Assembly (NCBI GenBank): GCA_949286165.1 | Contig: CASDZK010000058.1 | Coordinates: 62,001-126,000, forward strand | Length of the DNA stretch: 64,000 nucleotides | Source of the DNA: an uncultured Alistipes sp. | Lineage (GTDB): Bacteria > Bacteroidota > Bacteroidia > Bacteroidales > Rikenellaceae | Direction of reading: 5' to 3' | Shown: one piece after another, positions 1 to 64,000 of the stretch | Numbering within the stretch: position 1 is the first letter of the stretch | Layout: each line of letters opens with the position of its first letter | Notes under the pieces: model-generated | Told to the model about the DNA's origin: nothing | Databases searched by the model: none | The model's input: the letters and a program-made list of their open reading frames with translations, nothing else | Translations under genes and position numbers: made by a program

Positions 1-3000
1 GTCGATCCCGAAGCTGAGGTCCACTCCTTTCAGATTGTTCTGCGCCCACTGGTTCAATTCCTTCTGGATAAAGGAGTTGAGCGGATTGCCCGAGCTGCTC
101 GACGACGACGTTCCCGGCGCGGAGTAGGTATTGTATATCAACATGTTCATCGCCTGTACCGAACGCTGTTCCGCCGTCATGGAGGTCAGCTGGTTCTGTA
201 TGGTCAAATCCTGCGGAGCGGAAAGGTCGAACGTAACGGAAAGGTCGTTCAGCGAGTTCCGGATTTGGATGCTGACGTTGAAACTGACCGGGCGGCTGTT
301 GTTCCCGTCGTCCGTCGAAACGTTGGTCCGGACAGTCTCCACCGCCGTAACGTTCAGGGTAGGGTCGAGCATGTCGCCGGTCCAGTCCACATATCCGCCC
401 CGCACGATATCGAACACTTTGGTCGAAATGACCGGCGGATTGTAACGCACCGTTCCGCCCGTCAGCGTATATCTGCCGGCAAACCGCGAATCCCCCAGCG
501 AATTCACGGTATAGGTCAGGTTGCCGCCGCCCTGCAGGGCAATGCGGTTATTCCCGTCGTCGGAAAGAAAAATCGACATGCGGGCGTCCTCGTTGATCTC
601 CAGATTGGCCAGCAGATCCATTCCCCCGATCTTCAGCGGCGCAGAAATCTCACACTCCTCCCCGTACAGGTCCGTCGTATCGCGGAACGAAACGAACGTG
701 ACCACGTTCTGCGGCTTGTTCTGCAAATCCATCGGCGAATCGCGCATGACGTAAGTAACCTCCGTTCCCCCCAACAGATTCGCCCGGGCGCGGACCTTCA
801 AAGCCTCCGACACCCCTTCGACCGTCGCGTGCAAATCGATGTTCGCCTTGCCGAACACCGTCGATTTCCGGTTGCGAGGCACGTTGATCAACTGGAAATC
901 GGAAGCGTCCGCCCGCAAATCGAGCGCAATATCCGAAAAATCGTGCAGGTCCGCCGTTCCCGACACCTGCAACTTCTTCCCGTTGGGCGCCGTCAAAGCC
1001 ACCCCGTCCAGCCGTACCCGGTTCCGGCGAATCCATACCGTATCGGTAGCCAACCCGAAAGCGGTCCCGATCATCGGGACCTCCAGCCGGGCGGCGTCCG
1101 TGCGCAACCAGCCGTCCAACAAAGGCGTTCCGGCAAGGTCCAGACGCATGTTCCCCGCCAGCGTTCCCGATAGATTCGCCATGTCGGGCGGCAAAAAGGC
1201 ATTGGCCGCCGTCAGCGGGAAAGCCGGTATCGCCACGTCCAGCCGCAACCCGTCTCCCGCCGCGGCCGTCGTGTCGGACCGAACCGTCAAGACCTCGTCT
1301 CCGTCCAACCGCATGCCGGCATACAGCCGCTGCGGCATATCCTCTCCCGTCCGGTAAGACAGGTCCAACGACACGTCGCCCACCCCGCGGCCTTCGTAGC
1401 TCAACCCGTCCAATCTTACCTGTCCGGCCGCTCCCGCGCCGACCTCCGACATGCCTAACAACAGCGTCGCCTGCAACACCCCGCCCACGGGCGGCAAGCC
1501 GGGAACCATCCGCAACAGCGTATCGATCCGAATCTCCGACATCGTCAGTTCCACGCTTCCGGCAGGCGCTCCCGCGCGCTGCGCCGACGACAGCAACACC
1601 TGTCTCTGGCCGGCGGTCAGCCCGAAATCGGCATAGAACCGGTAAGGAGGCTCGTAAATCAAATAATTGTCCGGATTCAGCGTCCAACGGCTGAACCCCA
1701 AAACCGGCCGTTCGGGAAACATGGACACTCTCCACAGACTGTCCCGCTTTTCGCCCGCCAGCCCGAAATCGAAACCGATCCTCCCTTGCTTGTCGTACTG
1801 TTTTACCGTTACCTCGCCCCGGTTTCCTGCCAGCTCCCCCACCAAAGAAAACGAAGAAAAAATATCCGCCCGTTCCGGAGCGTTCGCCAACCGCAGGGCA
1901 TACGCCAGTTTCCGATCTTCCTGTCCTAACGACAGCGCCACCGTGTCCGTGCGTACTCCGCCCGCCGTCAGCCAATTGACCATCAGGTCCAGCCGGAAAG
2001 GCTCTCCCGCCTGCGCTCCGGCATCCAAAGACAAACGGCCCATCGATACCCCCTGCAATTTCAGGAAATCATTCAAAACGTTATCCCGTCCCGCATCCGC
2101 CGTCAGCCGGAAAGGGGGCAGCAGCGAATCCGCCGCCGCCATATCCAGGGCCGCCTCTTCCATCTGCCGGGCCATCATCTCTCCCGTGCGTTGCATCCCC
2201 GCCAACAGCGAATCCAACGACAAGGGGGTGGAAAAATTCATCCGCAAATCCCCCGACTCCGCATTCATTTCCGTCCGCAAACTGTCCGCAACGGCCGAAA
2301 GCGTCGTTTTCTTCAACCGGCCGCTTCTCAATCCGTCCCGCAACGTCGTGCTGTCCAAGACCGTTTTTATCCGCCAGGCTCCCGGAGAAGCCTCGGCATC
2401 CGCCGTCAAACGGGTGGCGAAACCGAAAGGCGACGAAGAAAGACGCATGCCGTACAGGTCCACCGTATCCAACGCTCCCCGCACCGCAATCCGCTGCCGG
2501 TCCCGTTCCAGTTCCCCCGTCAAATCCAGCGTCATCCGCAAAGCCTCACCCGTCCCGGTCAATCGTCCCGAGAACCGATGCTCCGACAATCCGGCCGTCA
2601 ATGCCGTCCCCGCATAGTCGTATCCCCGATAGACGAAACGGTCCACCTGCAACTCCGCATCGAACCGCGTTTCCGACGCATACGGATCGAAACCCGCCCC
2701 CGCCGCTTCCAACGCCAACGTAACCGCTCCCAACGAGTCCGCCGGAAGGAAACGGTCCAGCGGCAGGCTGTCGCAACGAAGGAGGGCGCGATACCGTTCT
2801 GCGGTCGGGTCGAAACCGGCCTCCGCAAACAATCCGCCGCCCGCGACATGCAAATTCATCCGGGCGGCATAAGCCCCTTCCCGAAGCTCCGCCTCCCCCT
2901 TCACGCGGAAAGGCGGCAAGTCTATCCGGCGGCGCAAAGCCGTGTCGGGCAGCAACGCTTTCGCAAACTGCATCTTCGGGAAATCGCCCCGCCAACGCAC

Positions 3001-4434
3001 CTCCCCTTCCATCCGGTCCGGATGCGGCAGGGAACGCAATGTCCCGTCCATCCCCAAATCGAAATGCCCGGGCATAACCGCCTCAACCGTGTTCAGGTCC
3101 AACCGGTCCAGCCGTCCCGACAAATCGGCGTTCAGCCGCAAATGCTTGTCCCTCAACACGCCGTTTACCGACGTGTCGGGCAACGGGTAAAGCCGCAACA
3201 TTTCGCCCAAGGCCAAATCCGCCGTCAGCAAAAGCGTTATCGGAGCGGTCGGAACCATGTCCAAAGCCCCCGGCCCGGCCGACAGGTTGGCCGACAACGA
3301 CGAAGCGGCGGTCCGCAACGCAAAACCGGACAACCGCACGCCCGCGCTATCCATGGCGAACCCGCCGCGCATCGCCTCCACCCGCAACCCGCTCCGCTCG
3401 GCGAACGAAAGATTCCGCAGGTCCAGCCGGATATCGCCGCCCCGGTTATACACGGAATCGGCGGACAGGTTCAGCCCGGTCAGCCGGAGATGCCGCACGT
3501 CGAGCCCCTCCGCAGGTTCCCCTTGCGAAATCCCGTAAACGAGGGAATCGGCAGACACCGCCACGCTCCCTACGGACACGGTCCAGGGCGGCAGGGTGTC
3601 GGCCGTCGGAGCGGCCGGCACCGCGGGCGGCGCGGAAACCGCAGCCGACGTATCGGTAGAAAAACCGAATTTCACGCCTCCGACCGACACGTCTCCCACA
3701 TCCACGCGTTGTTTCCCCAACGACACCCGGCAGGATTCCACGCCGCCCGTTTCCAGACGGGCGGAAAGCTCCGTCCCGTCGGACTCCGTCCGCATGGCGA
3801 ACGCGATCCGGGCCAGGTCCAGCTCATCGACGGCGATCGACCAGTCCGGCAACGGGCCGGAAGCCGACGTATCCGGGACCGGCAATCCGGGATTCAGCAC
3901 GACCCGGCAATCCGCCAGTTCGATCTTTTTCAGCAGTGCCTGCCGGCTTTTCAAATCGATCCGGTCGGCATGCAATTCGAAGCCGCCCACCCGTATTCCC
4001 AAAGAAAAGCGGGTCAGCGTATCGGCATAATCGACCCGCACATCGGAAAAGCCGAACTGCCGGACCGATACCTCCTGCCTCAGCAAAGGCCACAACGCCA
4101 CCTGCGCCCGCAACGCGCCGCAATGGGCCAGCGTATCTCCTTCCGCCGTCACGACGTCGGCATTCTCCAACACGAGCTTCAACGGGAACGACAACCGCAT
4201 CCGGTCGAACGACAGGCGGTAACCGGTATGTTTCTCCACATAGCTTTCCGCCTGCCGCCGCACGAAATCCTGCACGAAGGGAATATAGAGCGTCATGGGC
4301 AGCAACAGCACACCCAGCAACACACTCGAAACGATAATTACCGTCCGGCGGAACCGCCGCTTTTTCCCGCGCTTCCGTTCCCCCGAAATTTTTCCGGCTC
4401 CATCTTCCCTATGTAACGTTTTATCTTTTTTCAT
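1..4434 (-). CDS. tamB: TamB-like translocation/assembly module protein (C-terminus beyond window)
   Basis: Large AsmA/TamB-type envelope protein, 1478 codons in the window with no stop before base 1. The start at 4434 is followed by a basic stretch (KRGKKRRFRR), one membrane anchor (about residues 25-48) and the AsmA/TamB-style LYIPFVQDFV segment. A long low-complexity beta-rich body follows, typical of the lipid-transfer groove of this family. The last readable residues (near KGVDLSFGID) resemble the start of the conserved C-terminal TamB domain, so probably only about 100 residues are missing. In the family it links inner and outer membranes and helps outer-membrane assembly or phospholipid transport. 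The family call is firm; the specific role is inferred. Confidence 0.85.
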   Translation of the reverse strand, partial: MKKDKTLHREDGAGKISGERKRGKKRRFRRTVIIVSSVLLGVLLLPMTLYIPFVQDFVRRQAESYVEKHTGYRLSFDRMRLSFPLKLVLENADVVTAEGDTLAHCGALRAQVALWPLLRQEVSVRQFGFSDVRVDYADTLTRFSLGIRVGGFELHADRIDLKSRQALLKKIELADCRVVLNPGLPVPDTSASGPLPDWSIAVDELDLARIAFAMRTESDGTELSARLETGGVESCRVSLGKQRVDVGDVSVGGVKFGFSTDTSAAVSAPPAVPAAPTADTLPPWTVSVGSVAVSADSLVYGISQGEPAEGLDVRHLRLTGLNLSADSVYNRGGDIRLDLRNLSFAERSGLRVEAMRGGFAMDSAGVRLSGFALRTAASSLSANLSAGPGALDMVPTAPITLLLTADLALGEMLRLYPLPDTSVNGVLRDKHLRLNADLSGRLDRLDLNTVEAVMPGHFDLGMDGTLRSLPHPDRMEGEVRWRGDFPKMQFAKALLPDTALRRRIDLPPFRVKGEAELREGAYAARMNLHVAGGGLFAEAGFDPTAERYRALLRCDSLPLDRFLPADSLGAVTLALEAAGAGFDPYASETRFDAELQVDRFVYRGYDYAGTALTAGLSEHRFSGRLTGTGEALRMTLDLTGELERDRQRIAVRGALDTVDLYGMRLSSSPFGFATRLTADAEASPGAWRIKTVLDSTTLRDGLRSGRLKKTTLSAVADSLRTEMNAESGDLRMNFSTPLSLDSLLAGMQRTGEMMARQMEEAALDMAAADSLLPPFRLTADAGRDNVLNDFLKLQGVSMGRLSLDAGAQAGEPFRLDLMVNWLTAGGVRTDTVALSLGQEDRKLAYALRLANAPERADIFSSFSLVGELAGNRGEVTVKQYDKQGRIGFDFGLAGEKRDSLWRVSMFPERPVLGFSRWTLNPDNYLIYEPPYRFYADFGLTAGQRQVLLSSAQRAGAPAGSVELTMSEIRIDTLLRMVPGLPPVGGVLQATLLLGMSEVGAGAAGQVRLDGLSYEGRGVGDVSLDLSYRTGEDMPQRLYAGMRLDGDEVLTVRSDTTAAAGDGLRLDVAIPAFPLTAANAFLPPDMANLSGTLAGNMRLDLAGTPLLDGWLRTDAARLEVPMIGTAFGLATDTVWIRRNRVRLDGVALTAPNGKKLQVSGTADLHDFSDIALDLRADASDFQLINVPRNRKSTVFGKANIDLHATVEGVSEALKVRARANLLGGTEVTYVMRDSPMDLQNKPQNVVTFVSFRDTTDLYGEECEISAPLKIGGMDLLANLEINEDARMSIFLSDDGNNRIALQGGGNLTYTVNSLGDSRFAGRYTLTGGTVRYNPPVISTKVFDIVRGGYVDWTGDMLDPTLNVTAVETVRTNVSTDDGNNSRPVSFNVSIQIRNSLNDLSVTFDLSAPQDLTIQNQLTSMTAEQRSVQAMNMLIYNTYSAPGTSSSSSSGNPLNSFIQKELNQWAQNNLKGVDLSFGID

Positions 4435-4576
4435 CGTACCTATACAGGTTTCCATTCCGGGGCACGCCGCCTTCGGCTTTCCGGCCCCATTTCCGAATCG
4501 TCCGCTTCCTCTCCGGCATCCGCAATCCGACGAATTGCCTCCGACCGTTTTTCGCCTCGCCCATTGAAATCAATTT

Positions 4577-4680
4577 CATGGCGCTCGGCTTATCGAAAAC
4601 GTTGAATTTCTTTCGACGTTTTCTCGCCTCGGCATAGCCCGAACGAGTTCGGCTCTGCGCTCGGCTTGTCGAAAACGTTC
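4577..4680. repeat. Dispersed imperfect-palindromic intergenic repeat, copy 1
   Basis: Contains a roughly 70 bp unit starting near 4614 (ACGTTTTCTCGCCTCGGCAT) that recurs with about a dozen differences at 44599-44672. The unit folds on itself around CGAACGAGTTCG, and its ends (GACGTTTTC and GAAAACGTTC) are inverted copies. A partial extra copy in opposite orientation lies at 4580-4600. It sits in the otherwise gene-free 4435-4854 stretch between divergent genes. I do not recognise a named element. Confidence 0.6.
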
Positions 4681-4827
4681 TATAAAAATCAACAATTTTT
4701 TTCTAAAAAAGAACAACTGTCCGTAAAAACCGGTCGTTTTTCCGTAACCGTTCCGGATTCGCACGTTCCGATTCCCGTTTTACCTGCCAATTTCAAGCCA
4801 AACCGATGCGCGAAACGGTTTTCGGAT

Positions 4828-4835
4828 TATCTTTG
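4828..4835 (+). promoter_or_regulatory. Bacteroidota-type -7 promoter box (TATCTTTG)
   Basis: Exact match to the TAnnTTTG -7 consensus, 19 bases before the ATG at 4855. Start of transcription is expected a few bases downstream. No clear -33 TTTG is visible. Confidence 0.6.
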
Positions 4836-4854
4836 AACCACAAAAAAAAGACTC

Positions 4855-5373
4855 ATGAAAAATTCCGTTTTCGAAAATCTCTCGCGCGAACAGTTGATGG
4901 AACTGTGCGAAATCTACGCCAAAAACTGGCTGGCCCTCGACGGCGTTTGGTTCCAGTCCGTCGAAGCCGAACACGGTCTGGACGAAGCGTTGCGGCACGA
5001 CGCCAATGCATGGCGACGCTACACCGTCATCGAAGCGAAACGCATCAAGACCTTCCTGAACCTGCCCGAACGCGCCGGCATCGAAGGACTCCGGCAAGCG
5101 CTCGCCCTCCGCTTCTACGGTCTGCTCAACCTGCAGGAAATTACCGTTCCCGACGACCGCACCCTGCTGTACAAAGTGATTACCTGCCGCGTGCAACACG
5201 CCCGGCAGCGCAAAGGCATGGCCTATCATCCCTGCAAGCCGGTAGGATACATCGAATACAGCCTCTTCGCCAAAACCCTCGACGACCGGTTCGAGACCGA
5301 AACGCTGAGCTGCCACCCCGACGTAACCGATCCCTCCTGCAACTGTTTCTGGAAATTTACCCTGACCGAATAA
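4855..5373 (+). CDS. DUF6125-like protein
   Basis: A 172-residue soluble protein with no signal peptide or membrane segment. It resembles a family I know as DUF6125: N-terminal LSREQLMELCEIYAKNWLALDGVWFQ, central EAKRIKTFLNLPE, then a Cys-containing second half (CRVQHARQRKG, PCKPVGYIEY, LSCHPDVTDPSCNC). The conserved cysteines could bind a metal or a thiol substrate, but this is a guess. A full -7 box lies upstream. It is a single gene converging on the trp operon, with a likely shared terminator between them. Function unknown. Confidence 0.75.
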   Translation: MKNSVFENLSREQLMELCEIYAKNWLALDGVWFQSVEAEHGLDEALRHDANAWRRYTVIEAKRIKTFLNLPERAGIEGLRQALALRFYGLLNLQEITVPDDRTLLYKVITCRVQHARQRKGMAYHPCKPVGYIEYSLFAKTLDDRFETETLSCHPDVTDPSCNCFWKFTLTE

Positions 5374-5388
5374 CCGGCAGGAACGAGA

Positions 5389-5424
5389 AAAGGCCGCCCC
5401 GGGGAAATACCGGACACGGCCCTT
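5389..5424. terminator. Probable bidirectional terminator between convergent genes
   Basis: An imperfect GC-rich hairpin (AAGGCCG ... CGGCCCTT) lies in the 67 bp gap between the stop of the plus-strand gene at 5373 and the end of trpA at 5441. On the minus strand it is followed by CTTTTC. It probably ends both transcripts. Confidence 0.45.
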
Positions 5425-5440
5425 CCTCCGATCTGTCTTT

Positions 5441-6217
5441 CTATTCCGACCGCAATGCCCGCATCAAAGCGGCCGCCGCTTCCTTCGGCGAAGGTTCGGA
5501 ACCGAGCAGCTTCACGAACCTGCTTCCTACGATGACCCCGGCAGCATGCCGCTGTGCGGCTTCGAACGTGGCGCGGTTGGAGATGCCGAACCCGATCAGG
5601 CGCGGATTGCGCAGTCCCATGCCGTTGATCCGGTCGAAATAAGCCAGCGTATCCTCGCCGAAACGCTCCTTCGTTCCCGTCGTCGAAGCGGTGGAAACCA
5701 TGTAAATAAACCCGTCGGTATGTTCGTCGATGAAACGGATGCGCTCTTCGGAGGTCTCCGGCGTAATGAGCATGATGAACTTCAGCCCGTACCGGTCCCC
5801 CAACGGTTTGTAATCCGCCAGATAATCGCGGAACGGCAGGTCGGGCACGATCACGCCGTCGATGCCCGTTTCGGCGCACGTACGGCAAAACCGTTCCACC
5901 CCGTACTGCATGATGGGATTCAGGTACCCCATCAGGATCAACGGCATGCTTACCCGCTCCCGAATGCCCTGCAACTGGCCGAACAGCCGCTCTAAACTCA
6001 TGCCGCCCGCCAGCGACACCGTACTGCTCTCCTGAATGACCGGTCCGTCGGCCATCGGGTCCGAAAAAGGAATCCCGATCTCTACCAAATCGACCCCATG
6101 AGCTTCCAATTCGCACAGGACCGGAACCGTATCGTCCGGTTTCGGATATCCCGCCGTAAAATAAACGGAGAGAATCCCGCTCTGTTTGGTCTTAAAAAGT
6201 TTTTCTAATCGATTCAT
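5441..6217 (-). CDS. trpA: Tryptophan synthase alpha subunit
   Basis: 258 residues. Cleaves indole-3-glycerol phosphate to indole and glyceraldehyde 3-phosphate and passes indole to TrpB. The signature DLVEIGIPFSDPMADGP carries the catalytic Glu and Asp. The start at 6217 (MNRLEKLF) was chosen because it forms an ATGA overlap with the stop of trpF and gives the normal family length. The open frame extends further upstream, but that part lies over trpF and is not conserved. Last gene of the operon. Confidence 0.95.
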   Translation of the reverse strand: MNRLEKLFKTKQSGILSVYFTAGYPKPDDTVPVLCELEAHGVDLVEIGIPFSDPMADGPVIQESSTVSLAGGMSLERLFGQLQGIRERVSMPLILMGYLNPIMQYGVERFCRTCAETGIDGVIVPDLPFRDYLADYKPLGDRYGLKFIMLITPETSEERIRFIDEHTDGFIYMVSTASTTGTKERFGEDTLAYFDRINGMGLRNPRLIGFGISNRATFEAAQRHAAGVIVGSRFVKLLGSEPSPKEAAAALMRALRSE

Positions 6218-6828
6218 CGGATTGATTTTATAAAATTCTTCACTGCTTCCGCATCCTTGCATCCGGGCGACGTCTCGAACCGGCTGTTCAGATCGACGCC
6301 CGCATACCGAGGATGAGAGAAATTCCTTACCCGGCCCGCATCTTCCGGGCCGATGCCCCCGCTGAGCAAAAACGGCAGACGACCGTCGTACGCACGCAAC
6401 GTCTCCCAGTCGAACCGGCGGCCCGAACCGCCGTGCACGGGCGTGCGGGTATCGAACAGCAACAGGTCGCAAACCTCCTCGTATTTTCGAACCGCCCGCA
6501 AATCCTCCGCTCCGGCTATGCCGAACGCCTTGATGACTTCGCAGCGTTCCCGCAGACGGGCGCACAATTCCGGCGTTTCCCTCCCGTGAAGCTGCACGGC
6601 GGCCAGACCGTACCGGACAACGGCCGCCTCCACCTCTTCGCGGGAAGCGTCCACGAAAACGCCTGTCCGACGGATCGAAAGCGGCAACGCCGCCAGCGCG
6701 TCCGGATCGAGCCGCCCGGCGAACCGGGGCGACGGAGGATAAAAGACGAACCCCATGTAATCGGGCAGCAAAGCGCCTATCTCCCGAATGCTCTGCGGAT
6801 CGCGCATGCCGCACACCTTTACTTTCAT
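6214..6828 (-). CDS. trpF: Phosphoribosylanthranilate isomerase
   Basis: 204 residues, a TIM-barrel isomerase converting phosphoribosylanthranilate to CdRP, the third tryptophan pathway step. Visible are the N-terminal KVCGMRDPQSI with the catalytic Cys, DYMGFVFYPPSPR, VQLHG, and the phosphate loop LSGGIGPEDA. It is a stand-alone protein, not fused to TrpC. It overlaps both neighbours by four bases, indicating translational coupling. Confidence 0.94.
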   Translation of the reverse strand: MKVKVCGMRDPQSIREIGALLPDYMGFVFYPPSPRFAGRLDPDALAALPLSIRRTGVFVDASREEVEAAVVRYGLAAVQLHGRETPELCARLRERCEVIKAFGIAGAEDLRAVRKYEEVCDLLLFDTRTPVHGGSGRRFDWETLRAYDGRLPFLLSGGIGPEDAGRVRNFSHPRYAGVDLNSRFETSPGCKDAEAVKNFIKSIR

Positions 6829-7604
6829 AACTCCGCGACAAACCGGGCCAACGCCTGTGCCGGATCGGCCTCCTTCATGAAGGTTTCCCCCATCAGGAAC
6901 CCGTCGAAGCCGGCGGCCCGCAACGCCCGGACCGTTTCGGGATCGGAAAGTCCGCTCTCCGATATTTTGACCGTACCGGCCGGCAATTGTTTTACCAGTT
7001 CGAACGAACGGGCCGGATCGGTCCGGAACGTTTTCAGGTCGCGGTTATTGACGCCCACCACGTCCACATACTTGTTCAGGCAGCACAGCTCGTCCTCGCC
7101 GTGCAGCTCCAACAGCACCTCCAGTCCCAAAGCATGGGCGTAACGGGCCAGCCGCAACGTTTCGTCCGGCGAAAGCACCGCCGCGATCAGCAACACGGCG
7201 TCGGCCCCCCAGATACGCGCTTCGCATATCTGAAATTCATCCACGACGAAATCCTTCCGCAACAGGGGCAGCGAAGTCCTGCGGCGGGCGTGCAGCAGGT
7301 CGTCGGCGCTGCCGCCGAAATAGGGGTTGTCGGTCAGGACCGACAGGGCGGTCGCCCCGGCCGCCGCATACCCCGGCACGATCTCCTCGATGCGGGCGCC
7401 GGGATGAATGAACCCCTTGGAGGGCGATCTCCGTTTGAATTCGGCGATGATGCCTCCCGGCGAAGCGGCCAACGCCTCCCGGAGCGAATGCACGGGACGG
7501 TTGCAGGCTTCGGCCGCGGCCCGTATCACGGCCTCCGGCCGCAACGTGCGGGCCGTGGCCACCTCTTGCCGCTTCGCGGCAATGATTTCTTCCAATATAT
7601 TCAT
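6825..7604 (-). CDS. trpC: Indole-3-glycerol phosphate synthase
   Basis: 259 residues. Closes the indole ring (CdRP to indole-3-glycerol phosphate). Motifs: IIAEFKRRSPSKGFI with the catalytic Lys, LLRKDFVVDEFQ, GVNNRDLKTF, ISESGLSDPE and the phosphate-binding GFLMGETFM. Normal length for the monofunctional enzyme. Four-base overlap with trpF downstream and five bases after the trpD stop. Confidence 0.95.
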   Translation of the reverse strand: MNILEEIIAAKRQEVATARTLRPEAVIRAAAEACNRPVHSLREALAASPGGIIAEFKRRSPSKGFIHPGARIEEIVPGYAAAGATALSVLTDNPYFGGSADDLLHARRRTSLPLLRKDFVVDEFQICEARIWGADAVLLIAAVLSPDETLRLARYAHALGLEVLLELHGEDELCCLNKYVDVVGVNNRDLKTFRTDPARSFELVKQLPAGTVKISESGLSDPETVRALRAAGFDGFLMGETFMKEADPAQALARFVAEL

Positions 7605-7609
7605 CGGTT

Positions 7610-8605
7610 TCAGGAATTAAGTGTCACAAACGTTTTCAAAATCCGGAGCGCCTTGCCGCTTTCGACCGACTCCCGCGCCATGGCCAGGCATTGTTCCAAC
7701 GGCAGGGTACGGTCATGCGTCTGCAACGCGTACGCCGCATTGGCCAATACCGCGTTCTTCCGCGCTTCCGTAGTCTTATTCTCCAATACCCCGTCGAAAA
7801 TGGCCGCCGCCTCCGCCACGGTATCGCCGCCGTACAGGTCGGCTTCGGTACACCGGGGCAACCCGAGCTCTTCCGGAGAACGGATCGATTCGCCCCGGGA
7901 CGTTACCGCCTTGAAATCGGCCGTCAGCGAAATCTCGTCGTAGCCGTCCAGACTGGTTACCACGGTAAAATCCGTATCGCTCTGCTGGTAAAGATAACTA
8001 TAAAGCCGCATCAATTTCAAATTATATACCCCCAACAACTGTTTCCGGGGAAACGACGGATTGACCAGCGGCCCCAGCATGTTGAAAAACGTGCGGACTC
8101 CCAACGCCTTGCGCACGGGGGCCACGGCCTTGAGCGCGGGATTGAAGAACGGCGCGTGCAGGAAGGCCATGTTGCAACGGTCCAACGACCGTTTCAACCG
8201 GTCCGTGTCCGCCGTGAACTTCACGCCGTGCGCCTCCATCACATTGGAAGCGCCGCTGACCGACGAAGCGCCGTAATTCCCGTGCTTGACCACGGGATAT
8301 CCCGCTCCGGCCACCACGAAACAGGCGCAGGTGGAAATATTGAAGGTATTTTTATTGTCCCCGCCCGTACCCACGATGTCGATGGCATCGTACTCGTCGA
8401 GCCGTACGGGGATGCAAAGTTCCAGCAACGCGTCGCGAAAGCCGGACAACTCGTCCGGAGTAATGCTCCGCATCAGAAAAACGGTCACAAAGGCCGCGAT
8501 CTGACTGTCGTTGTACTCTCCCCGGGCCATGCGGATCAAGACCTCGCGCGCTTCGGCCCGGTCCAGATAGCTGTGTTCGAACAGCCGGTATAACAAACTT
8601 TTCAT
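7610..8605 (-). CDS. trpD: Anthranilate phosphoribosyltransferase
   Basis: 331 residues. Transfers phosphoribosyl from PRPP to anthranilate. The PRPP/magnesium motif DIVGTGGDNKNTFNIST, the anthranilate-site KHGNYGASS, and HAPFFNPALKAV are present. It is not fused to the TrpG amidotransferase, which is a separate gene 12 bases upstream. Confidence 0.95.
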   Translation of the reverse strand: MKSLLYRLFEHSYLDRAEAREVLIRMARGEYNDSQIAAFVTVFLMRSITPDELSGFRDALLELCIPVRLDEYDAIDIVGTGGDNKNTFNISTCACFVVAGAGYPVVKHGNYGASSVSGASNVMEAHGVKFTADTDRLKRSLDRCNMAFLHAPFFNPALKAVAPVRKALGVRTFFNMLGPLVNPSFPRKQLLGVYNLKLMRLYSYLYQQSDTDFTVVTSLDGYDEISLTADFKAVTSRGESIRSPEELGLPRCTEADLYGGDTVAEAAAIFDGVLENKTTEARKNAVLANAAYALQTHDRTLPLEQCLAMARESVESGKALRILKTFVTLNS

Positions 8606-8617
8606 CGTTTCAGCTAT

Positions 8618-9187
8618 TTAGACAGTTTTTAACCAATTCGCAATCATCCGTTCCCCTTCCGGCGTCAGCACCGATTCGGGATGGAACTGGACGCCCCGCA
8701 CGTCGTACTCCGTATGCGCCAGGGCCATGACCCGCCCCTCCTCGTCTTCCGCCGTTACCCGCAGGCAGGCGGGTAACGCCTCGCGCGACACCACCCACGA
8801 ATGGTAGCGTCCCGCCTCTATCTCCGGCCCCAATCCCTCGAACAACGGATCGTCGGCGACCACCCGGATCCGGGAAGCCACCCCGTGAAAAACCGTCGTA
8901 AGGTTCTCCAGCCGGGCGCCGAACGCTTCGCCGATCGCCTGTTCGCCGAGACAGATGCCGAGAATGCTCTTCACGGGGGCGTATTCCCGAATCAACGGCA
9001 GCAGCAAACCCGCTTCGGAGGGGATGCCCGGTCCCGGCGACAGCACGATCTTGTCGTATGCCGCCACCGCCTCCAAAGGCATCCGGTCGTTCCGTACCAC
9101 ATCCAGATCGGTTACCCCCAGCTTCCTCAGGAGGTGTACCAGATTGTAAGTAAAAGAATCGTAATTGTCAAATACCAGTATTTTCAT
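8618..9187 (-). CDS. trpG: Anthranilate synthase glutamine amidotransferase component
   Basis: 189 residues, class I glutamine amidotransferase supplying ammonia to TrpE. The catalytic Cys is in GICLGEQAI and the His-Glu pair in VQFHPES. The usual GxCLGHQ is GICLGEQ here, with Glu in place of His next to the nucleophile elbow, which is a variant I have seen in this phylum. Overlaps the trpE stop by four bases. Confidence 0.93.
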   Translation of the reverse strand: MKILVFDNYDSFTYNLVHLLRKLGVTDLDVVRNDRMPLEAVAAYDKIVLSPGPGIPSEAGLLLPLIREYAPVKSILGICLGEQAIGEAFGARLENLTTVFHGVASRIRVVADDPLFEGLGPEIEAGRYHSWVVSREALPACLRVTAEDEEGRVMALAHTEYDVRGVQFHPESVLTPEGERMIANWLKTV

Positions 9188-10650
9188 CGTTTCCCGTTTT
9201 TATCGATCCTGTTTTCCGGCCGGGAGGCCACCGGCCGGCCGTGTTTCAACTCGTCCGCCAGTTCGATGGCCCGGCGGAGCGCCCCCAGTTTGTTATTGAC
9301 CTCCAGCAGCTCGTTCTCCGGCTTCGACTTGGCCACGATGCCCGCTCCGGCCTGAAAATAGAGCCGGTTGTTGCGGCTCAGGAAAGTACGGATGGTAATC
9401 GCCTGGTTCAGGTTGCCGTCGAACCCGATATAACCGATGCAGCCCCCATATACCCCGCGCCGATGCCGCTCTATGTCGTCGATCAGCTCCATGGCCCGTA
9501 TTTTCGGCGCGCCGGAAAGGGTCCCCGCCGGAAAGGTATCGGCGAACAGCCGGATGCGGTTGGTCTCCGGAGCCACGGTTCCGCACACCCGCGACACCAT
9601 GTGAATGACGTGCGAATAAAATTGCAGCTCCTTGTACGACTTCACATATACCCCCTGCGTGTTCCGGCTCAAATCGTTCCGGGCCAGATCCACCAGCATC
9701 ACGTGTTCCGCGTTCTCCTTCGGATCGGCCAGCAGCCGCTGCGCCGCCGCCTGGTCCCTCGCGTCGTCGCCCGTCCGGCGCACCGTACCGGCAATGGGGT
9801 CGATGGTCGCCACGTCCCCTTCCACTTTCACGTGCGTTTCGGGCGAAGAACCGAAAATACGATAGGAACCGAAATCGAAATAGAACAGGTAAGGCGACGG
9901 ATTTACCGACCGCAAAGCGCGATATACTTTGAAATCGTCCCCGCGAAACGCCTGGGAAAACCGGCGCGACAACACGATCTGGAACACGTCGCCCCGCAGA
10001 CAGCGGGCAATCCCCCGCCGCACCATCTCCTTGTAGTCATCGTCGCTGATGGGCGACGACACCTCCCCTTCCGAATGGAAATCGTAGGAAGGGAAATTGC
10101 GGCTGTCCAGCACGCTTCTCAGCTCTTCCATGCGCGACGCCTCGCCCGGCAGCAGATACTCCGTCAAGGTCATTTCGTTGCGCAGATGGTTCACGGCGAT
10201 CATGTAGCGGTAAAAGATATAGACCATCTGCGGCAGGTCGCTCGTCTCGTCTTCGGCGGCCCGTATCTCCACCCGGTCGAAATAGCGCACCGCATCGTAG
10301 GCCGTGTAGCCCAACAGGCCGTTTACCCGTCCCGTCTCGCCCGCGATCTCGAAACGGCCGATAAACCGGTTCAGGCAATCGGGCAACGTATCGTCCGCCG
10401 CCAGCGGATAGACCTCTTCCGCCCCGCCGGGCAGGCTTTCCGTAACCGTCCCGCCGGCCACGCTGAAACGGGCGACGGGTTCCACCCCGATAAACGAATA
10501 GCTGTTTTCCGTCGAATGATAATCGGAACTTTCCAGCAAGGCGGAAACGGGAAACATGTCCCGCACCTTCAGGTAAATGCTTACCGGCGTCTGCAAATCG
10601 GCCAGAAAGGTCCGGCTCACGGCGGTCATCCGTATTTTGTCGTTTTTCAT
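9184..10650 (-). CDS. trpE: Anthranilate synthase component I
   Basis: 488 residues. Converts chorismate to anthranilate using ammonia from TrpG. The C-terminal chorismate-binding domain shows [43 protein letters not shown] and [13 protein letters not shown]. The N-terminal region has SYSFIGVEP followed by the part expected to form the allosteric tryptophan site, so feedback inhibition is likely. It overlaps trpB upstream and trpG downstream by four bases each. Confidence 0.95.
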
Positions 10651-11891
10651 GCTTCTTCTCCTTTCAGGTCTCCTTCTCCTTTCCGGCCGGCGAACAGCCG
10701 GATGTACGTTTCCATATCCTTATCGCCTCTTCCCGAGACGGTCAGCACCACCGTATCTTCCCTGCCGAACCGTTTGCGACCGAACACCGCCAGGGCATGG
10801 GCCGACTCCAGGGCGGGAATGATGCCCTCCAGCTCCGTCAGCTCGAACGCCGCCCGCACCGCTTCGTCGTCGTTGATCGCCAGCACCTCCGCCCGGCCGA
10901 GCTTTGCCAGATTGGCGTGCATGGGACCGATGCCGGGATAATCCAGACCGGCGGAAATGGAATAGGGTTCCACGATCTGACCGTCTTCGGTCTGCATGAC
11001 CAACGTCCGACTGCCGTGGATGATCCCTTCTTTCCCCAAATGGATCGTCGCCGCCGACTCTCCGGTATCGATTCCTTTTCCGCCCGCCTCGGCAGCGATC
11101 AAATGCACCCGTTCGTCGTTCAGGTAACGGAAGAAAGTGCCCGCCGCATTGCTGCCGCCCCCTACGCAGGCAATCAGATAATCGGGATAATCGCGTCCGA
11201 TCTCCGCCTGCAACTGCTTTCCGATCTCCTCGCTGATGACCGACTGGAAACGGGCCACCATGTCGGGATAGGGATGCGGCCCCACCGTGGAACCGATCAC
11301 GTAATAGGTGTCCCGCGGATTGCAGCACCAGTCGCGGATGGCCTCGTTCGTGGCGTCCTTCAGCGTCTTGTTGCCGCTCGTGACGGGAAAGACCTTCGCC
11401 CCCAGCATCTCCATCTTCTGCACGTTCAGCCGCTGGCGCCGGACGTCGGTTTCGCCCATATACACCACGCATTCCATATTCATCAAAGCGCACACCGTGG
11501 CGGTCGCCACGCCGTGCTGGCCGGCACCCGTTTCGGCGATGATGCGGGTCTTGCCCATCCGCCGGGCCAGCAGCACCTGGCCGATGGCGTTGTTGATCTT
11601 ATGCGCCCCCGTATGGTTCAGATCTTCCCGTTTCAGAAAAATATTCGTCCCGTACTTCTCCGACAGACGGCCGGCCCGGTAAAGCGGGGAGGGACGTCCC
11701 ACGTAATCGCGCAACAGTTTGTCGAACTCGGCACGGAACGAAGGGTCGTCCATTACTTTCCGATAGGCGTTTTTCAAATTTTCCACATTGGCATACAGGA
11801 TTTCGGGGACATACGCGCCGCCGAAATTTCCGTAATAGCCCGCTTCATTTACATTGTAATCCATATTATATTCCGTTTTATTTTCAATCAT
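10647..11891 (-). CDS. trpB: Tryptophan synthase beta subunit
   Basis: 414 residues by the start at 11891; a second in-frame ATG at 11864 ([12 protein letters not shown]) starts closer to the conserved region and cannot be excluded. PLP enzyme joining indole and serine. Visible are the PLP Lys in [29 protein letters not shown], the phosphate loop [12 protein letters not shown], and [13 protein letters not shown]. It belongs to the TrpB1 class that pairs with TrpA. First structural gene of the operon, six bases after the attenuator T-run. Confidence 0.95.
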
Positions 11892-11896
11892 TCATC

Positions 11897-11935
11897 AAAA
11901 AAACCGGGGACTGTCGTGAGTTCGACAGTCCCCGG
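11897..11935 (-). terminator. trp attenuator (rho-independent terminator in the leader)
   Basis: Perfect 13 bp stem CCGGGGACTGTCG / CGACAGTCCCCGG with a six-base loop followed by seven T on the minus strand, ending just before trpB. The loop and first bases of the 3' arm (CTCACGAC, 11913-11920) are exactly complementary to GTCGTGAG (11997-12004) inside the leader peptide gene. This supplies a possible antiterminator when the ribosome stalls upstream on Trp codons. Confidence 0.88.
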
Positions 11936-11990
11936 CTACTTGGTATATTTCGGTTTTTTCAGTTCCTAATCATACAGCATACGCACGGCG

Positions 11991-12056
11991 TCAGCCCTCA
12001 CGACTTTTCAGTTGCGAGCGCCACCACCAGAAATTATTCAACATCAATCGATTCAT
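11991..12056 (-). CDS. trpL: trp operon leader peptide
   Basis: A 21-codon reading frame, MNRLMLNNFWWWRSQLKSRE plus G and a stop. Three consecutive UGG codons lie at 12021-12029. It begins about 17 bases after the expected transcription start and is followed by a terminator hairpin ahead of trpB. A ribosome stalled on the Trp codons would leave GTCGTGAG (11997-12004) free to pair with the terminator loop and arm. One that reaches the stop codon would cover it and let the terminator form. The layout is that of classical transcription attenuation; the mechanism is inferred from the arrangement. Confidence 0.88.
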   Translation of the reverse strand: MNRLMLNNFWWWRSQLKSREG

Positions 12057-12079
12057 TCTTGCGTGTGCATTGATCGATG

Positions 12080-12087
12080 CAAATATA
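12080..12087 (-). promoter_or_regulatory. trp operon -7 promoter box (TATATTTG)
   Basis: Exact TAnnTTTG match on the minus strand, 23 bases upstream of the leader-peptide ATG. An A/T-rich run lies directly upstream. Confidence 0.65.
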
Positions 12088-12152
12088 GATAAAAAATTTT
12101 TCCATGGTACTCTCTTCGTCATTTTTTTTGTAAAAAACGCTTTCCGCCAACG

Positions 12153-12189
12153 AAAAATCCCGCCGCCATATCAAGGGCAGCGGGATTTT
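12153..12189 (-). terminator. Terminator downstream of thioredoxin gene
   Basis: Hairpin AAAATCCCGC ... GCGGGATTTTT in the gap between the trxA stop and the trp promoter, with a T-run on the minus strand. It is nearly symmetric, but only the minus-strand gene needs it. Confidence 0.75.
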
Positions 12190-12213
12190 GCTTTCCGGGA
12201 AAGCTCCCGAACC

Positions 12214-12519
12214 TTACATATAAGGTTCCATAATCTCTTTCAGGTTATCGGCGGAGATAACCCCCGACTGACGCCAGCGCAGCTCTCCCTTGTGAAAGAG
12301 AATCAAAGTGGGAACGCTCTGCACATGGTATTCGTACACCAACGACCGGTTCAGCGGCTTATCGATATTCAGTTTAATGATGTTCGCCTTGTCCCCGACC
12401 AGCTCTTTCAGCTTCTCGAGCTGCGGCGTCATCATTTTGCAGGGGCCGCACCATTCGGCATAAAAATCCACCAATAACGGTTTGTCCGAAGCCTTCATCT
12501 TGTTGAATTCATCCAGCAT
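12214..12519 (-). CDS. trxA: Thioredoxin
   Basis: 101 residues, a single thioredoxin fold without signal peptide, so cytoplasmic. The redox site is WCGPC in VDFYAEWCGPCKMM, with the cis-proline in VPTLILF. The length is normal for a small TrxA. It is the general dithiol reductant for reductases. It lies between the trp operon and the GH97 gene on the same strand with no obvious functional tie to either. Confidence 0.93.
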   Translation of the reverse strand: MLDEFNKMKASDKPLLVDFYAEWCGPCKMMTPQLEKLKELVGDKANIIKLNIDKPLNRSLVYEYHVQSVPTLILFHKGELRWRQSGVISADNLKEIMEPYM

Positions 12520-12602
12520 AATCTTATCCTCCTTAATTCGTTAATCGCATGCCGTAGCACAACGGTTTCCCTCAACAATTATGCCTTCCTCCGGTTTCGC
12601 CG

Positions 12603-14567
12603 CTATTTTCCCTCCGGTGTCAGCCGAACGGCGAACCCTCCTTCGGGTGCCATCCGGATCGCCAGCCGGTCCCCGCGGCTTACCGTGCGTTTTTCGCACA
12701 CATAGGCCGTCGCGTCGGTGTCGGTCCGGTCGTCGTCCCTGTAAATTTCCGCCGTGTAGCTCCCTTCCGGCAAAAACGAAAGATCCACCTCCGTCGTCCG
12801 GGCCTTTTCGTTCGTCATGCCGCCCACGAACCATTCGTCGCCCCGGTTGCGGGCCACCGTTATATATTCGCCTACCTCGGCCGCCAAAGGCAGGGTACGG
12901 TCCCAGACCGTAGGCACGGCAGCGAAGAAACGGCCGATGTCGGGATACTTCCGGTATTCCACGGGAGAATCGCACAGATAGGCCAACGGCTGGTCGAAAA
13001 CCACGTACATCGCCAGTTCATGCGCCCGCGTGCCGATGCTTTGCGGAATCCCCTTCGGCACCGGCACGAACGTTCCGGCATGCCGGTTCCGCATCGAGCC
13101 CGGCGTATAGTCCAGCGGCCCGGCCAGCATCCGGATAAAGGGGAACAACACGTGGTAACGGGCATTGCTGCCGCCGTCCCACTTATCGCATTCGGCCCCG
13201 CGTACGGCCTCATAGTTCACGATATTCGGATAAGCCCGCTGCAAACCGGTCGGTTTCGGGCAACCGTGCAATACCAGCAGCAGTTCCCGGTCGGCGCACT
13301 CTTTGGCCAGCGTCTCGATCCAGTGGCTGACCGGCTGGTCGTCCCGTTCTATCAAATCGATCTTCACGCCGGCGGCCCCCAATGTTTTCAACTCCGTCAG
13401 CCGCTCCGGATCGGTCACTGCCAGATTGACATAGTCCCACAAGATGACCTTCACGCCCCGCTGCCGGGCGTAATCGCACGTTTGCCGGGCCACGGCCGGC
13501 GTCCAGCCCGCATCCATCGTCACGAATTCCAGCCCGTGGTCCGCCGCATAATCCACATAAGATTTATATTTTTCGAAATCCAGCCGGCCGGTCTCCTCCA
13601 CGCCTTCCAATATCGCATCGTGCCACCACTCCCAGGCCGATTTGCCGGTCGTGATCCAGTCCGTATGCTCAATAGCCTGCGGCCGGGCCAGTTTAAAGAT
13701 CAATTCGTTCGTCAGCAGCGTCCGGTCGTCGTCGGTAACCATGACGATCCGCCACGGATATTCCCGCGTCCCGTCCGTCACGGCCAGCCAGGGCTCCCGT
13801 TCTGTCACGCGGTGGTAGGCATACACGTTGTCCGGCTCCGTCACGCTTTTCGGATAACGGGCCCACCGCCCGGCCATCGCCCCGTCTCCGGAGGGCCGGA
13901 GATAGAGTCCGGGGTAATCGGACAGGTCCGATTCGGCCACGACCACCCGCCATCCCTTGTCGGGCCGGGAGAAAAGCACGGGCGTAATACAGAACTCCTC
14001 CGCCCCGATATCCCGCACGTCGTCATAGGGGATATAGATCCGTTCCCACGACCGCATCAGCGAATCCGCCGCCGGGAACCACACCGACGGGGTTCCGGCC
14101 AGCCGGAAAACGGCCTGTTCGTCCATAACCTTCACTTTTCCCCCGAAACGGGTAACGAACCGGTAGGCCGTTCCTTCATCGTATGCCCGCAGCACCAGCG
14201 AATACCCTTCCGCGAAATCGATCGTCATTTCGTTATAATGCTCTTCGAGCCGTCGCGTCTTTCCATACACCTGAGGGATAACGCCCTGCACCTCTCTTTC
14301 CGTCACGCCGGTCACCGTGCCGTTCACGCCGGCCGTCACGCCGTTGTCCAACGTCAGGGAAACTTCGGAAGGAAGTACGACCGGCACTCCCCGGTAAGAG
14401 ACGGAATACGACGTCTTTCCGTTCACTTCCGCCTCAATGACCAACCGTTTATCGGGAGACTTGACCCGATATTTCGCCGCCGCTCCGGCAGAGCCGGCCA
14501 GACAGCATATTCCGACCATGCACAGCAGGGTCCTTTTCCATCCTTTTTTATCCGCAGATATGCCCAT
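12603..14567 (-). CDS. Glycoside hydrolase family 97 (alpha-glucosidase/alpha-galactosidase type)
   Basis: 654 residues with an N-terminal signal peptide (hydrophobic segment ending near AGSAGAAAK), so periplasmic. The GH97 layout is an N-terminal beta-sandwich (to about 280), a TIM barrel beginning near WITTGKSAWEWWHDAIL, and a C-terminal beta domain. The barrel contains VTMDAGWT, VKIDLIERDDQ and NYEAVRGAECDKW. An Asp at the KID position marks the retaining (alpha-galactosidase-like) branch, whereas inverting SusB-type enzymes use glutamates; I infer the retaining type from this. No SusC/SusD genes are nearby, so its substrate cannot be read from context. Confidence 0.9.
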   Translation of the reverse strand: MGISADKKGWKRTLLCMVGICCLAGSAGAAAKYRVKSPDKRLVIEAEVNGKTSYSVSYRGVPVVLPSEVSLTLDNGVTAGVNGTVTGVTEREVQGVIPQVYGKTRRLEEHYNEMTIDFAEGYSLVLRAYDEGTAYRFVTRFGGKVKVMDEQAVFRLAGTPSVWFPAADSLMRSWERIYIPYDDVRDIGAEEFCITPVLFSRPDKGWRVVVAESDLSDYPGLYLRPSGDGAMAGRWARYPKSVTEPDNVYAYHRVTEREPWLAVTDGTREYPWRIVMVTDDDRTLLTNELIFKLARPQAIEHTDWITTGKSAWEWWHDAILEGVEETGRLDFEKYKSYVDYAADHGLEFVTMDAGWTPAVARQTCDYARQRGVKVILWDYVNLAVTDPERLTELKTLGAAGVKIDLIERDDQPVSHWIETLAKECADRELLLVLHGCPKPTGLQRAYPNIVNYEAVRGAECDKWDGGSNARYHVLFPFIRMLAGPLDYTPGSMRNRHAGTFVPVPKGIPQSIGTRAHELAMYVVFDQPLAYLCDSPVEYRKYPDIGRFFAAVPTVWDRTLPLAAEVGEYITVARNRGDEWFVGGMTNEKARTTEVDLSFLPEGSYTAEIYRDDDRTDTDATAYVCEKRTVSRGDRLAIRMAPEGGFAVRLTPEGK

Positions 14568-14752
14568 CTTTACTGAATTTACCGGTTTACAAACTCGCTT
14601 TCAGGCGTATCGACCGCCTTTCGCGACGTAAAGGTATCCGGTTCAAGATTCCGGGGAAATGCATATTCTCACGAAAAAGCGGTAAAATATTCCGATTCCG
14701 TGCTTTTACGGTTCCATCCGTTACATGAAACGCAAAAAAGTTATCCAAAAAA

Positions 14753-14851
14753 CTTCATCCGCTACGTTACCGCTTTCCAGAGATTCGGTCACGCACTGAC
14801 GTACGTGACCGAATCTCTGGAAAGCAAAGCTCCTGGAGCCTTTTTGACTTG
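14753..14851. repeat. Dispersed palindromic repeat, copy A (22 bp perfect hairpin)
   Basis: Within the gene-free stretch 14568-14931. A perfect 22 bp stem runs from 14772-14793 to 14804-14825 with a 10-base loop. The surrounding unit (TCATCCGCTACGTTACCGCTTTC ... GACTTGC) matches 61640-61765 in order and orientation. It lies at the 3' end of the left polysaccharide operon and could also act as its terminator, but there is no long T-run. Confidence 0.65.
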
Positions 14852-14931
14852 CCGGTAAAACATGAAAGGAAGGCTATTCAGATCCCCTCTTGCTGCATCG
14901 AAGTCATCAACTCAATCGAACTGCGGCAACA

Positions 14932-15921
14932 TCACTGGAAAACCGTTCTCAACCAATTCTCAAGCGCGTATTTCCGGTAAACCATTTCCGGAATCGCCTT
15001 ATATTCCGACTGCAAAAACGCCTGCGGAATTACCGGATGCGCCCGGTCGATGACCAATATATTGTCCGGATCGTAGAAATCGTACTCCTTAATCCGGCCG
15101 TTCGTCGTTATCAGTTTCCGTTTGGCGCCCAAAGTCTCCATGCACCGCATCGTCAGCCCGGTCTGTTTCGGATGCTGAATATCCACGACAATCCGGGATT
15201 CGGCATACAATTCCAACAACTGACGTTTGGTCAATGCCTTAAAATGCACCTGATCCGACGTGACCTTCCGCATGCACTTCTGCTGCATTTTCATCTTATA
15301 GAACAAAACCTTGCTCTGAAAAAAGAAATACAGAAAACTCTTTCCTCCCGCCTTCTGAATCTGCTTCCGCACTTCTTCCACGATCCGGTAACGGTCGCTG
15401 TGCATGGTTCCCACAAACATCAAATCGTATTTGTATTCCGGAGGCCGAACGGCCACCGAAGCATATTCGGGCATATAAAACAACGGCAGGAAAGTCATGC
15501 CCAGTCTCTCGCAATCCGACCGGTCGAAAGAAAGCACCCGGTCGAAACAGGGCAGCAGATTCAAGGCATTCTTGTTATTGGCGATGGAATCCCAATGATA
15601 AATCACGAACCGGGCGTCCGGATGCAGGCTTTTCAAACGGTCGAGGCTCTTCCGCGAAACGGATTCTCCCTTGACAAAGAAGACGTAATCGTATCGCTTT
15701 CGCGCCGTTTGATCGATGATGCGGCCGTGATACCGATCGATATAGCGGGCCAACAGATTTCGGTTGATACGTATCAAAGCCTTCACGCAGAACGTATTGG
15801 CCGGACGTTCATCGTAATAGTCCACTTCGGCTCCCTGCTTTTCCAGGGCAGTCTTGATATTTTCCGGAATATCGAACGCCCGCGCGGAAAAAAACAGAAT
15901 GCGTTTGCCTTGCAAGTCCAT
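14932..15921 (-). CDS. CgeB-like glycosyltransferase
   Basis: 329 residues resembling the CgeB/DUF3880-type glycosyltransferases of polysaccharide loci. An N-terminal Rossmann-like half opens with KRILFFSARAFDIPENIKTALEKQGAEV, and a C-terminal half contains the group-1-like segment QHPKQTGLTMRCMETLGAKRKLITT. No membrane segment, so cytoplasmic and probably acting on the lipid-linked glycan. It is the last gene of the left operon, two bases after the epimerase. The donor and acceptor cannot be told. Confidence 0.72.
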   Translation of the reverse strand: MDLQGKRILFFSARAFDIPENIKTALEKQGAEVDYYDERPANTFCVKALIRINRNLLARYIDRYHGRIIDQTARKRYDYVFFVKGESVSRKSLDRLKSLHPDARFVIYHWDSIANNKNALNLLPCFDRVLSFDRSDCERLGMTFLPLFYMPEYASVAVRPPEYKYDLMFVGTMHSDRYRIVEEVRKQIQKAGGKSFLYFFFQSKVLFYKMKMQQKCMRKVTSDQVHFKALTKRQLLELYAESRIVVDIQHPKQTGLTMRCMETLGAKRKLITTNGRIKEYDFYDPDNILVIDRAHPVIPQAFLQSEYKAIPEMVYRKYALENWLRTVFQ

Positions 15922-15922
15922 A

Positions 15923-17059
15923 TTATTTGTACAATCCTTTTTTCTTCATTTCTTCTATGGAACTATCGTACCGGTCTTCCTGTATCTCCTGTTCATCGAC
16001 CCATGCCGCGAACCGTTCGATTCCCTTTTCGAAGCTCCATTTCGGTTCGAAGCCCAACAAAGTCCGGGCGCGGGTTATGTCCGCATAATTATGCCGGATA
16101 TCCCCCAATCGGTAGTTTCCGCTTACGGTAACGGGAACTTCCGTGCCGTAAGCCTTGATCAAAGTCCGGGCAACAGTCAGAACGTCGGTCGCCACGCCGG
16201 TCCCCACATTGAACGCATACCCGTTCGCCGCTTCCTTTTCAAGGCCCAGTATCGTAGCGTCCGCCACATCGTCTATATACACGAAATCCCGCGTCTCTTT
16301 TCCGTCTTCGAAAATATTGATGCCGTTTCCGTTTTTGATCCGGGTGGAAAAAATCGAAAGAATGCCGGTATAAGGATTGCTCAGGGATTGTCCCGGGCCG
16401 TAAACGTTTTGATAACGGAACGCGACGGGAGCAATGCCTATGGTCGGACATACGGTCATTACCAGCTGTTCCTGCACCTGTTTGGTAATTCCGTAAACGG
16501 AGGTGGGATGTATCCAGGAATCTTCCGTCGTGGCCACCAGTTCCAACGGTTCCGTACAACCGTCGTATTTGCACTCGAAGTCGCCTTTAGCCATGTATTC
16601 CTCCGTTCGAGACGTCGGATATACGAATCCCTTTTCCTTGCTGTAATACCGGCCTTCTCCGTAAATGGCCCGCGAAGCCGCCACGACCACTTTTTTTACC
16701 GAATGTTCCGTATTGGCCAACAGGTCGAGCATCAAGGCCGTACCGCCGATATTCACGTCGGTATACTTCTGTATTTCGTACATGGACTGTCCCGTACCGG
16801 TTTCCGCCGCCAAATGGATAACGGCCTCCTGCCCTTCCAAAGCGGTTTCCCAATCCGCACGGTTCGTAACGGTCCCGCGAACAAACCGGACCTTGTTTTC
16901 GATGCTTTTATACAACGGCGAAGCGGTCTCCGGATTTTTGCCGTGAATCTGAGGAGACAGATTGTCCAAAACCGTTACGTCATACCCTTTTGCCAAAAGT
17001 TTGAGCGCAACATTAGAACCGATGAAGCCCGCTCCACCGGTAATCAATATTTTTTTCAT
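15923..17059 (-). CDS. NAD-dependent sugar epimerase/dehydratase (extended SDR)
   Basis: 378 residues. NAD-binding GGAGFIGS at the N-terminus, catalytic Tyr and Lys in SVYGITKQ, and FRYQNVYGPGQSLSNPYTG in the substrate region. It most resembles dTDP-sugar 4-epimerases of the dTDP-L-rhamnose 4-epimerase type, which would fit the rml genes in the same operon, but substrate is inferred. An extra segment (about residues 130-150, EYMAKGDFECKYDG) lies between the core strands. Its GC content is normal for the window, unlike the AT-rich genes just upstream. Confidence 0.8.
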   Translation of the reverse strand: MKKILITGGAGFIGSNVALKLLAKGYDVTVLDNLSPQIHGKNPETASPLYKSIENKVRFVRGTVTNRADWETALEGQEAVIHLAAETGTGQSMYEIQKYTDVNIGGTALMLDLLANTEHSVKKVVVAASRAIYGEGRYYSKEKGFVYPTSRTEEYMAKGDFECKYDGCTEPLELVATTEDSWIHPTSVYGITKQVQEQLVMTVCPTIGIAPVAFRYQNVYGPGQSLSNPYTGILSIFSTRIKNGNGINIFEDGKETRDFVYIDDVADATILGLEKEAANGYAFNVGTGVATDVLTVARTLIKAYGTEVPVTVSGNYRLGDIRHNYADITRARTLLGFEPKWSFEKGIERFAAWVDEQEIQEDRYDSSIEEMKKKGLYK

Positions 17060-17110
17060 GTCTTTTAAGATGATTTAAGCAATGAACTCTCCTTGCGGAT
17101 TCGTCTTAAA

Positions 17111-17728
17111 TTATGGGATATTTTTTACCTTTTCCCAACATTTCGTTTGAAAATTATACCGCTTTATCACTTTTGCGGGATTACCAACCGCCATAGAATA
17201 AGGAGGAATTGATTTTACCACATTAGACATCGCTCCAATGACACATCCTTCTCCAATAGTAACTCCAGGGACAATCGAGACTAATTCTCCAATCCAGACA
17301 TTATCTCCGATTTTCACAGGTTTTGAAAAAAGTGAACGTTTCGCATATGGACAATCAATATCATACACATGTCCTTCTGTAAAATCGCCATGATTTACAT
17401 CAGATATCAAAGATTTCGGTCCAATACCTACATTATTTCCTATTTCAACCTTTTCTAAAGCCGATATATGTACGAAATCTCCTATCCGAACATTATCCCC
17501 TAAAAACAGTTTGATCGTTTTTTCCTCCGGACCTTGAACAATTACCTCAATACGGCAAAATCGACCTGCGGAAAAATTTTTTCCTATTCGAATAAACCGA
17601 GCATTTCGTATATCGAATGGGAAACGAATAATTTTAGCGGAAGGATAAAATATACGTGTACGTAAAAAGCATATCAACATATAAACTTTATTGGATAAGC
17701 TATATTGTCTTATACTATTAGGAATCAT
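17111..17728 (-). CDS. Left-handed beta-helix acyltransferase (WcaF/CysE-like)
   Basis: 205 residues with hexapeptide-repeat character ([27 protein letters not shown]) and the terminal loop NPAKVIKRY typical of sugar O-acetyltransferases. It probably acetylates a sugar of the left-operon glycan using acetyl-CoA. It overlaps the preceding glycosyltransferase by four bases. Clearly AT-rich, like its two upstream neighbours. Confidence 0.8.
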
Positions 17729-18573
17729 ATTCTAACCCTATTTTTTAATTTTCTACATTGTTGAATACACTCTCGACGTAAAAATTTCACAATGGAAAAA
17801 AAGAAAGCACAGCAATACAAAAAAAACGATATATAACCTTTCTTATAAGCCATCTTCAAATTACGAAGACGCCCTTTTTCCATATTTATAAGATTACCCG
17901 ATAAACCACTTTGTCCCCAATGCAATTTTCCGGATATGGATTCAGCCACTTTTCTATTTAATAATACACAATGACAATAATACGTCATCGGGAAAAACAA
18001 TGATGTTTCTTCTCCTCCATTACGCATGATTTCATCAAATAATCCCGTCTTTTCAAGAACTTTGCTGCGAAATACGACAGTTGGAGGAGAGCAATAATTT
18101 TTAAAAACCATATCCTGAATCGTAATACGGGTCACATCAGTCATTTTTTTTAGATAGTTAGGAAATTTATCGATTCCATGACACCCACATACCATATCTA
18201 CCTCCAAATGACTCATCAAAAAAGTCATTTGCTCTTTCATTTTACCAGGTAACCAACGGTCGTCAGAATCATTAAACGCAATAAAAGTCCCTTTCGCGAT
18301 TTCCATTCCACGATTACGCGCCGCCGCAACACCTTGATTAGCTTGTGTTATTAACCTAATCGATGAAGCATATTCCGATTGTTGAATATATTCCTGTATA
18401 TATTCGACAGAAGAGTCTGTCGATCCATCATCAATAAGAATCAGTTCCCAATTAAACGGAATAGATTCACATTCATTCACAACAGAATTTATCGATTCTA
18501 TAATAGTCGATTGGGCATTATAAACAGGAATAATTACCGAAATAAATTCTATACACATTTTATCCAATTCCAA
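17725..18573 (-). CDS. Family 2 glycosyltransferase
   Basis: 282 residues, GT-A fold. N-terminal [14 protein letters not shown], the nucleotide-binding [25 protein letters not shown] and the DxD-like NDSDDRW. A C-terminal hydrophobic segment (about 245-265) may tether it to the membrane. A second in-frame ATG (18558) is equally possible. AT-rich and different in codon use from the flanking epimerase, a sign of separate ancestry. Confidence 0.87.
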
Positions 18574-18629
18574 ATGAATATCAACAAATAATAAAGTTTA
18601 TACAACAAAAACTTTTTATTTGTTGATTT

Positions 18630-19733
18630 TCAAATCAATAACTGTTTTCGAGGATATATTCGCACTATCCGAATAAATAAGAATAAAACGCTCCACACAA
18701 CTACCAGAATTTTCCACAATCCTGATCCTACAATACTAAAATCTAAATTATATGGAATAATTTTAGCTCCTGGTCTAAAGAAAAGAATAACCGAAATAAA
18801 CAAAAGATTAAATACAACCGTATATACCCCAATCAGATAACCATTATTTCGATTAAACGTTCGACATAATAAAGGGATAAAAAAGATATAAGAAATCTGA
18901 AAATATTCTCCGATACGGACCATTAAGGGAGTATTAGGGAACAAAATTGTCCACAACATAGCACATAAAGCCAAATTCACGATAACCCTATTAGTCTTAT
19001 TTTCCACCAATTTATCGTATACCATCATTGTCAAAACAAATAAAGTCAGAGGAAATACCATTCTCGCATACGATAATATTTTTCCACTTGCATTGGCAAA
19101 TGACATATCTTCATATACTGCATAAGACGGTATTAATGAAACCAAAGACGGGACCACATAAGATGCAACAAAAGATAAAGGTATGCATATTCCACACAGT
19201 ATAATCCACATATTTTTTCGGAACACACATTTCCGGAACAAATAGAAAGGCAACATTACAAAAGCTGAAGTATGAAATAAGCTGGCGCAAAAGATTGTAA
19301 TTAGATACTTCATCCATTTATCTTTCATTAAAAATTGCCAAGCAAACATCGTAATCGATATAGCACAATATTGCCGAATTCCGTTCAATGAATAAAAGAA
19401 ATATCCTAAACACACAAATAGGACAATAGAAAACAATACATTCCGGGCATAACAAGATATACTATAGAAAAAGAAAAACAACGTAATAAAAGCCATTACC
19501 CATATCCAATAATGTCCATCTTCAAAACCGAAAATCGATAACAGATACTTAACTCCGATATTCCCTATTTCAGCTCGTTCCACAAATACGGAATTAACAA
19601 GCCAATTTTCTCCATACATAGAATAATAATTCATAAAATCTACACCGACATCCCACCGAAAACCCGCAAAGAACATCAGTACAATAAATCCGAACCACAC
19701 TCCGATATCTCTAATCGAGATTTTAAATTTCAT
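18630..19733 (-). CDS. EpsG-family polysaccharide polymerase (Wzy-like)
   Basis: 367 residues, about ten membrane segments and almost no soluble domain apart from a periplasmic loop near residues 200-215. N-terminal features (FVLMFFAGFRWDVGVDFMNYYSMYG) and NGIRQYCAISITMFAW are typical of EpsG/Wzy polymerases. It would join lipid-linked repeat units of the left operon in the periplasm. Strongly AT-rich. Confidence 0.82.
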   Translation of the reverse strand: MKFKISIRDIGVWFGFIVLMFFAGFRWDVGVDFMNYYSMYGENWLVNSVFVERAEIGNIGVKYLLSIFGFEDGHYWIWVMAFITLFFFFYSISCYARNVLFSIVLFVCLGYFFYSLNGIRQYCAISITMFAWQFLMKDKWMKYLITIFCASLFHTSAFVMLPFYLFRKCVFRKNMWIILCGICIPLSFVASYVVPSLVSLIPSYAVYEDMSFANASGKILSYARMVFPLTLFVLTMMVYDKLVENKTNRVIVNLALCAMLWTILFPNTPLMVRIGEYFQISYIFFIPLLCRTFNRNNGYLIGVYTVVFNLLFISVILFFRPGAKIIPYNLDFSIVGSGLWKILVVVWSVLFLFIRIVRIYPRKQLLI

Positions 19734-19810
19734 GAATGTATTATTCGTGAATTATCCCTTAGGATAATCATATTCCACTTCAAAAACAACAATTAGGGAA
19801 TCATTGTTTT

Positions 19811-20983
19811 CTAATCGATAGAAGTCCATTGTCGATAGTGCTTTACGGCCTCCGATATGGTCCCAACTCCGTAAAACGAAACGATCTGTTCGGCCTTGAT
19901 TCTGAATTTACGCTTTAACTTTCTTCCAATAAAATCGCTCAATATTCTTACAGTCGATCCGATAAATTTCAACTTCAGCCAAGGGTCGTTCGCAACGAAA
20001 TAATTCTCCGAATCAAACGTCTTCCGTAAAGCCAGCCGGCCTATCGACCGGTTATTGAAAAGCGCGTAAGCGGCCAAAAAAGAGTAATTGAACTTTTCGA
20101 TCAATCCGGGCATTTCCATTTCCCGAACCGCTTTCATTGCAGACTCGGCCCAAATGGTCTCCACGCTATAATACGCCGGAACATACCGGTCCCACTCGTA
20201 CGGCCCGCGAAGAATCAAATGCGGCGCATCTTCCAATTTGCCGCAATGTCCTTTATGCACATTTCTCGATGTCGCACTCATTCTGCATGCTCCTGCGATA
20301 GAAACAGGATGCTCGATTATCTTATGATTCTTTACTACCCCACATAAAGCTATCGTAGAATAGATGTCCGGCGAGAGTCCCCCGAAATAATGTCCCGTTT
20401 TCCGTTTAATCGCTTGTAACCGATCACTCCGAATAATTCCATGATAAACCTGAGGCAACCGATAAATTTTAAATCGGGTAATCCCTTGCCGAAACAATCT
20501 ATCCAATTTTTTCGGAATGGGCTTTTTCATTCGTTTACGTATAGGCTGAACGACCACTCGCATCAAACCTGTCATATCTTCCGGATGAGCTCCCGGCCAA
20601 AAATATTGTACTTGGCAATTAGAGCAAACGGAATCGATGCCGTGTTCATCCATCCATTTCACAGTCGAAAAAATATCAGGCAAAATCGTATCGTCATCCC
20701 CCAACATAATCACATATTTTCCGGAAGCCATTTCCATCGCTTCATCCATGTTGATTAAGGAGTTCAATCGTTGCGGAACATATCGGAAAACCAATCGGGA
20801 ATCGTATTCCCTCGCTTCAACATACCGTTTAAGTTGGTCATCCTCCGAATTATCCTGAACACACAATTCCAATCCCGGATAATCGTAAGCAAGGATATCT
20901 TCGATAGCAGCTATGCAATAAGGTTGTCGGTTACGTGTCGGAATGACAACCGACAAAAGCGGTTGAGTCATGATTCTACCCAT
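19811..20983 (-). CDS. Family 2 glycosyltransferase
   Basis: 390 residues. LLSVVIPTRNRQPYC, LELCVQDNSEDD and VIMLGDDDTILPD (DxD) give a GT-A core in the first 130 residues, followed by a long C-terminal extension without a recognised domain. A start at 20971 (MTQPLLSV) is as plausible as 20983. It follows the wzx gene by 23 bases and is less AT-rich than the next three genes. Confidence 0.87.
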   Translation of the reverse strand: MGRIMTQPLLSVVIPTRNRQPYCIAAIEDILAYDYPGLELCVQDNSEDDQLKRYVEAREYDSRLVFRYVPQRLNSLINMDEAMEMASGKYVIMLGDDDTILPDIFSTVKWMDEHGIDSVCSNCQVQYFWPGAHPEDMTGLMRVVVQPIRKRMKKPIPKKLDRLFRQGITRFKIYRLPQVYHGIIRSDRLQAIKRKTGHYFGGLSPDIYSTIALCGVVKNHKIIEHPVSIAGACRMSATSRNVHKGHCGKLEDAPHLILRGPYEWDRYVPAYYSVETIWAESAMKAVREMEMPGLIEKFNYSFLAAYALFNNRSIGRLALRKTFDSENYFVANDPWLKLKFIGSTVRILSDFIGRKLKRKFRIKAEQIVSFYGVGTISEAVKHYRQWTSID

Positions 20984-21006
20984 AAAACTTGATGATCGTA
21001 CGAATT

Positions 21007-22503
21007 TTACTCGTACAATCGATGTTTCGTCAATAATATTTTTAGATTAACTCCGGAATAAAGTTTACAAAATACCGTTCCATTGACCAAAAGGACAATT
21101 CCGCCCACAAGCATACCGTACAAAAGGGTCAAATAACCTTGCGGGAAATAAGAAAAAACGAGATATAACGGATAAGCGACGGCCACAGAAACAACGATAG
21201 GCAAAAATGTATCTCTGAACAGCCACTTATAAAACTCTCCCTTCAAGAATTTTCGAAGGATAATTCCGCCCAAAACAAATGTCGTCACTAAACTGAGAAT
21301 CAACCGCGGCACGCCTGCTCCCGTCAATCCAAATTTATGAACGAATATCGATATGCCCGGCCACAATAAACTGATGGTTATCAATCCTATCACGACATTT
21401 GTCCGCGTATGTCCATTAGCCAATGCCGTATAATAAGGAACCAATTGCACGGAAAGCAGAAGAAAACTGACCACGAAAAGACGCGAAAGCGGCGTAATTG
21501 TTTCCGCTATCTGAACATTCTGCTGCCAGATGGCAATATAAGGTTCCATATACAACAACAATACGATCCCCACCGCCGAAGACACGGCGGTTATCAAGAA
21601 AGCCGATTTATGATACAGTCGTTTCGCAGACAAGACATCCGGAATAGAAAACAACCGTGTCAATTCCGGTAAAAAAGCCGTTCCCATCGGCGTAGCCAAC
21701 ATTAAAACGGCATGTCCCACGGTCGTCGCCAGAAAATAATAAGCGAAATCCGTCAAAGACAACAAAGACCCGACCGCTAACTTATCGATCTGCGTGTTCG
21801 CAGCATAAATGACGGCCATCAAGATCATTCCTACCGTATAATGCCACAAAGGCTTAAGATATTTCAAATCGGCTTTCGCAGGCGAAAGCGAAACATACTT
21901 CCCCAATTGAGCCCTGTATATTCCGCAAAATAAGACGGTACATCCCAACTGCCAATAAAAATAAAGCGACATGTCCCTGTAAAACCATAACGGAATCACG
22001 ACCAAACCGGCTTTTACCGCATTGAAAATAATGGCCAATACGTTCATGGCCACTTGTTTCTGCAATCCGAGCATTCCGCCTTGATAAAGATATACGAATA
22101 TATTGCAACTGATGGTAAGCCCCATTAGCCTTACATAATATACGATATCGTTAAAAGCAATCGTCTCGGATTTTAAAAATCCGGAAGTAATCTGCGGAGC
22201 GAAAATAATGGTAATACAAGAAATGAGACCGGCCAAAAAAAGATATAAATACTCAAACGTCCGTAACAAATCGGCCTTATAGGCGTCGTCGCTCGTCGCT
22301 TTTGCGAATTCACGATTCAAAGTCGCCGTCAATCCCACATCCGCTAAAGTCAAAAAGGTTTGCAATGTCGCATAAAATGCAATAACAGCATAAGCCTCAA
22401 CGCCCAGAATCTTAACATATAAAGGAATGAAAAGATATATGGATACAAATGTCCATACTTTCCCTGCAATATTGGCAATGATGTTTTTTAACAATCTCAT
22501 CAA
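21007..22503 (-). CDS. Wzx-type oligosaccharide flippase
   Basis: 498 residues with about 12-14 membrane segments, MATE/MurJ-like superfamily. The N-terminus (LLKNIIANIAGKVWTFVSIYLFIPLYVKILGVEAYAVIAF) is characteristic of polysaccharide exporters. It flips lipid-linked repeat units across the inner membrane for the left operon. It is unlike the flippase of the right operon, so the two loci have separate export pathways. Confidence 0.9.
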   Translation of the reverse strand: MMRLLKNIIANIAGKVWTFVSIYLFIPLYVKILGVEAYAVIAFYATLQTFLTLADVGLTATLNREFAKATSDDAYKADLLRTFEYLYLFLAGLISCITIIFAPQITSGFLKSETIAFNDIVYYVRLMGLTISCNIFVYLYQGGMLGLQKQVAMNVLAIIFNAVKAGLVVIPLWFYRDMSLYFYWQLGCTVLFCGIYRAQLGKYVSLSPAKADLKYLKPLWHYTVGMILMAVIYAANTQIDKLAVGSLLSLTDFAYYFLATTVGHAVLMLATPMGTAFLPELTRLFSIPDVLSAKRLYHKSAFLITAVSSAVGIVLLLYMEPYIAIWQQNVQIAETITPLSRLFVVSFLLLSVQLVPYYTALANGHTRTNVVIGLITISLLWPGISIFVHKFGLTGAGVPRLILSLVTTFVLGGIILRKFLKGEFYKWLFRDTFLPIVVSVAVAYPLYLVFSYFPQGYLTLLYGMLVGGIVLLVNGTVFCKLYSGVNLKILLTKHRLYE

Positions 22504-22518
22504 TAAAAAATAAGATTG

Positions 22519-23544
22519 TTAGTAGGTCTCCAGTTCATGCTGCACGTAAGGAAGTGTCAATAACAAAGTTTTCAATTCTTCCACATTCAATCGATATGTA
22601 TTGTCGGAATTGTATTCTTTATCCTGCAAACGGGGAGGATCGGTCGCCCTGTACTTCGTATAATTCAAATCGCGGAAATCGGCCGGAATCCGATAAAAAT
22701 CGCCCAAATCTTCCGCTTTGCTCATCTCCTCCTTACCGCATAACGATTCATACATTTTTTCTCCATGACGAGCCCCGATAATCTTGATTTCATTATTTGC
22801 ATGAAAAATCTCTTTAAGGGCGATTGCTAACGTTTCTATTGTCGCTGCCGGAGCTTTCTGCACAAAAATATCCCCAGGCTGGGCGTGTTCAAAAGCATAC
22901 ATGACCAATCGGACCGAATCGTCCAGAGACATCATGAAGCGGGTCATATTCGGTTCGGTTACCGTTAGCGGTTGTCCTTGCTTGATCTGTTTGATAAATA
23001 AAGGAATGATTGAACCTCGAGAACACATTACATTGCCATAACGCGTGCAGCAAAAGACACCGTTGTTCGCCTTTACCTGCGGCATACGCGCTTTGTTGAT
23101 GCAAAGTTTTTCCATCAACGCCTTAGTCATCCCCATCGTATTTATCGGGTAAACCGCTTTATCCGTCGAAAGGACCACGACCCGTTTTACCCGGTTACGC
23201 ACGGCTGCTTCCAATACGTTCTCCGAACCCAAAATATTGGTCTGAATAGCCTGAACCGGATAAAACTCACAAGAAGGCACTTGTTTAAGCGCTGCTGCAT
23301 TAAACACGTAATCGGCTCCTTCCATGGCCGAATTGATCGAATGAAAATCGCGAATATCTCCGATAATAAAATTGATTTTATCGTTTTTCAGTTCCAACCG
23401 CAATTCATCCTGCTTTTTTTCATCGCGCGAAAACACCCGGATTTCCCGAAGATCGGAATTTGCAAATTTATGCAATATCGTACTGCCAAACGACCCAGTA
23501 CCTCCAGTAATAAGCAAAACTTTGTCTTTAAACATATTTTTCAC
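22519..23544 (-). CDS. UDP-GlcNAc 4,6-dehydratase-like protein (CapE/FnlA type)
   Basis: 341 residues, extended SDR. NAD motif GGTGSFGS, NAAALKQVP, STDKAVYPINTMGMTKALMEK. Where ordinary SDRs have YxxxK this has MxxxK (NTMGMTK), a known feature of inverting UDP-GlcNAc dehydratases. The product would be a UDP-4-keto-6-deoxy sugar. Next to it lie two DegT proteins and an LpxD-like acyltransferase, which suggests amination and acylation of that keto sugar. The family call is firm and the pathway inferred. Confidence 0.85.
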   Translation of the reverse strand: MKNMFKDKVLLITGGTGSFGSTILHKFANSDLREIRVFSRDEKKQDELRLELKNDKINFIIGDIRDFHSINSAMEGADYVFNAAALKQVPSCEFYPVQAIQTNILGSENVLEAAVRNRVKRVVVLSTDKAVYPINTMGMTKALMEKLCINKARMPQVKANNGVFCCTRYGNVMCSRGSIIPLFIKQIKQGQPLTVTEPNMTRFMMSLDDSVRLVMYAFEHAQPGDIFVQKAPAATIETLAIALKEIFHANNEIKIIGARHGEKMYESLCGKEEMSKAEDLGDFYRIPADFRDLNYTKYRATDPPRLQDKEYNSDNTYRLNVEELKTLLLTLPYVQHELETY

Positions 23545-23613
23545 TGATTTTATATTTTATGGAGTCATCCACCTTCTTTTATCCGAGATTTCATGACAGA
23601 CGCTCCTCTCTTC

Positions 23614-24552
23614 TCATTCCATAATTTTTTTCAATGCGCCCCGCATCTTTATAAATTCCTTTCTGGACACGGCCGGACTGCCAATAACCGTATCTCCCGG
23701 CGGGACATCCCGTTTAACCGTAGCATGGGTCCCTACCATGGCCTGTTGCCCTACCGTAACCCGATTCATAACAACCGCTTGCGGCGATATCCAACAGCCA
23801 TTTTCAACAACCGACGAACCCAATAAAGTCGAATGTGCTGCGAGCACGCTATTTTTGCCGACCATACAATTGTGTGCTATATGGCAATGATTGTTGATTT
23901 GAGTATGATCGCCGATCTGTACATTGCCTTCGAAAAGGGCATTCCCAATCGCTACATGGTCTCCAATCCACACCTTATTCCCGATTACCGTACCTCCGAC
24001 GTGTACTGCATTGAACGGGACTCCTTCCCGCGTATAAAAAATTTGAAACCCGGCGCTACCGATTACGGAACAACATCCGATATGTGTGTCATTACCGATC
24101 CGGCTATTCCGATTTACGATACTGTACGGCCCGATCGTGACCCGGTCTCCTATGACCACTCCGTTTTCTATCACAACAGATTTATGAATCCGACAATCTT
24201 TTCCGATAATCGGTTCAAAATCGTTTTTCTCATAAAAATCGGTAGCTTCGTATAACCATTTATGCAGTCGATAAAAATCTTCTTCCGGAGCATCCGATAT
24301 CAGAAAGGAAAACCGGTCATGACACTCCGGTTTCAATTGCAAATACTGTTTTTCTGAAATAACAAGCGCCCTGACGTGGGGATTATTCAGAGCGTTTTTC
24401 AAATACTCGGACGAGGTAATATAAGATAAAATCGACGGATAAACGGTAGGCCTGTTGCATAAGCCCAAACCGTTGATCTCCACATCGGCATTATACAACG
24501 GAACATTTAATTGTTTTGCGATTTCGGAAAGCAAAACAGACCTTTGCTTCAT
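23614..24552 (-). CDS. LpxD-like sugar N-acyltransferase
   Basis: 312 residues. An N-terminal LpxD-like uridine-binding domain (about 1-105) precedes a left-handed beta-helix with many hexapeptide repeats (IGDRVTIGPYS, IGNKVWIGDHVAIG) and the typical HCHIAHNCMVG catalytic-His region. A housekeeping LpxD would normally sit with lpx genes. Here it lies inside a polysaccharide operon and overlaps a DegT gene by four bases, so it more likely acylates a nucleotide-linked amino sugar. The acyl donor is unknown. Confidence 0.82.
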   Translation of the reverse strand: MKQRSVLLSEIAKQLNVPLYNADVEINGLGLCNRPTVYPSILSYITSSEYLKNALNNPHVRALVISEKQYLQLKPECHDRFSFLISDAPEEDFYRLHKWLYEATDFYEKNDFEPIIGKDCRIHKSVVIENGVVIGDRVTIGPYSIVNRNSRIGNDTHIGCCSVIGSAGFQIFYTREGVPFNAVHVGGTVIGNKVWIGDHVAIGNALFEGNVQIGDHTQINNHCHIAHNCMVGKNSVLAAHSTLLGSSVVENGCWISPQAVVMNRVTVGQQAMVGTHATVKRDVPPGDTVIGSPAVSRKEFIKMRGALKKIME

Positions 24553-25631
24553 ATATTTTTATTTTGATTAAACCACCAGCCGCAAGGAACGGCCACATAA
24601 TGTTCATAAAACTCCCGGACGCCGGACAGCCTCTCCCCCCGGTCGTTAAAAACGGAATAGTAATAATTGGGCAAATGCACCGACGAAGCGTGATACCCCA
24701 TTTCCCGGAAATGCAAAATTCCTTTTTCACGCCCGTTACCGTACAATAATCCGAATACCCAATAATTGGGAAGCGTTTCGGAACGTCCCAACGGGGTAAC
24801 GCCGGATTCCGCGGCCAACTGCTCCCGCCATCGATCGGCATTGTTCCGTTGCCGTTCCAACAAGGCATCCATATCCTCCATCTGTCGGCAACCGATATAA
24901 CTGCTGATTTCATTCATCGTTACGCCCATGCCGGGAAACGTGACATCGGAAGCGGGAGAAATTTCTCCCAAATTGTCCCGAAACGTTTTTCGATCTACGC
25001 CCAAATCCCGCATCCGGCAAGCTTTTTCATGCAGTTCCGCATCCCGGAAACAGACGGCTCCCCCGTCAATGGCATTCGGCAACCGAACCGTCTGAAAGGA
25101 AAACAAGGAAACGTCGGCTCCGGCAGCTCCTAACATACGGTCTTTATACACGGCCCCGAATGCTTCTATACAATCGTCGATAACGAATATCCCTTTCTCC
25201 TTTCCTATGGCATTGATTTCATCGATATATCCCGGATATCCGCAATGATGATTATGAAAAATCGCCCGCGTCGCCGGAGTAATCTTCTTCCGTACGCTGT
25301 CAGGCGACAAAGTGCCTGTTTTCGGATCGATATCGGCCCAGACCGTTTTGGCCCCCACCGAAAGAATCGGCATGTTGGAAGCCAGACAACTTTGAGGCGA
25401 CGCGATAACTTCGTCGCCCGCACCGATATCCAATGTTTTCAAAGCGATTTGCACCGCAGCATTATAAGAATTAACGACAGCGACATGCGGCGCTCCGGTA
25501 TAACCGGCGATCATGGCTTCGAACTTCCGTCCCCATTTCCCGTAAGCCAACGCCCCCGAATGGAGAATGGCTTCCATTTCCGGCAATTTTTCCGGCATAT
25601 ACGGTTTATACAACGGTATATTCTCACTCAT
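24549..25631 (-). CDS. DegT/DnrJ/EryC1-family protein with the PLP Lys replaced by Arg
   Basis: 360 residues, aminotransferase fold type I as in sugar aminotransferases: NSYNAAVQIAL, GAGDEVIASPQS, NHHCGYPGYID, VIDDCIEAFGA. At the position of the Schiff-base Lys it reads FSFQTVRLPNAIDGG with codon CGG (Arg). The neighbour at 25634-26722 reads FSLQAIKHLTTVDGG. It therefore should not form the internal aldimine. Both share an unusual C-terminal PCGWW, so they are probably duplicated partners. It may be a heterodimer subunit or have another PLP- or PMP-dependent role. Confidence 0.85.
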   Translation of the reverse strand: MSENIPLYKPYMPEKLPEMEAILHSGALAYGKWGRKFEAMIAGYTGAPHVAVVNSYNAAVQIALKTLDIGAGDEVIASPQSCLASNMPILSVGAKTVWADIDPKTGTLSPDSVRKKITPATRAIFHNHHCGYPGYIDEINAIGKEKGIFVIDDCIEAFGAVYKDRMLGAAGADVSLFSFQTVRLPNAIDGGAVCFRDAELHEKACRMRDLGVDRKTFRDNLGEISPASDVTFPGMGVTMNEISSYIGCRQMEDMDALLERQRNNADRWREQLAAESGVTPLGRSETLPNYWVFGLLYGNGREKGILHFREMGYHASSVHLPNYYYSVFNDRGERLSGVREFYEHYVAVPCGWWFNQNKNI

Positions 25632-25633
25632 GA

Positions 25634-26722
25634 CTACCAGCCTTTTTTAATCAAAGCGACTATTCTCTCCCGATCGGCATCGGTTACCCACCATCCGCAG
25701 GGAATATGCACGAATGTCGAATAAAACTCATCCAAAGCCGGCAATTCGCATTTCGACTCGGCAAATACCGAATGCCTGTCGTTACGCAAATGCAGTTCGG
25801 AAGCGGCAATACCGTTTTCCTCCATCATTCTCACAAAATCGTTCCTGTTTTCCACCTTCAGGGTATACAACCAATAAGAAGGTTCGGTATGCCCGTAATA
25901 AGGCAACAACGTCACACCCGGTATTCCGGACAACGCTTTGTCGAAATAACGGCCGTTATCCTTATGCCGTCCGACGACACGATCGATATACCGCATCTGC
26001 ACAAGCCCGATCGTAGCGTTCACGTTATTCATGTGATACTTGTACCCGGGAAATTTAATGTCGTTTTCCAGTCTCGGCACTTTTTTGTCCAAACCGAACC
26101 AACGCAATTTTCGAGCGTCCGGCAGCCGATCGGGAGTTTTCAATGCGATAAATCCGCCGTCTACCGTAGTCAGATGTTTGATAGCCTGCAAAGAAAAACA
26201 GGTATAGGCGGAATTGCCGCCTACCGGTTTCCCGCAATAACCGCTCCCCATGGCATGGGCCGTATCTTCGATGACCGGGATTCCCGTTTCCGACGAGACG
26301 ATATTGATTTTATCCATATCGCACACCATCCCGGCATAATGAACGACCATGATCGCTTTCGTCCGTTCAGTTATCTTTTGCCGAATGCTTTCCGGATCGA
26401 TCAATCCCGTATTCACATCCACGTCGGCCCAGACGACTTTAGCTCCGGTCAATTTAATGGCTACATTCGTCGGTTCCGCCGTCAAAGCAGTGGAGATGAC
26501 CTCGTCTCCGGGCCCGACACCCGCCAATAGCAAGGCGATATGCAAAGCTGCCGTTCCTGAATTCAAAGACAACACATTCGAATTCCGGATATAAGAACCG
26601 AACACCGATTCGAATTCATAAACTTTTTCTCCTTCAGCGATATAACCGCTATACAACGTCCGTTCTATTTCCGGCATCATCACTTCGGCCGGCGCTACGA
26701 ACGGTTTAACCATGGGTATCAT
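25634..26722 (-). CDS. DegT/DnrJ/EryC1-family sugar aminotransferase
   Basis: 362 residues with an intact active site: SLNSGTAALHIALLLAG, GDEVISTALTAEPTN, VVHYAGMVCDMD, VIEDTAHAMGSGYCG and the PLP Lys in FSLQAIKHLTTVDGG. It transfers an amino group, usually from glutamate, to a nucleotide-linked keto sugar; the likely substrate here is the product of the CapE-like dehydratase or a dTDP-keto sugar. It precedes its Lys-less paralogue by two bases. Confidence 0.9.
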   Translation of the reverse strand: MIPMVKPFVAPAEVMMPEIERTLYSGYIAEGEKVYEFESVFGSYIRNSNVLSLNSGTAALHIALLLAGVGPGDEVISTALTAEPTNVAIKLTGAKVVWADVDVNTGLIDPESIRQKITERTKAIMVVHYAGMVCDMDKINIVSSETGIPVIEDTAHAMGSGYCGKPVGGNSAYTCFSLQAIKHLTTVDGGFIALKTPDRLPDARKLRWFGLDKKVPRLENDIKFPGYKYHMNNVNATIGLVQMRYIDRVVGRHKDNGRYFDKALSGIPGVTLLPYYGHTEPSYWLYTLKVENRNDFVRMMEENGIAASELHLRNDRHSVFAESKCELPALDEFYSTFVHIPCGWWVTDADRERIVALIKKGW

Positions 26723-26735
26723 ATCTCAACAAAAT

Positions 26736-27803
26736 TTAACATGATGATTTGCCATACATGTTCCGATAATAATTTTCATATTCTCCGGAAACTACATGAT
26801 CGAGCCACGTCTGATTCTCAAAATACCACTCGACCGTCATCTCAATGCCTCGCTCAAACCGTACAGACGGTTCCCATCCCAGCTCGTTCTTGAGCTTGGA
26901 ACTATCGATAGCGTACCGCAAATCGTGACCGGCCCGATCGGCGACATACGTAATGAGCCTATCGCTCGTGCCCTCGGGTTTTCCCAAAAGTTTATCGACA
27001 GTTCGAACGAGCACACGGACCAGATCGATGTTTTTCCACTCGTTGAATCCGCCGATATTATAGGTATCGGCAACCTTTCCCTTATGAAAAATCAGATCGA
27101 TGGCGCGCGCATGATCTTCCACATACAACCAGTCCCGCACATTCTCTCCTTTGCCGTACACCGGCAGCGGTTTTCCCTGCCGGATATTGTTGATAAAAAG
27201 CGGTATTAACTTTTCAGGGAACTGATACGGTCCGTAATTGTTGGAACAGTTGGTCACGATAGTAGGCATGCCGTAAGTATCGTGAAAAGCCCGGACGAAA
27301 TGATCCGAAGAGGCTTTGGACGCGGAATAAGGGCTGTGAGGGTCATATCTGGTCTGTTCCGTAAAAAACGTTCCGTCAAATGCCAAAGCTCCATATACCT
27401 CATCTGTAGAAATATGGTAGAACTTCTTGTCCGCATAATTCCCTTCCCAACAGGTCTTGGCCGCCTGCAAAAGCGACAAAGTTCCCAACACGTTGGTCTT
27501 TGCGAAAGTGAACGGATCCCGGATGCTCCGGTCCACATGGCTTTCAGCGGCCAAATGGATAACCCCGTCGATACCGTATTCCCTGAACAAGAGCAACATG
27601 CGCTCATAATCGCAAATATCGCCCCGGACAAAGACATAATTGGGCGCGTTTTCGACATCTTTCAGGTTTTCCAGATTCCCGGCATAGGTCAATTTATCCA
27701 AATTGACGATGCGGTATTCCGGATAGCGATTGACAAACAACCGTACGACATGGGAACCGATGAACCCGGCCCCGCCTGTGATCAGAATATTGCGTTTGAA
27801 CAT
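26736..27803 (-). CDS. rmlB: dTDP-glucose 4,6-dehydratase
   Basis: 355 residues. NAD motif GGAGFIGSH, HLAAESHVDRSI, catalytic STDEVYG, YSASKASSDH and NNYGPYQFPEKLIP are diagnostic. Second step of dTDP-L-rhamnose synthesis. It is placed last of the four rml genes, 10 bases after rmlD. Confidence 0.95.
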   Translation of the reverse strand: MFKRNILITGGAGFIGSHVVRLFVNRYPEYRIVNLDKLTYAGNLENLKDVENAPNYVFVRGDICDYERMLLLFREYGIDGVIHLAAESHVDRSIRDPFTFAKTNVLGTLSLLQAAKTCWEGNYADKKFYHISTDEVYGALAFDGTFFTEQTRYDPHSPYSASKASSDHFVRAFHDTYGMPTIVTNCSNNYGPYQFPEKLIPLFINNIRQGKPLPVYGKGENVRDWLYVEDHARAIDLIFHKGKVADTYNIGGFNEWKNIDLVRVLVRTVDKLLGKPEGTSDRLITYVADRAGHDLRYAIDSSKLKNELGWEPSVRFERGIEMTVEWYFENQTWLDHVVSGEYENYYRNMYGKSSC

Positions 27804-27813
27804 AAAAACTTAA

Positions 27814-28692
27814 TTATTTGCCGGGTGCCGACATCCGGCCCAAACAACGTTCCAATGCGTTTCTCCAATAAGGGATTTCCCAACCGAAAGCTGCCCGGAC
27901 CTTCCGTTTATCCAATACCGAAAAGTTCGGCCGCTTCACTTTCGACGGAAACTGCGACGAATCGCAAGGCAAAATACGACAGGCGGCATGTCCGGACAAA
28001 GCGGCTATCGCCACGGCAAAGTCGTACCAGGAACATACGCCTTCGTTGCTGAAATGGTAAATTCCCTCCTTACCGGCATACCGGTCGTTCTCCAATATAT
28101 CGAAAATCAATTCCGCCAAATCCGCCGCATAAGTCGGCGTGCCTACCTGGTCGAACACGACATTCAACCGTTCCTTTTCCGCCGTAAGACGCAACATCGT
28201 CTTTACGAAATTATTCCCGAATTCGGAATAGAGCCACGATGTTCGGAAAATCAGATAACGACAGCCGCTGTCGCGAATCATCTCCTCCCCTTCCCATTTG
28301 GTCCGGCCGTAAACGCTGCGGGGAGCGGGAACATCTTCTTCCGTGTAAGGCGTACTTTTATCTCCGGCAAACACGTAATCGGTGGAAACATGAATCAGCA
28401 GCGCGTTCCGTTCCTTGACGGCTTCCGCCAGATTTTTCACGGCAGCACAGTTCAGCAACCGGGCGGTCGTCTCATCCTCTTCCGCTTTGTCCACCTGCGT
28501 ATAGGCAGCGCAATTGACAATGGCCGTTACCTCGTTCTCTCTCACAAACCGACGGACGGCCTGCGCATCGGCGATATCCAGTTCGGCCACATCGGTAAAC
28601 AGGTAACGCTTTTCCGACCGTTGGCCGAGCCGCCGCATCTCATTGCCCAATTGTCCGTTCGCACCGGTTACCAAAATCACATCATTCCGCAT
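27814..28692 (-). CDS. rmlD: dTDP-4-dehydrorhamnose reductase
   Basis: 292 residues, final step to dTDP-L-rhamnose. GANGQLGNEM, NCAAYTQVDKAEED, STDYVFAGDK, YGRTKWEGE. I place the start at 28692 (MRNDVILVTG), 11 bases inside the end of rmlC, because it begins right at the nucleotide-binding strand. The longer open frame to 28731 adds a non-conserved tail lying within rmlC. Confidence 0.94.
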   Translation of the reverse strand: MRNDVILVTGANGQLGNEMRRLGQRSEKRYLFTDVAELDIADAQAVRRFVRENEVTAIVNCAAYTQVDKAEEDETTARLLNCAAVKNLAEAVKERNALLIHVSTDYVFAGDKSTPYTEEDVPAPRSVYGRTKWEGEEMIRDSGCRYLIFRTSWLYSEFGNNFVKTMLRLTAEKERLNVVFDQVGTPTYAADLAELIFDILENDRYAGKEGIYHFSNEGVCSWYDFAVAIAALSGHAACRILPCDSSQFPSKVKRPNFSVLDKRKVRAAFGWEIPYWRNALERCLGRMSAPGK

Positions 28693-29257
28693 AACAATCC
28701 GTATAATAATCGAACAATTCGGAAACGGCATTCAGGCGGGGATGCCTCTTGTCCTTGTCCGAAAGCAGGATATCGGACGCGCTCAAACGCCAGTCGATTC
28801 CCAAATCGGGATCGTCCCACGCGATCGCCCCTTCGCTTTCCGGAGCGTAAAAATTATCGCATTTATACTGAAAGACGGCCTCTTCGCTCAATACGGAAAA
28901 TCCGTGGGCGAATCCCCGCGGAACAAAAAACTGCCGTTTGTTTTCTCCCGAGAGTTCCACGGCTACGTGCCGTCCGAACGTCGGCGATCCCCGACGGATA
29001 TCTACGGCCACATCCAACACGGTTCCGCTTACCACACGCACCAGCTTGCTCTGCGCATGCCTCCCCTTTTGAAAATGCAGGCCCCGTAAAACACCGTATC
29101 TCGATTTCGATTCGTTATCCTGCACGAAACGAATAGGACGCACCATCTCATCGAAAACTTTTTGAGAGAAACTTTCAAAAAAGTATCCCCGATCGTCTCC
29201 GAAAATCCGGGGTTCCAAAATGACGACCCCGTCGATCGCTGTCTTTATGATATTCAT
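28682..29257 (-). CDS. rmlC: dTDP-4-dehydrorhamnose 3,5-epimerase
   Basis: 191 residues, cupin fold. DNESKSRYGVLRGLHFQKG with the active-site His, KLVRVVSGTVLDVAVDIRRGSPTFG, and FVPRGFAHGFSVLSEEAVFQYK. Normal length. Lies between rmlA and rmlD. Confidence 0.95.
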   Translation of the reverse strand: MNIIKTAIDGVVILEPRIFGDDRGYFFESFSQKVFDEMVRPIRFVQDNESKSRYGVLRGLHFQKGRHAQSKLVRVVSGTVLDVAVDIRRGSPTFGRHVAVELSGENKRQFFVPRGFAHGFSVLSEEAVFQYKCDNFYAPESEGAIAWDDPDLGIDWRLSASDILLSDKDKRHPRLNAVSELFDYYTDCYAE

Positions 29258-29263
29258 TTCACT

Positions 29264-30166
29264 CTAATGCCTGTTTCCGGCAGTACGTTTTATTTCATCG
29301 ATGACTTTAAGCAGATATTGTCCGTACTGGTTTTTCAGCATCGGACGGGCCAGTTCCCGCATTTTCTCCTCCGACACCCAGCCCTTCCGATAGGCGATTC
29401 CTTCAAGACAAGCGATTTTCAACCCTTGCCGTTTTTCCAGCACTTCCACGAAAATCGAGGCTTCGGACAACGAATCGTGCGTGCCGGTGTCCAGCCAGGC
29501 GAATCCCCGTCCCAACGTTTGAACCCGCAACTGGCCTTCCGCCAAAAAATATTGATTGACGGAAGTGATTTCCAGCTCTCCCCGATCCGAAGGTTTGATC
29601 TTGCGGGCCACATCGACCACTTTGTTCGGATAGAAATACAGCCCTACCACGGCATAGTTCGATTTGGGCCGTTCCGGTTTTTCTTCAATCGACAGGCAAT
29701 TCCCCTCGCCGTCGAATTCCGCCACGCCGTACCGCTCCGGATCATCCACCCAGTAGCCGAATACGGTCGCTTTATTTTCCTCTTCCGCCTGACGAACCGC
29801 TTCCTTCAACATGGAAGAAAAGCCTGCTCCCTGAAAAATATTGTCTCCCAGCACCAAGCAAACCGCGTCGTTCCCGATAAAATCGGCCCCGATAACAAAA
29901 GCCTGGGCCAATCCGTCCGGAGAAGGCTGTTCCGCATATTCGAACCGGACGCCGAAATCGGAACCGTCGCCCAATAACCTGCGGAATGCCGGTAAATCAT
30001 ACGGAGTAGATATAATCAATATATCCCGGATTCCGGCCAGCATCAACACCGAAATCGGATAATAAATCATCGGCTTGTCGTAAACGGGAAGCAGTTGTTT
30101 CGATACCCCTTTCGTAATCGGATACAGACGGGTACCGCTGCCGCCGGCCAATACGATTCCTTTCAT
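29264..30166 (-). CDS. rmlA: Glucose-1-phosphate thymidylyltransferase
   Basis: 300 residues. [44 protein letters not shown] and [11 protein letters not shown] identify the enzyme making dTDP-glucose, usually feedback-inhibited by dTDP-rhamnose. First biosynthetic gene of the left operon, 39 bases after upxY. Confidence 0.95.
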
Positions 30167-30205
30167 TCTATTAAATTTGTATGGATATTGAAATGATCGA
30201 ATTCT

Positions 30206-30727
30206 TTATTCTATTTTTTCGAGGAAAGCGGGGTTTATGAAGGCCGTAGCGATGGAAACCACACCTTCTAACCGGACCACTACCCGACGGTCGCCCCCGA
30301 TACGCATCAGCTCCCCTTCGATCCCTTTGAACGGACCGTGAATGATCCGGACCCGCTGGCCCCGTTTCAATTCCGAGGTCAGCACCGTGATTCCCCCGTC
30401 CGGGAAGTCCAGCAACCGGATGAAATCCTCCATCTGTTTGTCAGGGATGGCAACCGGCAGACGGCTTTCCTTGTCGCGAATGAAATAGACGTTCAGCGAA
30501 TATTCGTTTTTCAACCGGTAACACATCTCCGTAACGGTGTGCAGAAACACCAAACCGGGAATCACGGGAACCGTCCGTTTCCGACGGCCGGCGGCCGTCT
30601 CCGACCAACGCGTCTCCATAGGCAGGTAGTTCTCCACGCCCAAAGCGTCCAAACGCCGTTTAACCCGCAGTTCTCCGCGGGGAGCCGTTTTGGCGGCAAA
30701 CCACTGTTTGTCAGGAATATCTGTCAT
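30206..30727 (-). CDS. upxY: UpxY-family transcription antiterminator, left copy
   Basis: 173 residues. NusG-like N-terminal domain (DKQWFAAKTAPRGELRVKRRLDALG, near IPGLVFLH) and a C-terminal KOW segment (RGQRVRIIHGPFKGIEGEL). In Bacteroides, UpxY proteins bind RNA polymerase in the leader of their own capsule operon and prevent premature termination. The start at 30727 (MTDIPDKQWF) fits the family; an upstream extension of the open frame is leader. It is 97% identical to the oppositely oriented copy at 31341-31862. No upxZ partner follows; rmlA is next. Confidence 0.92.
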   Translation of the reverse strand: MTDIPDKQWFAAKTAPRGELRVKRRLDALGVENYLPMETRWSETAAGRRKRTVPVIPGLVFLHTVTEMCYRLKNEYSLNVYFIRDKESRLPVAIPDKQMEDFIRLLDFPDGGITVLTSELKRGQRVRIIHGPFKGIEGELMRIGGDRRVVVRLEGVVSIATAFINPAFLEKIE

Positions 30728-30853
30728 GAAATAAAGGCGGGAGAAACGACCGGTAAGGGCATACTCCAAGCTCGTCAAAGCCCATAAGCATATCGGCTCA
30801 GAACACTTGAAAAACGAGCGATGATTCTGTTTCCCTCTATCACAGAGGAAAAC
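30728..30853 (-). promoter_or_regulatory. 5' leader of left polysaccharide operon
   Basis: The untranslated region between the inferred promoter and upxY. It starts with a 10 bp stem (GTTTTCCTCT / AGAGGGAAAC, one G-U pair, five-base loop), followed by a possible second stem (CAGAA...TTCTG). It is identical in sequence to the leader of the right operon. Leaders of this kind are where UpxY acts in Bacteroides, so I infer an antitermination site. Confidence 0.55.
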
Positions 30854-31214
30854 CAAATCAACTATTGAGGTTACAAAGGTAAGTATTTTTTTCTTCGCAA
30901 CAAGGGAGGATTCCTTTTTTGAAGCATAATAAAATCGAAGTATTGAACCGGTAATCCAAAAATTGTTCCGGAATTCCTAAAATATTTTTAACAATTTAAA
31001 ATAAATATTGTGTGCATTGAATTGGAACGTTTCGACAAATCGATCAGGCAAAAAATATATAAACCGATTCATTATGAACGAATTATAAAAACAGTTGAAA
31101 AAGAACGTCCATTTCGGAAAATGAATAGAAAATTAGTCTCAAGACATACTAAATCATGAATAATAGCGAACGCTCGTTTTGTATTTTATTGATTTTCAAT
31201 ACGATATAAATTCT
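30854..31214. other. AT-rich spacer between inverted upxY arms; candidate invertible promoter segment
   Basis: 361 bp without a credible gene. It is flanked on both sides by identical leader sequence. It contains one full-consensus -7 box (30874-30881, toward the left operon). At the mirror position on the right (31187-31194) the sequence is TATTGATT, which does not match. Only a weak, badly spaced promoter-like stretch (TTTTG at 31177, TAAATT at 31207) faces right. Inversion between the arms would exchange the two sides. Confidence 0.6.
30874..30881 (-). promoter_or_regulatory. -7 promoter box (TACCTTTG) of left polysaccharide operon
   Basis: Exact TAnnTTTG match on the minus strand, with TTG 16 bases upstream as a possible -33 element, 21 bases before the inverted-repeat leader begins. 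It is the best promoter in the spacer. Confidence 0.65.
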
Positions 31215-31340
31215 GTTTTCCTCTGTGATAGAGGGAAACAGAATCATCGCTCGTTTTTCAAGTGTTCTGAGCCGATATGCTTATGGGCTTTGACGAGCTT
31301 GGAGTATGCCCTTACCGGTCGTTTCTCCCGCCTTTATTTC
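31215..31340 (+). promoter_or_regulatory. 5' leader of right polysaccharide operon
   Basis: Identical to the left leader, with the same 10 bp hairpin at 31215-31239. It is therefore expected to respond to either UpxY copy. No full-consensus promoter box precedes it in the present orientation of the spacer. Confidence 0.55.
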
Positions 31341-31862
31341 ATGACAGACATTCCTGACAAACAGTGGTTTGCCGCCAAAACGGCTCCCCGCGGAGAACTG
31401 CGGGTCAAACGGCGTTTGGACGCTTTGGGCGTGGAGAACTACCTGCCTATGGAGACGCGTTGGTCGGAGACGGCCGCCGGCCGTCGGAAACGGACGGTTC
31501 CCGTGATTCCCGGTCTGGTGTTTCTGCACACCGTTACGGAGATGTGTTACCGGTTGAAAAACGAATATTCGCTGAACGTCTATTTCATTCGCGACAAGGA
31601 AAGCCGTCTGCCGGCGGCTATTCCTGACAAACAGATGGAGAATTTCATCCGGTTGCTGGACTTCCCGGACGGGGGAATCACGGTGCTGACCTCGGAATTG
31701 AAACGGGGCCAGCGGGTCCGGATCATTCACGGTCCGTTCAAGGGAGTCGAAGGGGAGCTAATGCGCATCGGGGGCGACCGTCGGGTAGTGGTCCGGTTAG
31801 AAGGTGTAGTCTCCATCGCCACGGCCTTCATAAACCCCGCTTTCCTAGAAAAAATAGAGTAA
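31341..31862 (+). CDS. upxY: UpxY-family transcription antiterminator, right copy
   Basis: 173 residues, heading the plus-strand polysaccharide operon. Same NusG-like and KOW features as the left copy. Only four residue changes were noticed (V to A and D to N around residues 110-120, I to V in the KOW loop, and similar conservative ones). The start is at 31341 by equivalence with the left copy. The stop is 11 bases before the flippase gene. Such near-identity suggests recent duplication or continuing gene conversion. Confidence 0.92.
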   Translation: MTDIPDKQWFAAKTAPRGELRVKRRLDALGVENYLPMETRWSETAAGRRKRTVPVIPGLVFLHTVTEMCYRLKNEYSLNVYFIRDKESRLPAAIPDKQMENFIRLLDFPDGGITVLTSELKRGQRVRIIHGPFKGVEGELMRIGGDRRVVVRLEGVVSIATAFINPAFLEKIE

Positions 31863-31873
31863 TCGATCAATTT

Positions 31874-33418
31874 ATGTCAGACAAATCCCGCACAGCCAAA
31901 AGTTTAAAAAACGCCCGGATCGCATTACTTTACTATTGTATAAATCTGATTCTTCAATTCTTCTCCCGTAAAGTCTTTATCGATTATTTGGGAGCGGAAT
32001 TATTGGGATTGAACGCAACAGCCACCAATCTGCTGCAATTTTTAAATCTAGCAGAATTAGGAATCAATTCGGCCATAGGTTATGCCTTGTATTCCCCTTT
32101 AGCCACCGAAGATCGCAAAGCCGTTTGCGATATCATTTCAATTCAAGGTTTTTTATACAGACGCATCGCCTGGATCATCATAGGCGGAGCTTTGATACTT
32201 ATGTTTTTTTTCCCGTTTTTCTTTCAAAAAACGGAATTGCCGCTCGGATATGCTTACGCCACTTTCGGGGTATTATTAATCAATGCTTTAGCCGGATATT
32301 TTTTCAATTACCGCCAAATCATTCTGACGGCCGACCAAAAAGAATACAAACTGAACAACGCCATTCAGCGAATTCGGTTAGTAAAAACACTACTGCAAAT
32401 TCTGTGTATCGCCACTATGGCTTACGGCTATATCTGGTGGCTCGCCTTGGAATTGATCGGTACTGTAGGAACTGTTTGGTCTATCAACTCGACTGTTCGA
32501 AAAGAATATCCCTGGCTAAAAACCAATTTGATTCAAGGCAAACTGCTCCGACATGAATATCCACATATTGCAACAAAAACGAAACAACTCTTTTTTCGAA
32601 AAATCAGCGGATACGTTTTTTCCCAAACCAGTCCGTTAATCATATATGCCTATGCCTCACTTACTTTAGTAGCCATCTACAGCAATTACATGCTGATTAT
32701 TACAGGCATTGTGGTTCTCCTAAAAGCCGTATTCAACGGGATTGATGCCAGTATCGGCAATTTAATCGTCGAAAACGATAAAAACAAGATATTGCAAGTG
32801 TTTCGGGAACTTTTCAGTTCCAGATTTCTAATTGCTACGCTTATCTGTACAAACGTCGTTTTATTCATCAATCCGTTCATTACCTTATGGATAGGTAAAG
32901 ATTATCTATTAGATCCCTTGGCCCTGTATCTTTTGGTAGGTATTCTTTACATACAATCCATGCGCACGGTCGTCGATTTATATTTAAATGCTTACGGACT
33001 TTTTCATGATATATGGGCAACTATAACAGAAGCCGTTTTGAACATCGGACTGTCAATTTTATTAGGATACTATTGGGGATTGCATGGTATTCTTTCCGGA
33101 GTTCTCATCAGCCTGATTGTCATCGTTTTCCTATGGAGACCTTATTTCCTATTTACTCAAGGACTGCATGAAAAATTAAGTACGTACATCGACATTTATT
33201 CCCGACATATACTGGCCGCAGGAATTATAATTACCGGATTATTCATCCTGTCCCGTTGGTGGTCGATCGGTTCCGTGACAAGTTGGACAAAATTGATTCT
33301 GCATGCCTCAATCGTTACTATAATCACAGGAATCTGTTTGACCGGATTATTATATCGAATTGAACCGGGCATGAGAAATTTCATTCACAGAATCTACTCT
33401 TTCATTCTGCATAAATGA
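31874..33418 (+). CDS. Polysaccharide flippase (Wzx-like)
   Basis: 514 residues, about 12-14 membrane segments. The N-terminus ALLYYCINLILQFFSRKVFIDYLGAELLGLNATATNLLQFLNLAELG is typical of the Wzx branch common in Bacteroides and Gram-positive capsule loci. It exports the lipid-linked unit of the right operon. It shows no close likeness to the left-operon flippase. Somewhat AT-rich. It overlaps the following broken gene by four bases. Confidence 0.88.
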   Translation: MSDKSRTAKSLKNARIALLYYCINLILQFFSRKVFIDYLGAELLGLNATATNLLQFLNLAELGINSAIGYALYSPLATEDRKAVCDIISIQGFLYRRIAWIIIGGALILMFFFPFFFQKTELPLGYAYATFGVLLINALAGYFFNYRQIILTADQKEYKLNNAIQRIRLVKTLLQILCIATMAYGYIWWLALELIGTVGTVWSINSTVRKEYPWLKTNLIQGKLLRHEYPHIATKTKQLFFRKISGYVFSQTSPLIIYAYASLTLVAIYSNYMLIITGIVVLLKAVFNGIDASIGNLIVENDKNKILQVFRELFSSRFLIATLICTNVVLFINPFITLWIGKDYLLDPLALYLLVGILYIQSMRTVVDLYLNAYGLFHDIWATITEAVLNIGLSILLGYYWGLHGILSGVLISLIVIVFLWRPYFLFTQGLHEKLSTYIDIYSRHILAAGIIITGLFILSRWWSIGSVTSWTKLILHASIVTIITGICLTGLLYRIEPGMRNFIHRIYSFILHK

Positions 33419-34238
33419 TCCTCCCTCAAAAATTCCGTTCAAAATATCTGGATATCCGATGGAATATCGGCTTTTTCCCTTTACGGAACATTCGGTCATC
33501 GGCGCCCCCCTTGGACAATCCGTGGCTCTGTCACAATTACCGGAACAGACGGTTGGCCGATCCGGTTTTATTGGAGGCAAAGAAATCGACCATCAATGTT
33601 ATTATTGGTCAAGAAGTTCCCCTTAGCTACCAGAAAAGGAATATTAAGCCGTCTGACCGTCGATGCCCAAACGTATGAACTGTTGAAACGTGTTCCCGTC
33701 TTGGTGTTACCGACTCATTTGTCGTTTCCCGCCATTTTCCGCCAGGATAAGGAAATATACGTTTATCCGGAAAACAGCGCGGCAGGACATCTCGTTTATT
33801 ATCGCAACGATCCGGAAACGAATCGTTGCACCTCTTACGGTCCATTATCGAATCGCTTACCGACGGCATCATAGAACCGATAAACGGTAAATATTACTTT
33901 ATTTTCCACATGGTTTCCCGATCCGAACGGAAACCGGATGGACATTTATTCCTCCGAAAATGCGTTCGGCCCTTACCTCCGATGGCGTTCAAGAGATTCT
34001 TTTTACCGATCGAACTGCAACCGCACAAAATGCAGGCAGCAACATGTTTCGACTGAACGGCACCTTTTCATTCCGCGAATTTCGACGAATATACCCTGCT
34101 ACCCGAAAATATTCATTGGGAATGCACACGTTCAACACCGACGGACGCCTTTGTGTCATCGATAACCCACGAATACCGGTACCATTTATCAAACATTACG
34201 TTAATCATCTTCGTTATCTCCGTAATTTATTCCGATAA
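33415..34238 (+). pseudogene. Broken glucosamine inositolphosphorylceramide transferase-like/GH43-like protein
   Basis: Pieces of one protein are spread over all three frames. Frame from 33415: WNIGFFPLRN, DNPWLCHNYRNRRLADPVLLEA. Frame from 33596: ILSRLTVDAQTYELLKR, LPTHLSFPAIFRQ, VYPENSAAGHL. Frame from 33826: ESLTDGIIEPINGKYYFIFH. Near 33938: DIYSSENAFGPY. Frame from 33960: FSFREFRRIYPATRKYSLGMHTFNTDGRL. Together they follow the order of a known five-bladed, GH43-like family in O-antigen loci. At least four frameshifts are present, and the usual RPAQDC region is missing, so the gene is dead. Confidence 0.82.
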
Positions 34239-34243
34239 TTACC

Positions 34244-35317
34244 ATGCGACTTTTGTTTTACATATCCAGCATGAGAGGAGGCGGAGCGGAACGTGTCATG
34301 GCGCTCCTTACGTCGGAAATGGTACGTCGCGGGCACGACGTGTCGTTGGCCACCAATTGCCGGTATCCGTTCGCCTATTCCCTCGATCCGAGTATTCGGA
34401 TTCATCCGCTTTATCCTTCCCTTCCCAGCGGAAACCGCATAATACGTACCAAAAACCTTTATAGAGAAATCCGCCGAATAGCCAAACGAAGCCAGGCGGA
34501 TATCATCGTCTCCTTTCTTCCGAACGTTTGTGCCGCAGTATGGGGGCTCGGCATACCCGTCATTCAATCCGAACATACTGCATTGAACCGGAAATTGCCG
34601 TTGAAACAAGAATTCGGACGCAAGATCGTCAATAAATTCGCTTCGGTCGTTACCGTGCTTACCCCGACCGATCTCCGATTAATCCGACGGACGGTACCGC
34701 ATGCCGTAATCATGCCTAATCCCTTGACATTTCCCCTTTACGACACTCCCGCTTCCCCGCGCGAAAAAACGGTACTTGCCGTGGGAAGATTATTCGCATG
34801 GGAAATCAAGGGATTCGATCTGCTACTCGAATCCTGGGGAAAAATCGCCGATCGTTATCCCGAATGGAAATTACAAATAGCCGGCGACGGACGGCCCGAA
34901 GATTTCAGCCGCATGCGAAGTCTGATTCGGTACTACCAAATCGAGAACTCCGTGGAATTATTGGGATTCCGCAAAGACATCGACCTGCTGTTGCAAAAAG
35001 CTTCCCTGTTCGTGCTAAGCTCCCGATACGAAGGCTTTTCGATGGTCTTGATCGAAGCCATGAGCCAGGGTTGCCCCTGCATAAGTTTCGACTGCGATAA
35101 CGGTCCCCGTTTTATTTTAAAACACGAAGAAAGCGGAATACTCGTAGAGAAAGAGAACTCCCTGGCCCTGAGCCAAGCCATAGCCGACCTGATCGAGCAT
35201 CCGGCACAACGCCAAGCATTAGCCCGGCAAGCTATGAAAGAAGTCGCGCAATATTCCATAGACAAGATTGCCGACCGATGGGAAAAACTATTCGATAAAA
35301 TACAAAGGAAAACATGA
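34244..35317 (+). CDS. Family 4 glycosyltransferase
   Basis: 357 residues, GT-B fold. N-terminal LFYISSMRGGGAERVMALL, C-terminal donor-site VGRLFAWEIKGFDLLLESW and the EX7E-type SRYEGFSMVLIEAMSQGCP. Starts six bases after the end of the pseudogene and overlaps the next gene by four bases. Cytoplasmic; donor unknown. Resembles polymannosyl GTs such as those of the AmsD/EpsF group. Confidence 0.9.
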   Translation: MRLLFYISSMRGGGAERVMALLTSEMVRRGHDVSLATNCRYPFAYSLDPSIRIHPLYPSLPSGNRIIRTKNLYREIRRIAKRSQADIIVSFLPNVCAAVWGLGIPVIQSEHTALNRKLPLKQEFGRKIVNKFASVVTVLTPTDLRLIRRTVPHAVIMPNPLTFPLYDTPASPREKTVLAVGRLFAWEIKGFDLLLESWGKIADRYPEWKLQIAGDGRPEDFSRMRSLIRYYQIENSVELLGFRKDIDLLLQKASLFVLSSRYEGFSMVLIEAMSQGCPCISFDCDNGPRFILKHEESGILVEKENSLALSQAIADLIEHPAQRQALARQAMKEVAQYSIDKIADRWEKLFDKIQRKT

Positions 35318-35832
35318 TCAAACGCATTTTATTTCATCTTCAAAGAATACTTTGTTCTCCCGAGACTTTCGCCAGGAGACAAGGAGTGAGCATAGGTACG
35401 GACAATTTTATCAACACGACCCATTTCGGCACGGAACCTTACCTGATAACTATTGGCAGCCATTGCCAGATTACCGCCGGAGTAAAATTCCACACACACG
35501 GAGGCGCCCAGGTACTCAGAGACCGCGATCCTCATTTCGATTTCTTCGGCAAAATAAAGATCGGCGATTACGTATATATCGGAAACGATGCGCAAATCAT
35601 GCCCAGAGTGACTTTAGGCGATCATACGTTAGTGGCTGCCGGAAGCATCGTTACCAAATCATGGCCGCAGGGAAATATCATTATCGGCGGAAATCCGGCC
35701 AGAGAAATCGGGAACATCGAAAGTTTTGCCCAAAAGATGGGGCCTTATAACCTGAAAAGCAAGGATATGACCACTGCCCGAAAAAGAGAATTCCTACTGT
35801 CTTTGCCCGACGATCAGTTCGTGCAAAAATAA
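35314..35832 (+). CDS. Left-handed beta-helix acyltransferase
   Basis: 172 residues. Hexapeptide pattern (IGSHCQITAGVKFHTHGGA, KIGDYVYIGNDAQIMPRVTLGDHTLVAAGSIVTKSW) and the terminal IIGGNPAREIG are typical of WcaF/WbbJ-type O-acetyltransferases, with the catalytic His in FHTHGG. It probably decorates the right-operon glycan. Coupled to the gene before it by a four-base overlap. Confidence 0.85.
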   Translation: MIKRILFHLQRILCSPETFARRQGVSIGTDNFINTTHFGTEPYLITIGSHCQITAGVKFHTHGGAQVLRDRDPHFDFFGKIKIGDYVYIGNDAQIMPRVTLGDHTLVAAGSIVTKSWPQGNIIIGGNPAREIGNIESFAQKMGPYNLKSKDMTTARKREFLLSLPDDQFVQK

Positions 35833-35836
35833 TTAG

Positions 35837-36901
35837 ATGAATATTTATCTATTCAATATTCTTCTTATTCTGATTTACGGCATTTATTGCCGTATCTTAC
35901 GGTTTTCCGTTCGAAAGACAGGAATGGTTCTGTATTCGCTCGGCGGTCTCCAACTGCTTTTAGTTTCCGTTTTGCGTTCGACCGAGGTAGGAGGCGATTT
36001 AAAAAATTATCTGCCGACTTTTCAGAATATCGCCAACCATTCATGGAACGGCTTGATTCAGGATTTCGGATTTGAACCCGGTTATGTGTTGCTGAACAAG
36101 ATATGTTCTGTTTTTTCCGACGACGATTTCATTCTGCTTTTCGCTTGCGGAATCATCTGTGTTCCCTTATATATCAATTTTCTACGACATAACTCTCGAA
36201 TTCCGTACCTGAGCCTGCTCCTGTTTATCGGAATGGGGTTTTATACCTCCACCCTTTCCATGCTCCGACAGGCAATTGCCATAGCGATCGTCATCAACGG
36301 CTTACCTTATATCGAGAAACGACAATTCGGACGGTTTCTTTGCACGGTATTATTAGGCGCATCATTCCATTTTACGGCCTTAATCTTTCTGATTCTGTAT
36401 CCGATCAGCCGTATAAAAATCGGTTGGGGATATTTCGCCATCGTATTGTCGGGAGCCGCCTTACTCAGTTTGACCATCGGCCGGTCGGTTCTGGCATTCA
36501 TGATTAATCGATTGTATAGTTTATACGAGGGAAACGAAGTACGCGGAGAAGGGTACACCATGTTATTTTTTCTCATTGCCGTTACCGCGTTCGGTCTTTT
36601 TGTCCGGTCACGTATCCCATTAAACGAACGAAAACAACAAGATATCTTTTATCACATGATGATCCTTGCCTGCGGATTGCAGTTTCTGTCTCTGCAATTC
36701 AGTCTGTTCGCCCGGATTATCCTGTATTTCAGCAGTGCGCTTATGGTGTTCGTCCCGAATACCATATCCATGATCAAACCGGCAGGTCCTAAAGCCGTCA
36801 TGCATCTGGTCTGGATCGGATTCATCTTCTTTTATTTCACAACGGCTATTATCGGACCAAACAGTTCCGGCATCGTTCCATATACTTTTTTTTGGGAGTA
36901 A
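35837..36901 (+). CDS. EpsG-family polysaccharide polymerase (Wzy-like)
   Basis: 354 residues with about ten membrane segments. SVLRSTEVGGDLKNYLPTF and TLSMLRQAIAIAIVINGLPYIEKRQFGRF match the EpsG/Wzy pattern. It would polymerise the right-operon repeat units. Its presence next to its own flippase shows that the right locus has a full Wzx/Wzy system separate from the left one. Confidence 0.85.
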   Translation: MNIYLFNILLILIYGIYCRILRFSVRKTGMVLYSLGGLQLLLVSVLRSTEVGGDLKNYLPTFQNIANHSWNGLIQDFGFEPGYVLLNKICSVFSDDDFILLFACGIICVPLYINFLRHNSRIPYLSLLLFIGMGFYTSTLSMLRQAIAIAIVINGLPYIEKRQFGRFLCTVLLGASFHFTALIFLILYPISRIKIGWGYFAIVLSGAALLSLTIGRSVLAFMINRLYSLYEGNEVRGEGYTMLFFLIAVTAFGLFVRSRIPLNERKQQDIFYHMMILACGLQFLSLQFSLFARIILYFSSALMVFVPNTISMIKPAGPKAVMHLVWIGFIFFYFTTAIIGPNSSGIVPYTFFWE

Positions 36902-36913
36902 GTAACTCTGACT

Positions 36914-38008
36914 ATGAAAATCTTTTGTCTGATCGACAGCCTCGGTTCCGGAGGCGCACAACGCCAATTGGTAGGACTCGCGCAATATCTCCGGCAAGCC
37001 GGACACGATACGAGCGTCCTATATTATCACGACGACCATTTCTACCGTCCGTTTTGCGAAAAACACGAGATACCGACGCAATGTTTTTATAAACATCCTC
37101 GCAAAATACGAAACTTGGCCGCACTCCTTACCTATATCCGGCATAACCAACCCGATGCGATCATCTCGTATCTGGGCGGGCCGAATATGCTGAATTGTCT
37201 GTTGCGGCTTTTTCGTCGCCGTTACCGATGCATCGTTTCGGAACGAACCTCTACCCGCGCCTTACCGCCTTCGGTAAAACAGAAACTCCGTTTTTTCTTA
37301 TATAGGCAAGCCGACTTCGTAGTTCCCAATTCTTTTGCGGAAGCAGAATATTTATCGCAAAAATATCCCCGGTTATCCCGGAAGATTCATCCGATTACCA
37401 ATTTCGTCGATCTGGATTATTTCCGTCCCGCAATACCTCGGGAACCTTCAATGAAAGCATTGCGAATCGTCGGAGTGGGCCGCATCAATCGGGCTAAAAA
37501 CATTCATCGACTGCTCCGCGCCATCCCTCGCATACCGGCCGACAAACCTTTTCGCATCGACTGGTTCGGCAGGGTCGAAGACGAGTCGTATTATCGGGAA
37601 TGCCAACAAACGATACGGGATTTGCAACTGGAAGAGAGATTCTATTTCCATGATGCGACATCTCAAATCCTAACCGTTTACCACCAGGCCGACGCACTCT
37701 GTCTCCCGTCCGTCAGAGAAGGATTTCCCAACGTCATCTGCGAAGCGATGGCTTGTGGACTCCCGATTCTTTGCAGCCACGTCGGGGACAATCCCCGGAT
37801 CGTAGCCGACACATCTTCCGGCTGGATATTCGATCCCTACACCGTCGACTCCATATCCGACGCTTTACTGTCTTTTCTACGAACGACGCCGGAACAACGG
37901 GAAGAGATCGCCCGTAAAAATCGCAACGATGCGTTAAAACGATTCTCGAGCCGAACATTTACCGAACAATACCTGCATTTGTTAGACATTCATGCACAAA
38001 CGTCATAG
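36914..38008 (+). CDS. Family 4 glycosyltransferase
   Basis: 364 residues. IFCLIDSLGSGGAQRQLVGLAQYLRQAGH at the N-terminus and VGRINRAKNIHRLLRAIPRI, LPSVREGFPNVICEAMACGLP in the donor domain. GT-B fold, cytoplasmic. The start at 36914 lies 12 bases after the wzy stop. It overlaps the next GT gene by 17 bases. Confidence 0.9.
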   Translation: MKIFCLIDSLGSGGAQRQLVGLAQYLRQAGHDTSVLYYHDDHFYRPFCEKHEIPTQCFYKHPRKIRNLAALLTYIRHNQPDAIISYLGGPNMLNCLLRLFRRRYRCIVSERTSTRALPPSVKQKLRFFLYRQADFVVPNSFAEAEYLSQKYPRLSRKIHPITNFVDLDYFRPAIPREPSMKALRIVGVGRINRAKNIHRLLRAIPRIPADKPFRIDWFGRVEDESYYRECQQTIRDLQLEERFYFHDATSQILTVYHQADALCLPSVREGFPNVICEAMACGLPILCSHVGDNPRIVADTSSGWIFDPYTVDSISDALLSFLRTTPEQREEIARKNRNDALKRFSSRTFTEQYLHLLDIHAQTS

Positions 38009-39092
38009 TCATATCGTCATTTTCTGCGGAAGTTTGGAAGCGGGCGGAGCCGAACGGGTCATCTCTATTCTGTCGAAACGGTTACTGCCCTATTTTCAAA
38101 CGGTTGAAGTATTGTTGTATTACGACAGACCTATCTGGTACGACATGGATCCTGCCGTAAAAATCACATCGATAGAAAAGAGCTGCAAAGCGAAAAGCCG
38201 CATCGGCAGAGCCTGGTGGTTACGAAACTACATCAAACGGCAATGTCCGGCATTGGTACTTTCTTTCTTATCGCCTTTCAATATTTTTTACCGGGCAGCC
38301 TCGTTCGGATTACAGGTTCCCCTGCTGGTCGCGGATCGAAGCGATCCCCGGCACGATCCCGGATCTTCCCTGCTCCGGACCATTCGCAATATTTGTTACC
38401 GGTATGCGGAAGGCATTGTGGTACAAAGCGATTATAACCGAAAGTACTTCAATAAAAACATTCGGAAAAAAAGCATCGTCATCCAAAATCCGGTCGAATT
38501 TCCGGACGAGTTGATCGGGAAGGCTTGCCGGTCGGCCAAAATACCGGAAATCGTATCGGTCGGTCGTTTGGTTCCGGTTAAAAACCACCGGTTATTGATC
38601 GACGCATTCGCCGTTTTTCATGCCCGACATCCTCAATACCGGTTATTCATTTACGGCGAAGGACCTTGTCGGCCGATGCTTGAGGAACAAATACGAGAAA
38701 AAAAACTATCCGGTAGCGTACAATTATGCGGCAGCGTACAAAATCCCTGGAAACATCTGCTATCCGCCGAAATCTTCATCCTCAGTTCCGATTTCGAGGG
38801 CATGCCCAATGCTTTAGCTGAAGCCGTATGCCTGGGATTGCCCTGCATATCCACCCATGTATCGGGAGCTTCCGAACTGATTTCAGCAGGAAAGACCGGT
38901 CTGCTCGTTCCTCCCGGAAACGCAGACCGAATGACCGAAGCTCTTGAAACCCTTATCGATTCGCCGTTATCGGCTTCCGTACTTGCGGATCATGCCCGGG
39001 AAACAGCCTCCCGCCTGATGCCGGAAAAAATCATCGGAGAATGGATCGGATTCATCCGGAGCATTCTTCAAGACCATACAAAAAACACTTAA
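37992..39092 (+). CDS. Family 4 glycosyltransferase
   Basis: 366 residues. IVIFCGSLEAGGAERVISILSKRL; VGRLVPVKNHRLLIDAFAVF; SSDFEGMPNALAEAVCLGLPCI. It has the same fold as the two neighbouring GT4 genes but is only distantly alike, so it is not a recent duplicate. Third of the intact GTs in this operon. Confidence 0.9.
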   Translation: MHKRHSHIVIFCGSLEAGGAERVISILSKRLLPYFQTVEVLLYYDRPIWYDMDPAVKITSIEKSCKAKSRIGRAWWLRNYIKRQCPALVLSFLSPFNIFYRAASFGLQVPLLVADRSDPRHDPGSSLLRTIRNICYRYAEGIVVQSDYNRKYFNKNIRKKSIVIQNPVEFPDELIGKACRSAKIPEIVSVGRLVPVKNHRLLIDAFAVFHARHPQYRLFIYGEGPCRPMLEEQIREKKLSGSVQLCGSVQNPWKHLLSAEIFILSSDFEGMPNALAEAVCLGLPCISTHVSGASELISAGKTGLLVPPGNADRMTEALETLIDSPLSASVLADHARETASRLMPEKIIGEWIGFIRSILQDHTKNT

Positions 39093-39102
39093 TTACCCTA
39101 TA

Positions 39103-40071
39103 ATGAAAGTCTTAGTAACCGGAGGCGCCGGTTTTATCGGCTCCAATTTATGCGAAGCGTTACTGTCTCAGGGACATCGGGTAACCTGTTTCGACAATTT
39201 CGCCACTGGAAAACCGGAAAATATTTTTCCGTTACTGAACCGTTATCCCGAACATTTTCAATTAATCGTAGGCGACATCCGAAATCCGGAAGATTGCCGG
39301 AAAGCGGTCGAAGGCGCCGAATACGTCCTTCACGAAGCCGCCCTGGGATCTGTTCCCCGTTCTATCAAGGACCCCGCTACAACCAATGAAGTCAATATCG
39401 GCGGATTCGTCCATATGCTCATCGCCGCCCGCGATGCGGGCGTCCGGCGTTTCGTCTATGCCGCCAGCTCATCCACTTACGGCGATTCGGTCAAATTACC
39501 TAAAGTAGAAGAAGAGATCGGACGTCCCCTTTCGCCCTATGCCGTTACCAAATACGTCAATGAACTCTATGCGGACGTATTTGCCAAAACTTACGGCATG
39601 GAATGTATCGGGCTGCGATATTTCAATGTTTTCGGCCGCCGACAGGATCCTTTCGGCGCTTACGCGGCCGTTATTCCGCTGTTCGTTCGCAAACTGATGC
39701 GTCACGAATCGCCCACGATAAACGGAGACGGAGAATATTCCCGGGATTTCACTTATATCGACAACGTCATTCAAATGAATATGCTCGCGTTGCAAGTTTC
39801 CGATCCCGAAGCCGTCAATACGGTTTACAATACGGCATGCGGCGACCGCACTACGCTCAATCAACTGGTCGAATACCTGAAAGAGTTGTTGTCGGAATTC
39901 GATCCGGCCATACGACAAATCCGGATACTGCACGGACCCAATCGCTTGGGCGACATTCCCCATTCTCTGGCTTCGATAGACAAAGCTCGCCGGCTGTTAG
40001 GCTACGCCCCCCGATACAACATGTACGAAGGGCTGAAGGAAGCGGTAAAATGGTATTGGGAAAATCTATAA
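39103..40071 (+). CDS. UDP-GlcNAc 4-epimerase-like (WbpP/TviC type)
   Basis: 322 residues, extended SDR. GGAGFIGSNLCE, EAALGSVPRSIKDPATTNEVN, catalytic SSSTYGDS and YAVTKYVNE, FGRRQDPFGAYAAVIP. The short SVPRS segment and GRRQDP are typical of epimerases acting on UDP-GlcNAc/GalNAc or their uronic acids. With the dehydrogenase next door it should yield UDP-GalNAcA, as in Vi antigen and Pseudomonas O6 synthesis. Confidence 0.86.
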   Translation: MKVLVTGGAGFIGSNLCEALLSQGHRVTCFDNFATGKPENIFPLLNRYPEHFQLIVGDIRNPEDCRKAVEGAEYVLHEAALGSVPRSIKDPATTNEVNIGGFVHMLIAARDAGVRRFVYAASSSTYGDSVKLPKVEEEIGRPLSPYAVTKYVNELYADVFAKTYGMECIGLRYFNVFGRRQDPFGAYAAVIPLFVRKLMRHESPTINGDGEYSRDFTYIDNVIQMNMLALQVSDPEAVNTVYNTACGDRTTLNQLVEYLKELLSEFDPAIRQIRILHGPNRLGDIPHSLASIDKARRLLGYAPRYNMYEGLKEAVKWYWENL

Positions 40072-40095
40072 CAAACAAAAAAAATCGCTCGAAAT

Positions 40096-41361
40096 ATGAA
40101 TCGCATTAAAATCGCCGTTATCGGATTAGGTTATGTAGGGCTTCCCTTAGCCCGTCTATTTTCCACTCGTTACGAAACAGTCGGTTTCGATTTGAACCCT
40201 CATCGCGTTCAAGCCTTGATGAACGGACACGACGATACGCTGGAAGTACCGGACGATCTGTTGCAGGCCGCAATCGCCAACGGTTTCATATGCACCTCCG
40301 ACATAGAAGCCATTCGGGACTGCAATTTCTACATCGTTGCCGTGCCCACCCCCGTAGACGAAAACCACAATCCGGACCTCAAACCGTTGTACGGAGCCAG
40401 CGCAACCGTAGGCAAGGTGCTTGCGAAAGGGGATATCGTCGTTTATGAATCGACAGTCTATCCGGGAGTTACGGAAGAAGAATGTATTCCCGTTTTGGAA
40501 AAAGTATCGGGATTGAAATTCAACGAAGATTTTTTCGCGGGTTATTCCCCGGAACGCATCAACCCCGGAGACAAGCTGCATACCGTCGAAAAAATAAAGA
40601 AAATTACCTCGGGATCCACGCCCGAAACCGCAGAATTGATCGATAGGACCTATGCTTCCGTCATTTCGGCCGGGACGCATTTGGCCCCGTCCATCAAAGT
40701 AGCGGAAGCCGCCAAAGTAATCGAAAATTCGCAACGGGATATCAATATCGCTTTTGTAAATGAACTGTCCCGAATTTTTCAAAAATTGGGTATCGATACG
40801 CAAGACGTATTGAAAGCTGCCGGGACCAAATGGAATTTTCTGCCGTTTAAACCGGGTCTGGTCGGGGGGCACTGCATCGGCGTCGATCCCTATTATCTGG
40901 CTCAATGCGCTATTCGTCACGGTTACCACCCCGAAATTATTTTAGCGGGACGCCGCATGAACGACAGCATGGGGGAATATGTAGCCAACCAGGTCATTCA
41001 TCTGATGTTAAAAAAGGGAATACAGGTACTCCATTCCCGCATTCTAATTCTCGGATTCACGTTCAAGGAAAATTGTCCGGATGTCCGCAACACCAAAGTC
41101 ATCGATATTATAAACGCCTTGAAGGCATACAACTTAAACATCACTATTTACGATCCGTGGGCCAATCCCGACATCGTACACGAAGAATACGGTCTGGAGC
41201 TGACCAATCGGCCTCCGCAGGAAACGTTCGATGCGACCATCTTAGCCGTAGCGCACGACCAGTTTAAAGAGACGGATATTCGTCGTTTCAATAAAGCTTT
41301 AAGCGTGATTTACGATGTTAAAGGCATACTTCCCGACGGCATTCCGGACAGTCGGTTATAA
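40096..41361 (+). CDS. UDP-N-acetyl-D-hexosamine 6-dehydrogenase (WbpO/TviB type)
   Basis: 421 residues, UDP-glucose/GDP-mannose dehydrogenase superfamily. NAD motif [45 protein letters not shown], catalytic Cys in [13 protein letters not shown], and the C-terminal [14 protein letters not shown]. It oxidises C6 of UDP-GlcNAc or UDP-GalNAc to the uronic acid, giving an acidic sugar for the right-operon glycan. It follows the epimerase by 24 bases. Confidence 0.9.
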
Positions 41362-41399
41362 GCAGTTGTTCAGGGAACTGTTTTAAAACACACTTTTAT

Positions 41400-41954
41400 A
41401 TGCGAGGGAAAAAAATACTTTTTTGCGATAACAGTCTGCGCGAACTGATCAATTTTAGAATCGATATCATCAATCATTACGCTTCGCAGGGCTATGATGT
41501 GGTATTGGTTGCTCCTATGAACATGGAGAATTACCGGTTCGAATATCCTAATATCCGTTTTATTCCTGTAACATTAAAGCGGACGAGTAAGAATCCCCTG
41601 ACCGACTTGTTTTATTTTTATACATTAAGGAATATTTACGCACGGGAATCCCCCGATTATATATTCCATTATACCATAAAACCGAATATTTACGGCACAT
41701 TGGCCGCACGAATTTGCAGGATACGTTCTACCGCAATGATTGCCGGATTGGGATATGTTTTCAGTAAAGGTGGAATCGGGAACCGGATTGCCAGGAAACT
41801 TTATCGCTTTGCGCTCAAATATGCCGATCATGTCCTGGTGCTTAATGCTTTTAATAAAGAGCTGTTGATTGAACAGAAAATCGTTGCACCGGAAAAAATA
41901 ATTCTTCTTACCGGTGGAGAAGGTGTCAATCTTGAACGTTTTAAACCCGAATAG
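41400..41954 (+). CDS. Family 4 glycosyltransferase, N-terminal half (frameshifted)
   Basis: 184 residues: the acceptor-side Rossmann domain of a GT4 (FRIDIINHYASQGYDVVLVAP, DYIFHYTIKPNIYGTLAARI, MIAGLGYVFSKGG), ending at ERFKPE and a TAG. The next ORF, three bases on in another frame, begins with the donor domain of the same protein. One extra A in GAATAG would read E-I-V-V-K-V-T and give a continuous protein of about 370 residues, the normal family length. It may be a real frameshift, a slippage site or a sequence error. Confidence 0.78.
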   Translation: MRGKKILFCDNSLRELINFRIDIINHYASQGYDVVLVAPMNMENYRFEYPNIRFIPVTLKRTSKNPLTDLFYFYTLRNIYARESPDYIFHYTIKPNIYGTLAARICRIRSTAMIAGLGYVFSKGGIGNRIARKLYRFALKYADHVLVLNAFNKELLIEQKIVAPEKIILLTGGEGVNLERFKPE

Positions 41955-41956
41955 TC

Positions 41957-42508
41957 GTGAAAGTAACTTTCTTAATGATAGCCCGCATCCTTTATGACAA
42001 AGGGTACCGGGAATATGTCGAAGCGGCGCGTAGTGTTAGAAGTCGATATTCCGATACTGTTTTTCAACTTCTCGGCAGTATTGATTACGAATATCCCAAT
42101 CATGTCCCGGAGTTAGTGGTAAAACAGCATTGTGAAGAGGGGGTAATCTCTTATCTTGGATATACGCAGAATGTGGCCGATAAGATACATAAGGCCGATT
42201 GTATCGTTCTTCCGTCTTATTACGAAGGTCTTTCCCGTGTGCTGATGGAAGCCTTGGCTATGGGTAAACCGATTATTACGACGAATATTCCCGGTTGCAA
42301 GGAAACGGTCGATCATGGAGTGAACGGTTTTATCGTCCCCCCCCGGAATGTGCCTGCATTGATCGAAGCTATGGAAAAGATTATAGACATGGATAACCGG
42401 CAGCGTATTGAGATGGGATCGGCCAGCCGGAAAAAGGCAGAGAGGGAATTCGATGTTCGGAAAGTCATTGCTAAATACAAACAAATTACAGATCAGTTTT
42501 GTATATAA
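41957..42508 (+). CDS. Family 4 glycosyltransferase, C-terminal half (frameshifted)
   Basis: 183 residues from a GTG at 41957. It carries the complete donor-binding domain: MIARILYDKGYREYVEAAR, LGSIDYEYPNHVP, LPSYYEGLSRVLMEALAMGKPIITTNIPGCKE. It has no N-terminal domain of its own. It could be expressed by coupling, in which case the two halves might assemble as a split enzyme, but a disrupted single gene is simpler. More AT-rich than the genes before it. Confidence 0.78.
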   Translation: MKVTFLMIARILYDKGYREYVEAARSVRSRYSDTVFQLLGSIDYEYPNHVPELVVKQHCEEGVISYLGYTQNVADKIHKADCIVLPSYYEGLSRVLMEALAMGKPIITTNIPGCKETVDHGVNGFIVPPRNVPALIEAMEKIIDMDNRQRIEMGSASRKKAEREFDVRKVIAKYKQITDQFCI

Positions 42509-42515
42509 TTTTTCA

Positions 42516-42623
42516 ATGATGATTAAAAATTCCGCCAGAGTTTCTCTCATTCCGCATACTTTTCGTTTTTATCGGGAAATACGACCGATCCTACCCCACA
42601 AGATAAAATTTACTCGAAAATAG
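42516..42623 (+). other. Small unrecognised ORF, possible gene remnant
   Basis: A 35-codon frame (MMIKNSARVSLIPHTFRFYR...) directly after the frameshifted glycosyltransferase, ending in TAG. It reads like an N-terminal piece of a longer protein but I do not recognise it. It may be another relic in the decayed 3' end of the right operon. Confidence 0.25.
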
Positions 42624-42649
42624 TTGCCAACCTATATTGTACATGATTC

Positions 42650-42790
42650 ATGTCAAAACAAATTTTAATAAATATGGTCATGAAATATCCTGTCATTGTA
42701 ATCGGCGGCAATCATCATAATACATCGGCTATACTTCGCAGTTTAGGCAAAAAAGGATTAAAGGCCGAATTTCATTGCAGTAATGGTTAA
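42650..42790 (+). pseudogene. Truncated ATP-grasp protein remnant
   Basis: A 46-codon frame whose core MKYPVIVIGGNHHNTSAILR and SLGKKGLKAEF is the N-terminal start of the ATP-grasp ligases often found near the end of Bacteroidales polysaccharide loci (normally about 380-400 residues). It stops at TAA and no continuation is found in other frames before the terminator. So this is a deletion remnant, probably marking where the right operon once continued. Confidence 0.6.
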
Positions 42791-42900
42791 TAATTGCTTT
42801 ATGGTATGACAGCAAAGATTCCAAGCCTTTTTGAATGTGTACTTAGAAATACCAAGTTGAGACAAAAAACTTTCCACATATCAAAGTAAAAAACAATAAA

Positions 42901-42930
42901 AAATCCGATTTCTTTAAATCGGATTTTTTT
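42901..42930 (+). terminator. Terminator at the end of the right polysaccharide operon
   Basis: Perfect 11 bp stem AAATCCGATTT / AAATCGGATTT with a four-base loop and seven T on the plus strand. Clear rho-independent terminator before the sulfatase gene. Confidence 0.85.
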
Positions 42931-42974
42931 ATATTTATACTGTTTTTGAAACGATAATCTAAATCTTACCGACT

Positions 42975-44501
42975 ATGGGCAAATACGCTTTTTACCGTCC
43001 GACGCTGTTATGCGCTTTCGGAACCTGCCTGGCGTTAAACGCCGCACAAGGCAAGGACGATACCCCGCCGAACATCGTTTTCATCTTCGCCGACGACATG
43101 GGATACGGCGACATATCCGCCCTCAACGAAAACTCCCGGATAAAAACCGACTGTCTCGACCGGCTGGCCCGGGAAGGAGCCGTCTTTACCGACGCCCATT
43201 CCAGCTCCGCCGTCAGCACCCCCTCGCGATACAGCCTGCTGACCGGACGCTATAACTGGCGGTCGGACCTCAAATCGGGCGTCCTTTACGGTTATGACGA
43301 AGCGTTGATTCCGACCGGACGCAGAACCCTCGCCCATATCCTGAGCGAACGCGGCTACCATACCGCCTGCATCGGCAAATGGCATCTGGGCTGGCGCTGG
43401 GCCGGCATAGAAAACGGGGAGGAACAGGTGGATTTCAGCCGCCCGATTACCGACGGGCCGACAACGCGGGGATTCGACTATTTCTACGGCATCGCAGGCT
43501 CCCTCGACATGGCTCCTTACGTGTATGTCGAAAACGACCGTCCTACGGCCGTTCCCGACCGAACCACCTCCAATACCGGCATGAAATTCTGGCGCAAAGG
43601 GCCTACCGCCCCCGATTTCGTACACGAACGAACCCTGCCCCATCTGGTCGATCGGGCTGCCGGATACATCCGGGAACGGGCGAAAACGGAAACTCCGTTC
43701 TTCCTGTACCTGCCGCTGCCGGCACCCCATACCCCCATTCTGCCCGCCGAGGAATACCGGGGCAAATCGGGACTGAACCCCTACGGCGACTTCGTGCTGA
43801 TGGTGGATGACATGGTAGGGAAAATCATGGAAACGCTGGAAGCGGAAGGCATTGCCGAAAACACGATTCTTATTTTCTCTTCGGACAACGGATGCAGTCC
43901 CGCCGCCCGAACGGAAGTATTGGAAAAGAAAGGACACTTCCCCAGCTACATCTACCGGGGTTACAAAGCCGATCTGTACGAAGGAGGACACCGCATTCCC
44001 TGCATCGTCCGCTGGCCCGACCGCATCCAACCGCATACCGTTCGCCAAACCGTTTGCCTGACCGACTTTTTCGCGACTTTCGCCGCCTTAACCGGGTATA
44101 AAATTCCCGACACCGAAGGGGAAGACAGCTACAACCTGCTGCCCCTGCTGCTGAAAACCAAAGAGAGAAAAATCGTTCGGGAAGCGACCGTACACCACTC
44201 CATCGACGGAGACTTTACCATCCGGAAAGGTCCGTGGAAGCTGTTGCTCTCTCCCGGTTCCGGAGGCTGGAGCGCTCCCCAGAAAAAGGAAATCACGCCG
44301 GAAATGCCGACAGTACAACTCTACCGCCTCGACACCGATCCGGAAGAACGGCATAACCTGTACGCCGATCGTCCGGACATCGTCGAAGAATTGCGGACGC
44401 TGCTTGTACGATACATCCGCGAAGGCAGAAGCACGCCGGGAACGCCCCAAAAAAACGACGGACCCGAAACATGGCGGCAACTGCAATGGATGGAACGTTG
44501 A
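42975..44501 (+). CDS. Secreted sulfatase, serine-type (needs anSME maturation)
   Basis: 508 residues with a signal peptide (about 1-25), so periplasmic. Metal-binding NIVFIFADDMGYGD and the maturation motif SSAVSTPSRYSLLTGR, with Ser (S-T-P-S-R) to be converted to formylglycine. Further motifs GKWHLGW and FSSDNGCSP follow. Serine-type sulfatases depend on a radical-SAM maturase, not present here. C-terminal domain with VHHSIDGDFTIRKGPWKLL. Removes sulfate esters from host or dietary glycans. No TonB-dependent transporter or other carbohydrate genes adjoin it. Confidence 0.92.
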   Translation: MGKYAFYRPTLLCAFGTCLALNAAQGKDDTPPNIVFIFADDMGYGDISALNENSRIKTDCLDRLAREGAVFTDAHSSSAVSTPSRYSLLTGRYNWRSDLKSGVLYGYDEALIPTGRRTLAHILSERGYHTACIGKWHLGWRWAGIENGEEQVDFSRPITDGPTTRGFDYFYGIAGSLDMAPYVYVENDRPTAVPDRTTSNTGMKFWRKGPTAPDFVHERTLPHLVDRAAGYIRERAKTETPFFLYLPLPAPHTPILPAEEYRGKSGLNPYGDFVLMVDDMVGKIMETLEAEGIAENTILIFSSDNGCSPAARTEVLEKKGHFPSYIYRGYKADLYEGGHRIPCIVRWPDRIQPHTVRQTVCLTDFFATFAALTGYKIPDTEGEDSYNLLPLLLKTKERKIVREATVHHSIDGDFTIRKGPWKLLLSPGSGGWSAPQKKEITPEMPTVQLYRLDTDPEERHNLYADRPDIVEELRTLLVRYIREGRSTPGTPQKNDGPETWRQLQWMER

Positions 44502-44598
44502 CCGCAACACCGCTCCAAGCGGAAACCTTTGAGTCTTATCCGCCGTTTCTCATCCCGACAACCCCGAAATCCATCTAACAGAACAGTTCGCTTTAATG

Positions 44599-44672
44599 CA
44601 GACGTTTTCTCGCCTCGGCATAACGCGAACAAGTTCGGCTCTGAGTTCGGCCTGTCGAAATAGTTCCGATAA
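44599..44672. repeat. Dispersed imperfect-palindromic intergenic repeat, copy 2
   Basis: Matches 4614-4687 over about 70 bp (GACGTTTTCTCGCCTCGGCA ... TCGGCTCTG ... TGTCGAAA) with about a dozen differences. Lies in the 470 bp gene-free stretch 44502-44971 between the sulfatase and the lipoprotein gene. Confidence 0.6.
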
Positions 44673-44698
44673 AACAGGCCATTTTCTCCGTTCCCCAT

Positions 44699-44755
44699 AC
44701 ACGCGAATCCCGAAACCGGTTCAGTACAAGAACCGGTTTCGGGGTTCGCGTGTAT
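44699..44755. repeat. 23 bp inverted repeat (long hairpin)
   Basis: ACACGCGAATCCCGAAACCG... pairs with its inverse over 23 bp with one G-T pair, around a nine-base loop. No T-run follows in either direction. It may end the sulfatase transcript or be part of the neighbouring dispersed repeat. Confidence 0.6.
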
Positions 44756-44971
44756 TCGCCTTTCTCGATCCGATATTTTACCGGCATGATTTTTGATGTT
44801 TTTCTAAAAAACAACATGCGAATAGAACCATTGAATTTTTTCGATCATTTCCCGTTTCGGCAACCGAAACAAGTTTCATCAGGTCCGACTGAACGAAATG
44901 GCGTAACGGAATTCGTTCTTTTGTCCGATTCGCATAAAAAACATCGTAAAAATCACACAAAACTCAATCTC

Positions 44972-45937
44972 ATGAAAAAAATCTTAATCGGCTTATGCTG
45001 CACTCTGTTCATCGTTATTTCCTGCTCCAAAGGCAGTGAAAGTACCGAAGACGGCACAAACAATAATTTGATTACTCCCAGAGTCAGCGCGCAAGTCAGC
45101 AACCCCCTGAACGAAGATCCGTTTACCGGCATCCTCGAAATCTATCCCTGCAATTCCGGCACATCCACCTATTACGGCAATTACATCAACGGTAAAATTT
45201 CCATATTCAACGGATATTATACCATCGTGCAAGGCGACGTTTTCGGCCAAAACAACCGGGAACTCCATCTCCCCTTCGGATTTTACAACATGGTTTACTG
45301 GGGAACTCCGAAATACGACGAACCCATTTACAACGCCCCAGCCATCCGTTCGCCCGGCATTACCCGCGGAGCCGACCTTTCCCAACTCTATTTCAGCCTG
45401 CGGGAAAGCAGCGACAACGACGGCACCTACCTCCCCGTGTACGATCTGGTTTACTCCGTGCACGAGACCCAGATAGGCAAAGAAAACATATACGCTTCGC
45501 TCCGGCGCGTAGGGTCCGGCATCAAGGTCATCGTAAGGCAGGAAGACAACGGCACGTTCAGCGACAACATAGCCGGCATCACGGTATACATCGGCAGCAT
45601 CGCGGAAAAGTTGAACTTCTTTACCGCCGTGGCCGAAAACATGACGAAAACGGTCAAATTCGACCTGACCCGTTCGGACGACGCTACGGTCATGAGCAAC
45701 GCCACGGTCATGCTGTTCCCCTCCGGTCCCAACCCCTTGCTGGAACTGGTCGTTACGCTCGCTGACGGTACGGAACGCAAACTTTCCCAACCCTTGAACT
45801 CCACCCTGTCTCCGAACACTCTGCTCACGCTGAACGTAGTCCTCGGAAAAATCCTGCCGGGCGGCAATCCCGGCGATTTTACCATCGAAGACTGGAACGA
45901 AACGAGCGAAACCATAGAATTTCCAATCATCGACTGA
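44972..45937 (+). CDS. FimB/Mfa2-like fimbrial-type lipoprotein
   Basis: 321 residues. The start at 44972 (MKKILIGLCCTLFIVISC) gives a lipoprotein signal with the lipobox Cys at residue 18; an upstream extension of the open frame crosses repeats and is rejected. Two beta-rich domains follow, ending with FTIEDWNETSETIEFPIID, like the FimB/Mfa2 minor pilin anchors of Bacteroidales. No major pilin gene is adjacent, so it may be an orphan. Family call moderate. Confidence 0.68.
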   Translation: MKKILIGLCCTLFIVISCSKGSESTEDGTNNNLITPRVSAQVSNPLNEDPFTGILEIYPCNSGTSTYYGNYINGKISIFNGYYTIVQGDVFGQNNRELHLPFGFYNMVYWGTPKYDEPIYNAPAIRSPGITRGADLSQLYFSLRESSDNDGTYLPVYDLVYSVHETQIGKENIYASLRRVGSGIKVIVRQEDNGTFSDNIAGITVYIGSIAEKLNFFTAVAENMTKTVKFDLTRSDDATVMSNATVMLFPSGPNPLLELVVTLADGTERKLSQPLNSTLSPNTLLTLNVVLGKILPGGNPGDFTIEDWNETSETIEFPIID

Positions 45938-45957
45938 ATATCCCTCCTCTGAATGAA

Positions 45958-46024
45958 ATAAAAATGTCCCTGAAACACCCGTCATCGAAAACAGCGACAC
46001 CGAAGACGAGTATTTCAGGGACAT
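45958..46024 (-). terminator. Terminator between lipoprotein gene and lysC
   Basis: Inverted repeat ATGTCCCTGAAA ... TTTCAGGGACAT. On the minus strand the 3' arm is followed by TTTTTATTTC, so it should end the lysC transcript; it may also stop the opposing one. Confidence 0.6.
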
Positions 46025-46046
46025 CCGTATATCCGTTCCCGCCGGA

Positions 46047-47372
46047 TTACCGGAACATGGCATTGAGCGCTTCGAGCGCCCGTTTTTTATCATCGCGAGG
46101 CAAAACGAACGACAAATCGCCGTTATCCCCGTATGCGATCATCCGCACCGGAATACCTTTCAAAGCGCCGACAATCCGGGATTCGACCCCGGCACGACGG
46201 TTCTTCAACTCCCCCACGACACACACGATTACCTGATCTTCCTCCACCGTCACATCGGCAAACCGTTCCAAAGCGGCGACAATCTCCGGCAAACGCTCTC
46301 GATTATCGATCGAGAGCGACAATGCCACATCGGAGGAAACCGCCAGATCGATCGGCGTACGCAAACGGGCGAAAACCTGAAACACCCGATTCAGAAACCG
46401 ATAAGGCGGAATCTTGTGTACGGAATGCACCTTCACATAAATCGCTCCGTCCTTAGCCGCTACCGCTTTGATGCGTTCCGGTTCGGCCGTACCGGAAATC
46501 AACGTGCCGGGAGCCTCCGGATCCATCGTATTCAGCAATCGTACCGGTATATTCTTCAACTTGGCAGGCAGAATGCAGGTCGGGTGCAGAATCTTCGCCC
46601 CGAAATGGGCCAATTTGGAAGCCTCTTCAAAAGTCAGCCGACGTACGGGAGTCGTCGAAGAAACCACCCGGGGATCGTTGTTGTGAAGCCCGTCGATATC
46701 GGTCCATATCTGAATCTCGGAAACGTCCAGCGCCGCGCCGATCAGCGAAGCGCTGTAATCGCTGCCGCCGCGACGCAAATTATCGACCTCTCCGGCTGCA
46801 TTGCGACAGATATACCCCTGCGTAATGAAAAGCCGCACATGGGGATAAAGTCCGACCGCCCTGCGCAGATTCTTCCGGATGAACCGCACATCCGGCTCCC
46901 CGTTCTTATCCGTCCGCATAAAATCGAGAGCCGACAATAACGCGGAATTTACCCCCGTCTCGGCCAGATACAAATGCATCAGGCGAGTCGAAATCAATTC
47001 CCCCTGAGCCAACACGATTTTTTCCTGAACCGGCGAAAACGGTTTCCGCGCAATCTTCCGTAACAGCGAAAAAGCGTCCCGGATATATTTTTTCGCCTTA
47101 CCAACGCTTCCATCGGAGTAATACAACCGGTCAGCCACCTGAAAATAAGCACCCTCCAAGCGGTCTATTACATCGATGGCTCCGGATACATCCCCTTCGT
47201 TCAATTTTCCGGCAATGCCGACCAAAGCATCCGTCGTTCCCGACATGGCGGAAAGGACAACCAGTTTGGATTCTTCACTGCAAATTAACCGGGCAACCTG
47301 CTTGATTCTTTCAGCGGAACCTACCGATGTTCCGCCAAACTTCAATACTTTCATTCCGTTCTTTACATTCAT
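46047..47372 (-). CDS. lysC: Aspartate kinase
   Basis: 441 residues, monofunctional. KFGGTSVGSAERIKQV, AQGELISTRLMH, LRRGGSDYSASLIGAAL and WTDIDGLHNNDPR form the kinase domain (1-290). Two ACT domains follow (from about 305), expected to bind lysine or threonine for feedback control. First step of Asp-family amino acid synthesis. The start is 47372; the ATG at 47354 (MKVLKFGGTSVG) is a credible alternative. A direct repeat overlaps the leader (see findings). Single-gene transcript. Confidence 0.94.
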   Translation of the reverse strand: MNVKNGMKVLKFGGTSVGSAERIKQVARLICSEESKLVVLSAMSGTTDALVGIAGKLNEGDVSGAIDVIDRLEGAYFQVADRLYYSDGSVGKAKKYIRDAFSLLRKIARKPFSPVQEKIVLAQGELISTRLMHLYLAETGVNSALLSALDFMRTDKNGEPDVRFIRKNLRRAVGLYPHVRLFITQGYICRNAAGEVDNLRRGGSDYSASLIGAALDVSEIQIWTDIDGLHNNDPRVVSSTTPVRRLTFEEASKLAHFGAKILHPTCILPAKLKNIPVRLLNTMDPEAPGTLISGTAEPERIKAVAAKDGAIYVKVHSVHKIPPYRFLNRVFQVFARLRTPIDLAVSSDVALSLSIDNRERLPEIVAALERFADVTVEEDQVIVCVVGELKNRRAGVESRIVGALKGIPVRMIAYGDNGDLSFVLPRDDKKRALEALNAMFR

Positions 47373-47430
47373 TACCTCCGGCGGGAGAAAAAAATCCGAC
47401 CTCCGGCGGGTACTCCTGACAATTGTTCCG

Positions 47431-47438
47431 CAAAAATA
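47431..47438 (-). promoter_or_regulatory. lysC -7 promoter box (TATTTTTG)
   Basis: Exact TAnnTTTG match on the minus strand, 58 bases before the lysC start, leaving a leader of about 50 bases. Confidence 0.6.
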
Positions 47439-47724
47439 ATATAGAGATTACCTTTCCCGCAAAACACCCCTTCGGAACCCGGATTTCCGCACCGGACAAA
47501 CAAGGGATATGCCATGCGAACGACATTTCACTATTCATTAATAAACAGCCACTTACAAAAGCACTGTTTTATTTCAGGATGATCAAAATGAAAATGGAGC
47601 CTGTTATTTTGAAACGCCTGGATTTCTTCCAACCGTTCCGTCAAACCGGGCGCAACAACAAAGCGGATCTTCGAAAAACAACAACGCAACCGGCACATAC
47701 CCTCCCTCAAGGCCCTATGCACCT
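47439..47724. other. Gene-free stretch between lysC promoter and mscS-like gene
   Basis: No convincing gene, RNA or hairpin seen. Small open frames here continue into the antisense of the channel gene and are not conserved in appearance. Confidence 0.5.
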
Positions 47725-48915
47725 TCACGACAACGACCGCACGTCCCGTCCCGAAGGACGCTGAAAAACACGCAACCCGAATTCCGGCAGCACGGCAAGC
47801 AGATGGTCGAAAATATCGTCCTGCAACGCTTCGTAAGCCGTCCATTCCGTATTTTCGGAAAAACAATAGATTTCCACGGGAATGCCTTCGGGCGTCGGCT
47901 GCAACATGCGGACCATCTGCAACAGTCCGGGATGAACGCCGGGACGGTTCTTCAGATAATGTCTCACGTAACGGCGGAACAGCTGCAAATTGACCACCGG
48001 ACGTTCCGCCTCCGTCTCGCCTCCCGGCCACCCCTTCTCCTGAAACCGGGCCAACTCTTCCGGCGAACAGAAACGGACCGTATCCGCATCGACAAGAATC
48101 GAACGTTTGATCCGCCGGCCGCCGCATTCGCGCATGCCCCGCCAGTTCTGGAAAGAGTCGCTGACCAGAGCGTAAGGCGGAATCGTCGTAATCGTCTTGT
48201 CGAAATTCTGCACCTTGACCGTCGTCAGCGTCACCTCCGTCACATACCCGTCGGCGCCGTACTTGCTCATCGTGATCCAGTCGCCGGGACGCAGCATATC
48301 GTTGGCCGAAAGTTGCACTCCGGCGACCAGTCCCAAAATCGAATCCTTGAATATCAACATGACAACAGCCGCGGAAGCGCCCAACCCGGCCAGAATCTTC
48401 ATCGTATTGTTCTCCCCGATAAGCACGCTCACAATCAAAATTCCCCCGATGCAAACCGCCAGCAAGGTAATCATCTGATACACCCCTTTCAGGGGTTTGT
48501 ACCGCAAGGTCTCATGCTCGTTCGAAATATCGTGGAGCGCATTCAGAAAAACATGGACGAGCCATACGGATACGACGATCAGATATACCTTGCATCCCTT
48601 CTGCAGGACTTCCAGCAACCGGGGCATGTCCCCGAACGCCAGCGGCAACATCACGTACCAGATCACGGGCGGAATCAGGCGGCCGATGCCGTGCATGACC
48701 TTATCCTTGAACAAATGGTCGTCCCACGTTACCTTCGTCTGGCTGCTGAAACGTTGCAAGGCAGGCACGAGCAAATAACGGAAAATTCTTACCACAATCC
48801 ACGACACGAGCAAAATCGCGGCCATGACGACAATCCGGGCGCCTTGTTCCGCATACGCTTCGCCTACGCCCGCCTCTCGCAGCATACGGATTATTTCGAC
48901 GTTCAAGTTTTCCAT
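47725..48915 (-). CDS. MscS-family mechanosensitive channel (YbdG-like)
   Basis: 396 residues. About five N-terminal membrane segments, then the pore helix and beta domain: ILAGLGASAAVVMLIFKDSILGLVAGVQLSANDMLRPGDWI, YGADGYVTEVTLTTVKVQNFDKTITTIPPYALVSDSFQNW. The length, extra helices and C-terminal cytoplasmic domain fit the YbdG/MscM subgroup. It releases solutes during osmotic downshift. Single gene on the minus strand. Confidence 0.88.
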   Translation of the reverse strand: MENLNVEIIRMLREAGVGEAYAEQGARIVVMAAILLVSWIVVRIFRYLLVPALQRFSSQTKVTWDDHLFKDKVMHGIGRLIPPVIWYVMLPLAFGDMPRLLEVLQKGCKVYLIVVSVWLVHVFLNALHDISNEHETLRYKPLKGVYQMITLLAVCIGGILIVSVLIGENNTMKILAGLGASAAVVMLIFKDSILGLVAGVQLSANDMLRPGDWITMSKYGADGYVTEVTLTTVKVQNFDKTITTIPPYALVSDSFQNWRGMRECGGRRIKRSILVDADTVRFCSPEELARFQEKGWPGGETEAERPVVNLQLFRRYVRHYLKNRPGVHPGLLQMVRMLQPTPEGIPVEIYCFSENTEWTAYEALQDDIFDHLLAVLPEFGLRVFQRPSGRDVRSLS

Positions 48916-49060
48916 TTCATGCGATTATGATATTTTTCCCTACCGGCCGATATGTGGCAGCCGCACCGCATGCGGGGACCGGGTTTTGCGGAACCCGTCC
49001 GAAAGACTGCCCCCTGCATTCGCAAATATCCGCCCCGTCCGATACCGGACGGACAAACGG

Positions 49061-49489
49061 CTACAACTTGCCCAAATCGTTTTCCGTCAGGCATCTCAAC
49101 TCCTGCCGGCGAACGACCTCGCGCGTACTTTCGGGATTATTCGTACGCAAAACCAGCACCAAATTCCCGCTGTCCGCAAAACTGTACATATATTCTATGC
49201 TCAATCCCGCCCGGGTAAACAACGCGACCGTATCCCGGAAAGTCCGGGCATAAGTGCGTTCGAGAACGATAGCGAACACGTCGGTAAGGTATGCGCTGAC
49301 CTCATTGTTTTTCAATACCGTGTACGCCCGTTGCGGTTCGCTGACGAGCAGGCGCATGATTCCGAACTCCGTCGTATCGGCGACCGTAGCCGCAATCACG
49401 TGTATCTCGGCTTCGGCCAGCAAATCCAACACCTTGTTCAGCGTACCGTACTTGTTTTCAAGAAATACCGAAATCTGGTTGATTGTCAT
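49061..49489 (-). CDS. Tandem ACT-domain amino acid-binding protein
   Basis: 142 residues made of two ACT domains (about 1-70 and 71-142): SVFLENKYGTLNKVLDLLAEAEIHVIA and FAIVLERTYARTFRDTVALFTRAGLSIEYMY. No catalytic domain. It lies 14 bases after the phenylacetate-CoA ligase gene, a pairing common in anaerobes that metabolise aryl acids from aromatic amino acids. I infer that it senses an aromatic amino acid or tunes the ligase. Confidence 0.85.
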   Translation of the reverse strand: MTINQISVFLENKYGTLNKVLDLLAEAEIHVIAATVADTTEFGIMRLLVSEPQRAYTVLKNNEVSAYLTDVFAIVLERTYARTFRDTVALFTRAGLSIEYMYSFADSGNLVLVLRTNNPESTREVVRRQELRCLTENDLGKL

Positions 49490-49503
49490 GGCTGCATATA
49501 TTT

Positions 49504-50805
49504 TTAAATGAGTTTTCGCAAGTCCTTTACCCGGACGGCCTTCCCCTCCTGCTTGGGCAACGAGCCTTTGGCCACGAGTTTCAGCCGGGGGGTAAACAAC
49601 AGTTCGTCCTTGAGTTCCCGCGTGATGTCGCGCGAGAGCCGTTGCAAAACGGCGTAATCGTCGGTAAACAGGTCGTTCAGTTCCACTTCGATCAGAATTT
49701 CGTCATTGCTGTTTACCGTTTCGAGCGTAATCAGGTAATTATTTCCCAACTCCTTGAAATGCATCAGAATCTTTTCGATCTGCATCGGGAAGAAATTTAC
49801 CCCCTTCAGAATGATCATGTCATCGCTGCGTCCCCGGAAACGCGCTACCCGCCTGTGCGTGCGGCCGCAGGGGCAGTCGCCGGGCATGAAACAGGTCAAG
49901 TCGCGCGTCCGGTAACGGATCAAAGGCATGGCTTCCCGGTTGATCGTGGTAAGAACGAGTTCCCCCACCTGACCGTCCGGGACCGGTTCCAAGGTAACCG
50001 GATCGACGATTTCCGGAATCACGTAATCTTCCCAGATATGCAGCCCGTTCTGCTCCTTGCACTCAAACGCCACGCCCGGCCCGTTCATTTCCGACATCCC
50101 GAAACAGTTGTACGCCTTGACGCCCAGCATCTTCTCGATCCTCCGGCGTTGTTCTTCTGAATGGGGTTCCGCTCCGATACAAATGGTATGCAGGGCGGTA
50201 TCCTTAACCGGGTCGATGCCCTCTTCGTACATTACCTCGGCCAACCGGGCGGCATAGCTGGGAATGATATGCAGGCAGGTCGTTCCGAAATCCCGGATGA
50301 ACTTGATCTGCCGCTTGCTGTTGCCCGCCGCGGCCGGAACGGTCAGCGCCCCCAGCTTCTCGGCGCCGTACTGGAATCCGAGTCCTCCTGTAAACATGCC
50401 GTAACCGGAGGTGTTCTGGAACACGTCGGTACTGCGCAACCCTACCATATACATACAACGCGCCACCTGGTTCGCCCACTCGTCGAGGTCCCGTTGCGAA
50501 TGCACCACTACCGTGGGATTACCGGTCGTTCCGCTGGAAGAGTGGAGTCTCACGCACCGCTCCAGCGGAATCGCCACCATGCCGAAAGGATAATTCGCCC
50601 GCAGATCGTCTTTCGTCGTAAACGGGAGTTTGTTCAGGTCGCCGAGCGACCGGACGGTATCCGGCGTTATCCCCCTTTCGGCAAACAGTTTTCCGTAATA
50701 GGGCGATTTCGACGCCCGTTCAATCGTCTTGCGCAAACGTTCCAACTGCAGTTTTTCCAGTTCCGGACGCTGCATCGTTTCCATATCTTTCTGCCAATAT
50801 TCCAC
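49504..50805 (-). CDS. paaK: Phenylacetate--CoA ligase
   Basis: 433 residues, adenylate-forming enzyme. LHSSSGTTGNPTVVVHSQRDLDEWA (ATP loop), NTSGYGMFTGGLGFQYGAEKLGA, NCFGMSEMNGPG, and the C-terminal GRSDDMIILKGVNFFPMQIE. Activates phenylacetate or indoleacetate with ATP and CoA. The start codon is GTG at 50805 (VEYWQKDME), preceded by AGAGGAGA. Cotranscribed with the ACT protein. In gut Bacteroidota it usually serves reversible aryl-acid metabolism, here inferred. Confidence 0.92.
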   Translation of the reverse strand: MEYWQKDMETMQRPELEKLQLERLRKTIERASKSPYYGKLFAERGITPDTVRSLGDLNKLPFTTKDDLRANYPFGMVAIPLERCVRLHSSSGTTGNPTVVVHSQRDLDEWANQVARCMYMVGLRSTDVFQNTSGYGMFTGGLGFQYGAEKLGALTVPAAAGNSKRQIKFIRDFGTTCLHIIPSYAARLAEVMYEEGIDPVKDTALHTICIGAEPHSEEQRRRIEKMLGVKAYNCFGMSEMNGPGVAFECKEQNGLHIWEDYVIPEIVDPVTLEPVPDGQVGELVLTTINREAMPLIRYRTRDLTCFMPGDCPCGRTHRRVARFRGRSDDMIILKGVNFFPMQIEKILMHFKELGNNYLITLETVNSNDEILIEVELNDLFTDDYAVLQRLSRDITRELKDELLFTPRLKLVAKGSLPKQEGKAVRVKDLRKLI

Positions 50806-50839
50806 AGGATTCTCCTCTTTATTTTTCGATTCAGGTATT

Positions 50840-50847
50840 CAAAAATA
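50840..50847 (-). promoter_or_regulatory. paaK -7 promoter box (TATTTTTG)
   Basis: Exact TAnnTTTG on the minus strand, 34 bases before the GTG start. The rest of the 314 bp gap (50806-51119) to the divergent peptidase gene shows nothing else I can support. Confidence 0.6.
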
Positions 50848-51119
50848 GATATAATAAATCGAATTCTGAAATCCCGCCCACGCCGAAAAGGCATTTTTCC
50901 GTCACAGGCAACCGCGCCGCCCTATCTTCTCCCCGCTGCGTGGAGCCGTCCTGCTCCCCGCCATCCGAAACCGGCGCACTCCCCCGCGAATAACAAGCCG
51001 ATCGTTTGCAAATATCGTTCGTTTTTACGAATATTGCATTCGGGGCGGATTCGAAACTCCGAATCGCGAGCCTCCGTTATCCTTTTCCTTTTCACGTGTC
51101 ATTTAAATATCCGTTTTTC

Positions 51120-51920
51120 ATGAACACACTCCATCGGCAGGCGACGCCCCGGCTTCGCCGCATAAAAATTCTGACTGCCGCCGCTCTGTCCGTCTTCATT
51201 CTTGCCGGAAACAGTCGGGGGCAAAGCAAAGACCTCCGGCCGTTATTCGAGAAATACGGTCTGTCGGTAAAAAACCAGGGGAACCGGGGCACCTGTTCCG
51301 TTTTCGCCGTCACGGGACTGATCGAGTTCGAACGGGCGAACGCGCTGGGAGACAGCACGCCGCTTTCCGTAGAATACCTCAACTGGGCCGCCAACCAAGT
51401 AGAAGGAGTGGCCGCCGACGGCTCCTTTTTCAACTATGCCATAGACGGCATGGCGAAATACGGCATATGCGCGGACGATTACATGCCGTACGCTTCCCGT
51501 TTCTCGGAAAAAGCCGAACCTTCCGAAGCCGCCAAACAAGATGCGGCTTCCCGGAAAACCGGCGAACAAATCTGGATCAAACGCTGGGACCCCCATACCG
51601 GCGTTACCCCTGAACAACTGGCGGAAATCCGGAAAGAATTGGACGCCGGCCATCCCGTAGCGATAGGCTTCCAATGGCCCAAACACGCCGACGGATGTTC
51701 GGAACACGGGGAACTGGCCGTTGTAGAACGGGACGAAGTGTTCGACGGCCACAGCGTCCTGATCGTAGGTTACCGGACGGACGCGACGAAACCCGGCGGA
51801 GGATGCCTTATCTTCAAAAATTCGCACGGGGAGTCTTTCGGCGACCAGGGATACGGCTACATCCCGTACGCCTACGCCCTGCACTACGCCAACGACGCGA
51901 TGGCGCTCCACCTGAAATAG
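51120..51920 (+). CDS. Secreted papain-like (C1A family) cysteine peptidase
   Basis: 266 residues. The start at 51120 gives a signal peptide (basic start, hydrophobic AAALSVFILAG, cleavage near SRGQ). No propeptide inhibitor domain is evident: the mature part begins almost at once with VKNQGNRGTCSVFAVTGLIEFE, holding the catalytic Cys. The His is in FDGHSVLIVGYR and the Asn in IFKNSHGESFGDQGYGYIPY. Exported, probably periplasmic or secreted. Single gene. Confidence 0.87.
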   Translation: MNTLHRQATPRLRRIKILTAAALSVFILAGNSRGQSKDLRPLFEKYGLSVKNQGNRGTCSVFAVTGLIEFERANALGDSTPLSVEYLNWAANQVEGVAADGSFFNYAIDGMAKYGICADDYMPYASRFSEKAEPSEAAKQDAASRKTGEQIWIKRWDPHTGVTPEQLAEIRKELDAGHPVAIGFQWPKHADGCSEHGELAVVERDEVFDGHSVLIVGYRTDATKPGGGCLIFKNSHGESFGDQGYGYIPYAYALHYANDAMALHLK

Positions 51921-52041
51921 GCGGATGCCGGCAGGAACGAAAACAGGCCCGACCGGTCCGCCACGCCCTCGGAAACCTTAAGCCGTTTTCGGCGGAACGC
52001 ACCGTTTTTTTAGACTGTGCAGACCCCGATATACAACAAAG

Positions 52042-52076
52042 CAGGAAGGGTTGCAAGTTCCTTGCAACCCTTCCTG
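52042..52076 (-). terminator. Hairpin terminator of the CAU tRNA gene
   Basis: Perfect 16 bp stem (CAGGAAGGGTTGCAAG / CTTGCAACCCTTCCTG) with a three-base loop, eight bases beyond the 3' end of the minus-strand tRNA. Only a short T-rich stretch follows. Confidence 0.65.
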
Positions 52077-52083
52077 TTCCACG

Positions 52084-52157
<74 letters not shown>

Positions 52158-52300
52158 TTTATATTTCATGCCGCGAAAGGCGACAAGAGACATAATTTTC
52201 GAGTTTTCATCCGTCCGTCGCCGGTTCCGCTTCCGCCGGAAACGGCCTCTAAATGGGATTCCGCGACAAAACGACTTTTCATTTTTCGTAGGCAAAGATA

Positions 52301-52308
52301 TATCTTTG
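52301..52308 (+). promoter_or_regulatory. -7 promoter box (TATCTTTG) of HAD hydrolase gene
   Basis: Exact TAnnTTTG, 37 bases before the ATG at 52346. Confidence 0.6.
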
Positions 52309-52345
52309 TACATCAACTCGCAAATTTATCCTTAAAATTTTCAAA

Positions 52346-52984
52346 ATGAGACTGCTCATAGAAACGCCCCGCGAAATCAAAAACCTGATCTTCGATTTGG
52401 GGAACGTATTGATGGATATCGATATCCGCAGAACCTTAGAGGCTTTCCGGGCCTTGCACATCGACGGATTGCAGGAGGCGGACATCCACCCCCACCAGAA
52501 AGACTTTTTCCTGCAACTGGAATTGGGGACCATCACGCCCGACGAATTCATCGAAGCCATCCGCCGCGCCTATCCCGATGCCCGACAGGTCGAAGAAGCC
52601 CGCATCTGGGAAGCCTGGGACGCCCTGCTGCTCGACTTCGAACCCCGGCGTTTCGAACTGTTGAAACAGCTGGCGCCCGACTACCGCATCTTCCTGCTCA
52701 GCAACACCAACCTGCCCCACCGACGGACCTTCCTCGAAAAATTCAACCGGCAGACGGGAACCGATTTCGAATCCTATTTCGAAAAATGCTACTATTCCGA
52801 CGCTCTGAACATGCGCAAGCCCGACCCCGCCATCTACCGGTACGTGCTCGACGATGCAGGTATCCGCGCCGAAGAGACCCTCTTCATCGACGACAACGCC
52901 TGCAATCTTCCCGGCGCCGAATCGGTGGGCCTCAACACGTACCGCCTGACCCGCGACCGGCACGTCTGCGATCTTTTCGGCTAA
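52346..52984 (+). CDS. HAD-superfamily hydrolase
   Basis: 212 residues, HAD-IA type with an inserted helical cap. Motif I IFDLGNVLMDID (nucleophile Asp), motif II LLSNTNLPH, motif III Lys in NMRKPDPAIYRYV and motif IV LFIDDNACNLPGAES. Resembles YihX-type sugar phosphatases. Cytoplasmic. The substrate cannot be read. Single gene with its own promoter. Confidence 0.9.
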   Translation: MRLLIETPREIKNLIFDLGNVLMDIDIRRTLEAFRALHIDGLQEADIHPHQKDFFLQLELGTITPDEFIEAIRRAYPDARQVEEARIWEAWDALLLDFEPRRFELLKQLAPDYRIFLLSNTNLPHRRTFLEKFNRQTGTDFESYFEKCYYSDALNMRKPDPAIYRYVLDDAGIRAEETLFIDDNACNLPGAESVGLNTYRLTRDRHVCDLFG

Positions 52985-53249
52985 AAGGGGTTACCGTTTT
53001 CCCGAAATGCCACCAAACCATACACTCGAAAATATACGGGCAAATTCGAAGCCGTTTCCGGAGTCGTTTGAATTTTCATTAAATTTTCATTAAATTTTCA
53101 ACACGTTCCGAATCCCTTTTCGGTTCGCCCTTCCGTTTTTCTCCGTACAGCCCGCCATATTATTTCCGGATCTCCTCTTTCCGAAAACCACACCGGGCAA
53201 AATCGGACAAACCCTGAAAGTCCCCGGTCGAAATACGAAATTTATCTTT

Positions 53250-53257
53250 TATCTTTG
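53250..53257 (+). promoter_or_regulatory. -7 promoter box (TATCTTTG) immediately before dtd
   Basis: Exact TAnnTTTG ending five bases before the ATG at 53263, so the transcript would start at or about the start codon. The upstream gap 52985-53249 is A/T-rich in part, with a short tandem TTTTCATTAAA, and holds no gene. Confidence 0.6.
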
Positions 53258-53262
53258 CAATC

Positions 53263-53715
53263 ATGAGAATATTGATTCAACGGGTAAAACAGTGCAGCGT
53301 AACGATCGGAGGCGAATGCCGTTCCTCCATCGGCGCAGGCATGCTGATACTGGTCGGCATTACCCACGACGACACGGAAGAGGACATCGGCTGGCTGGCC
53401 GGGAAAGCGGCCCGGCTGCGCATCTTCGACGACGAAAACGGCGTCATGAATCGGTCCGTCGTCGAAACGGGCGGCGAAATCATGATCGTCAGCCAATTTA
53501 CGCTCCAGGCTTCCACCCGCAAGGGCAATCGCCCCTCCTACATCCGGGCCGCCGGACCCGACATCGCCGTTCCCCTTTACGAACGCTTCATCGCCGCCGT
53601 GGAAGCCGAAACCGGCCGGAAAGCGGCCACGGGGCGTTTCGGCGCCGACATGCAGGTAACCCTGACCAACGACGGTCCCGTAACCCTTTGGATAGACTCT
53701 AAAAACAGAGAATGA
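53263..53715 (+). CDS. dtd: D-aminoacyl-tRNA deacylase
   Basis: 150 residues. MRILIQRVKQCSVTIGGE, the active-site MIVSQFTLQASTRKGNRPSY and the cross-subunit Gly-Pro region VTLTNDGPVTLWID. Removes D-amino acids (and Gly) from mischarged tRNAs. Typical length, starting at MRILIQRV. First gene of a tight plus-strand run with the MazG-like, SUI1 and barrel-protein genes (gaps of 4, 12 and 4 bases). Confidence 0.95.
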   Translation: MRILIQRVKQCSVTIGGECRSSIGAGMLILVGITHDDTEEDIGWLAGKAARLRIFDDENGVMNRSVVETGGEIMIVSQFTLQASTRKGNRPSYIRAAGPDIAVPLYERFIAAVEAETGRKAATGRFGADMQVTLTNDGPVTLWIDSKNRE

Positions 53716-53719
53716 ACCT

Positions 53720-54046
53720 ATGAAACTGAACGATTTGCAGGAACTGGTGGACGCATGGATCGACAAACAGGGCGTGCGCTATTTCAACGAGCTGACCAAC
53801 ATGACCATTCTGACCGAAGAGGTGGGCGAATTGGCACGCGTTATGTCCCGCACTTACGGGGAACAATCGCCCAAAGCCGGGGAGAAACTGGATTTGGCCG
53901 ACGAGCTGGCCGACGTGTTGTGGGTGCTTACCTGCATCGCCAACCAAACCGGAATCAACCTCGAAGAGGCCGTCGCCGCCAATCTGGAGAAAAAAACCGA
54001 GCGGGACGCCCTGCGCCATTTGCAGAACGAAAAACTGAAACGCTAA
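53720..54046 (+). CDS. MazG-like nucleotide pyrophosphohydrolase
   Basis: 108 residues, one all-alpha NTP pyrophosphatase domain. The metal-binding ILTEEVGELARVMSR (ExxE) and DLADELADVLWVLTCIANQ (ExxD) are present. Hydrolyses NTPs or damaged nucleotides to the monophosphate. Probably cotranscribed with dtd, so both may serve as housekeeping quality control. Confidence 0.9.
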   Translation: MKLNDLQELVDAWIDKQGVRYFNELTNMTILTEEVGELARVMSRTYGEQSPKAGEKLDLADELADVLWVLTCIANQTGINLEEAVAANLEKKTERDALRHLQNEKLKR

Positions 54047-54058
54047 ACCGCTACCGCC

Positions 54059-54400
54059 ATGAGCAACAACGACTGGAAAAAACGGCTGAATATCGTCTAT
54101 TCCACCAATCCCGATTTTCAATACGAAGAGGAGACGGAAACGGCGGCGGAAACGTTGCCGCCCGCCCGGCAAAACCTGCGCATCGCCTTAGACCGGCGGA
54201 ACCGGGGAGGGAAACAGGTTACCCTCGTCTCGGACTTCAAAGGCAGCGAAGAGGCCATGAAAGCCTTGTGCAAGCAGCTGAAAGGCAAATGCGGCGTGGG
54301 CGGATCCGTCAAGGACGGGGAAATCATCATCCAGGGGGACTTCCGCCGGAAAATCGCCGAACTGCTCCGGGATATGGGGTACAAAGCCCGGATAATCTGA
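54059..54400 (+). CDS. SUI1/eIF1-like translation factor (YciH family)
   Basis: 113 residues. A variable N-terminal 40 residues precede the SUI1 domain: RIALDRRNRGGKQVTLVSDFKGSEEAMKALCKQLKGKCGVGGSVKDGEIIIQGDFRRKIAELLRDMGY. Bacterial members bind the 30S subunit and affect initiation fidelity or stress response. Cotranscribed with dtd and the pyrophosphohydrolase. Confidence 0.92.
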   Translation: MSNNDWKKRLNIVYSTNPDFQYEEETETAAETLPPARQNLRIALDRRNRGGKQVTLVSDFKGSEEAMKALCKQLKGKCGVGGSVKDGEIIIQGDFRRKIAELLRDMGYKARII

Positions 54401-54404
54401 CCGG

Positions 54405-57308
54405 ATGAAACAAAGGCGAAACATAACCGGCTGGCTGTTGCTGTTGCTGCTGTCGTTCACGACCGTCCGGGCGGCGGCGCAGTACGTGGTATCCGGCTCC
54501 GCTCCGGCATCGCTCCGCTGGAAACAGATCCGGGCGAAAGACTACAAACTGATTTTTCCGGACTACTACCTCCCCAAAGCGCAACTCGTCCGGGCCTACC
54601 TCGACACCCTGCAACCCCATATCGGCTACGGGCTGCGGCCGCTGTTCAACCGGCTTCCCGTAGTGCTCTACCCCACCAACCTGCACAGCAACGGACTGGT
54701 AACCTGGGCCCCGAAACGGGTGGAGCTTTACACCGCTCCCCCTACCCGCCAGTTCGCCGTGCCCTGGCTGAAACAGCTTACCCTGCACGAATACCGCCAC
54801 GTGATACAGATGAGCAACCTCAACATCGGCTTTACCAAAGCCGCCAGCTATCTGTTGGGCGAACAGATCATAGGATTGGTGGCCATGGTTCCGCCCCGAT
54901 GGTTCTTCGAAGGCGACGCCGTGGCCGCGGAAACGGCCCTGACCGCTTTCGGCCGGGGGCTCCAGCCCGAATTTTCCATCGAATACCGGGCGATGGTCCA
55001 TGAAGACGAAAAATTCTTCAACCTCGACCAATGGATCTGCGGCTCCCTGAAAGAGAACATCCCCGACAAATACAAGCTCGGCTACCAGGTCGTCACGGCC
55101 GCCCGGGAATATTACGGTGCGGATTTCTGGGAAAAAGTCATCCGCTACTGCGGCCGCAACCCCTATTTCATCGTCTCGCCCAACATCGCCTACCGCAAAT
55201 ACGCCGGAACCGACACCCGCCGGTTGCTGCTCCGGACCTTCAACGACCTGAAAGCCTATTGGGAAAAAGCCTCTTCCGTTCCCAACACCGCCTCGTTCGT
55301 CGATACCGGCTCCCGTTCCTACACCCTGTACGAATATCCCCTGCCTTATCCCGGCGGACGGATCATCGCCCGGAAAAAAGACATGGATTCCACCTACCGG
55401 TTCGTCGTCCTCGACACCGCTTCGCGCCGGGAGCGGACCTTGCGCTACAGTACCCAACTCAGTTCCCGCCCGATCCTCAAGGGCGATACCCTGCTTTGGA
55501 CCGAATACGTCCCGTCCCTGTTCTGGGAACAGCAAAACCGGTCGGCCGTCAAGGCCATGCGGCTGAAAGAGAAACCGGACGGGCTGCACGGCGGCCGGCC
55601 CTATACGCTTTTCCGGAACGAGAACTGCTTCTACATTACCCCCACGGGCCACGACGGCTATGCAATGATCGTTTACGACCGGCTGAACAACCCTTCCGTC
55701 CTGCTTACCGATACCGCTTTCCGCGAAACGGGACGCCTGCCCCTGCCGGGCGACGACACCTCGGTAAACGGCATGGCCTGGGACGACGCCACGGGACGGC
55801 TGTGCATCATCCTGCTCGACAACGAAGGCATGTACCTGGCCGAAATTCTGCGGAAACCGGTTCTCTCCCTCCGCAAACTGACACAACCTTCTTATATTAC
55901 CGTCGATAACCTGACGGCCCGGGGAGGACGGCTCTATTTCAACTCCATACAGTCGGGCAAAGACGAAGCGCATATATACGATCTGAACACCGGGAAAGAG
56001 TACCGCGCCACCACGTCGCAATACGGAACCGTCATGCCGGCGGCCGTAAACGACTCTTTGCTATTGGCCGTAACCTACCGCCGCAACGGGTATTTCCCTT
56101 CCGTCCAACCCCTCACGGACAGTCTGCGGGAAGTCGCGCCGGCCCGCATGCCCGTCAATCTGCTGAACCCGCCACGGCAAAGCTGGGGATGGCAAATCGA
56201 CTCGATCGACATTACCGCGAAGGAAGCGGCCGACGCCCCGCCCGCCCGCCGTTACGCCCGCATTCCACATCTTTTCCGGGTCCATTCCTGGATTCCCATC
56301 TCCCTGGACGTGCAGGAACTGGTGGACGAACACCGGTTCGATTTGGGCATCGGCATTACGGCCATGTCCCAAAATACGTTGGGTTCCATGGTTACCTTAG
56401 TACAATACGGCTGGTTGCCGAATAAAAAAAGCAACTACGTGATGGCCCATGCGGAATATACCGGATTGCCGCTGCACCTGTCCCTCGATCTGGAATACGG
56501 CGGTTACGACCAGTCCGTTTACGCTCCTTCCCTGCCGGAAAGCTCCCCGGTCCTTCCGTTCAGCGACGGTCTGAAGAAACAACTGCAAGCGACCGCCGGT
56601 CTTTCGCTTCCCATGAATTTTTCCGACGGCGCCAACATCCGTCATCTCGTTCCCTTCGCCTCGTTCAGCTATTACAACAGCCTGATATACAACTATGCGA
56701 ACCGATCGTTAAAAAAGGGGAACTACAAACTTACGTCCGGCGTCAGCTTTTACAACTACCGCTACACCACGCCCAAGGAGCTGAATCCCAAACTGGGTTA
56801 TCTGCTGCGTCTCTCCTATACGATGAACCCCGTCCGGGGAGACTTCGGGAAACTGCTGAACCTGTACGCCCGCGGGTATCTGCCCGGATTCGCCCGGCTG
56901 CACTCGCTGACCCTGGAAGGAAACCTGCAACGCCAATGGGGCGGTTCCTACAACTACCTGCAAAAAACGCTCTATCCGCAAGGATGCTACTACGATTTCG
57001 CCTCGAAAAACCTCTTCGCGGCAGCCGCCAGCTACCGTTTTCCGCTGGCCTTCCCCGACGGCGGGATTCCGAACGTGCTCTATTTCAAACGCATCGCCCT
57101 GAACCTGTTCGGGCAATATGCCCGCAACACCCTTATCTCCGCTTCGGGAGACAGCCCTACCCTCCATCCCTACACCTACGGCGGCGAACTGCTGCTCGAT
57201 TTCAACGTATTCCGTATCGGAGTGGACCTGAACGTGGGACTCTCCGTTTATAAACCCAGCGACCACCGGAAGCCCATGTTCGGCGCCAGCGTCGGATTCG
57301 GGTTCTAA
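54405..57308 (+). CDS. Outer-membrane protein with zincin-type peptidase domain, PD40-like propeller and C-terminal barrel
   Basis: 967 residues with a signal peptide (ends near AAAQY). Residues about 40-280 have the zinc motif HEYRH (HExxH) in LTLHEYRHVIQMSNLN and, some 40 residues on, WFFEGDAVAAET, whose Glu fits a gluzincin third ligand. About 290-620 show repeated beta-blade patterns (RFVVLDTASRRERTLRY, AHIYDLNTGKEYRATTS). The last 330 residues alternate like a beta-barrel and end in GASVGFGF with a terminal Phe, as in BAM substrates. Function unknown; it may be a surface metallopeptidase. Confidence 0.7.
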   Translation: MKQRRNITGWLLLLLLSFTTVRAAAQYVVSGSAPASLRWKQIRAKDYKLIFPDYYLPKAQLVRAYLDTLQPHIGYGLRPLFNRLPVVLYPTNLHSNGLVTWAPKRVELYTAPPTRQFAVPWLKQLTLHEYRHVIQMSNLNIGFTKAASYLLGEQIIGLVAMVPPRWFFEGDAVAAETALTAFGRGLQPEFSIEYRAMVHEDEKFFNLDQWICGSLKENIPDKYKLGYQVVTAAREYYGADFWEKVIRYCGRNPYFIVSPNIAYRKYAGTDTRRLLLRTFNDLKAYWEKASSVPNTASFVDTGSRSYTLYEYPLPYPGGRIIARKKDMDSTYRFVVLDTASRRERTLRYSTQLSSRPILKGDTLLWTEYVPSLFWEQQNRSAVKAMRLKEKPDGLHGGRPYTLFRNENCFYITPTGHDGYAMIVYDRLNNPSVLLTDTAFRETGRLPLPGDDTSVNGMAWDDATGRLCIILLDNEGMYLAEILRKPVLSLRKLTQPSYITVDNLTARGGRLYFNSIQSGKDEAHIYDLNTGKEYRATTSQYGTVMPAAVNDSLLLAVTYRRNGYFPSVQPLTDSLREVAPARMPVNLLNPPRQSWGWQIDSIDITAKEAADAPPARRYARIPHLFRVHSWIPISLDVQELVDEHRFDLGIGITAMSQNTLGSMVTLVQYGWLPNKKSNYVMAHAEYTGLPLHLSLDLEYGGYDQSVYAPSLPESSPVLPFSDGLKKQLQATAGLSLPMNFSDGANIRHLVPFASFSYYNSLIYNYANRSLKKGNYKLTSGVSFYNYRYTTPKELNPKLGYLLRLSYTMNPVRGDFGKLLNLYARGYLPGFARLHSLTLEGNLQRQWGGSYNYLQKTLYPQGCYYDFASKNLFAAAASYRFPLAFPDGGIPNVLYFKRIALNLFGQYARNTLISASGDSPTLHPYTYGGELLLDFNVFRIGVDLNVGLSVYKPSDHRKPMFGASVGFGF

Positions 57309-57343
57309 GGCCGTCGAGACCGACGGCCGCCCGGCTGCCGCCC

Positions 57344-58243
57344 TTAACGGGAACCGAGATACAGAAATACCATCCCCAGCAACACCAACGCCAGGTCCGC
57401 CGCCTTGCTCCGCAGATTCCGTTCATGAAACCACCACGCCCCGAACAGGAACGATACCAACACGCTCCCCCGCCGGATCATCGACACGACCGAGATCAAC
57501 GCCCCGTCCAGACTCAGGGAGTAGAAATACAAAAAATCGGCGGCAGACAGAAAAACGGAAATCAGCGGAATGGCGGCATGCCACCGGAAAGGGTCCGTCT
57601 TCCGCCGGGGCAGCCACAGGAACGCCGCCACCGCCGTCATAATCAGGCACTGGTAAATATTGTACCACGACTGGACCAGCATGGGAGCGAAACGAGCCAT
57701 CAGGAACTTATCGTACAATCCGCTGGCCGCTCCGGTCAGGGCCGCCAACACGACGCACCAGATCCAACGGTTCCGCACGAAATCGATCCCCTCTTTTTTT
57801 CCCGAACGGCTCAACAACAGAAACGACACCGCCGCCAACAGCACCCCGACCCATTGAAGGCCGTTCAACCGTTCGCCGAACAACAGCATGGCTCCCACCA
57901 ACACCCATATCGGCCGGGTGGCGTTGATAGGCCCCGCGATCGTCAGCGGCAAATGCTTGATGCCGAAATATCCGAACAGCCAGGAGGTCAATACGATGAC
58001 CGATTTCAACAGGATAAAGCGATGCACCTCCCAGCCGGCGGCGGGCACCTGCCACAGCGGATGTTCCGCCGCGGCCTGCGGCCCGAAAGCCGACCGGAGA
58101 ATAAAAGGCAGGAAAATCAACGACGAAAAAAAGGTATTGAGCCACAATACCGGAATCACGGCGTTTCCGTCCAACGCGCGTTTCTTAAACACATCGTAAA
58201 ACCCCAGCAACGCAGCCGAGGCGAAAGCTCCCAACCACCACAT
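57344..58243 (-). CDS. EamA/DMT-family transporter
   Basis: 299 residues from the ATG at 58243 (MWWLGAFASAALLGFYD), with ten predicted membrane helices in two repeats. PINATRPIWVLVGAMLLFGERLNGLQWVGVLL is the EamA signature. The upstream extension of the frame is rejected because a -7 box lies at 58264-58271, inside it. Exports or imports a small metabolite; substrate unknown. It faces the downstream end of the barrel-protein gene. Confidence 0.87.
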   Translation of the reverse strand: MWWLGAFASAALLGFYDVFKKRALDGNAVIPVLWLNTFFSSLIFLPFILRSAFGPQAAAEHPLWQVPAAGWEVHRFILLKSVIVLTSWLFGYFGIKHLPLTIAGPINATRPIWVLVGAMLLFGERLNGLQWVGVLLAAVSFLLLSRSGKKEGIDFVRNRWIWCVVLAALTGAASGLYDKFLMARFAPMLVQSWYNIYQCLIMTAVAAFLWLPRRKTDPFRWHAAIPLISVFLSAADFLYFYSLSLDGALISVVSMIRRGSVLVSFLFGAWWFHERNLRSKAADLALVLLGMVFLYLGSR

Positions 58244-58263
58244 AACGAATTTTTTTTCCGGAC

Positions 58264-58271
58264 GCAAAGTT
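58264..58271 (-). promoter_or_regulatory. -7 promoter box (TAACTTTG) of the DMT transporter gene
   Basis: Exact TAnnTTTG on the minus strand, 20 bases before the ATG at 58243; it decides the start choice. Confidence 0.6.
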
Positions 58272-58312
58272 AAAAGAAAACGGCCATGCCCGCCACTTCC
58301 GCGAAAAATCGT

Positions 58313-58320
58313 TATCTTTA
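58313..58320 (+). promoter_or_regulatory. -7-like box (TATCTTTA) of the OPT transporter gene
   Basis: Seven of eight match to TATCTTTG-type boxes, 30 bases before the ATG at 58351, divergent from the DMT gene promoter. Confidence 0.45.
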
Positions 58321-58350
58321 CGGGAAGAAACCCGATCAACTCATTCATCT

Positions 58351-60333
58351 ATGGGACAGAACACAACTCCATCCAACCCGAACGCCCTGCCGGAGAACGC
58401 CTACCGGGAACTGAAACCGGGCGAAGAATACCGTCCGGTCATGCCCGCCGACAGCCGGCCGAAAGAGGTAACCCCCTATTCCGTCGTCTTCGGCGTCCTC
58501 ATGGCCATCGTCTTTTCCGCCGCAGCCGCCTATTTAGGGCTCCGCGTGGGACAGGTCTTCGAAGCGGCCATCCCCATCGCCATCATCGCCGTCGGCGTCG
58601 GCAACCTCTCCGGCCGTAAAAACATGCTGGGGCAAAACGTCATCATCCAGTCCATCGGCTCCACTTCCGGCTCCATCGTGGCCGGAGCCATCTTTACCCT
58701 GCCGGCCCTCTACATTCTGGGGCTGGAAGCCCGTTTCTACCAGATTTTCCTCGCCTCGCTGCTGGGCGGGGCATTGGGCATCCTGCTGCTGATTCCTTTC
58801 CGGCGTTATTTCGTCAAGGAAATGCACGGCAAATACCCCTTCCCCGAAGCTACCGCCACCACCGAGGTCCTGGTATCGGGAAGCGAGAAAGGCAGCCAGA
58901 CCAAGCTGCTGGCCGTCAGCGGACTGATCGGCGGCCTGTACGATTTCGTCATCGGCACGTTCGGCTGGTGGACCGAAACCGTCTCCACCCGGGTTGCGGA
59001 GTGGGGAACCCTGCTGGCCGACAAGACCAAACTGGTATTCAAGGTAAACACCGGTGCGGCCGTATTGGGATTGGGCTACATCATCGGACTGAAATACGCC
59101 GCCGTCATCTGCGCCGGCTCCTTTACCGTATGGTTCGTACTCATCCCCTTCATCAGCCATTTCGCTCCGGGCCAGACCATCGCCGTCGGCGAAGGGGTTA
59201 CCGCCCTGCTGAGCGACATGACGCCCGAAGAGATTTTCCGGCATTACGCCCGGCACATCGGCATCGGCGGAATCGCCATGGCCGGACTGATCGGCATCAT
59301 CCGCTCCTCCCGCATCATCAAACAGGCGGCGTCGCTCGCCGTACATGAGCTGCGCAACGGGAAAAACGCAGAGGCCGCCACGGAACGCACCCAGCGCGAC
59401 CTCTCCATGCGGTTCATCCTCTCCGGCATCATCGCCATCCTGTTTACCACCTTCCTGTTTTTCCAGTTCGGCGTACTCGACAACCTTTTGCTCTCCGTCA
59501 TCGCCCTGCTGACCGTATTCGTCATCTCCTTCCTGTTTACCACCGTGGCGGCCAACGCCATCGCCATCGTGGGCAACAACCCGGTATCGGGCATGACGCT
59601 CATGACGCTCATCCTCAGCTCGCTGGTGTTAGTCAGCGCGGGACTCAGCGGAACCGGCGGCATGACGGCCGCCATGATCATCGGCGGCGTGGTCTGCACG
59701 GCCCTTTCCATGGCCGGCGCCTTCGTTACCGACCTGAAAATCGGATATTGGCTGGGGACCACCCCCGCCCGTCAGGAAGGCTGGAAATTTCTCGGCACGG
59801 CCATTTCGGCGGCTACCGTGGCCGGAGTCATCATGATCCTGAACAAAACCTACGGTTTCGTCGGCGAAAACGCGTTAGTGGCTCCCCAAGCCAACGCCAT
59901 GGCCGCTGTCATCAAACCGTTGATGGAAGGCGGCAGCACCCCGTGGATGCTCTATTTCGCCGGAGCGGCCTTAGCCCTCATCCTGACCATGATCGGCGTT
60001 CCGGCGCTGGCTTTCGCCTTGGGCATGTTCATCCCGCTGGAACTGAACACCCCGTTGCTCATCGGCGGCTTGATCAGCTGGTTCGTCGCCGGCCGCAGCC
60101 GGGACGAGGCACGGAACAAGGCCCGCCGCGACCGGGGCACGCTCATTGCGTCCGGATTCATTGCCGGCGGAGCCTTGATGGGCGTCGTCAGCGCCCTACT
60201 GAAATATTTCGGAGTGGAATGGTTCGCCGAAAACTGGAACGCCACTACCGGAGCCGAAGCGCTGGGTATCGTCATGTACCTCGCCCTGATCGGCTATTTC
60301 ATCTGGGACAGCCTGCGGGCGAAACAAGATTAG
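58351..60333 (+). CDS. OPT-family oligopeptide transporter
   Basis: 660 residues, about 14-16 membrane segments. N-terminal YSVVFGVLMAIVFSAAAAYLGLRVGQVFEAAIPIAI, NMLGQNVIIQSIGSTSGSIVAGAIFTLPALY and PFPEATATTEVLVSG are typical of the bacterial OPT subgroup. Proton-linked uptake of short peptides or metal chelates. Peptidase T follows 37 bases downstream, so imported tripeptides are the likely cargo. Confidence 0.92.
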   Translation: MGQNTTPSNPNALPENAYRELKPGEEYRPVMPADSRPKEVTPYSVVFGVLMAIVFSAAAAYLGLRVGQVFEAAIPIAIIAVGVGNLSGRKNMLGQNVIIQSIGSTSGSIVAGAIFTLPALYILGLEARFYQIFLASLLGGALGILLLIPFRRYFVKEMHGKYPFPEATATTEVLVSGSEKGSQTKLLAVSGLIGGLYDFVIGTFGWWTETVSTRVAEWGTLLADKTKLVFKVNTGAAVLGLGYIIGLKYAAVICAGSFTVWFVLIPFISHFAPGQTIAVGEGVTALLSDMTPEEIFRHYARHIGIGGIAMAGLIGIIRSSRIIKQAASLAVHELRNGKNAEAATERTQRDLSMRFILSGIIAILFTTFLFFQFGVLDNLLLSVIALLTVFVISFLFTTVAANAIAIVGNNPVSGMTLMTLILSSLVLVSAGLSGTGGMTAAMIIGGVVCTALSMAGAFVTDLKIGYWLGTTPARQEGWKFLGTAISAATVAGVIMILNKTYGFVGENALVAPQANAMAAVIKPLMEGGSTPWMLYFAGAALALILTMIGVPALAFALGMFIPLELNTPLLIGGLISWFVAGRSRDEARNKARRDRGTLIASGFIAGGALMGVVSALLKYFGVEWFAENWNATTGAEALGIVMYLALIGYFIWDSLRAKQD

Positions 60334-60370
60334 CCACTTTCCGGCACAACCCGGAACAAAACATATCGCC

Positions 60371-61600
60371 ATGAACATCAAGAAAGAAGTGCTGGAACGC
60401 TTTCTGCGTTACATAGCCATCGACACGCAGAGCGATCCGCAAAGCGAAACCTATCCCTCGACGGCCAAACAGCTGGACCTGTTGAACCTGTTGCGGGACG
60501 AACTTCTGCACATGGGCCTTTCCGACGCCGCCATCGACGGTTACGGTTACGTAACCGCCACCGTGCCCCCGACGAAAGGGTGCGAAAACAAACCGGTCAT
60601 CGGATTCATCGCCCATGCGGACACCAGTCCCGACATGAAAGGTTCCGGCATCCGGCCGCAGATCATCGAAAACTATGCAGGGGGCGATATTCCCCTGAAC
60701 GACCGTCTCGTCATGACCGTCGCCGACTTTCCCGAGCTTTCCTTTTTCAAAGGGCACACGCTCATCACGACCGACGGCACGACCCTGCTGGGCGCCGACG
60801 ACAAGGCCGGCATCGCCGAAATCATGACGGCCGCCGCATGGCTGCTCGAACATCCGGAAATTCCCCACGGCCCGATCCGGATCGGGTTCACGCCGGACGA
60901 AGAGATCGGCGGAGGCGTGGACCATTTCGACGTAAAAGCGTTCGGAGCGCAATTCGCCTATACCGTGGACGGAGGATTCGAAGGGGAGCTGGAATACGAG
61001 AATTTCAACGCCGCCTCCGCCCGGATTACCGTGCAGGGCCGCAACATCCATCCCGGCTACGCCAAAGACAAGATGATCAATGCCTTGGAGGCGGCCTGCG
61101 CCTTCAACGCGCTGTTGCCCGCCTGCCAGCGGCCCGAACATACCGAAGGGTACGAAGGTTTCTTCCACCTGACCGCCCTCAACGGCACGGTGGAAGAGGC
61201 CCGGATGGAATACATCGTCCGCGACCACGACCGCGGACGTTTCGAAGAAAAGAAACGGCTGTTGGAACAGACAGCCGCTTTTCTCAACGCCCGGTACGGC
61301 GAAGAAATATTCGTACTGACGCTGAAAGACCAGTATTACAACATGCGGGAGAGGGTAGAACCGCATCCCGAACTCATCGCCAAAGCCTGTCAGGCTATGG
61401 AAGAAGCGGGCGTTACCCCCATTGTCAGGCCCATCCGGGGCGGTACGGACGGTTCCCGCCTCTCCTACATGGGGCTGCCTTGCCCGAACCTGTTCGCCGG
61501 CGGCATGAACTTCCACGGCAAATACGAATACTGTTCGCTCGACAGCATGGAGAAAGCGACGCTTACTTTGCTGAATCTATGTAAATTATGGGCGGAATAA
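60371..61600 (+). CDS. pepT: Peptidase T (tripeptidase)
   Basis: 409 residues, M20 metallopeptidase. Zinc ligands and catalytic residues are in GFIAHADTSPDM, TTLLGADDKAGIAEIM, FTPDEEIGGGVDHFD, YTVDGGFEGELEYE and GGTDGSRLSYMGLPCPNLFAGG. Cleaves N-terminal residues from tripeptides in the cytoplasm. Probably one transcript with the OPT transporter, forming a peptide uptake and breakdown pair. Confidence 0.95.
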   Translation: MNIKKEVLERFLRYIAIDTQSDPQSETYPSTAKQLDLLNLLRDELLHMGLSDAAIDGYGYVTATVPPTKGCENKPVIGFIAHADTSPDMKGSGIRPQIIENYAGGDIPLNDRLVMTVADFPELSFFKGHTLITTDGTTLLGADDKAGIAEIMTAAAWLLEHPEIPHGPIRIGFTPDEEIGGGVDHFDVKAFGAQFAYTVDGGFEGELEYENFNAASARITVQGRNIHPGYAKDKMINALEAACAFNALLPACQRPEHTEGYEGFFHLTALNGTVEEARMEYIVRDHDRGRFEEKKRLLEQTAAFLNARYGEEIFVLTLKDQYYNMRERVEPHPELIAKACQAMEEAGVTPIVRPIRGGTDGSRLSYMGLPCPNLFAGGMNFHGKYEYCSLDSMEKATLTLLNLCKLWAE

Positions 61601-61639
61601 CCGCCCGATAAAAAGGGGCGGCCGAAAAGACGGAAGAAA

Positions 61640-61765
61640 GTCGTCCAGGAAGCGTTCATCTGCTGCGTTACTGCTTTTCAAAGATTCGGTCACGTACGTC
61701 AGTACGTTCCCTTATCTCTGAAAATCAAAGTCTTGCGTCTTGCATATGAAGACTTCTTGAACGAC
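61640..61765. repeat. Dispersed palindromic repeat, copy B
   Basis: In the gene-free stretch 61601-61919. Ends are a 20 bp imperfect inverted repeat (GTCGTCCAGGAAGCGTTCAT at 61640; ATGAAGACTTCTTGAACGAC at 61746), enclosing a further imperfect palindrome around ACGTACGTCAGTACGT. The 5' part matches copy A at 14753-14851. No protein is encoded. Confidence 0.65.
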
Positions 61766-61919
61766 TTGCTGGGAACGGATGAAAAAAGGGGGGGGCTTTT
61801 TTACTGATTAGACACCCTCCACTTGCGAAGACGAAAAAACCGAGATTTACACGGAATTTTCGAATCGGACGCAAGGCGGAACCCCTCCTTTTCAGCCGCC
61901 TCTTTTATCCCGAATCCCG

Positions 61920-62846
61920 TCAAACCGTGCGTTCCTTCAACCCGGCATACATCCGGTCGTAAGTCGGGACCGCCACGCCCAGACGGGCGCCTTCCCGCAC
62001 CAAATATCCCGTCAGGGATTCCAGCTCGGTATTCCGGTGCGCCCGAAAATCCCGCTGCATGGAGGTAGTGGTTTCAGGCGGTATCCGTTCCATCTGGGCG
62101 ATCACGGCCGCTTCCACGTCTTCGGACAACTCGCACCCTTTCGCCTCCGCCACGGCACGGAACTCCCGCAACAGCTCGTCGAGCCAGCCGCGGTATTCCG
62201 GCGTTCCCAGCACCTCTCCGTACGTCTTATCGGTATAAGAGGTCACGGTAGCCACCGTAGAGATAAAGGCGAACTTATCCCATACGCACCGCACGATGTC
62301 TTCCCGCGCCCAGGCCCGGATGCCGGCCGCCGCAAAAACATCCGCCAACCGCCGCAGTTTCGCCGGATCGGCGGCGGGAGAACCGAACAGGTAACGGTAT
62401 CCGTTGGTCTGCTCCGCGATATGTCCCGGTTCCACGATAAACGCCACCACGTACACGCAGCCGAGCCATACCTCGGCATCCGGCAGCAACGCCGCAATCC
62501 GTTCCCCGCTGTCCACTCCGTTCAAAAACGGCAACACCACCGTACCGGGTCCGATGCAGGGAGCCGCCTGCAAAATACCGTTCTCCACATCGTACGCCTT
62601 GGTACAGTAAATCAAATAATCGACCGGGCCGATCTCTTCCGGCCGATCGGTCACAGCCGCCGGCCGGGCCGTGTAGCTTCCCTCCTTCGTATCCACCCGG
62701 ATTCCCCGTTCCCGGATTTTCCGCAAAGCCTCGCCCCGCGAAATAAAATAGATCTCCGTTTCGCTTCCGGCATAACGGCGGGCCAGTTCCCCGCCCAAAA
62801 AACCGCCCACGCCTCCGGTTCCCACAATAGCTATCTTCGTTTTCAT
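61920..62846 (-). CDS. Ketopantoate reductase-family oxidoreductase (PanE/ApbA)
   Basis: 308 residues from the ATG at 62846 (MKTKIAIVGTGGVGG). The NADP-binding GTGGVGGFLGGELARRY lies at the N-terminus, followed by YCTKAYD, LPFLNGVDSGERIAALLP and, in the C-terminal domain, CVWDKFAFISTVATVTSY with the catalytic Lys. The open frame runs on to 63044 but crosses a -7 box and the divergent gene, so I reject that part. Either the pantothenate-pathway enzyme or a paralogue with another 2-oxoacid substrate; no panB/panC nearby. Confidence 0.85.
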   Translation of the reverse strand: MKTKIAIVGTGGVGGFLGGELARRYAGSETEIYFISRGEALRKIRERGIRVDTKEGSYTARPAAVTDRPEEIGPVDYLIYCTKAYDVENGILQAAPCIGPGTVVLPFLNGVDSGERIAALLPDAEVWLGCVYVVAFIVEPGHIAEQTNGYRYLFGSPAADPAKLRRLADVFAAAGIRAWAREDIVRCVWDKFAFISTVATVTSYTDKTYGEVLGTPEYRGWLDELLREFRAVAEAKGCELSEDVEAAVIAQMERIPPETTTSMQRDFRAHRNTELESLTGYLVREGARLGVAVPTYDRMYAGLKERTV

Positions 62847-62868
62847 ATGCAATGCCTGCTTGTTTCTG

Positions 62869-62876
62869 CAAAAATA
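62869..62876 (-). promoter_or_regulatory. -7 promoter box (TATTTTTG) of the ketopantoate reductase-like gene
   Basis: Exact TAnnTTTG on the minus strand, 22 bases before the chosen ATG at 62846. Confidence 0.6.
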
Positions 62877-62908
62877 ACAAGAAACGGCCCTCCCTGCACT
62901 CTTTTTCC

Positions 62909-62951
62909 TATCTTTGTCAGAAATGACAGCCATTTTCGAAGTATATTTTTG
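62909..62951 (+). promoter_or_regulatory. Two -7 boxes (TATCTTTG, TATTTTTG) upstream of the YbaK-type gene
   Basis: Plus-strand exact TAnnTTTG matches at 62909-62916 and 62944-62951, before the ATG at 63008. The nearer would give a leader of about 50 bases; the two may be alternative starts. Confidence 0.5.
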
Positions 62952-63007
62952 TCCTTTTAAGAGCATACAAGGATAGAGTGCAATTAATCTAAGAAAAGAA
63001 TTTCCCG

Positions 63008-63499
63008 ATGAACGCCAAACAAACCGTTTTCGACTATCTGACACAAGCCGGCATCGCCTACGACTATTACGAACATCCGGCGGCCCCGACCATCGAAATC
63101 GCCCGCCGATACTGGAGGGACGACGGTTCCCGCCACTGCAAGAACCTGTTTTTCCGCAACCACAAAGGAAACCGCCACTATTTGGTCGTGTTCGACTGCG
63201 ACCGCACGCTGGCCGTCCGCGACCTCGAACAACGGCTCCGGCAAGGAAAACTCTCCTTCGCCTCGGAACAACGCATGATGAAATATTTGGGACTGCGGCC
63301 GGGCTCGGTTTCGCCGTTCGGACTCATCAACGACACCGGAAACGAAGTTTATCTTTTTCTCGACCGGAACCTGTCGGAAGCCCCGTTCCTCAGCTTCCAT
63401 CCCAACGACAACACCGGAACCGTCGTCATCTCCCGCGACGGGTTTCTGAAATTCTTGGCGATATGCGGAAACCGGTACGAATTTACCGACCTGTACTGA
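63008..63499 (+). CDS. YbaK/ProX-type aminoacyl-tRNA deacylase
   Basis: 163 residues, single YbaK domain. YEHPAAPTIEIARRYWRDDGSRHCKNLFFRNHKGNRHYLVVFDCDRTLAVRDL and GLRPGSVSPFGLINDTGNEVYLFLD fit the PrdX/ProX subgroup that clears Ala-tRNA(Pro), with the conserved Lys in HCKNLFF. Free-standing, cytoplasmic. Second tRNA-editing hydrolase in the window besides dtd. Confidence 0.9.
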   Translation: MNAKQTVFDYLTQAGIAYDYYEHPAAPTIEIARRYWRDDGSRHCKNLFFRNHKGNRHYLVVFDCDRTLAVRDLEQRLRQGKLSFASEQRMMKYLGLRPGSVSPFGLINDTGNEVYLFLDRNLSEAPFLSFHPNDNTGTVVISRDGFLKFLAICGNRYEFTDLY

Positions 63500-63579
63500 G
63501 AACCGGTCTGAATTTCAAACCTTTTCTGAAAAGCGACCGATCCGCCCCATTTCAAAGTACAATCCTTTCCTTGAATCCA

Positions 63580-63587
63580 TAATTTTG
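63580..63587 (+). promoter_or_regulatory. -7 promoter box (TAATTTTG) of the right-edge gene
   Basis: Exact TAnnTTTG, 24 bases before the ATG at 63612. Confidence 0.5.
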
Positions 63588-63611
63588 TCTGTCATCGAAA
63601 ACAAACGCATT

Positions 63612-64000
63612 ATGGACAAAACTTTACCCCAACAGAAACCGACCAACGAACAAACACCGCCTAAAAAACAGTTCTCCAATTACATAGATTATATCATGCA
63701 TGTCGGAGATCCGGATTACCCCACAGTACATACAAGATAGGAGACACCAAACTATTGAAAATGCCTCCCCCTACTACCGATTCTTCCCAGGTCTTTTCCT
63801 ATAAAATAGACAGTTTAGGCCATGTGACACCCGACTATGAATATCCGGGATTTCCCGGACATTACAAACTCAACTATAAAATATCCCAACCGTCAACCAT
63901 CAACCAGTTAATGGGAAAAGTTCCGTTCGATAATCCCATCGTCGAATTCGGGGTAAACAAATTGAGAGAAGACGCCCGAAAATACGGAAACAAGAAATTT
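63612..64000 (+). pseudogene. Unrecognised gene, apparently frameshifted, running off the window
   Basis: It starts MDKTLPQQKPTNEQTPPKKQ and reads to VHTR with a stop at 63738-63740. The frame used from 63665 to the right edge continues naturally: ...TYKIGDTKLLKMPPPTTDSS, VFSYKIDSLGHVTPDYEYPG, and so on. One base added after GT near 63727 would read DPDYPTVTYKIGDTKLL without a break. I do not recognise the family; it looks like a soluble, rather polar protein. Either a one-base deletion in a real gene or a sequence error; a separate start at 63761 is the alternative. Confidence 0.45.

Follow-up and report, generated by a model that had tools for sequence, protein, structure and literature searches.

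How two divergent polysaccharide operons can be served by the one recognisable promoter that lies between them, and that at present faces only one of them, is the question raised by this locus of an uncultured Alistipes species. The window analysed here, a stretch of 64,000 nucleotides, belongs to a 146 kb contig of a draft assembly of 71 contigs that is 87% complete. The best explanation, which we put at a probability of roughly 0.6, is that the segment carrying the promoter is invertible and common to both operons, forming an either/or switch between two polysaccharides. The central features are as follows.

30206..30853, minus strand: left arm of the mirror pair, 648 bp, comprising leader and upxY (repeat search)
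30206..30727, minus strand: left upxY, putative antiterminator of the UpxY family, 173 aa, PF02357 E=1.2e-11
30829..30853, minus strand: leader dyad GTTTTCCTCT-GTGAT-AGAGGGAAAC, innermost 25 bp of the left arm, hairpin in the RNA and candidate site for recombination
30854..31214, no strand: non-coding spacer, 361 bp, the segment predicted to invert
30874..30881, minus strand (faces left): -7 box TACCTTTG, with a TTG about 22 nt upstream, conserved in the congener G001
31187..31194, plus strand: mirror position of the -7 box, TATTGATT, at present a non-match
31215..31862, plus strand: right arm of the mirror pair, 648 bp, comprising leader and upxY (repeat search)
31215..31239, plus strand: inverted counterpart of the left dyad, innermost 25 bp of the right arm
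31341..31862, plus strand: right upxY, 173 aa, NCBIfam NF033644 (antiterm_UpxY) 155.7 bits, PF02357

The two arms lie in inverted orientation, align without gaps and differ at 18 positions (97% identity), and a repeat search recovered them, and the spacer, at the same coordinates and with the same counts that an earlier note on this DNA had obtained by eye. An automatic search, by adding five edge bases, arrives at 653 bp with 20 mismatches, and the spacer measures 351 bp if these wider arms are taken. The arms are delimited by the leader hairpin at one end and the upxY stop codon at the other, and each contains a leader of about 126 bp and, as the earlier note had also stated, a complete upxY gene. 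An inverted repeat of this length and identity cannot be due to chance. Within 104 kb of the contig no other inverted pair of at least 14 exact bases, spaced 40-700 bp, encloses a promoter box, and genome-wide matches to the region consist of the region itself and one arm against the other. The defining arrangement of the Bacteroides-type invertible capsule promoter, a box between inverted repeats upstream of upxY, is thus present, with repeats of 648 bp as against the 10-30 bp of the site-specific type; the 25-bp dyads at the inner arm ends are candidate short sites.

The left-facing box scores 16.9 bits with a weight matrix, compared with 8.1 bits for the next-best site in the region, while the maxima obtained from shuffled spacers reach 8.0 bits at the 95% level and 10.0 bits at the 99% level. 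No right-facing promoter of the family type rises above chance in the spacer with this matrix; the best right-facing site lies about 270 bp from the right arm and has a poor box, and a generic sigma-70 scan gave only weak right-facing matches. The matrix derives from the regions upstream of 18 upxY genes in the family, and because it is small, includes some weak training sites and contains the promoter of G001, the absence it reports applies to this promoter type only. The right operon thus appears to have no recognisable promoter of the family type, and a promoter of another sigma class is possible there. The earlier description of a single full-consensus box, facing leftward and mirrored by a non-match, agrees with these scores. 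Inversion of the spacer in silico places TACCTTTG at 31187-31194, facing rightward and at an unchanged distance from the leader, and none of the 648 possible crossover points (0/648, in silico) breaks either upxY.

The assignment of the arm genes to the UpxY family follows from the score of the right copy, which exceeds the NF033644 cut-off of 100 bits; the left protein is only three amino acids different, and a NusG domain is present in both. Each gene opens its polysaccharide operon and is preceded by a structured leader. In the genome, as far as its 87% completeness reaches, these are the only two UpxY genes found, and the NusG family numbers three, the third, located elsewhere, being taken to be the housekeeping NusG. 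An upxZ-like second gene is not evident on either side, with rmlA (left) and a flippase-like gene (right) directly following upxY. Of 17 codons that differ between the arms 14 are synonymous, compared with a neutral expectation of 73% non-synonymous changes (P ~1e-5), and hence both copies are maintained. Judged by this codon pattern, both are under purifying selection, although the constraint on the right copy could come from the left one by way of conversion.

The differences between the arms are unevenly placed. None falls in the 126-bp leader; within upxY the inner half has three and the outer half 15, so that the inner 385 bp hold three and the outer 263 bp 15, whereas the divergence of the arms from G001 is even, with 42 differences in the leader, 68 in the inner half and 65 in the outer half (110 inner, 65 outer). 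The contrast between inner and outer parts with G001 as control is significant (Fisher P=2e-4) and says, as read from the alignment, that the promoter-proximal 385 bp have recently exchanged sequence between the arms. The signal fits a crossover, in which the spacer flips, as well as gene conversion, in which the spacer stays, and either could give it.

The leader folds more stably than its shuffled versions, with z=-3.4 in the genome under study and a weaker z=-1.4 in G001, and hairpins occur at matching places in both, with some paired changes visible by eye in an alignment of three sequences. An element resembling GTATGCC was seen by eye shortly before upxY in many leaders of the family (for example loci L018, L020, L022, L028 and L031) and is a possible UpxY recruitment or pause site.

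The operons beyond the arms are made up as follows.

14932..30166, minus strand: left polysaccharide operon, largely syntenic in G001
18630-19733, left operon: EpsG/Wzy
21007-22503, left operon: Wzx
31874..42508, plus strand: right polysaccharide operon, absent from G001
31874-33418, plus strand: flippase-like gene of the right operon, no Pfam or NCBIfam match
35837-36901, right operon: EpsG/Wzy

The left operon runs through rmlA, C, D and B (names assigned by gene order, gene size and the beginning of each translation), two DegT aminotransferases, acyltransferases, Wzx, EpsG and glycosyltransferases. The right operon encodes a putative flippase, glycosyltransferases, EpsG/Wzy and nucleotide-sugar enzymes. 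The earlier note had given each operon its own Wzx and Wzy; EpsG/Wzy-like genes do occur on both sides and a Wzx on the left, while the right flippase matches no Pfam or NCBIfam model and therefore owes its name to position and size only. Two right-operon genes appear broken. The glycosyltransferase at 41400-42508 is frameshifted, its domains at 41400-41954 and 41957-42508 lying in different frames, and the stretch 33430-34240 is probably degraded, its first fragment weakly resembling GINT1_N. These may be signs of decay or errors of the draft assembly.

G001, the sole other genome of the genus compared, possesses one upxY, 83% identical, and the left operon in the same order, with the same promoter in the same, left, direction. 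It has no right operon and no inverted repeats around its promoter; directly past the promoter lies a sulfatase gene, and the same sulfatase gene follows the right operon in the genome under study. As G001 has the left operon only, the right operon and the mirrored upxY would have been gained in the lineage studied here or lost in that of G001, and two genomes cannot tell which. Among the matches listed from 268 genomes of the family, and likewise among those from 393 genomes of the order, no other head-to-head pair of near-identical upxY genes was found; both surveys took one genome per species, and pairs at contig breaks would escape them. One member of the family, G101 (G101:C7:225463-226537), carries two upxY genes in tandem and in the same direction. 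No flipped spacer was seen in G001, with its single operon, or in the scan of genome contigs, which returned three distant loci only, and the leader pattern found no match in viral contigs. In the comparison of spacer orientation among relatives that the earlier note had proposed, G001 gave the same promoter direction and, with one operon, no flipped form.

These observations have to be set against a duplication that does not switch, in which the left leader and upxY were copied in inverted orientation when the right operon was acquired or assembled, inversion is too rare to be of use, the right cluster is either silent, in decay or transcribed from a promoter that escaped recognition, and the likeness of the arms is upheld by gene conversion. 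The frameshifted and the apparently degraded gene suit a silent or decaying right cluster, and together with the failure to see a flipped copy they make such a static or decaying duplication possible; conversion would explain the identity gradient along the arms, and the promoter of G001 is fixed and without repeats. Against it stand the want of a family-type promoter on the right side, the intact and constrained state of both upxY genes and the exact geometry of the flip. Long near-identical inverted repeats close together are moreover expected to recombine in a RecA-proficient cell, and those found here are 361 bp apart. We regard the static duplication as possible but rather unlikely. An assembly or amplification artefact, that is a false inverted duplication, would be conceivable in a draft of 71 contigs at 87% completeness, since inverted chimeras exist. 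It was rejected because the 18 arm differences are mostly synonymous; the arms also have unique flanks and a unique downstream operon within a 146-kb contig, and we consider this origin extremely improbable.

A further alternative is a variant of the switch itself, and its probability overlaps that of the main reading: a tyrosine or serine recombinase would act on the dyads GTTTTCCTCT-GTGAT-AGAGGGAAAC, the long arms being a by-product of duplication. A relative within the same family, G013 (locus L051, G013:C1:735000-750000), has inverted repeats of 30 bp, 90% identical and 228 bp apart, around a upxY promoter that now points away from upxY (OFF), with a tyrosine recombinase gene about 75 bp past the repeats (features at 6064-6351 and 6426-7607 of L051). 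Its dyads, TCCGTCTCTT-AAA-AAGAGACGGA with an inverted core, are of similar design to those described here, and its hairpin nearest upxY is one of the two repeats. By its sequence organisation this is a conventional short-repeat invertible upxY promoter, and its site occupies the place that the dyad takes at the spacer-side end of either arm in our locus. The genome under study encodes a homologue of this tyrosine recombinase (43% identical) and a putative Mpi-type serine invertase (L061, G000:C20, 8208-8867), which at 262.3 bits falls just below the NF009949 cut-off of 272 and was not found in G001 or G013. The position of the G013 site, the recombinase homologue and the putative Mpi-type invertase together make a site-specific route possible.

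Several findings nevertheless weigh against the dyads as recombination sites. G001 and G048 each have one such dyad in the corresponding position, and its retention in G001 as a lone copy suggests that it also has a role in the leader, perhaps as RNA. Elsewhere in the genome it has no mismatch-free copy, and matches with two mismatches were fewer than in the control count. No recombinase gene occurs among the window genes examined, and the Mpi-like protein scores under its family cut-off. Site-specific inversion would, moreover, not result in homogenisation of the arms. On balance we think the site-specific variant unlikely.

In the stretches read near the Mpi-like gene and the tyrosine recombinase homologue, no local inverton was found. 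The Mpi core repeat is quoted as ARACGTTCGTN (PMC8375218); by reading, the arm ends show no clear match to it, with partial matches at 31168-31178 (GAACGCTCGTT) and in the arms (CGCTCGTTTT). When Mpi-like sites next to promoter boxes were sought across the genome under study, the pattern proved far too loose, with about 175 matches, and was left unused. The leader 10-mer CGCTCGTTTT, found at 30811-30820 and 31248-31257, has one further copy in the right-hand portion of the spacer (31171-31180), which is therefore inverted relative to the copy in the left arm; this recurrence of a partly Mpi-core-like word could be chance.

The reading that we prefer is thus the shared invertible promoter. In the orientation assembled, the promoter would drive the left operon through its leader and upxY, the right operon being off; recombination between the mirrored leader-upxY arms would flip the spacer, after which this promoter would stand upstream of the right leader at an unchanged distance, and the cell would thus make only one of the two polysaccharides at a time. 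The likelier route would be homologous recombination in the arms, with site-specific recombination at the inner leader dyads possible. As the leaders and UpxY proteins are nearly identical and upxZ is absent, the direction of the promoter would decide between the operons. Both the inversion in living cells and the mutual exclusivity of the two states are what we infer. The two-way switch of the earlier note is supported in part: it gains from the lone promoter, the purifying selection, the exchange between arms, the lack of upxZ and the geometry of the flip, and loses from the two apparently broken genes of the right operon. Its most specific form, a toggle by general homologous recombination of head-to-head upxY genes that imposes a strict either/or on two UpxY-controlled polysaccharides with neither UpxZ nor a dedicated invertase, is put forward tentatively. 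If the switch is real, exclusivity would arise from DNA topology alone, with one promoter and two directions; a mirror copy of the regulator gene would be a way to add a second polysaccharide to the first; and a survey of invertons designed around short repeats may overlook a switch in which entire genes serve as the repeats.

In gut Bacteroidaceae an invertible promoter before upxY is the rule (PMC12632263, PMC13114119, PMC8375218), and in Bacteroides intestinalis a 10-bp GTTCGTTTAA repeat surrounds 183-186 bp (PMC8375218). The Bacteroides fragilis Mpi regulon, PVR7-12 of B. intestinalis and the PS locus of Phocaeicola vulgatus resemble the locus described here in having the promoter upstream of upxY, a Bacteroidales -7 box and an operon with Wzx and Wzy. 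However, each of those loci has its own on/off promoter flanked by short repeats, whereas here, as the earlier note recognised in setting the locus apart from B. fragilis, a single promoter is situated between two operons, and the antiterminator genes form part of the 648-bp repeats. Exclusive capsule expression in Bacteroides relies on separate invertible promoters and on UpxZ repression between loci. The UpxY of B. fragilis acts by leader-dependent antitermination from the first gene of its operon (PMC7315117); the present genes share that position but lack an accompanying upxZ, and since the two UpxY proteins and their leaders are nearly identical, UpxY specificity cannot separate the operons here. 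The Salmonella Hin flagellar phase switch likewise inverts a promoter segment, but does so at short hix sites with the invertase inside the segment, and uses the promoter in one direction. Similar in principle is the sap S-layer switch of Campylobacter fetus, in which one promoter on an invertible segment between oppositely oriented homologous genes selects one of two surface products; these are surface-layer proteins there and polysaccharide operons here, and no homology is implied. Its RecA dependence is debated, switching in a recA-disrupted mutant having been cited (PMC5634654). Inversion of capsule promoters is thus known, and what the locus would add is a single promoter for two operons, set between gene-sized repeats that carry the antiterminator.
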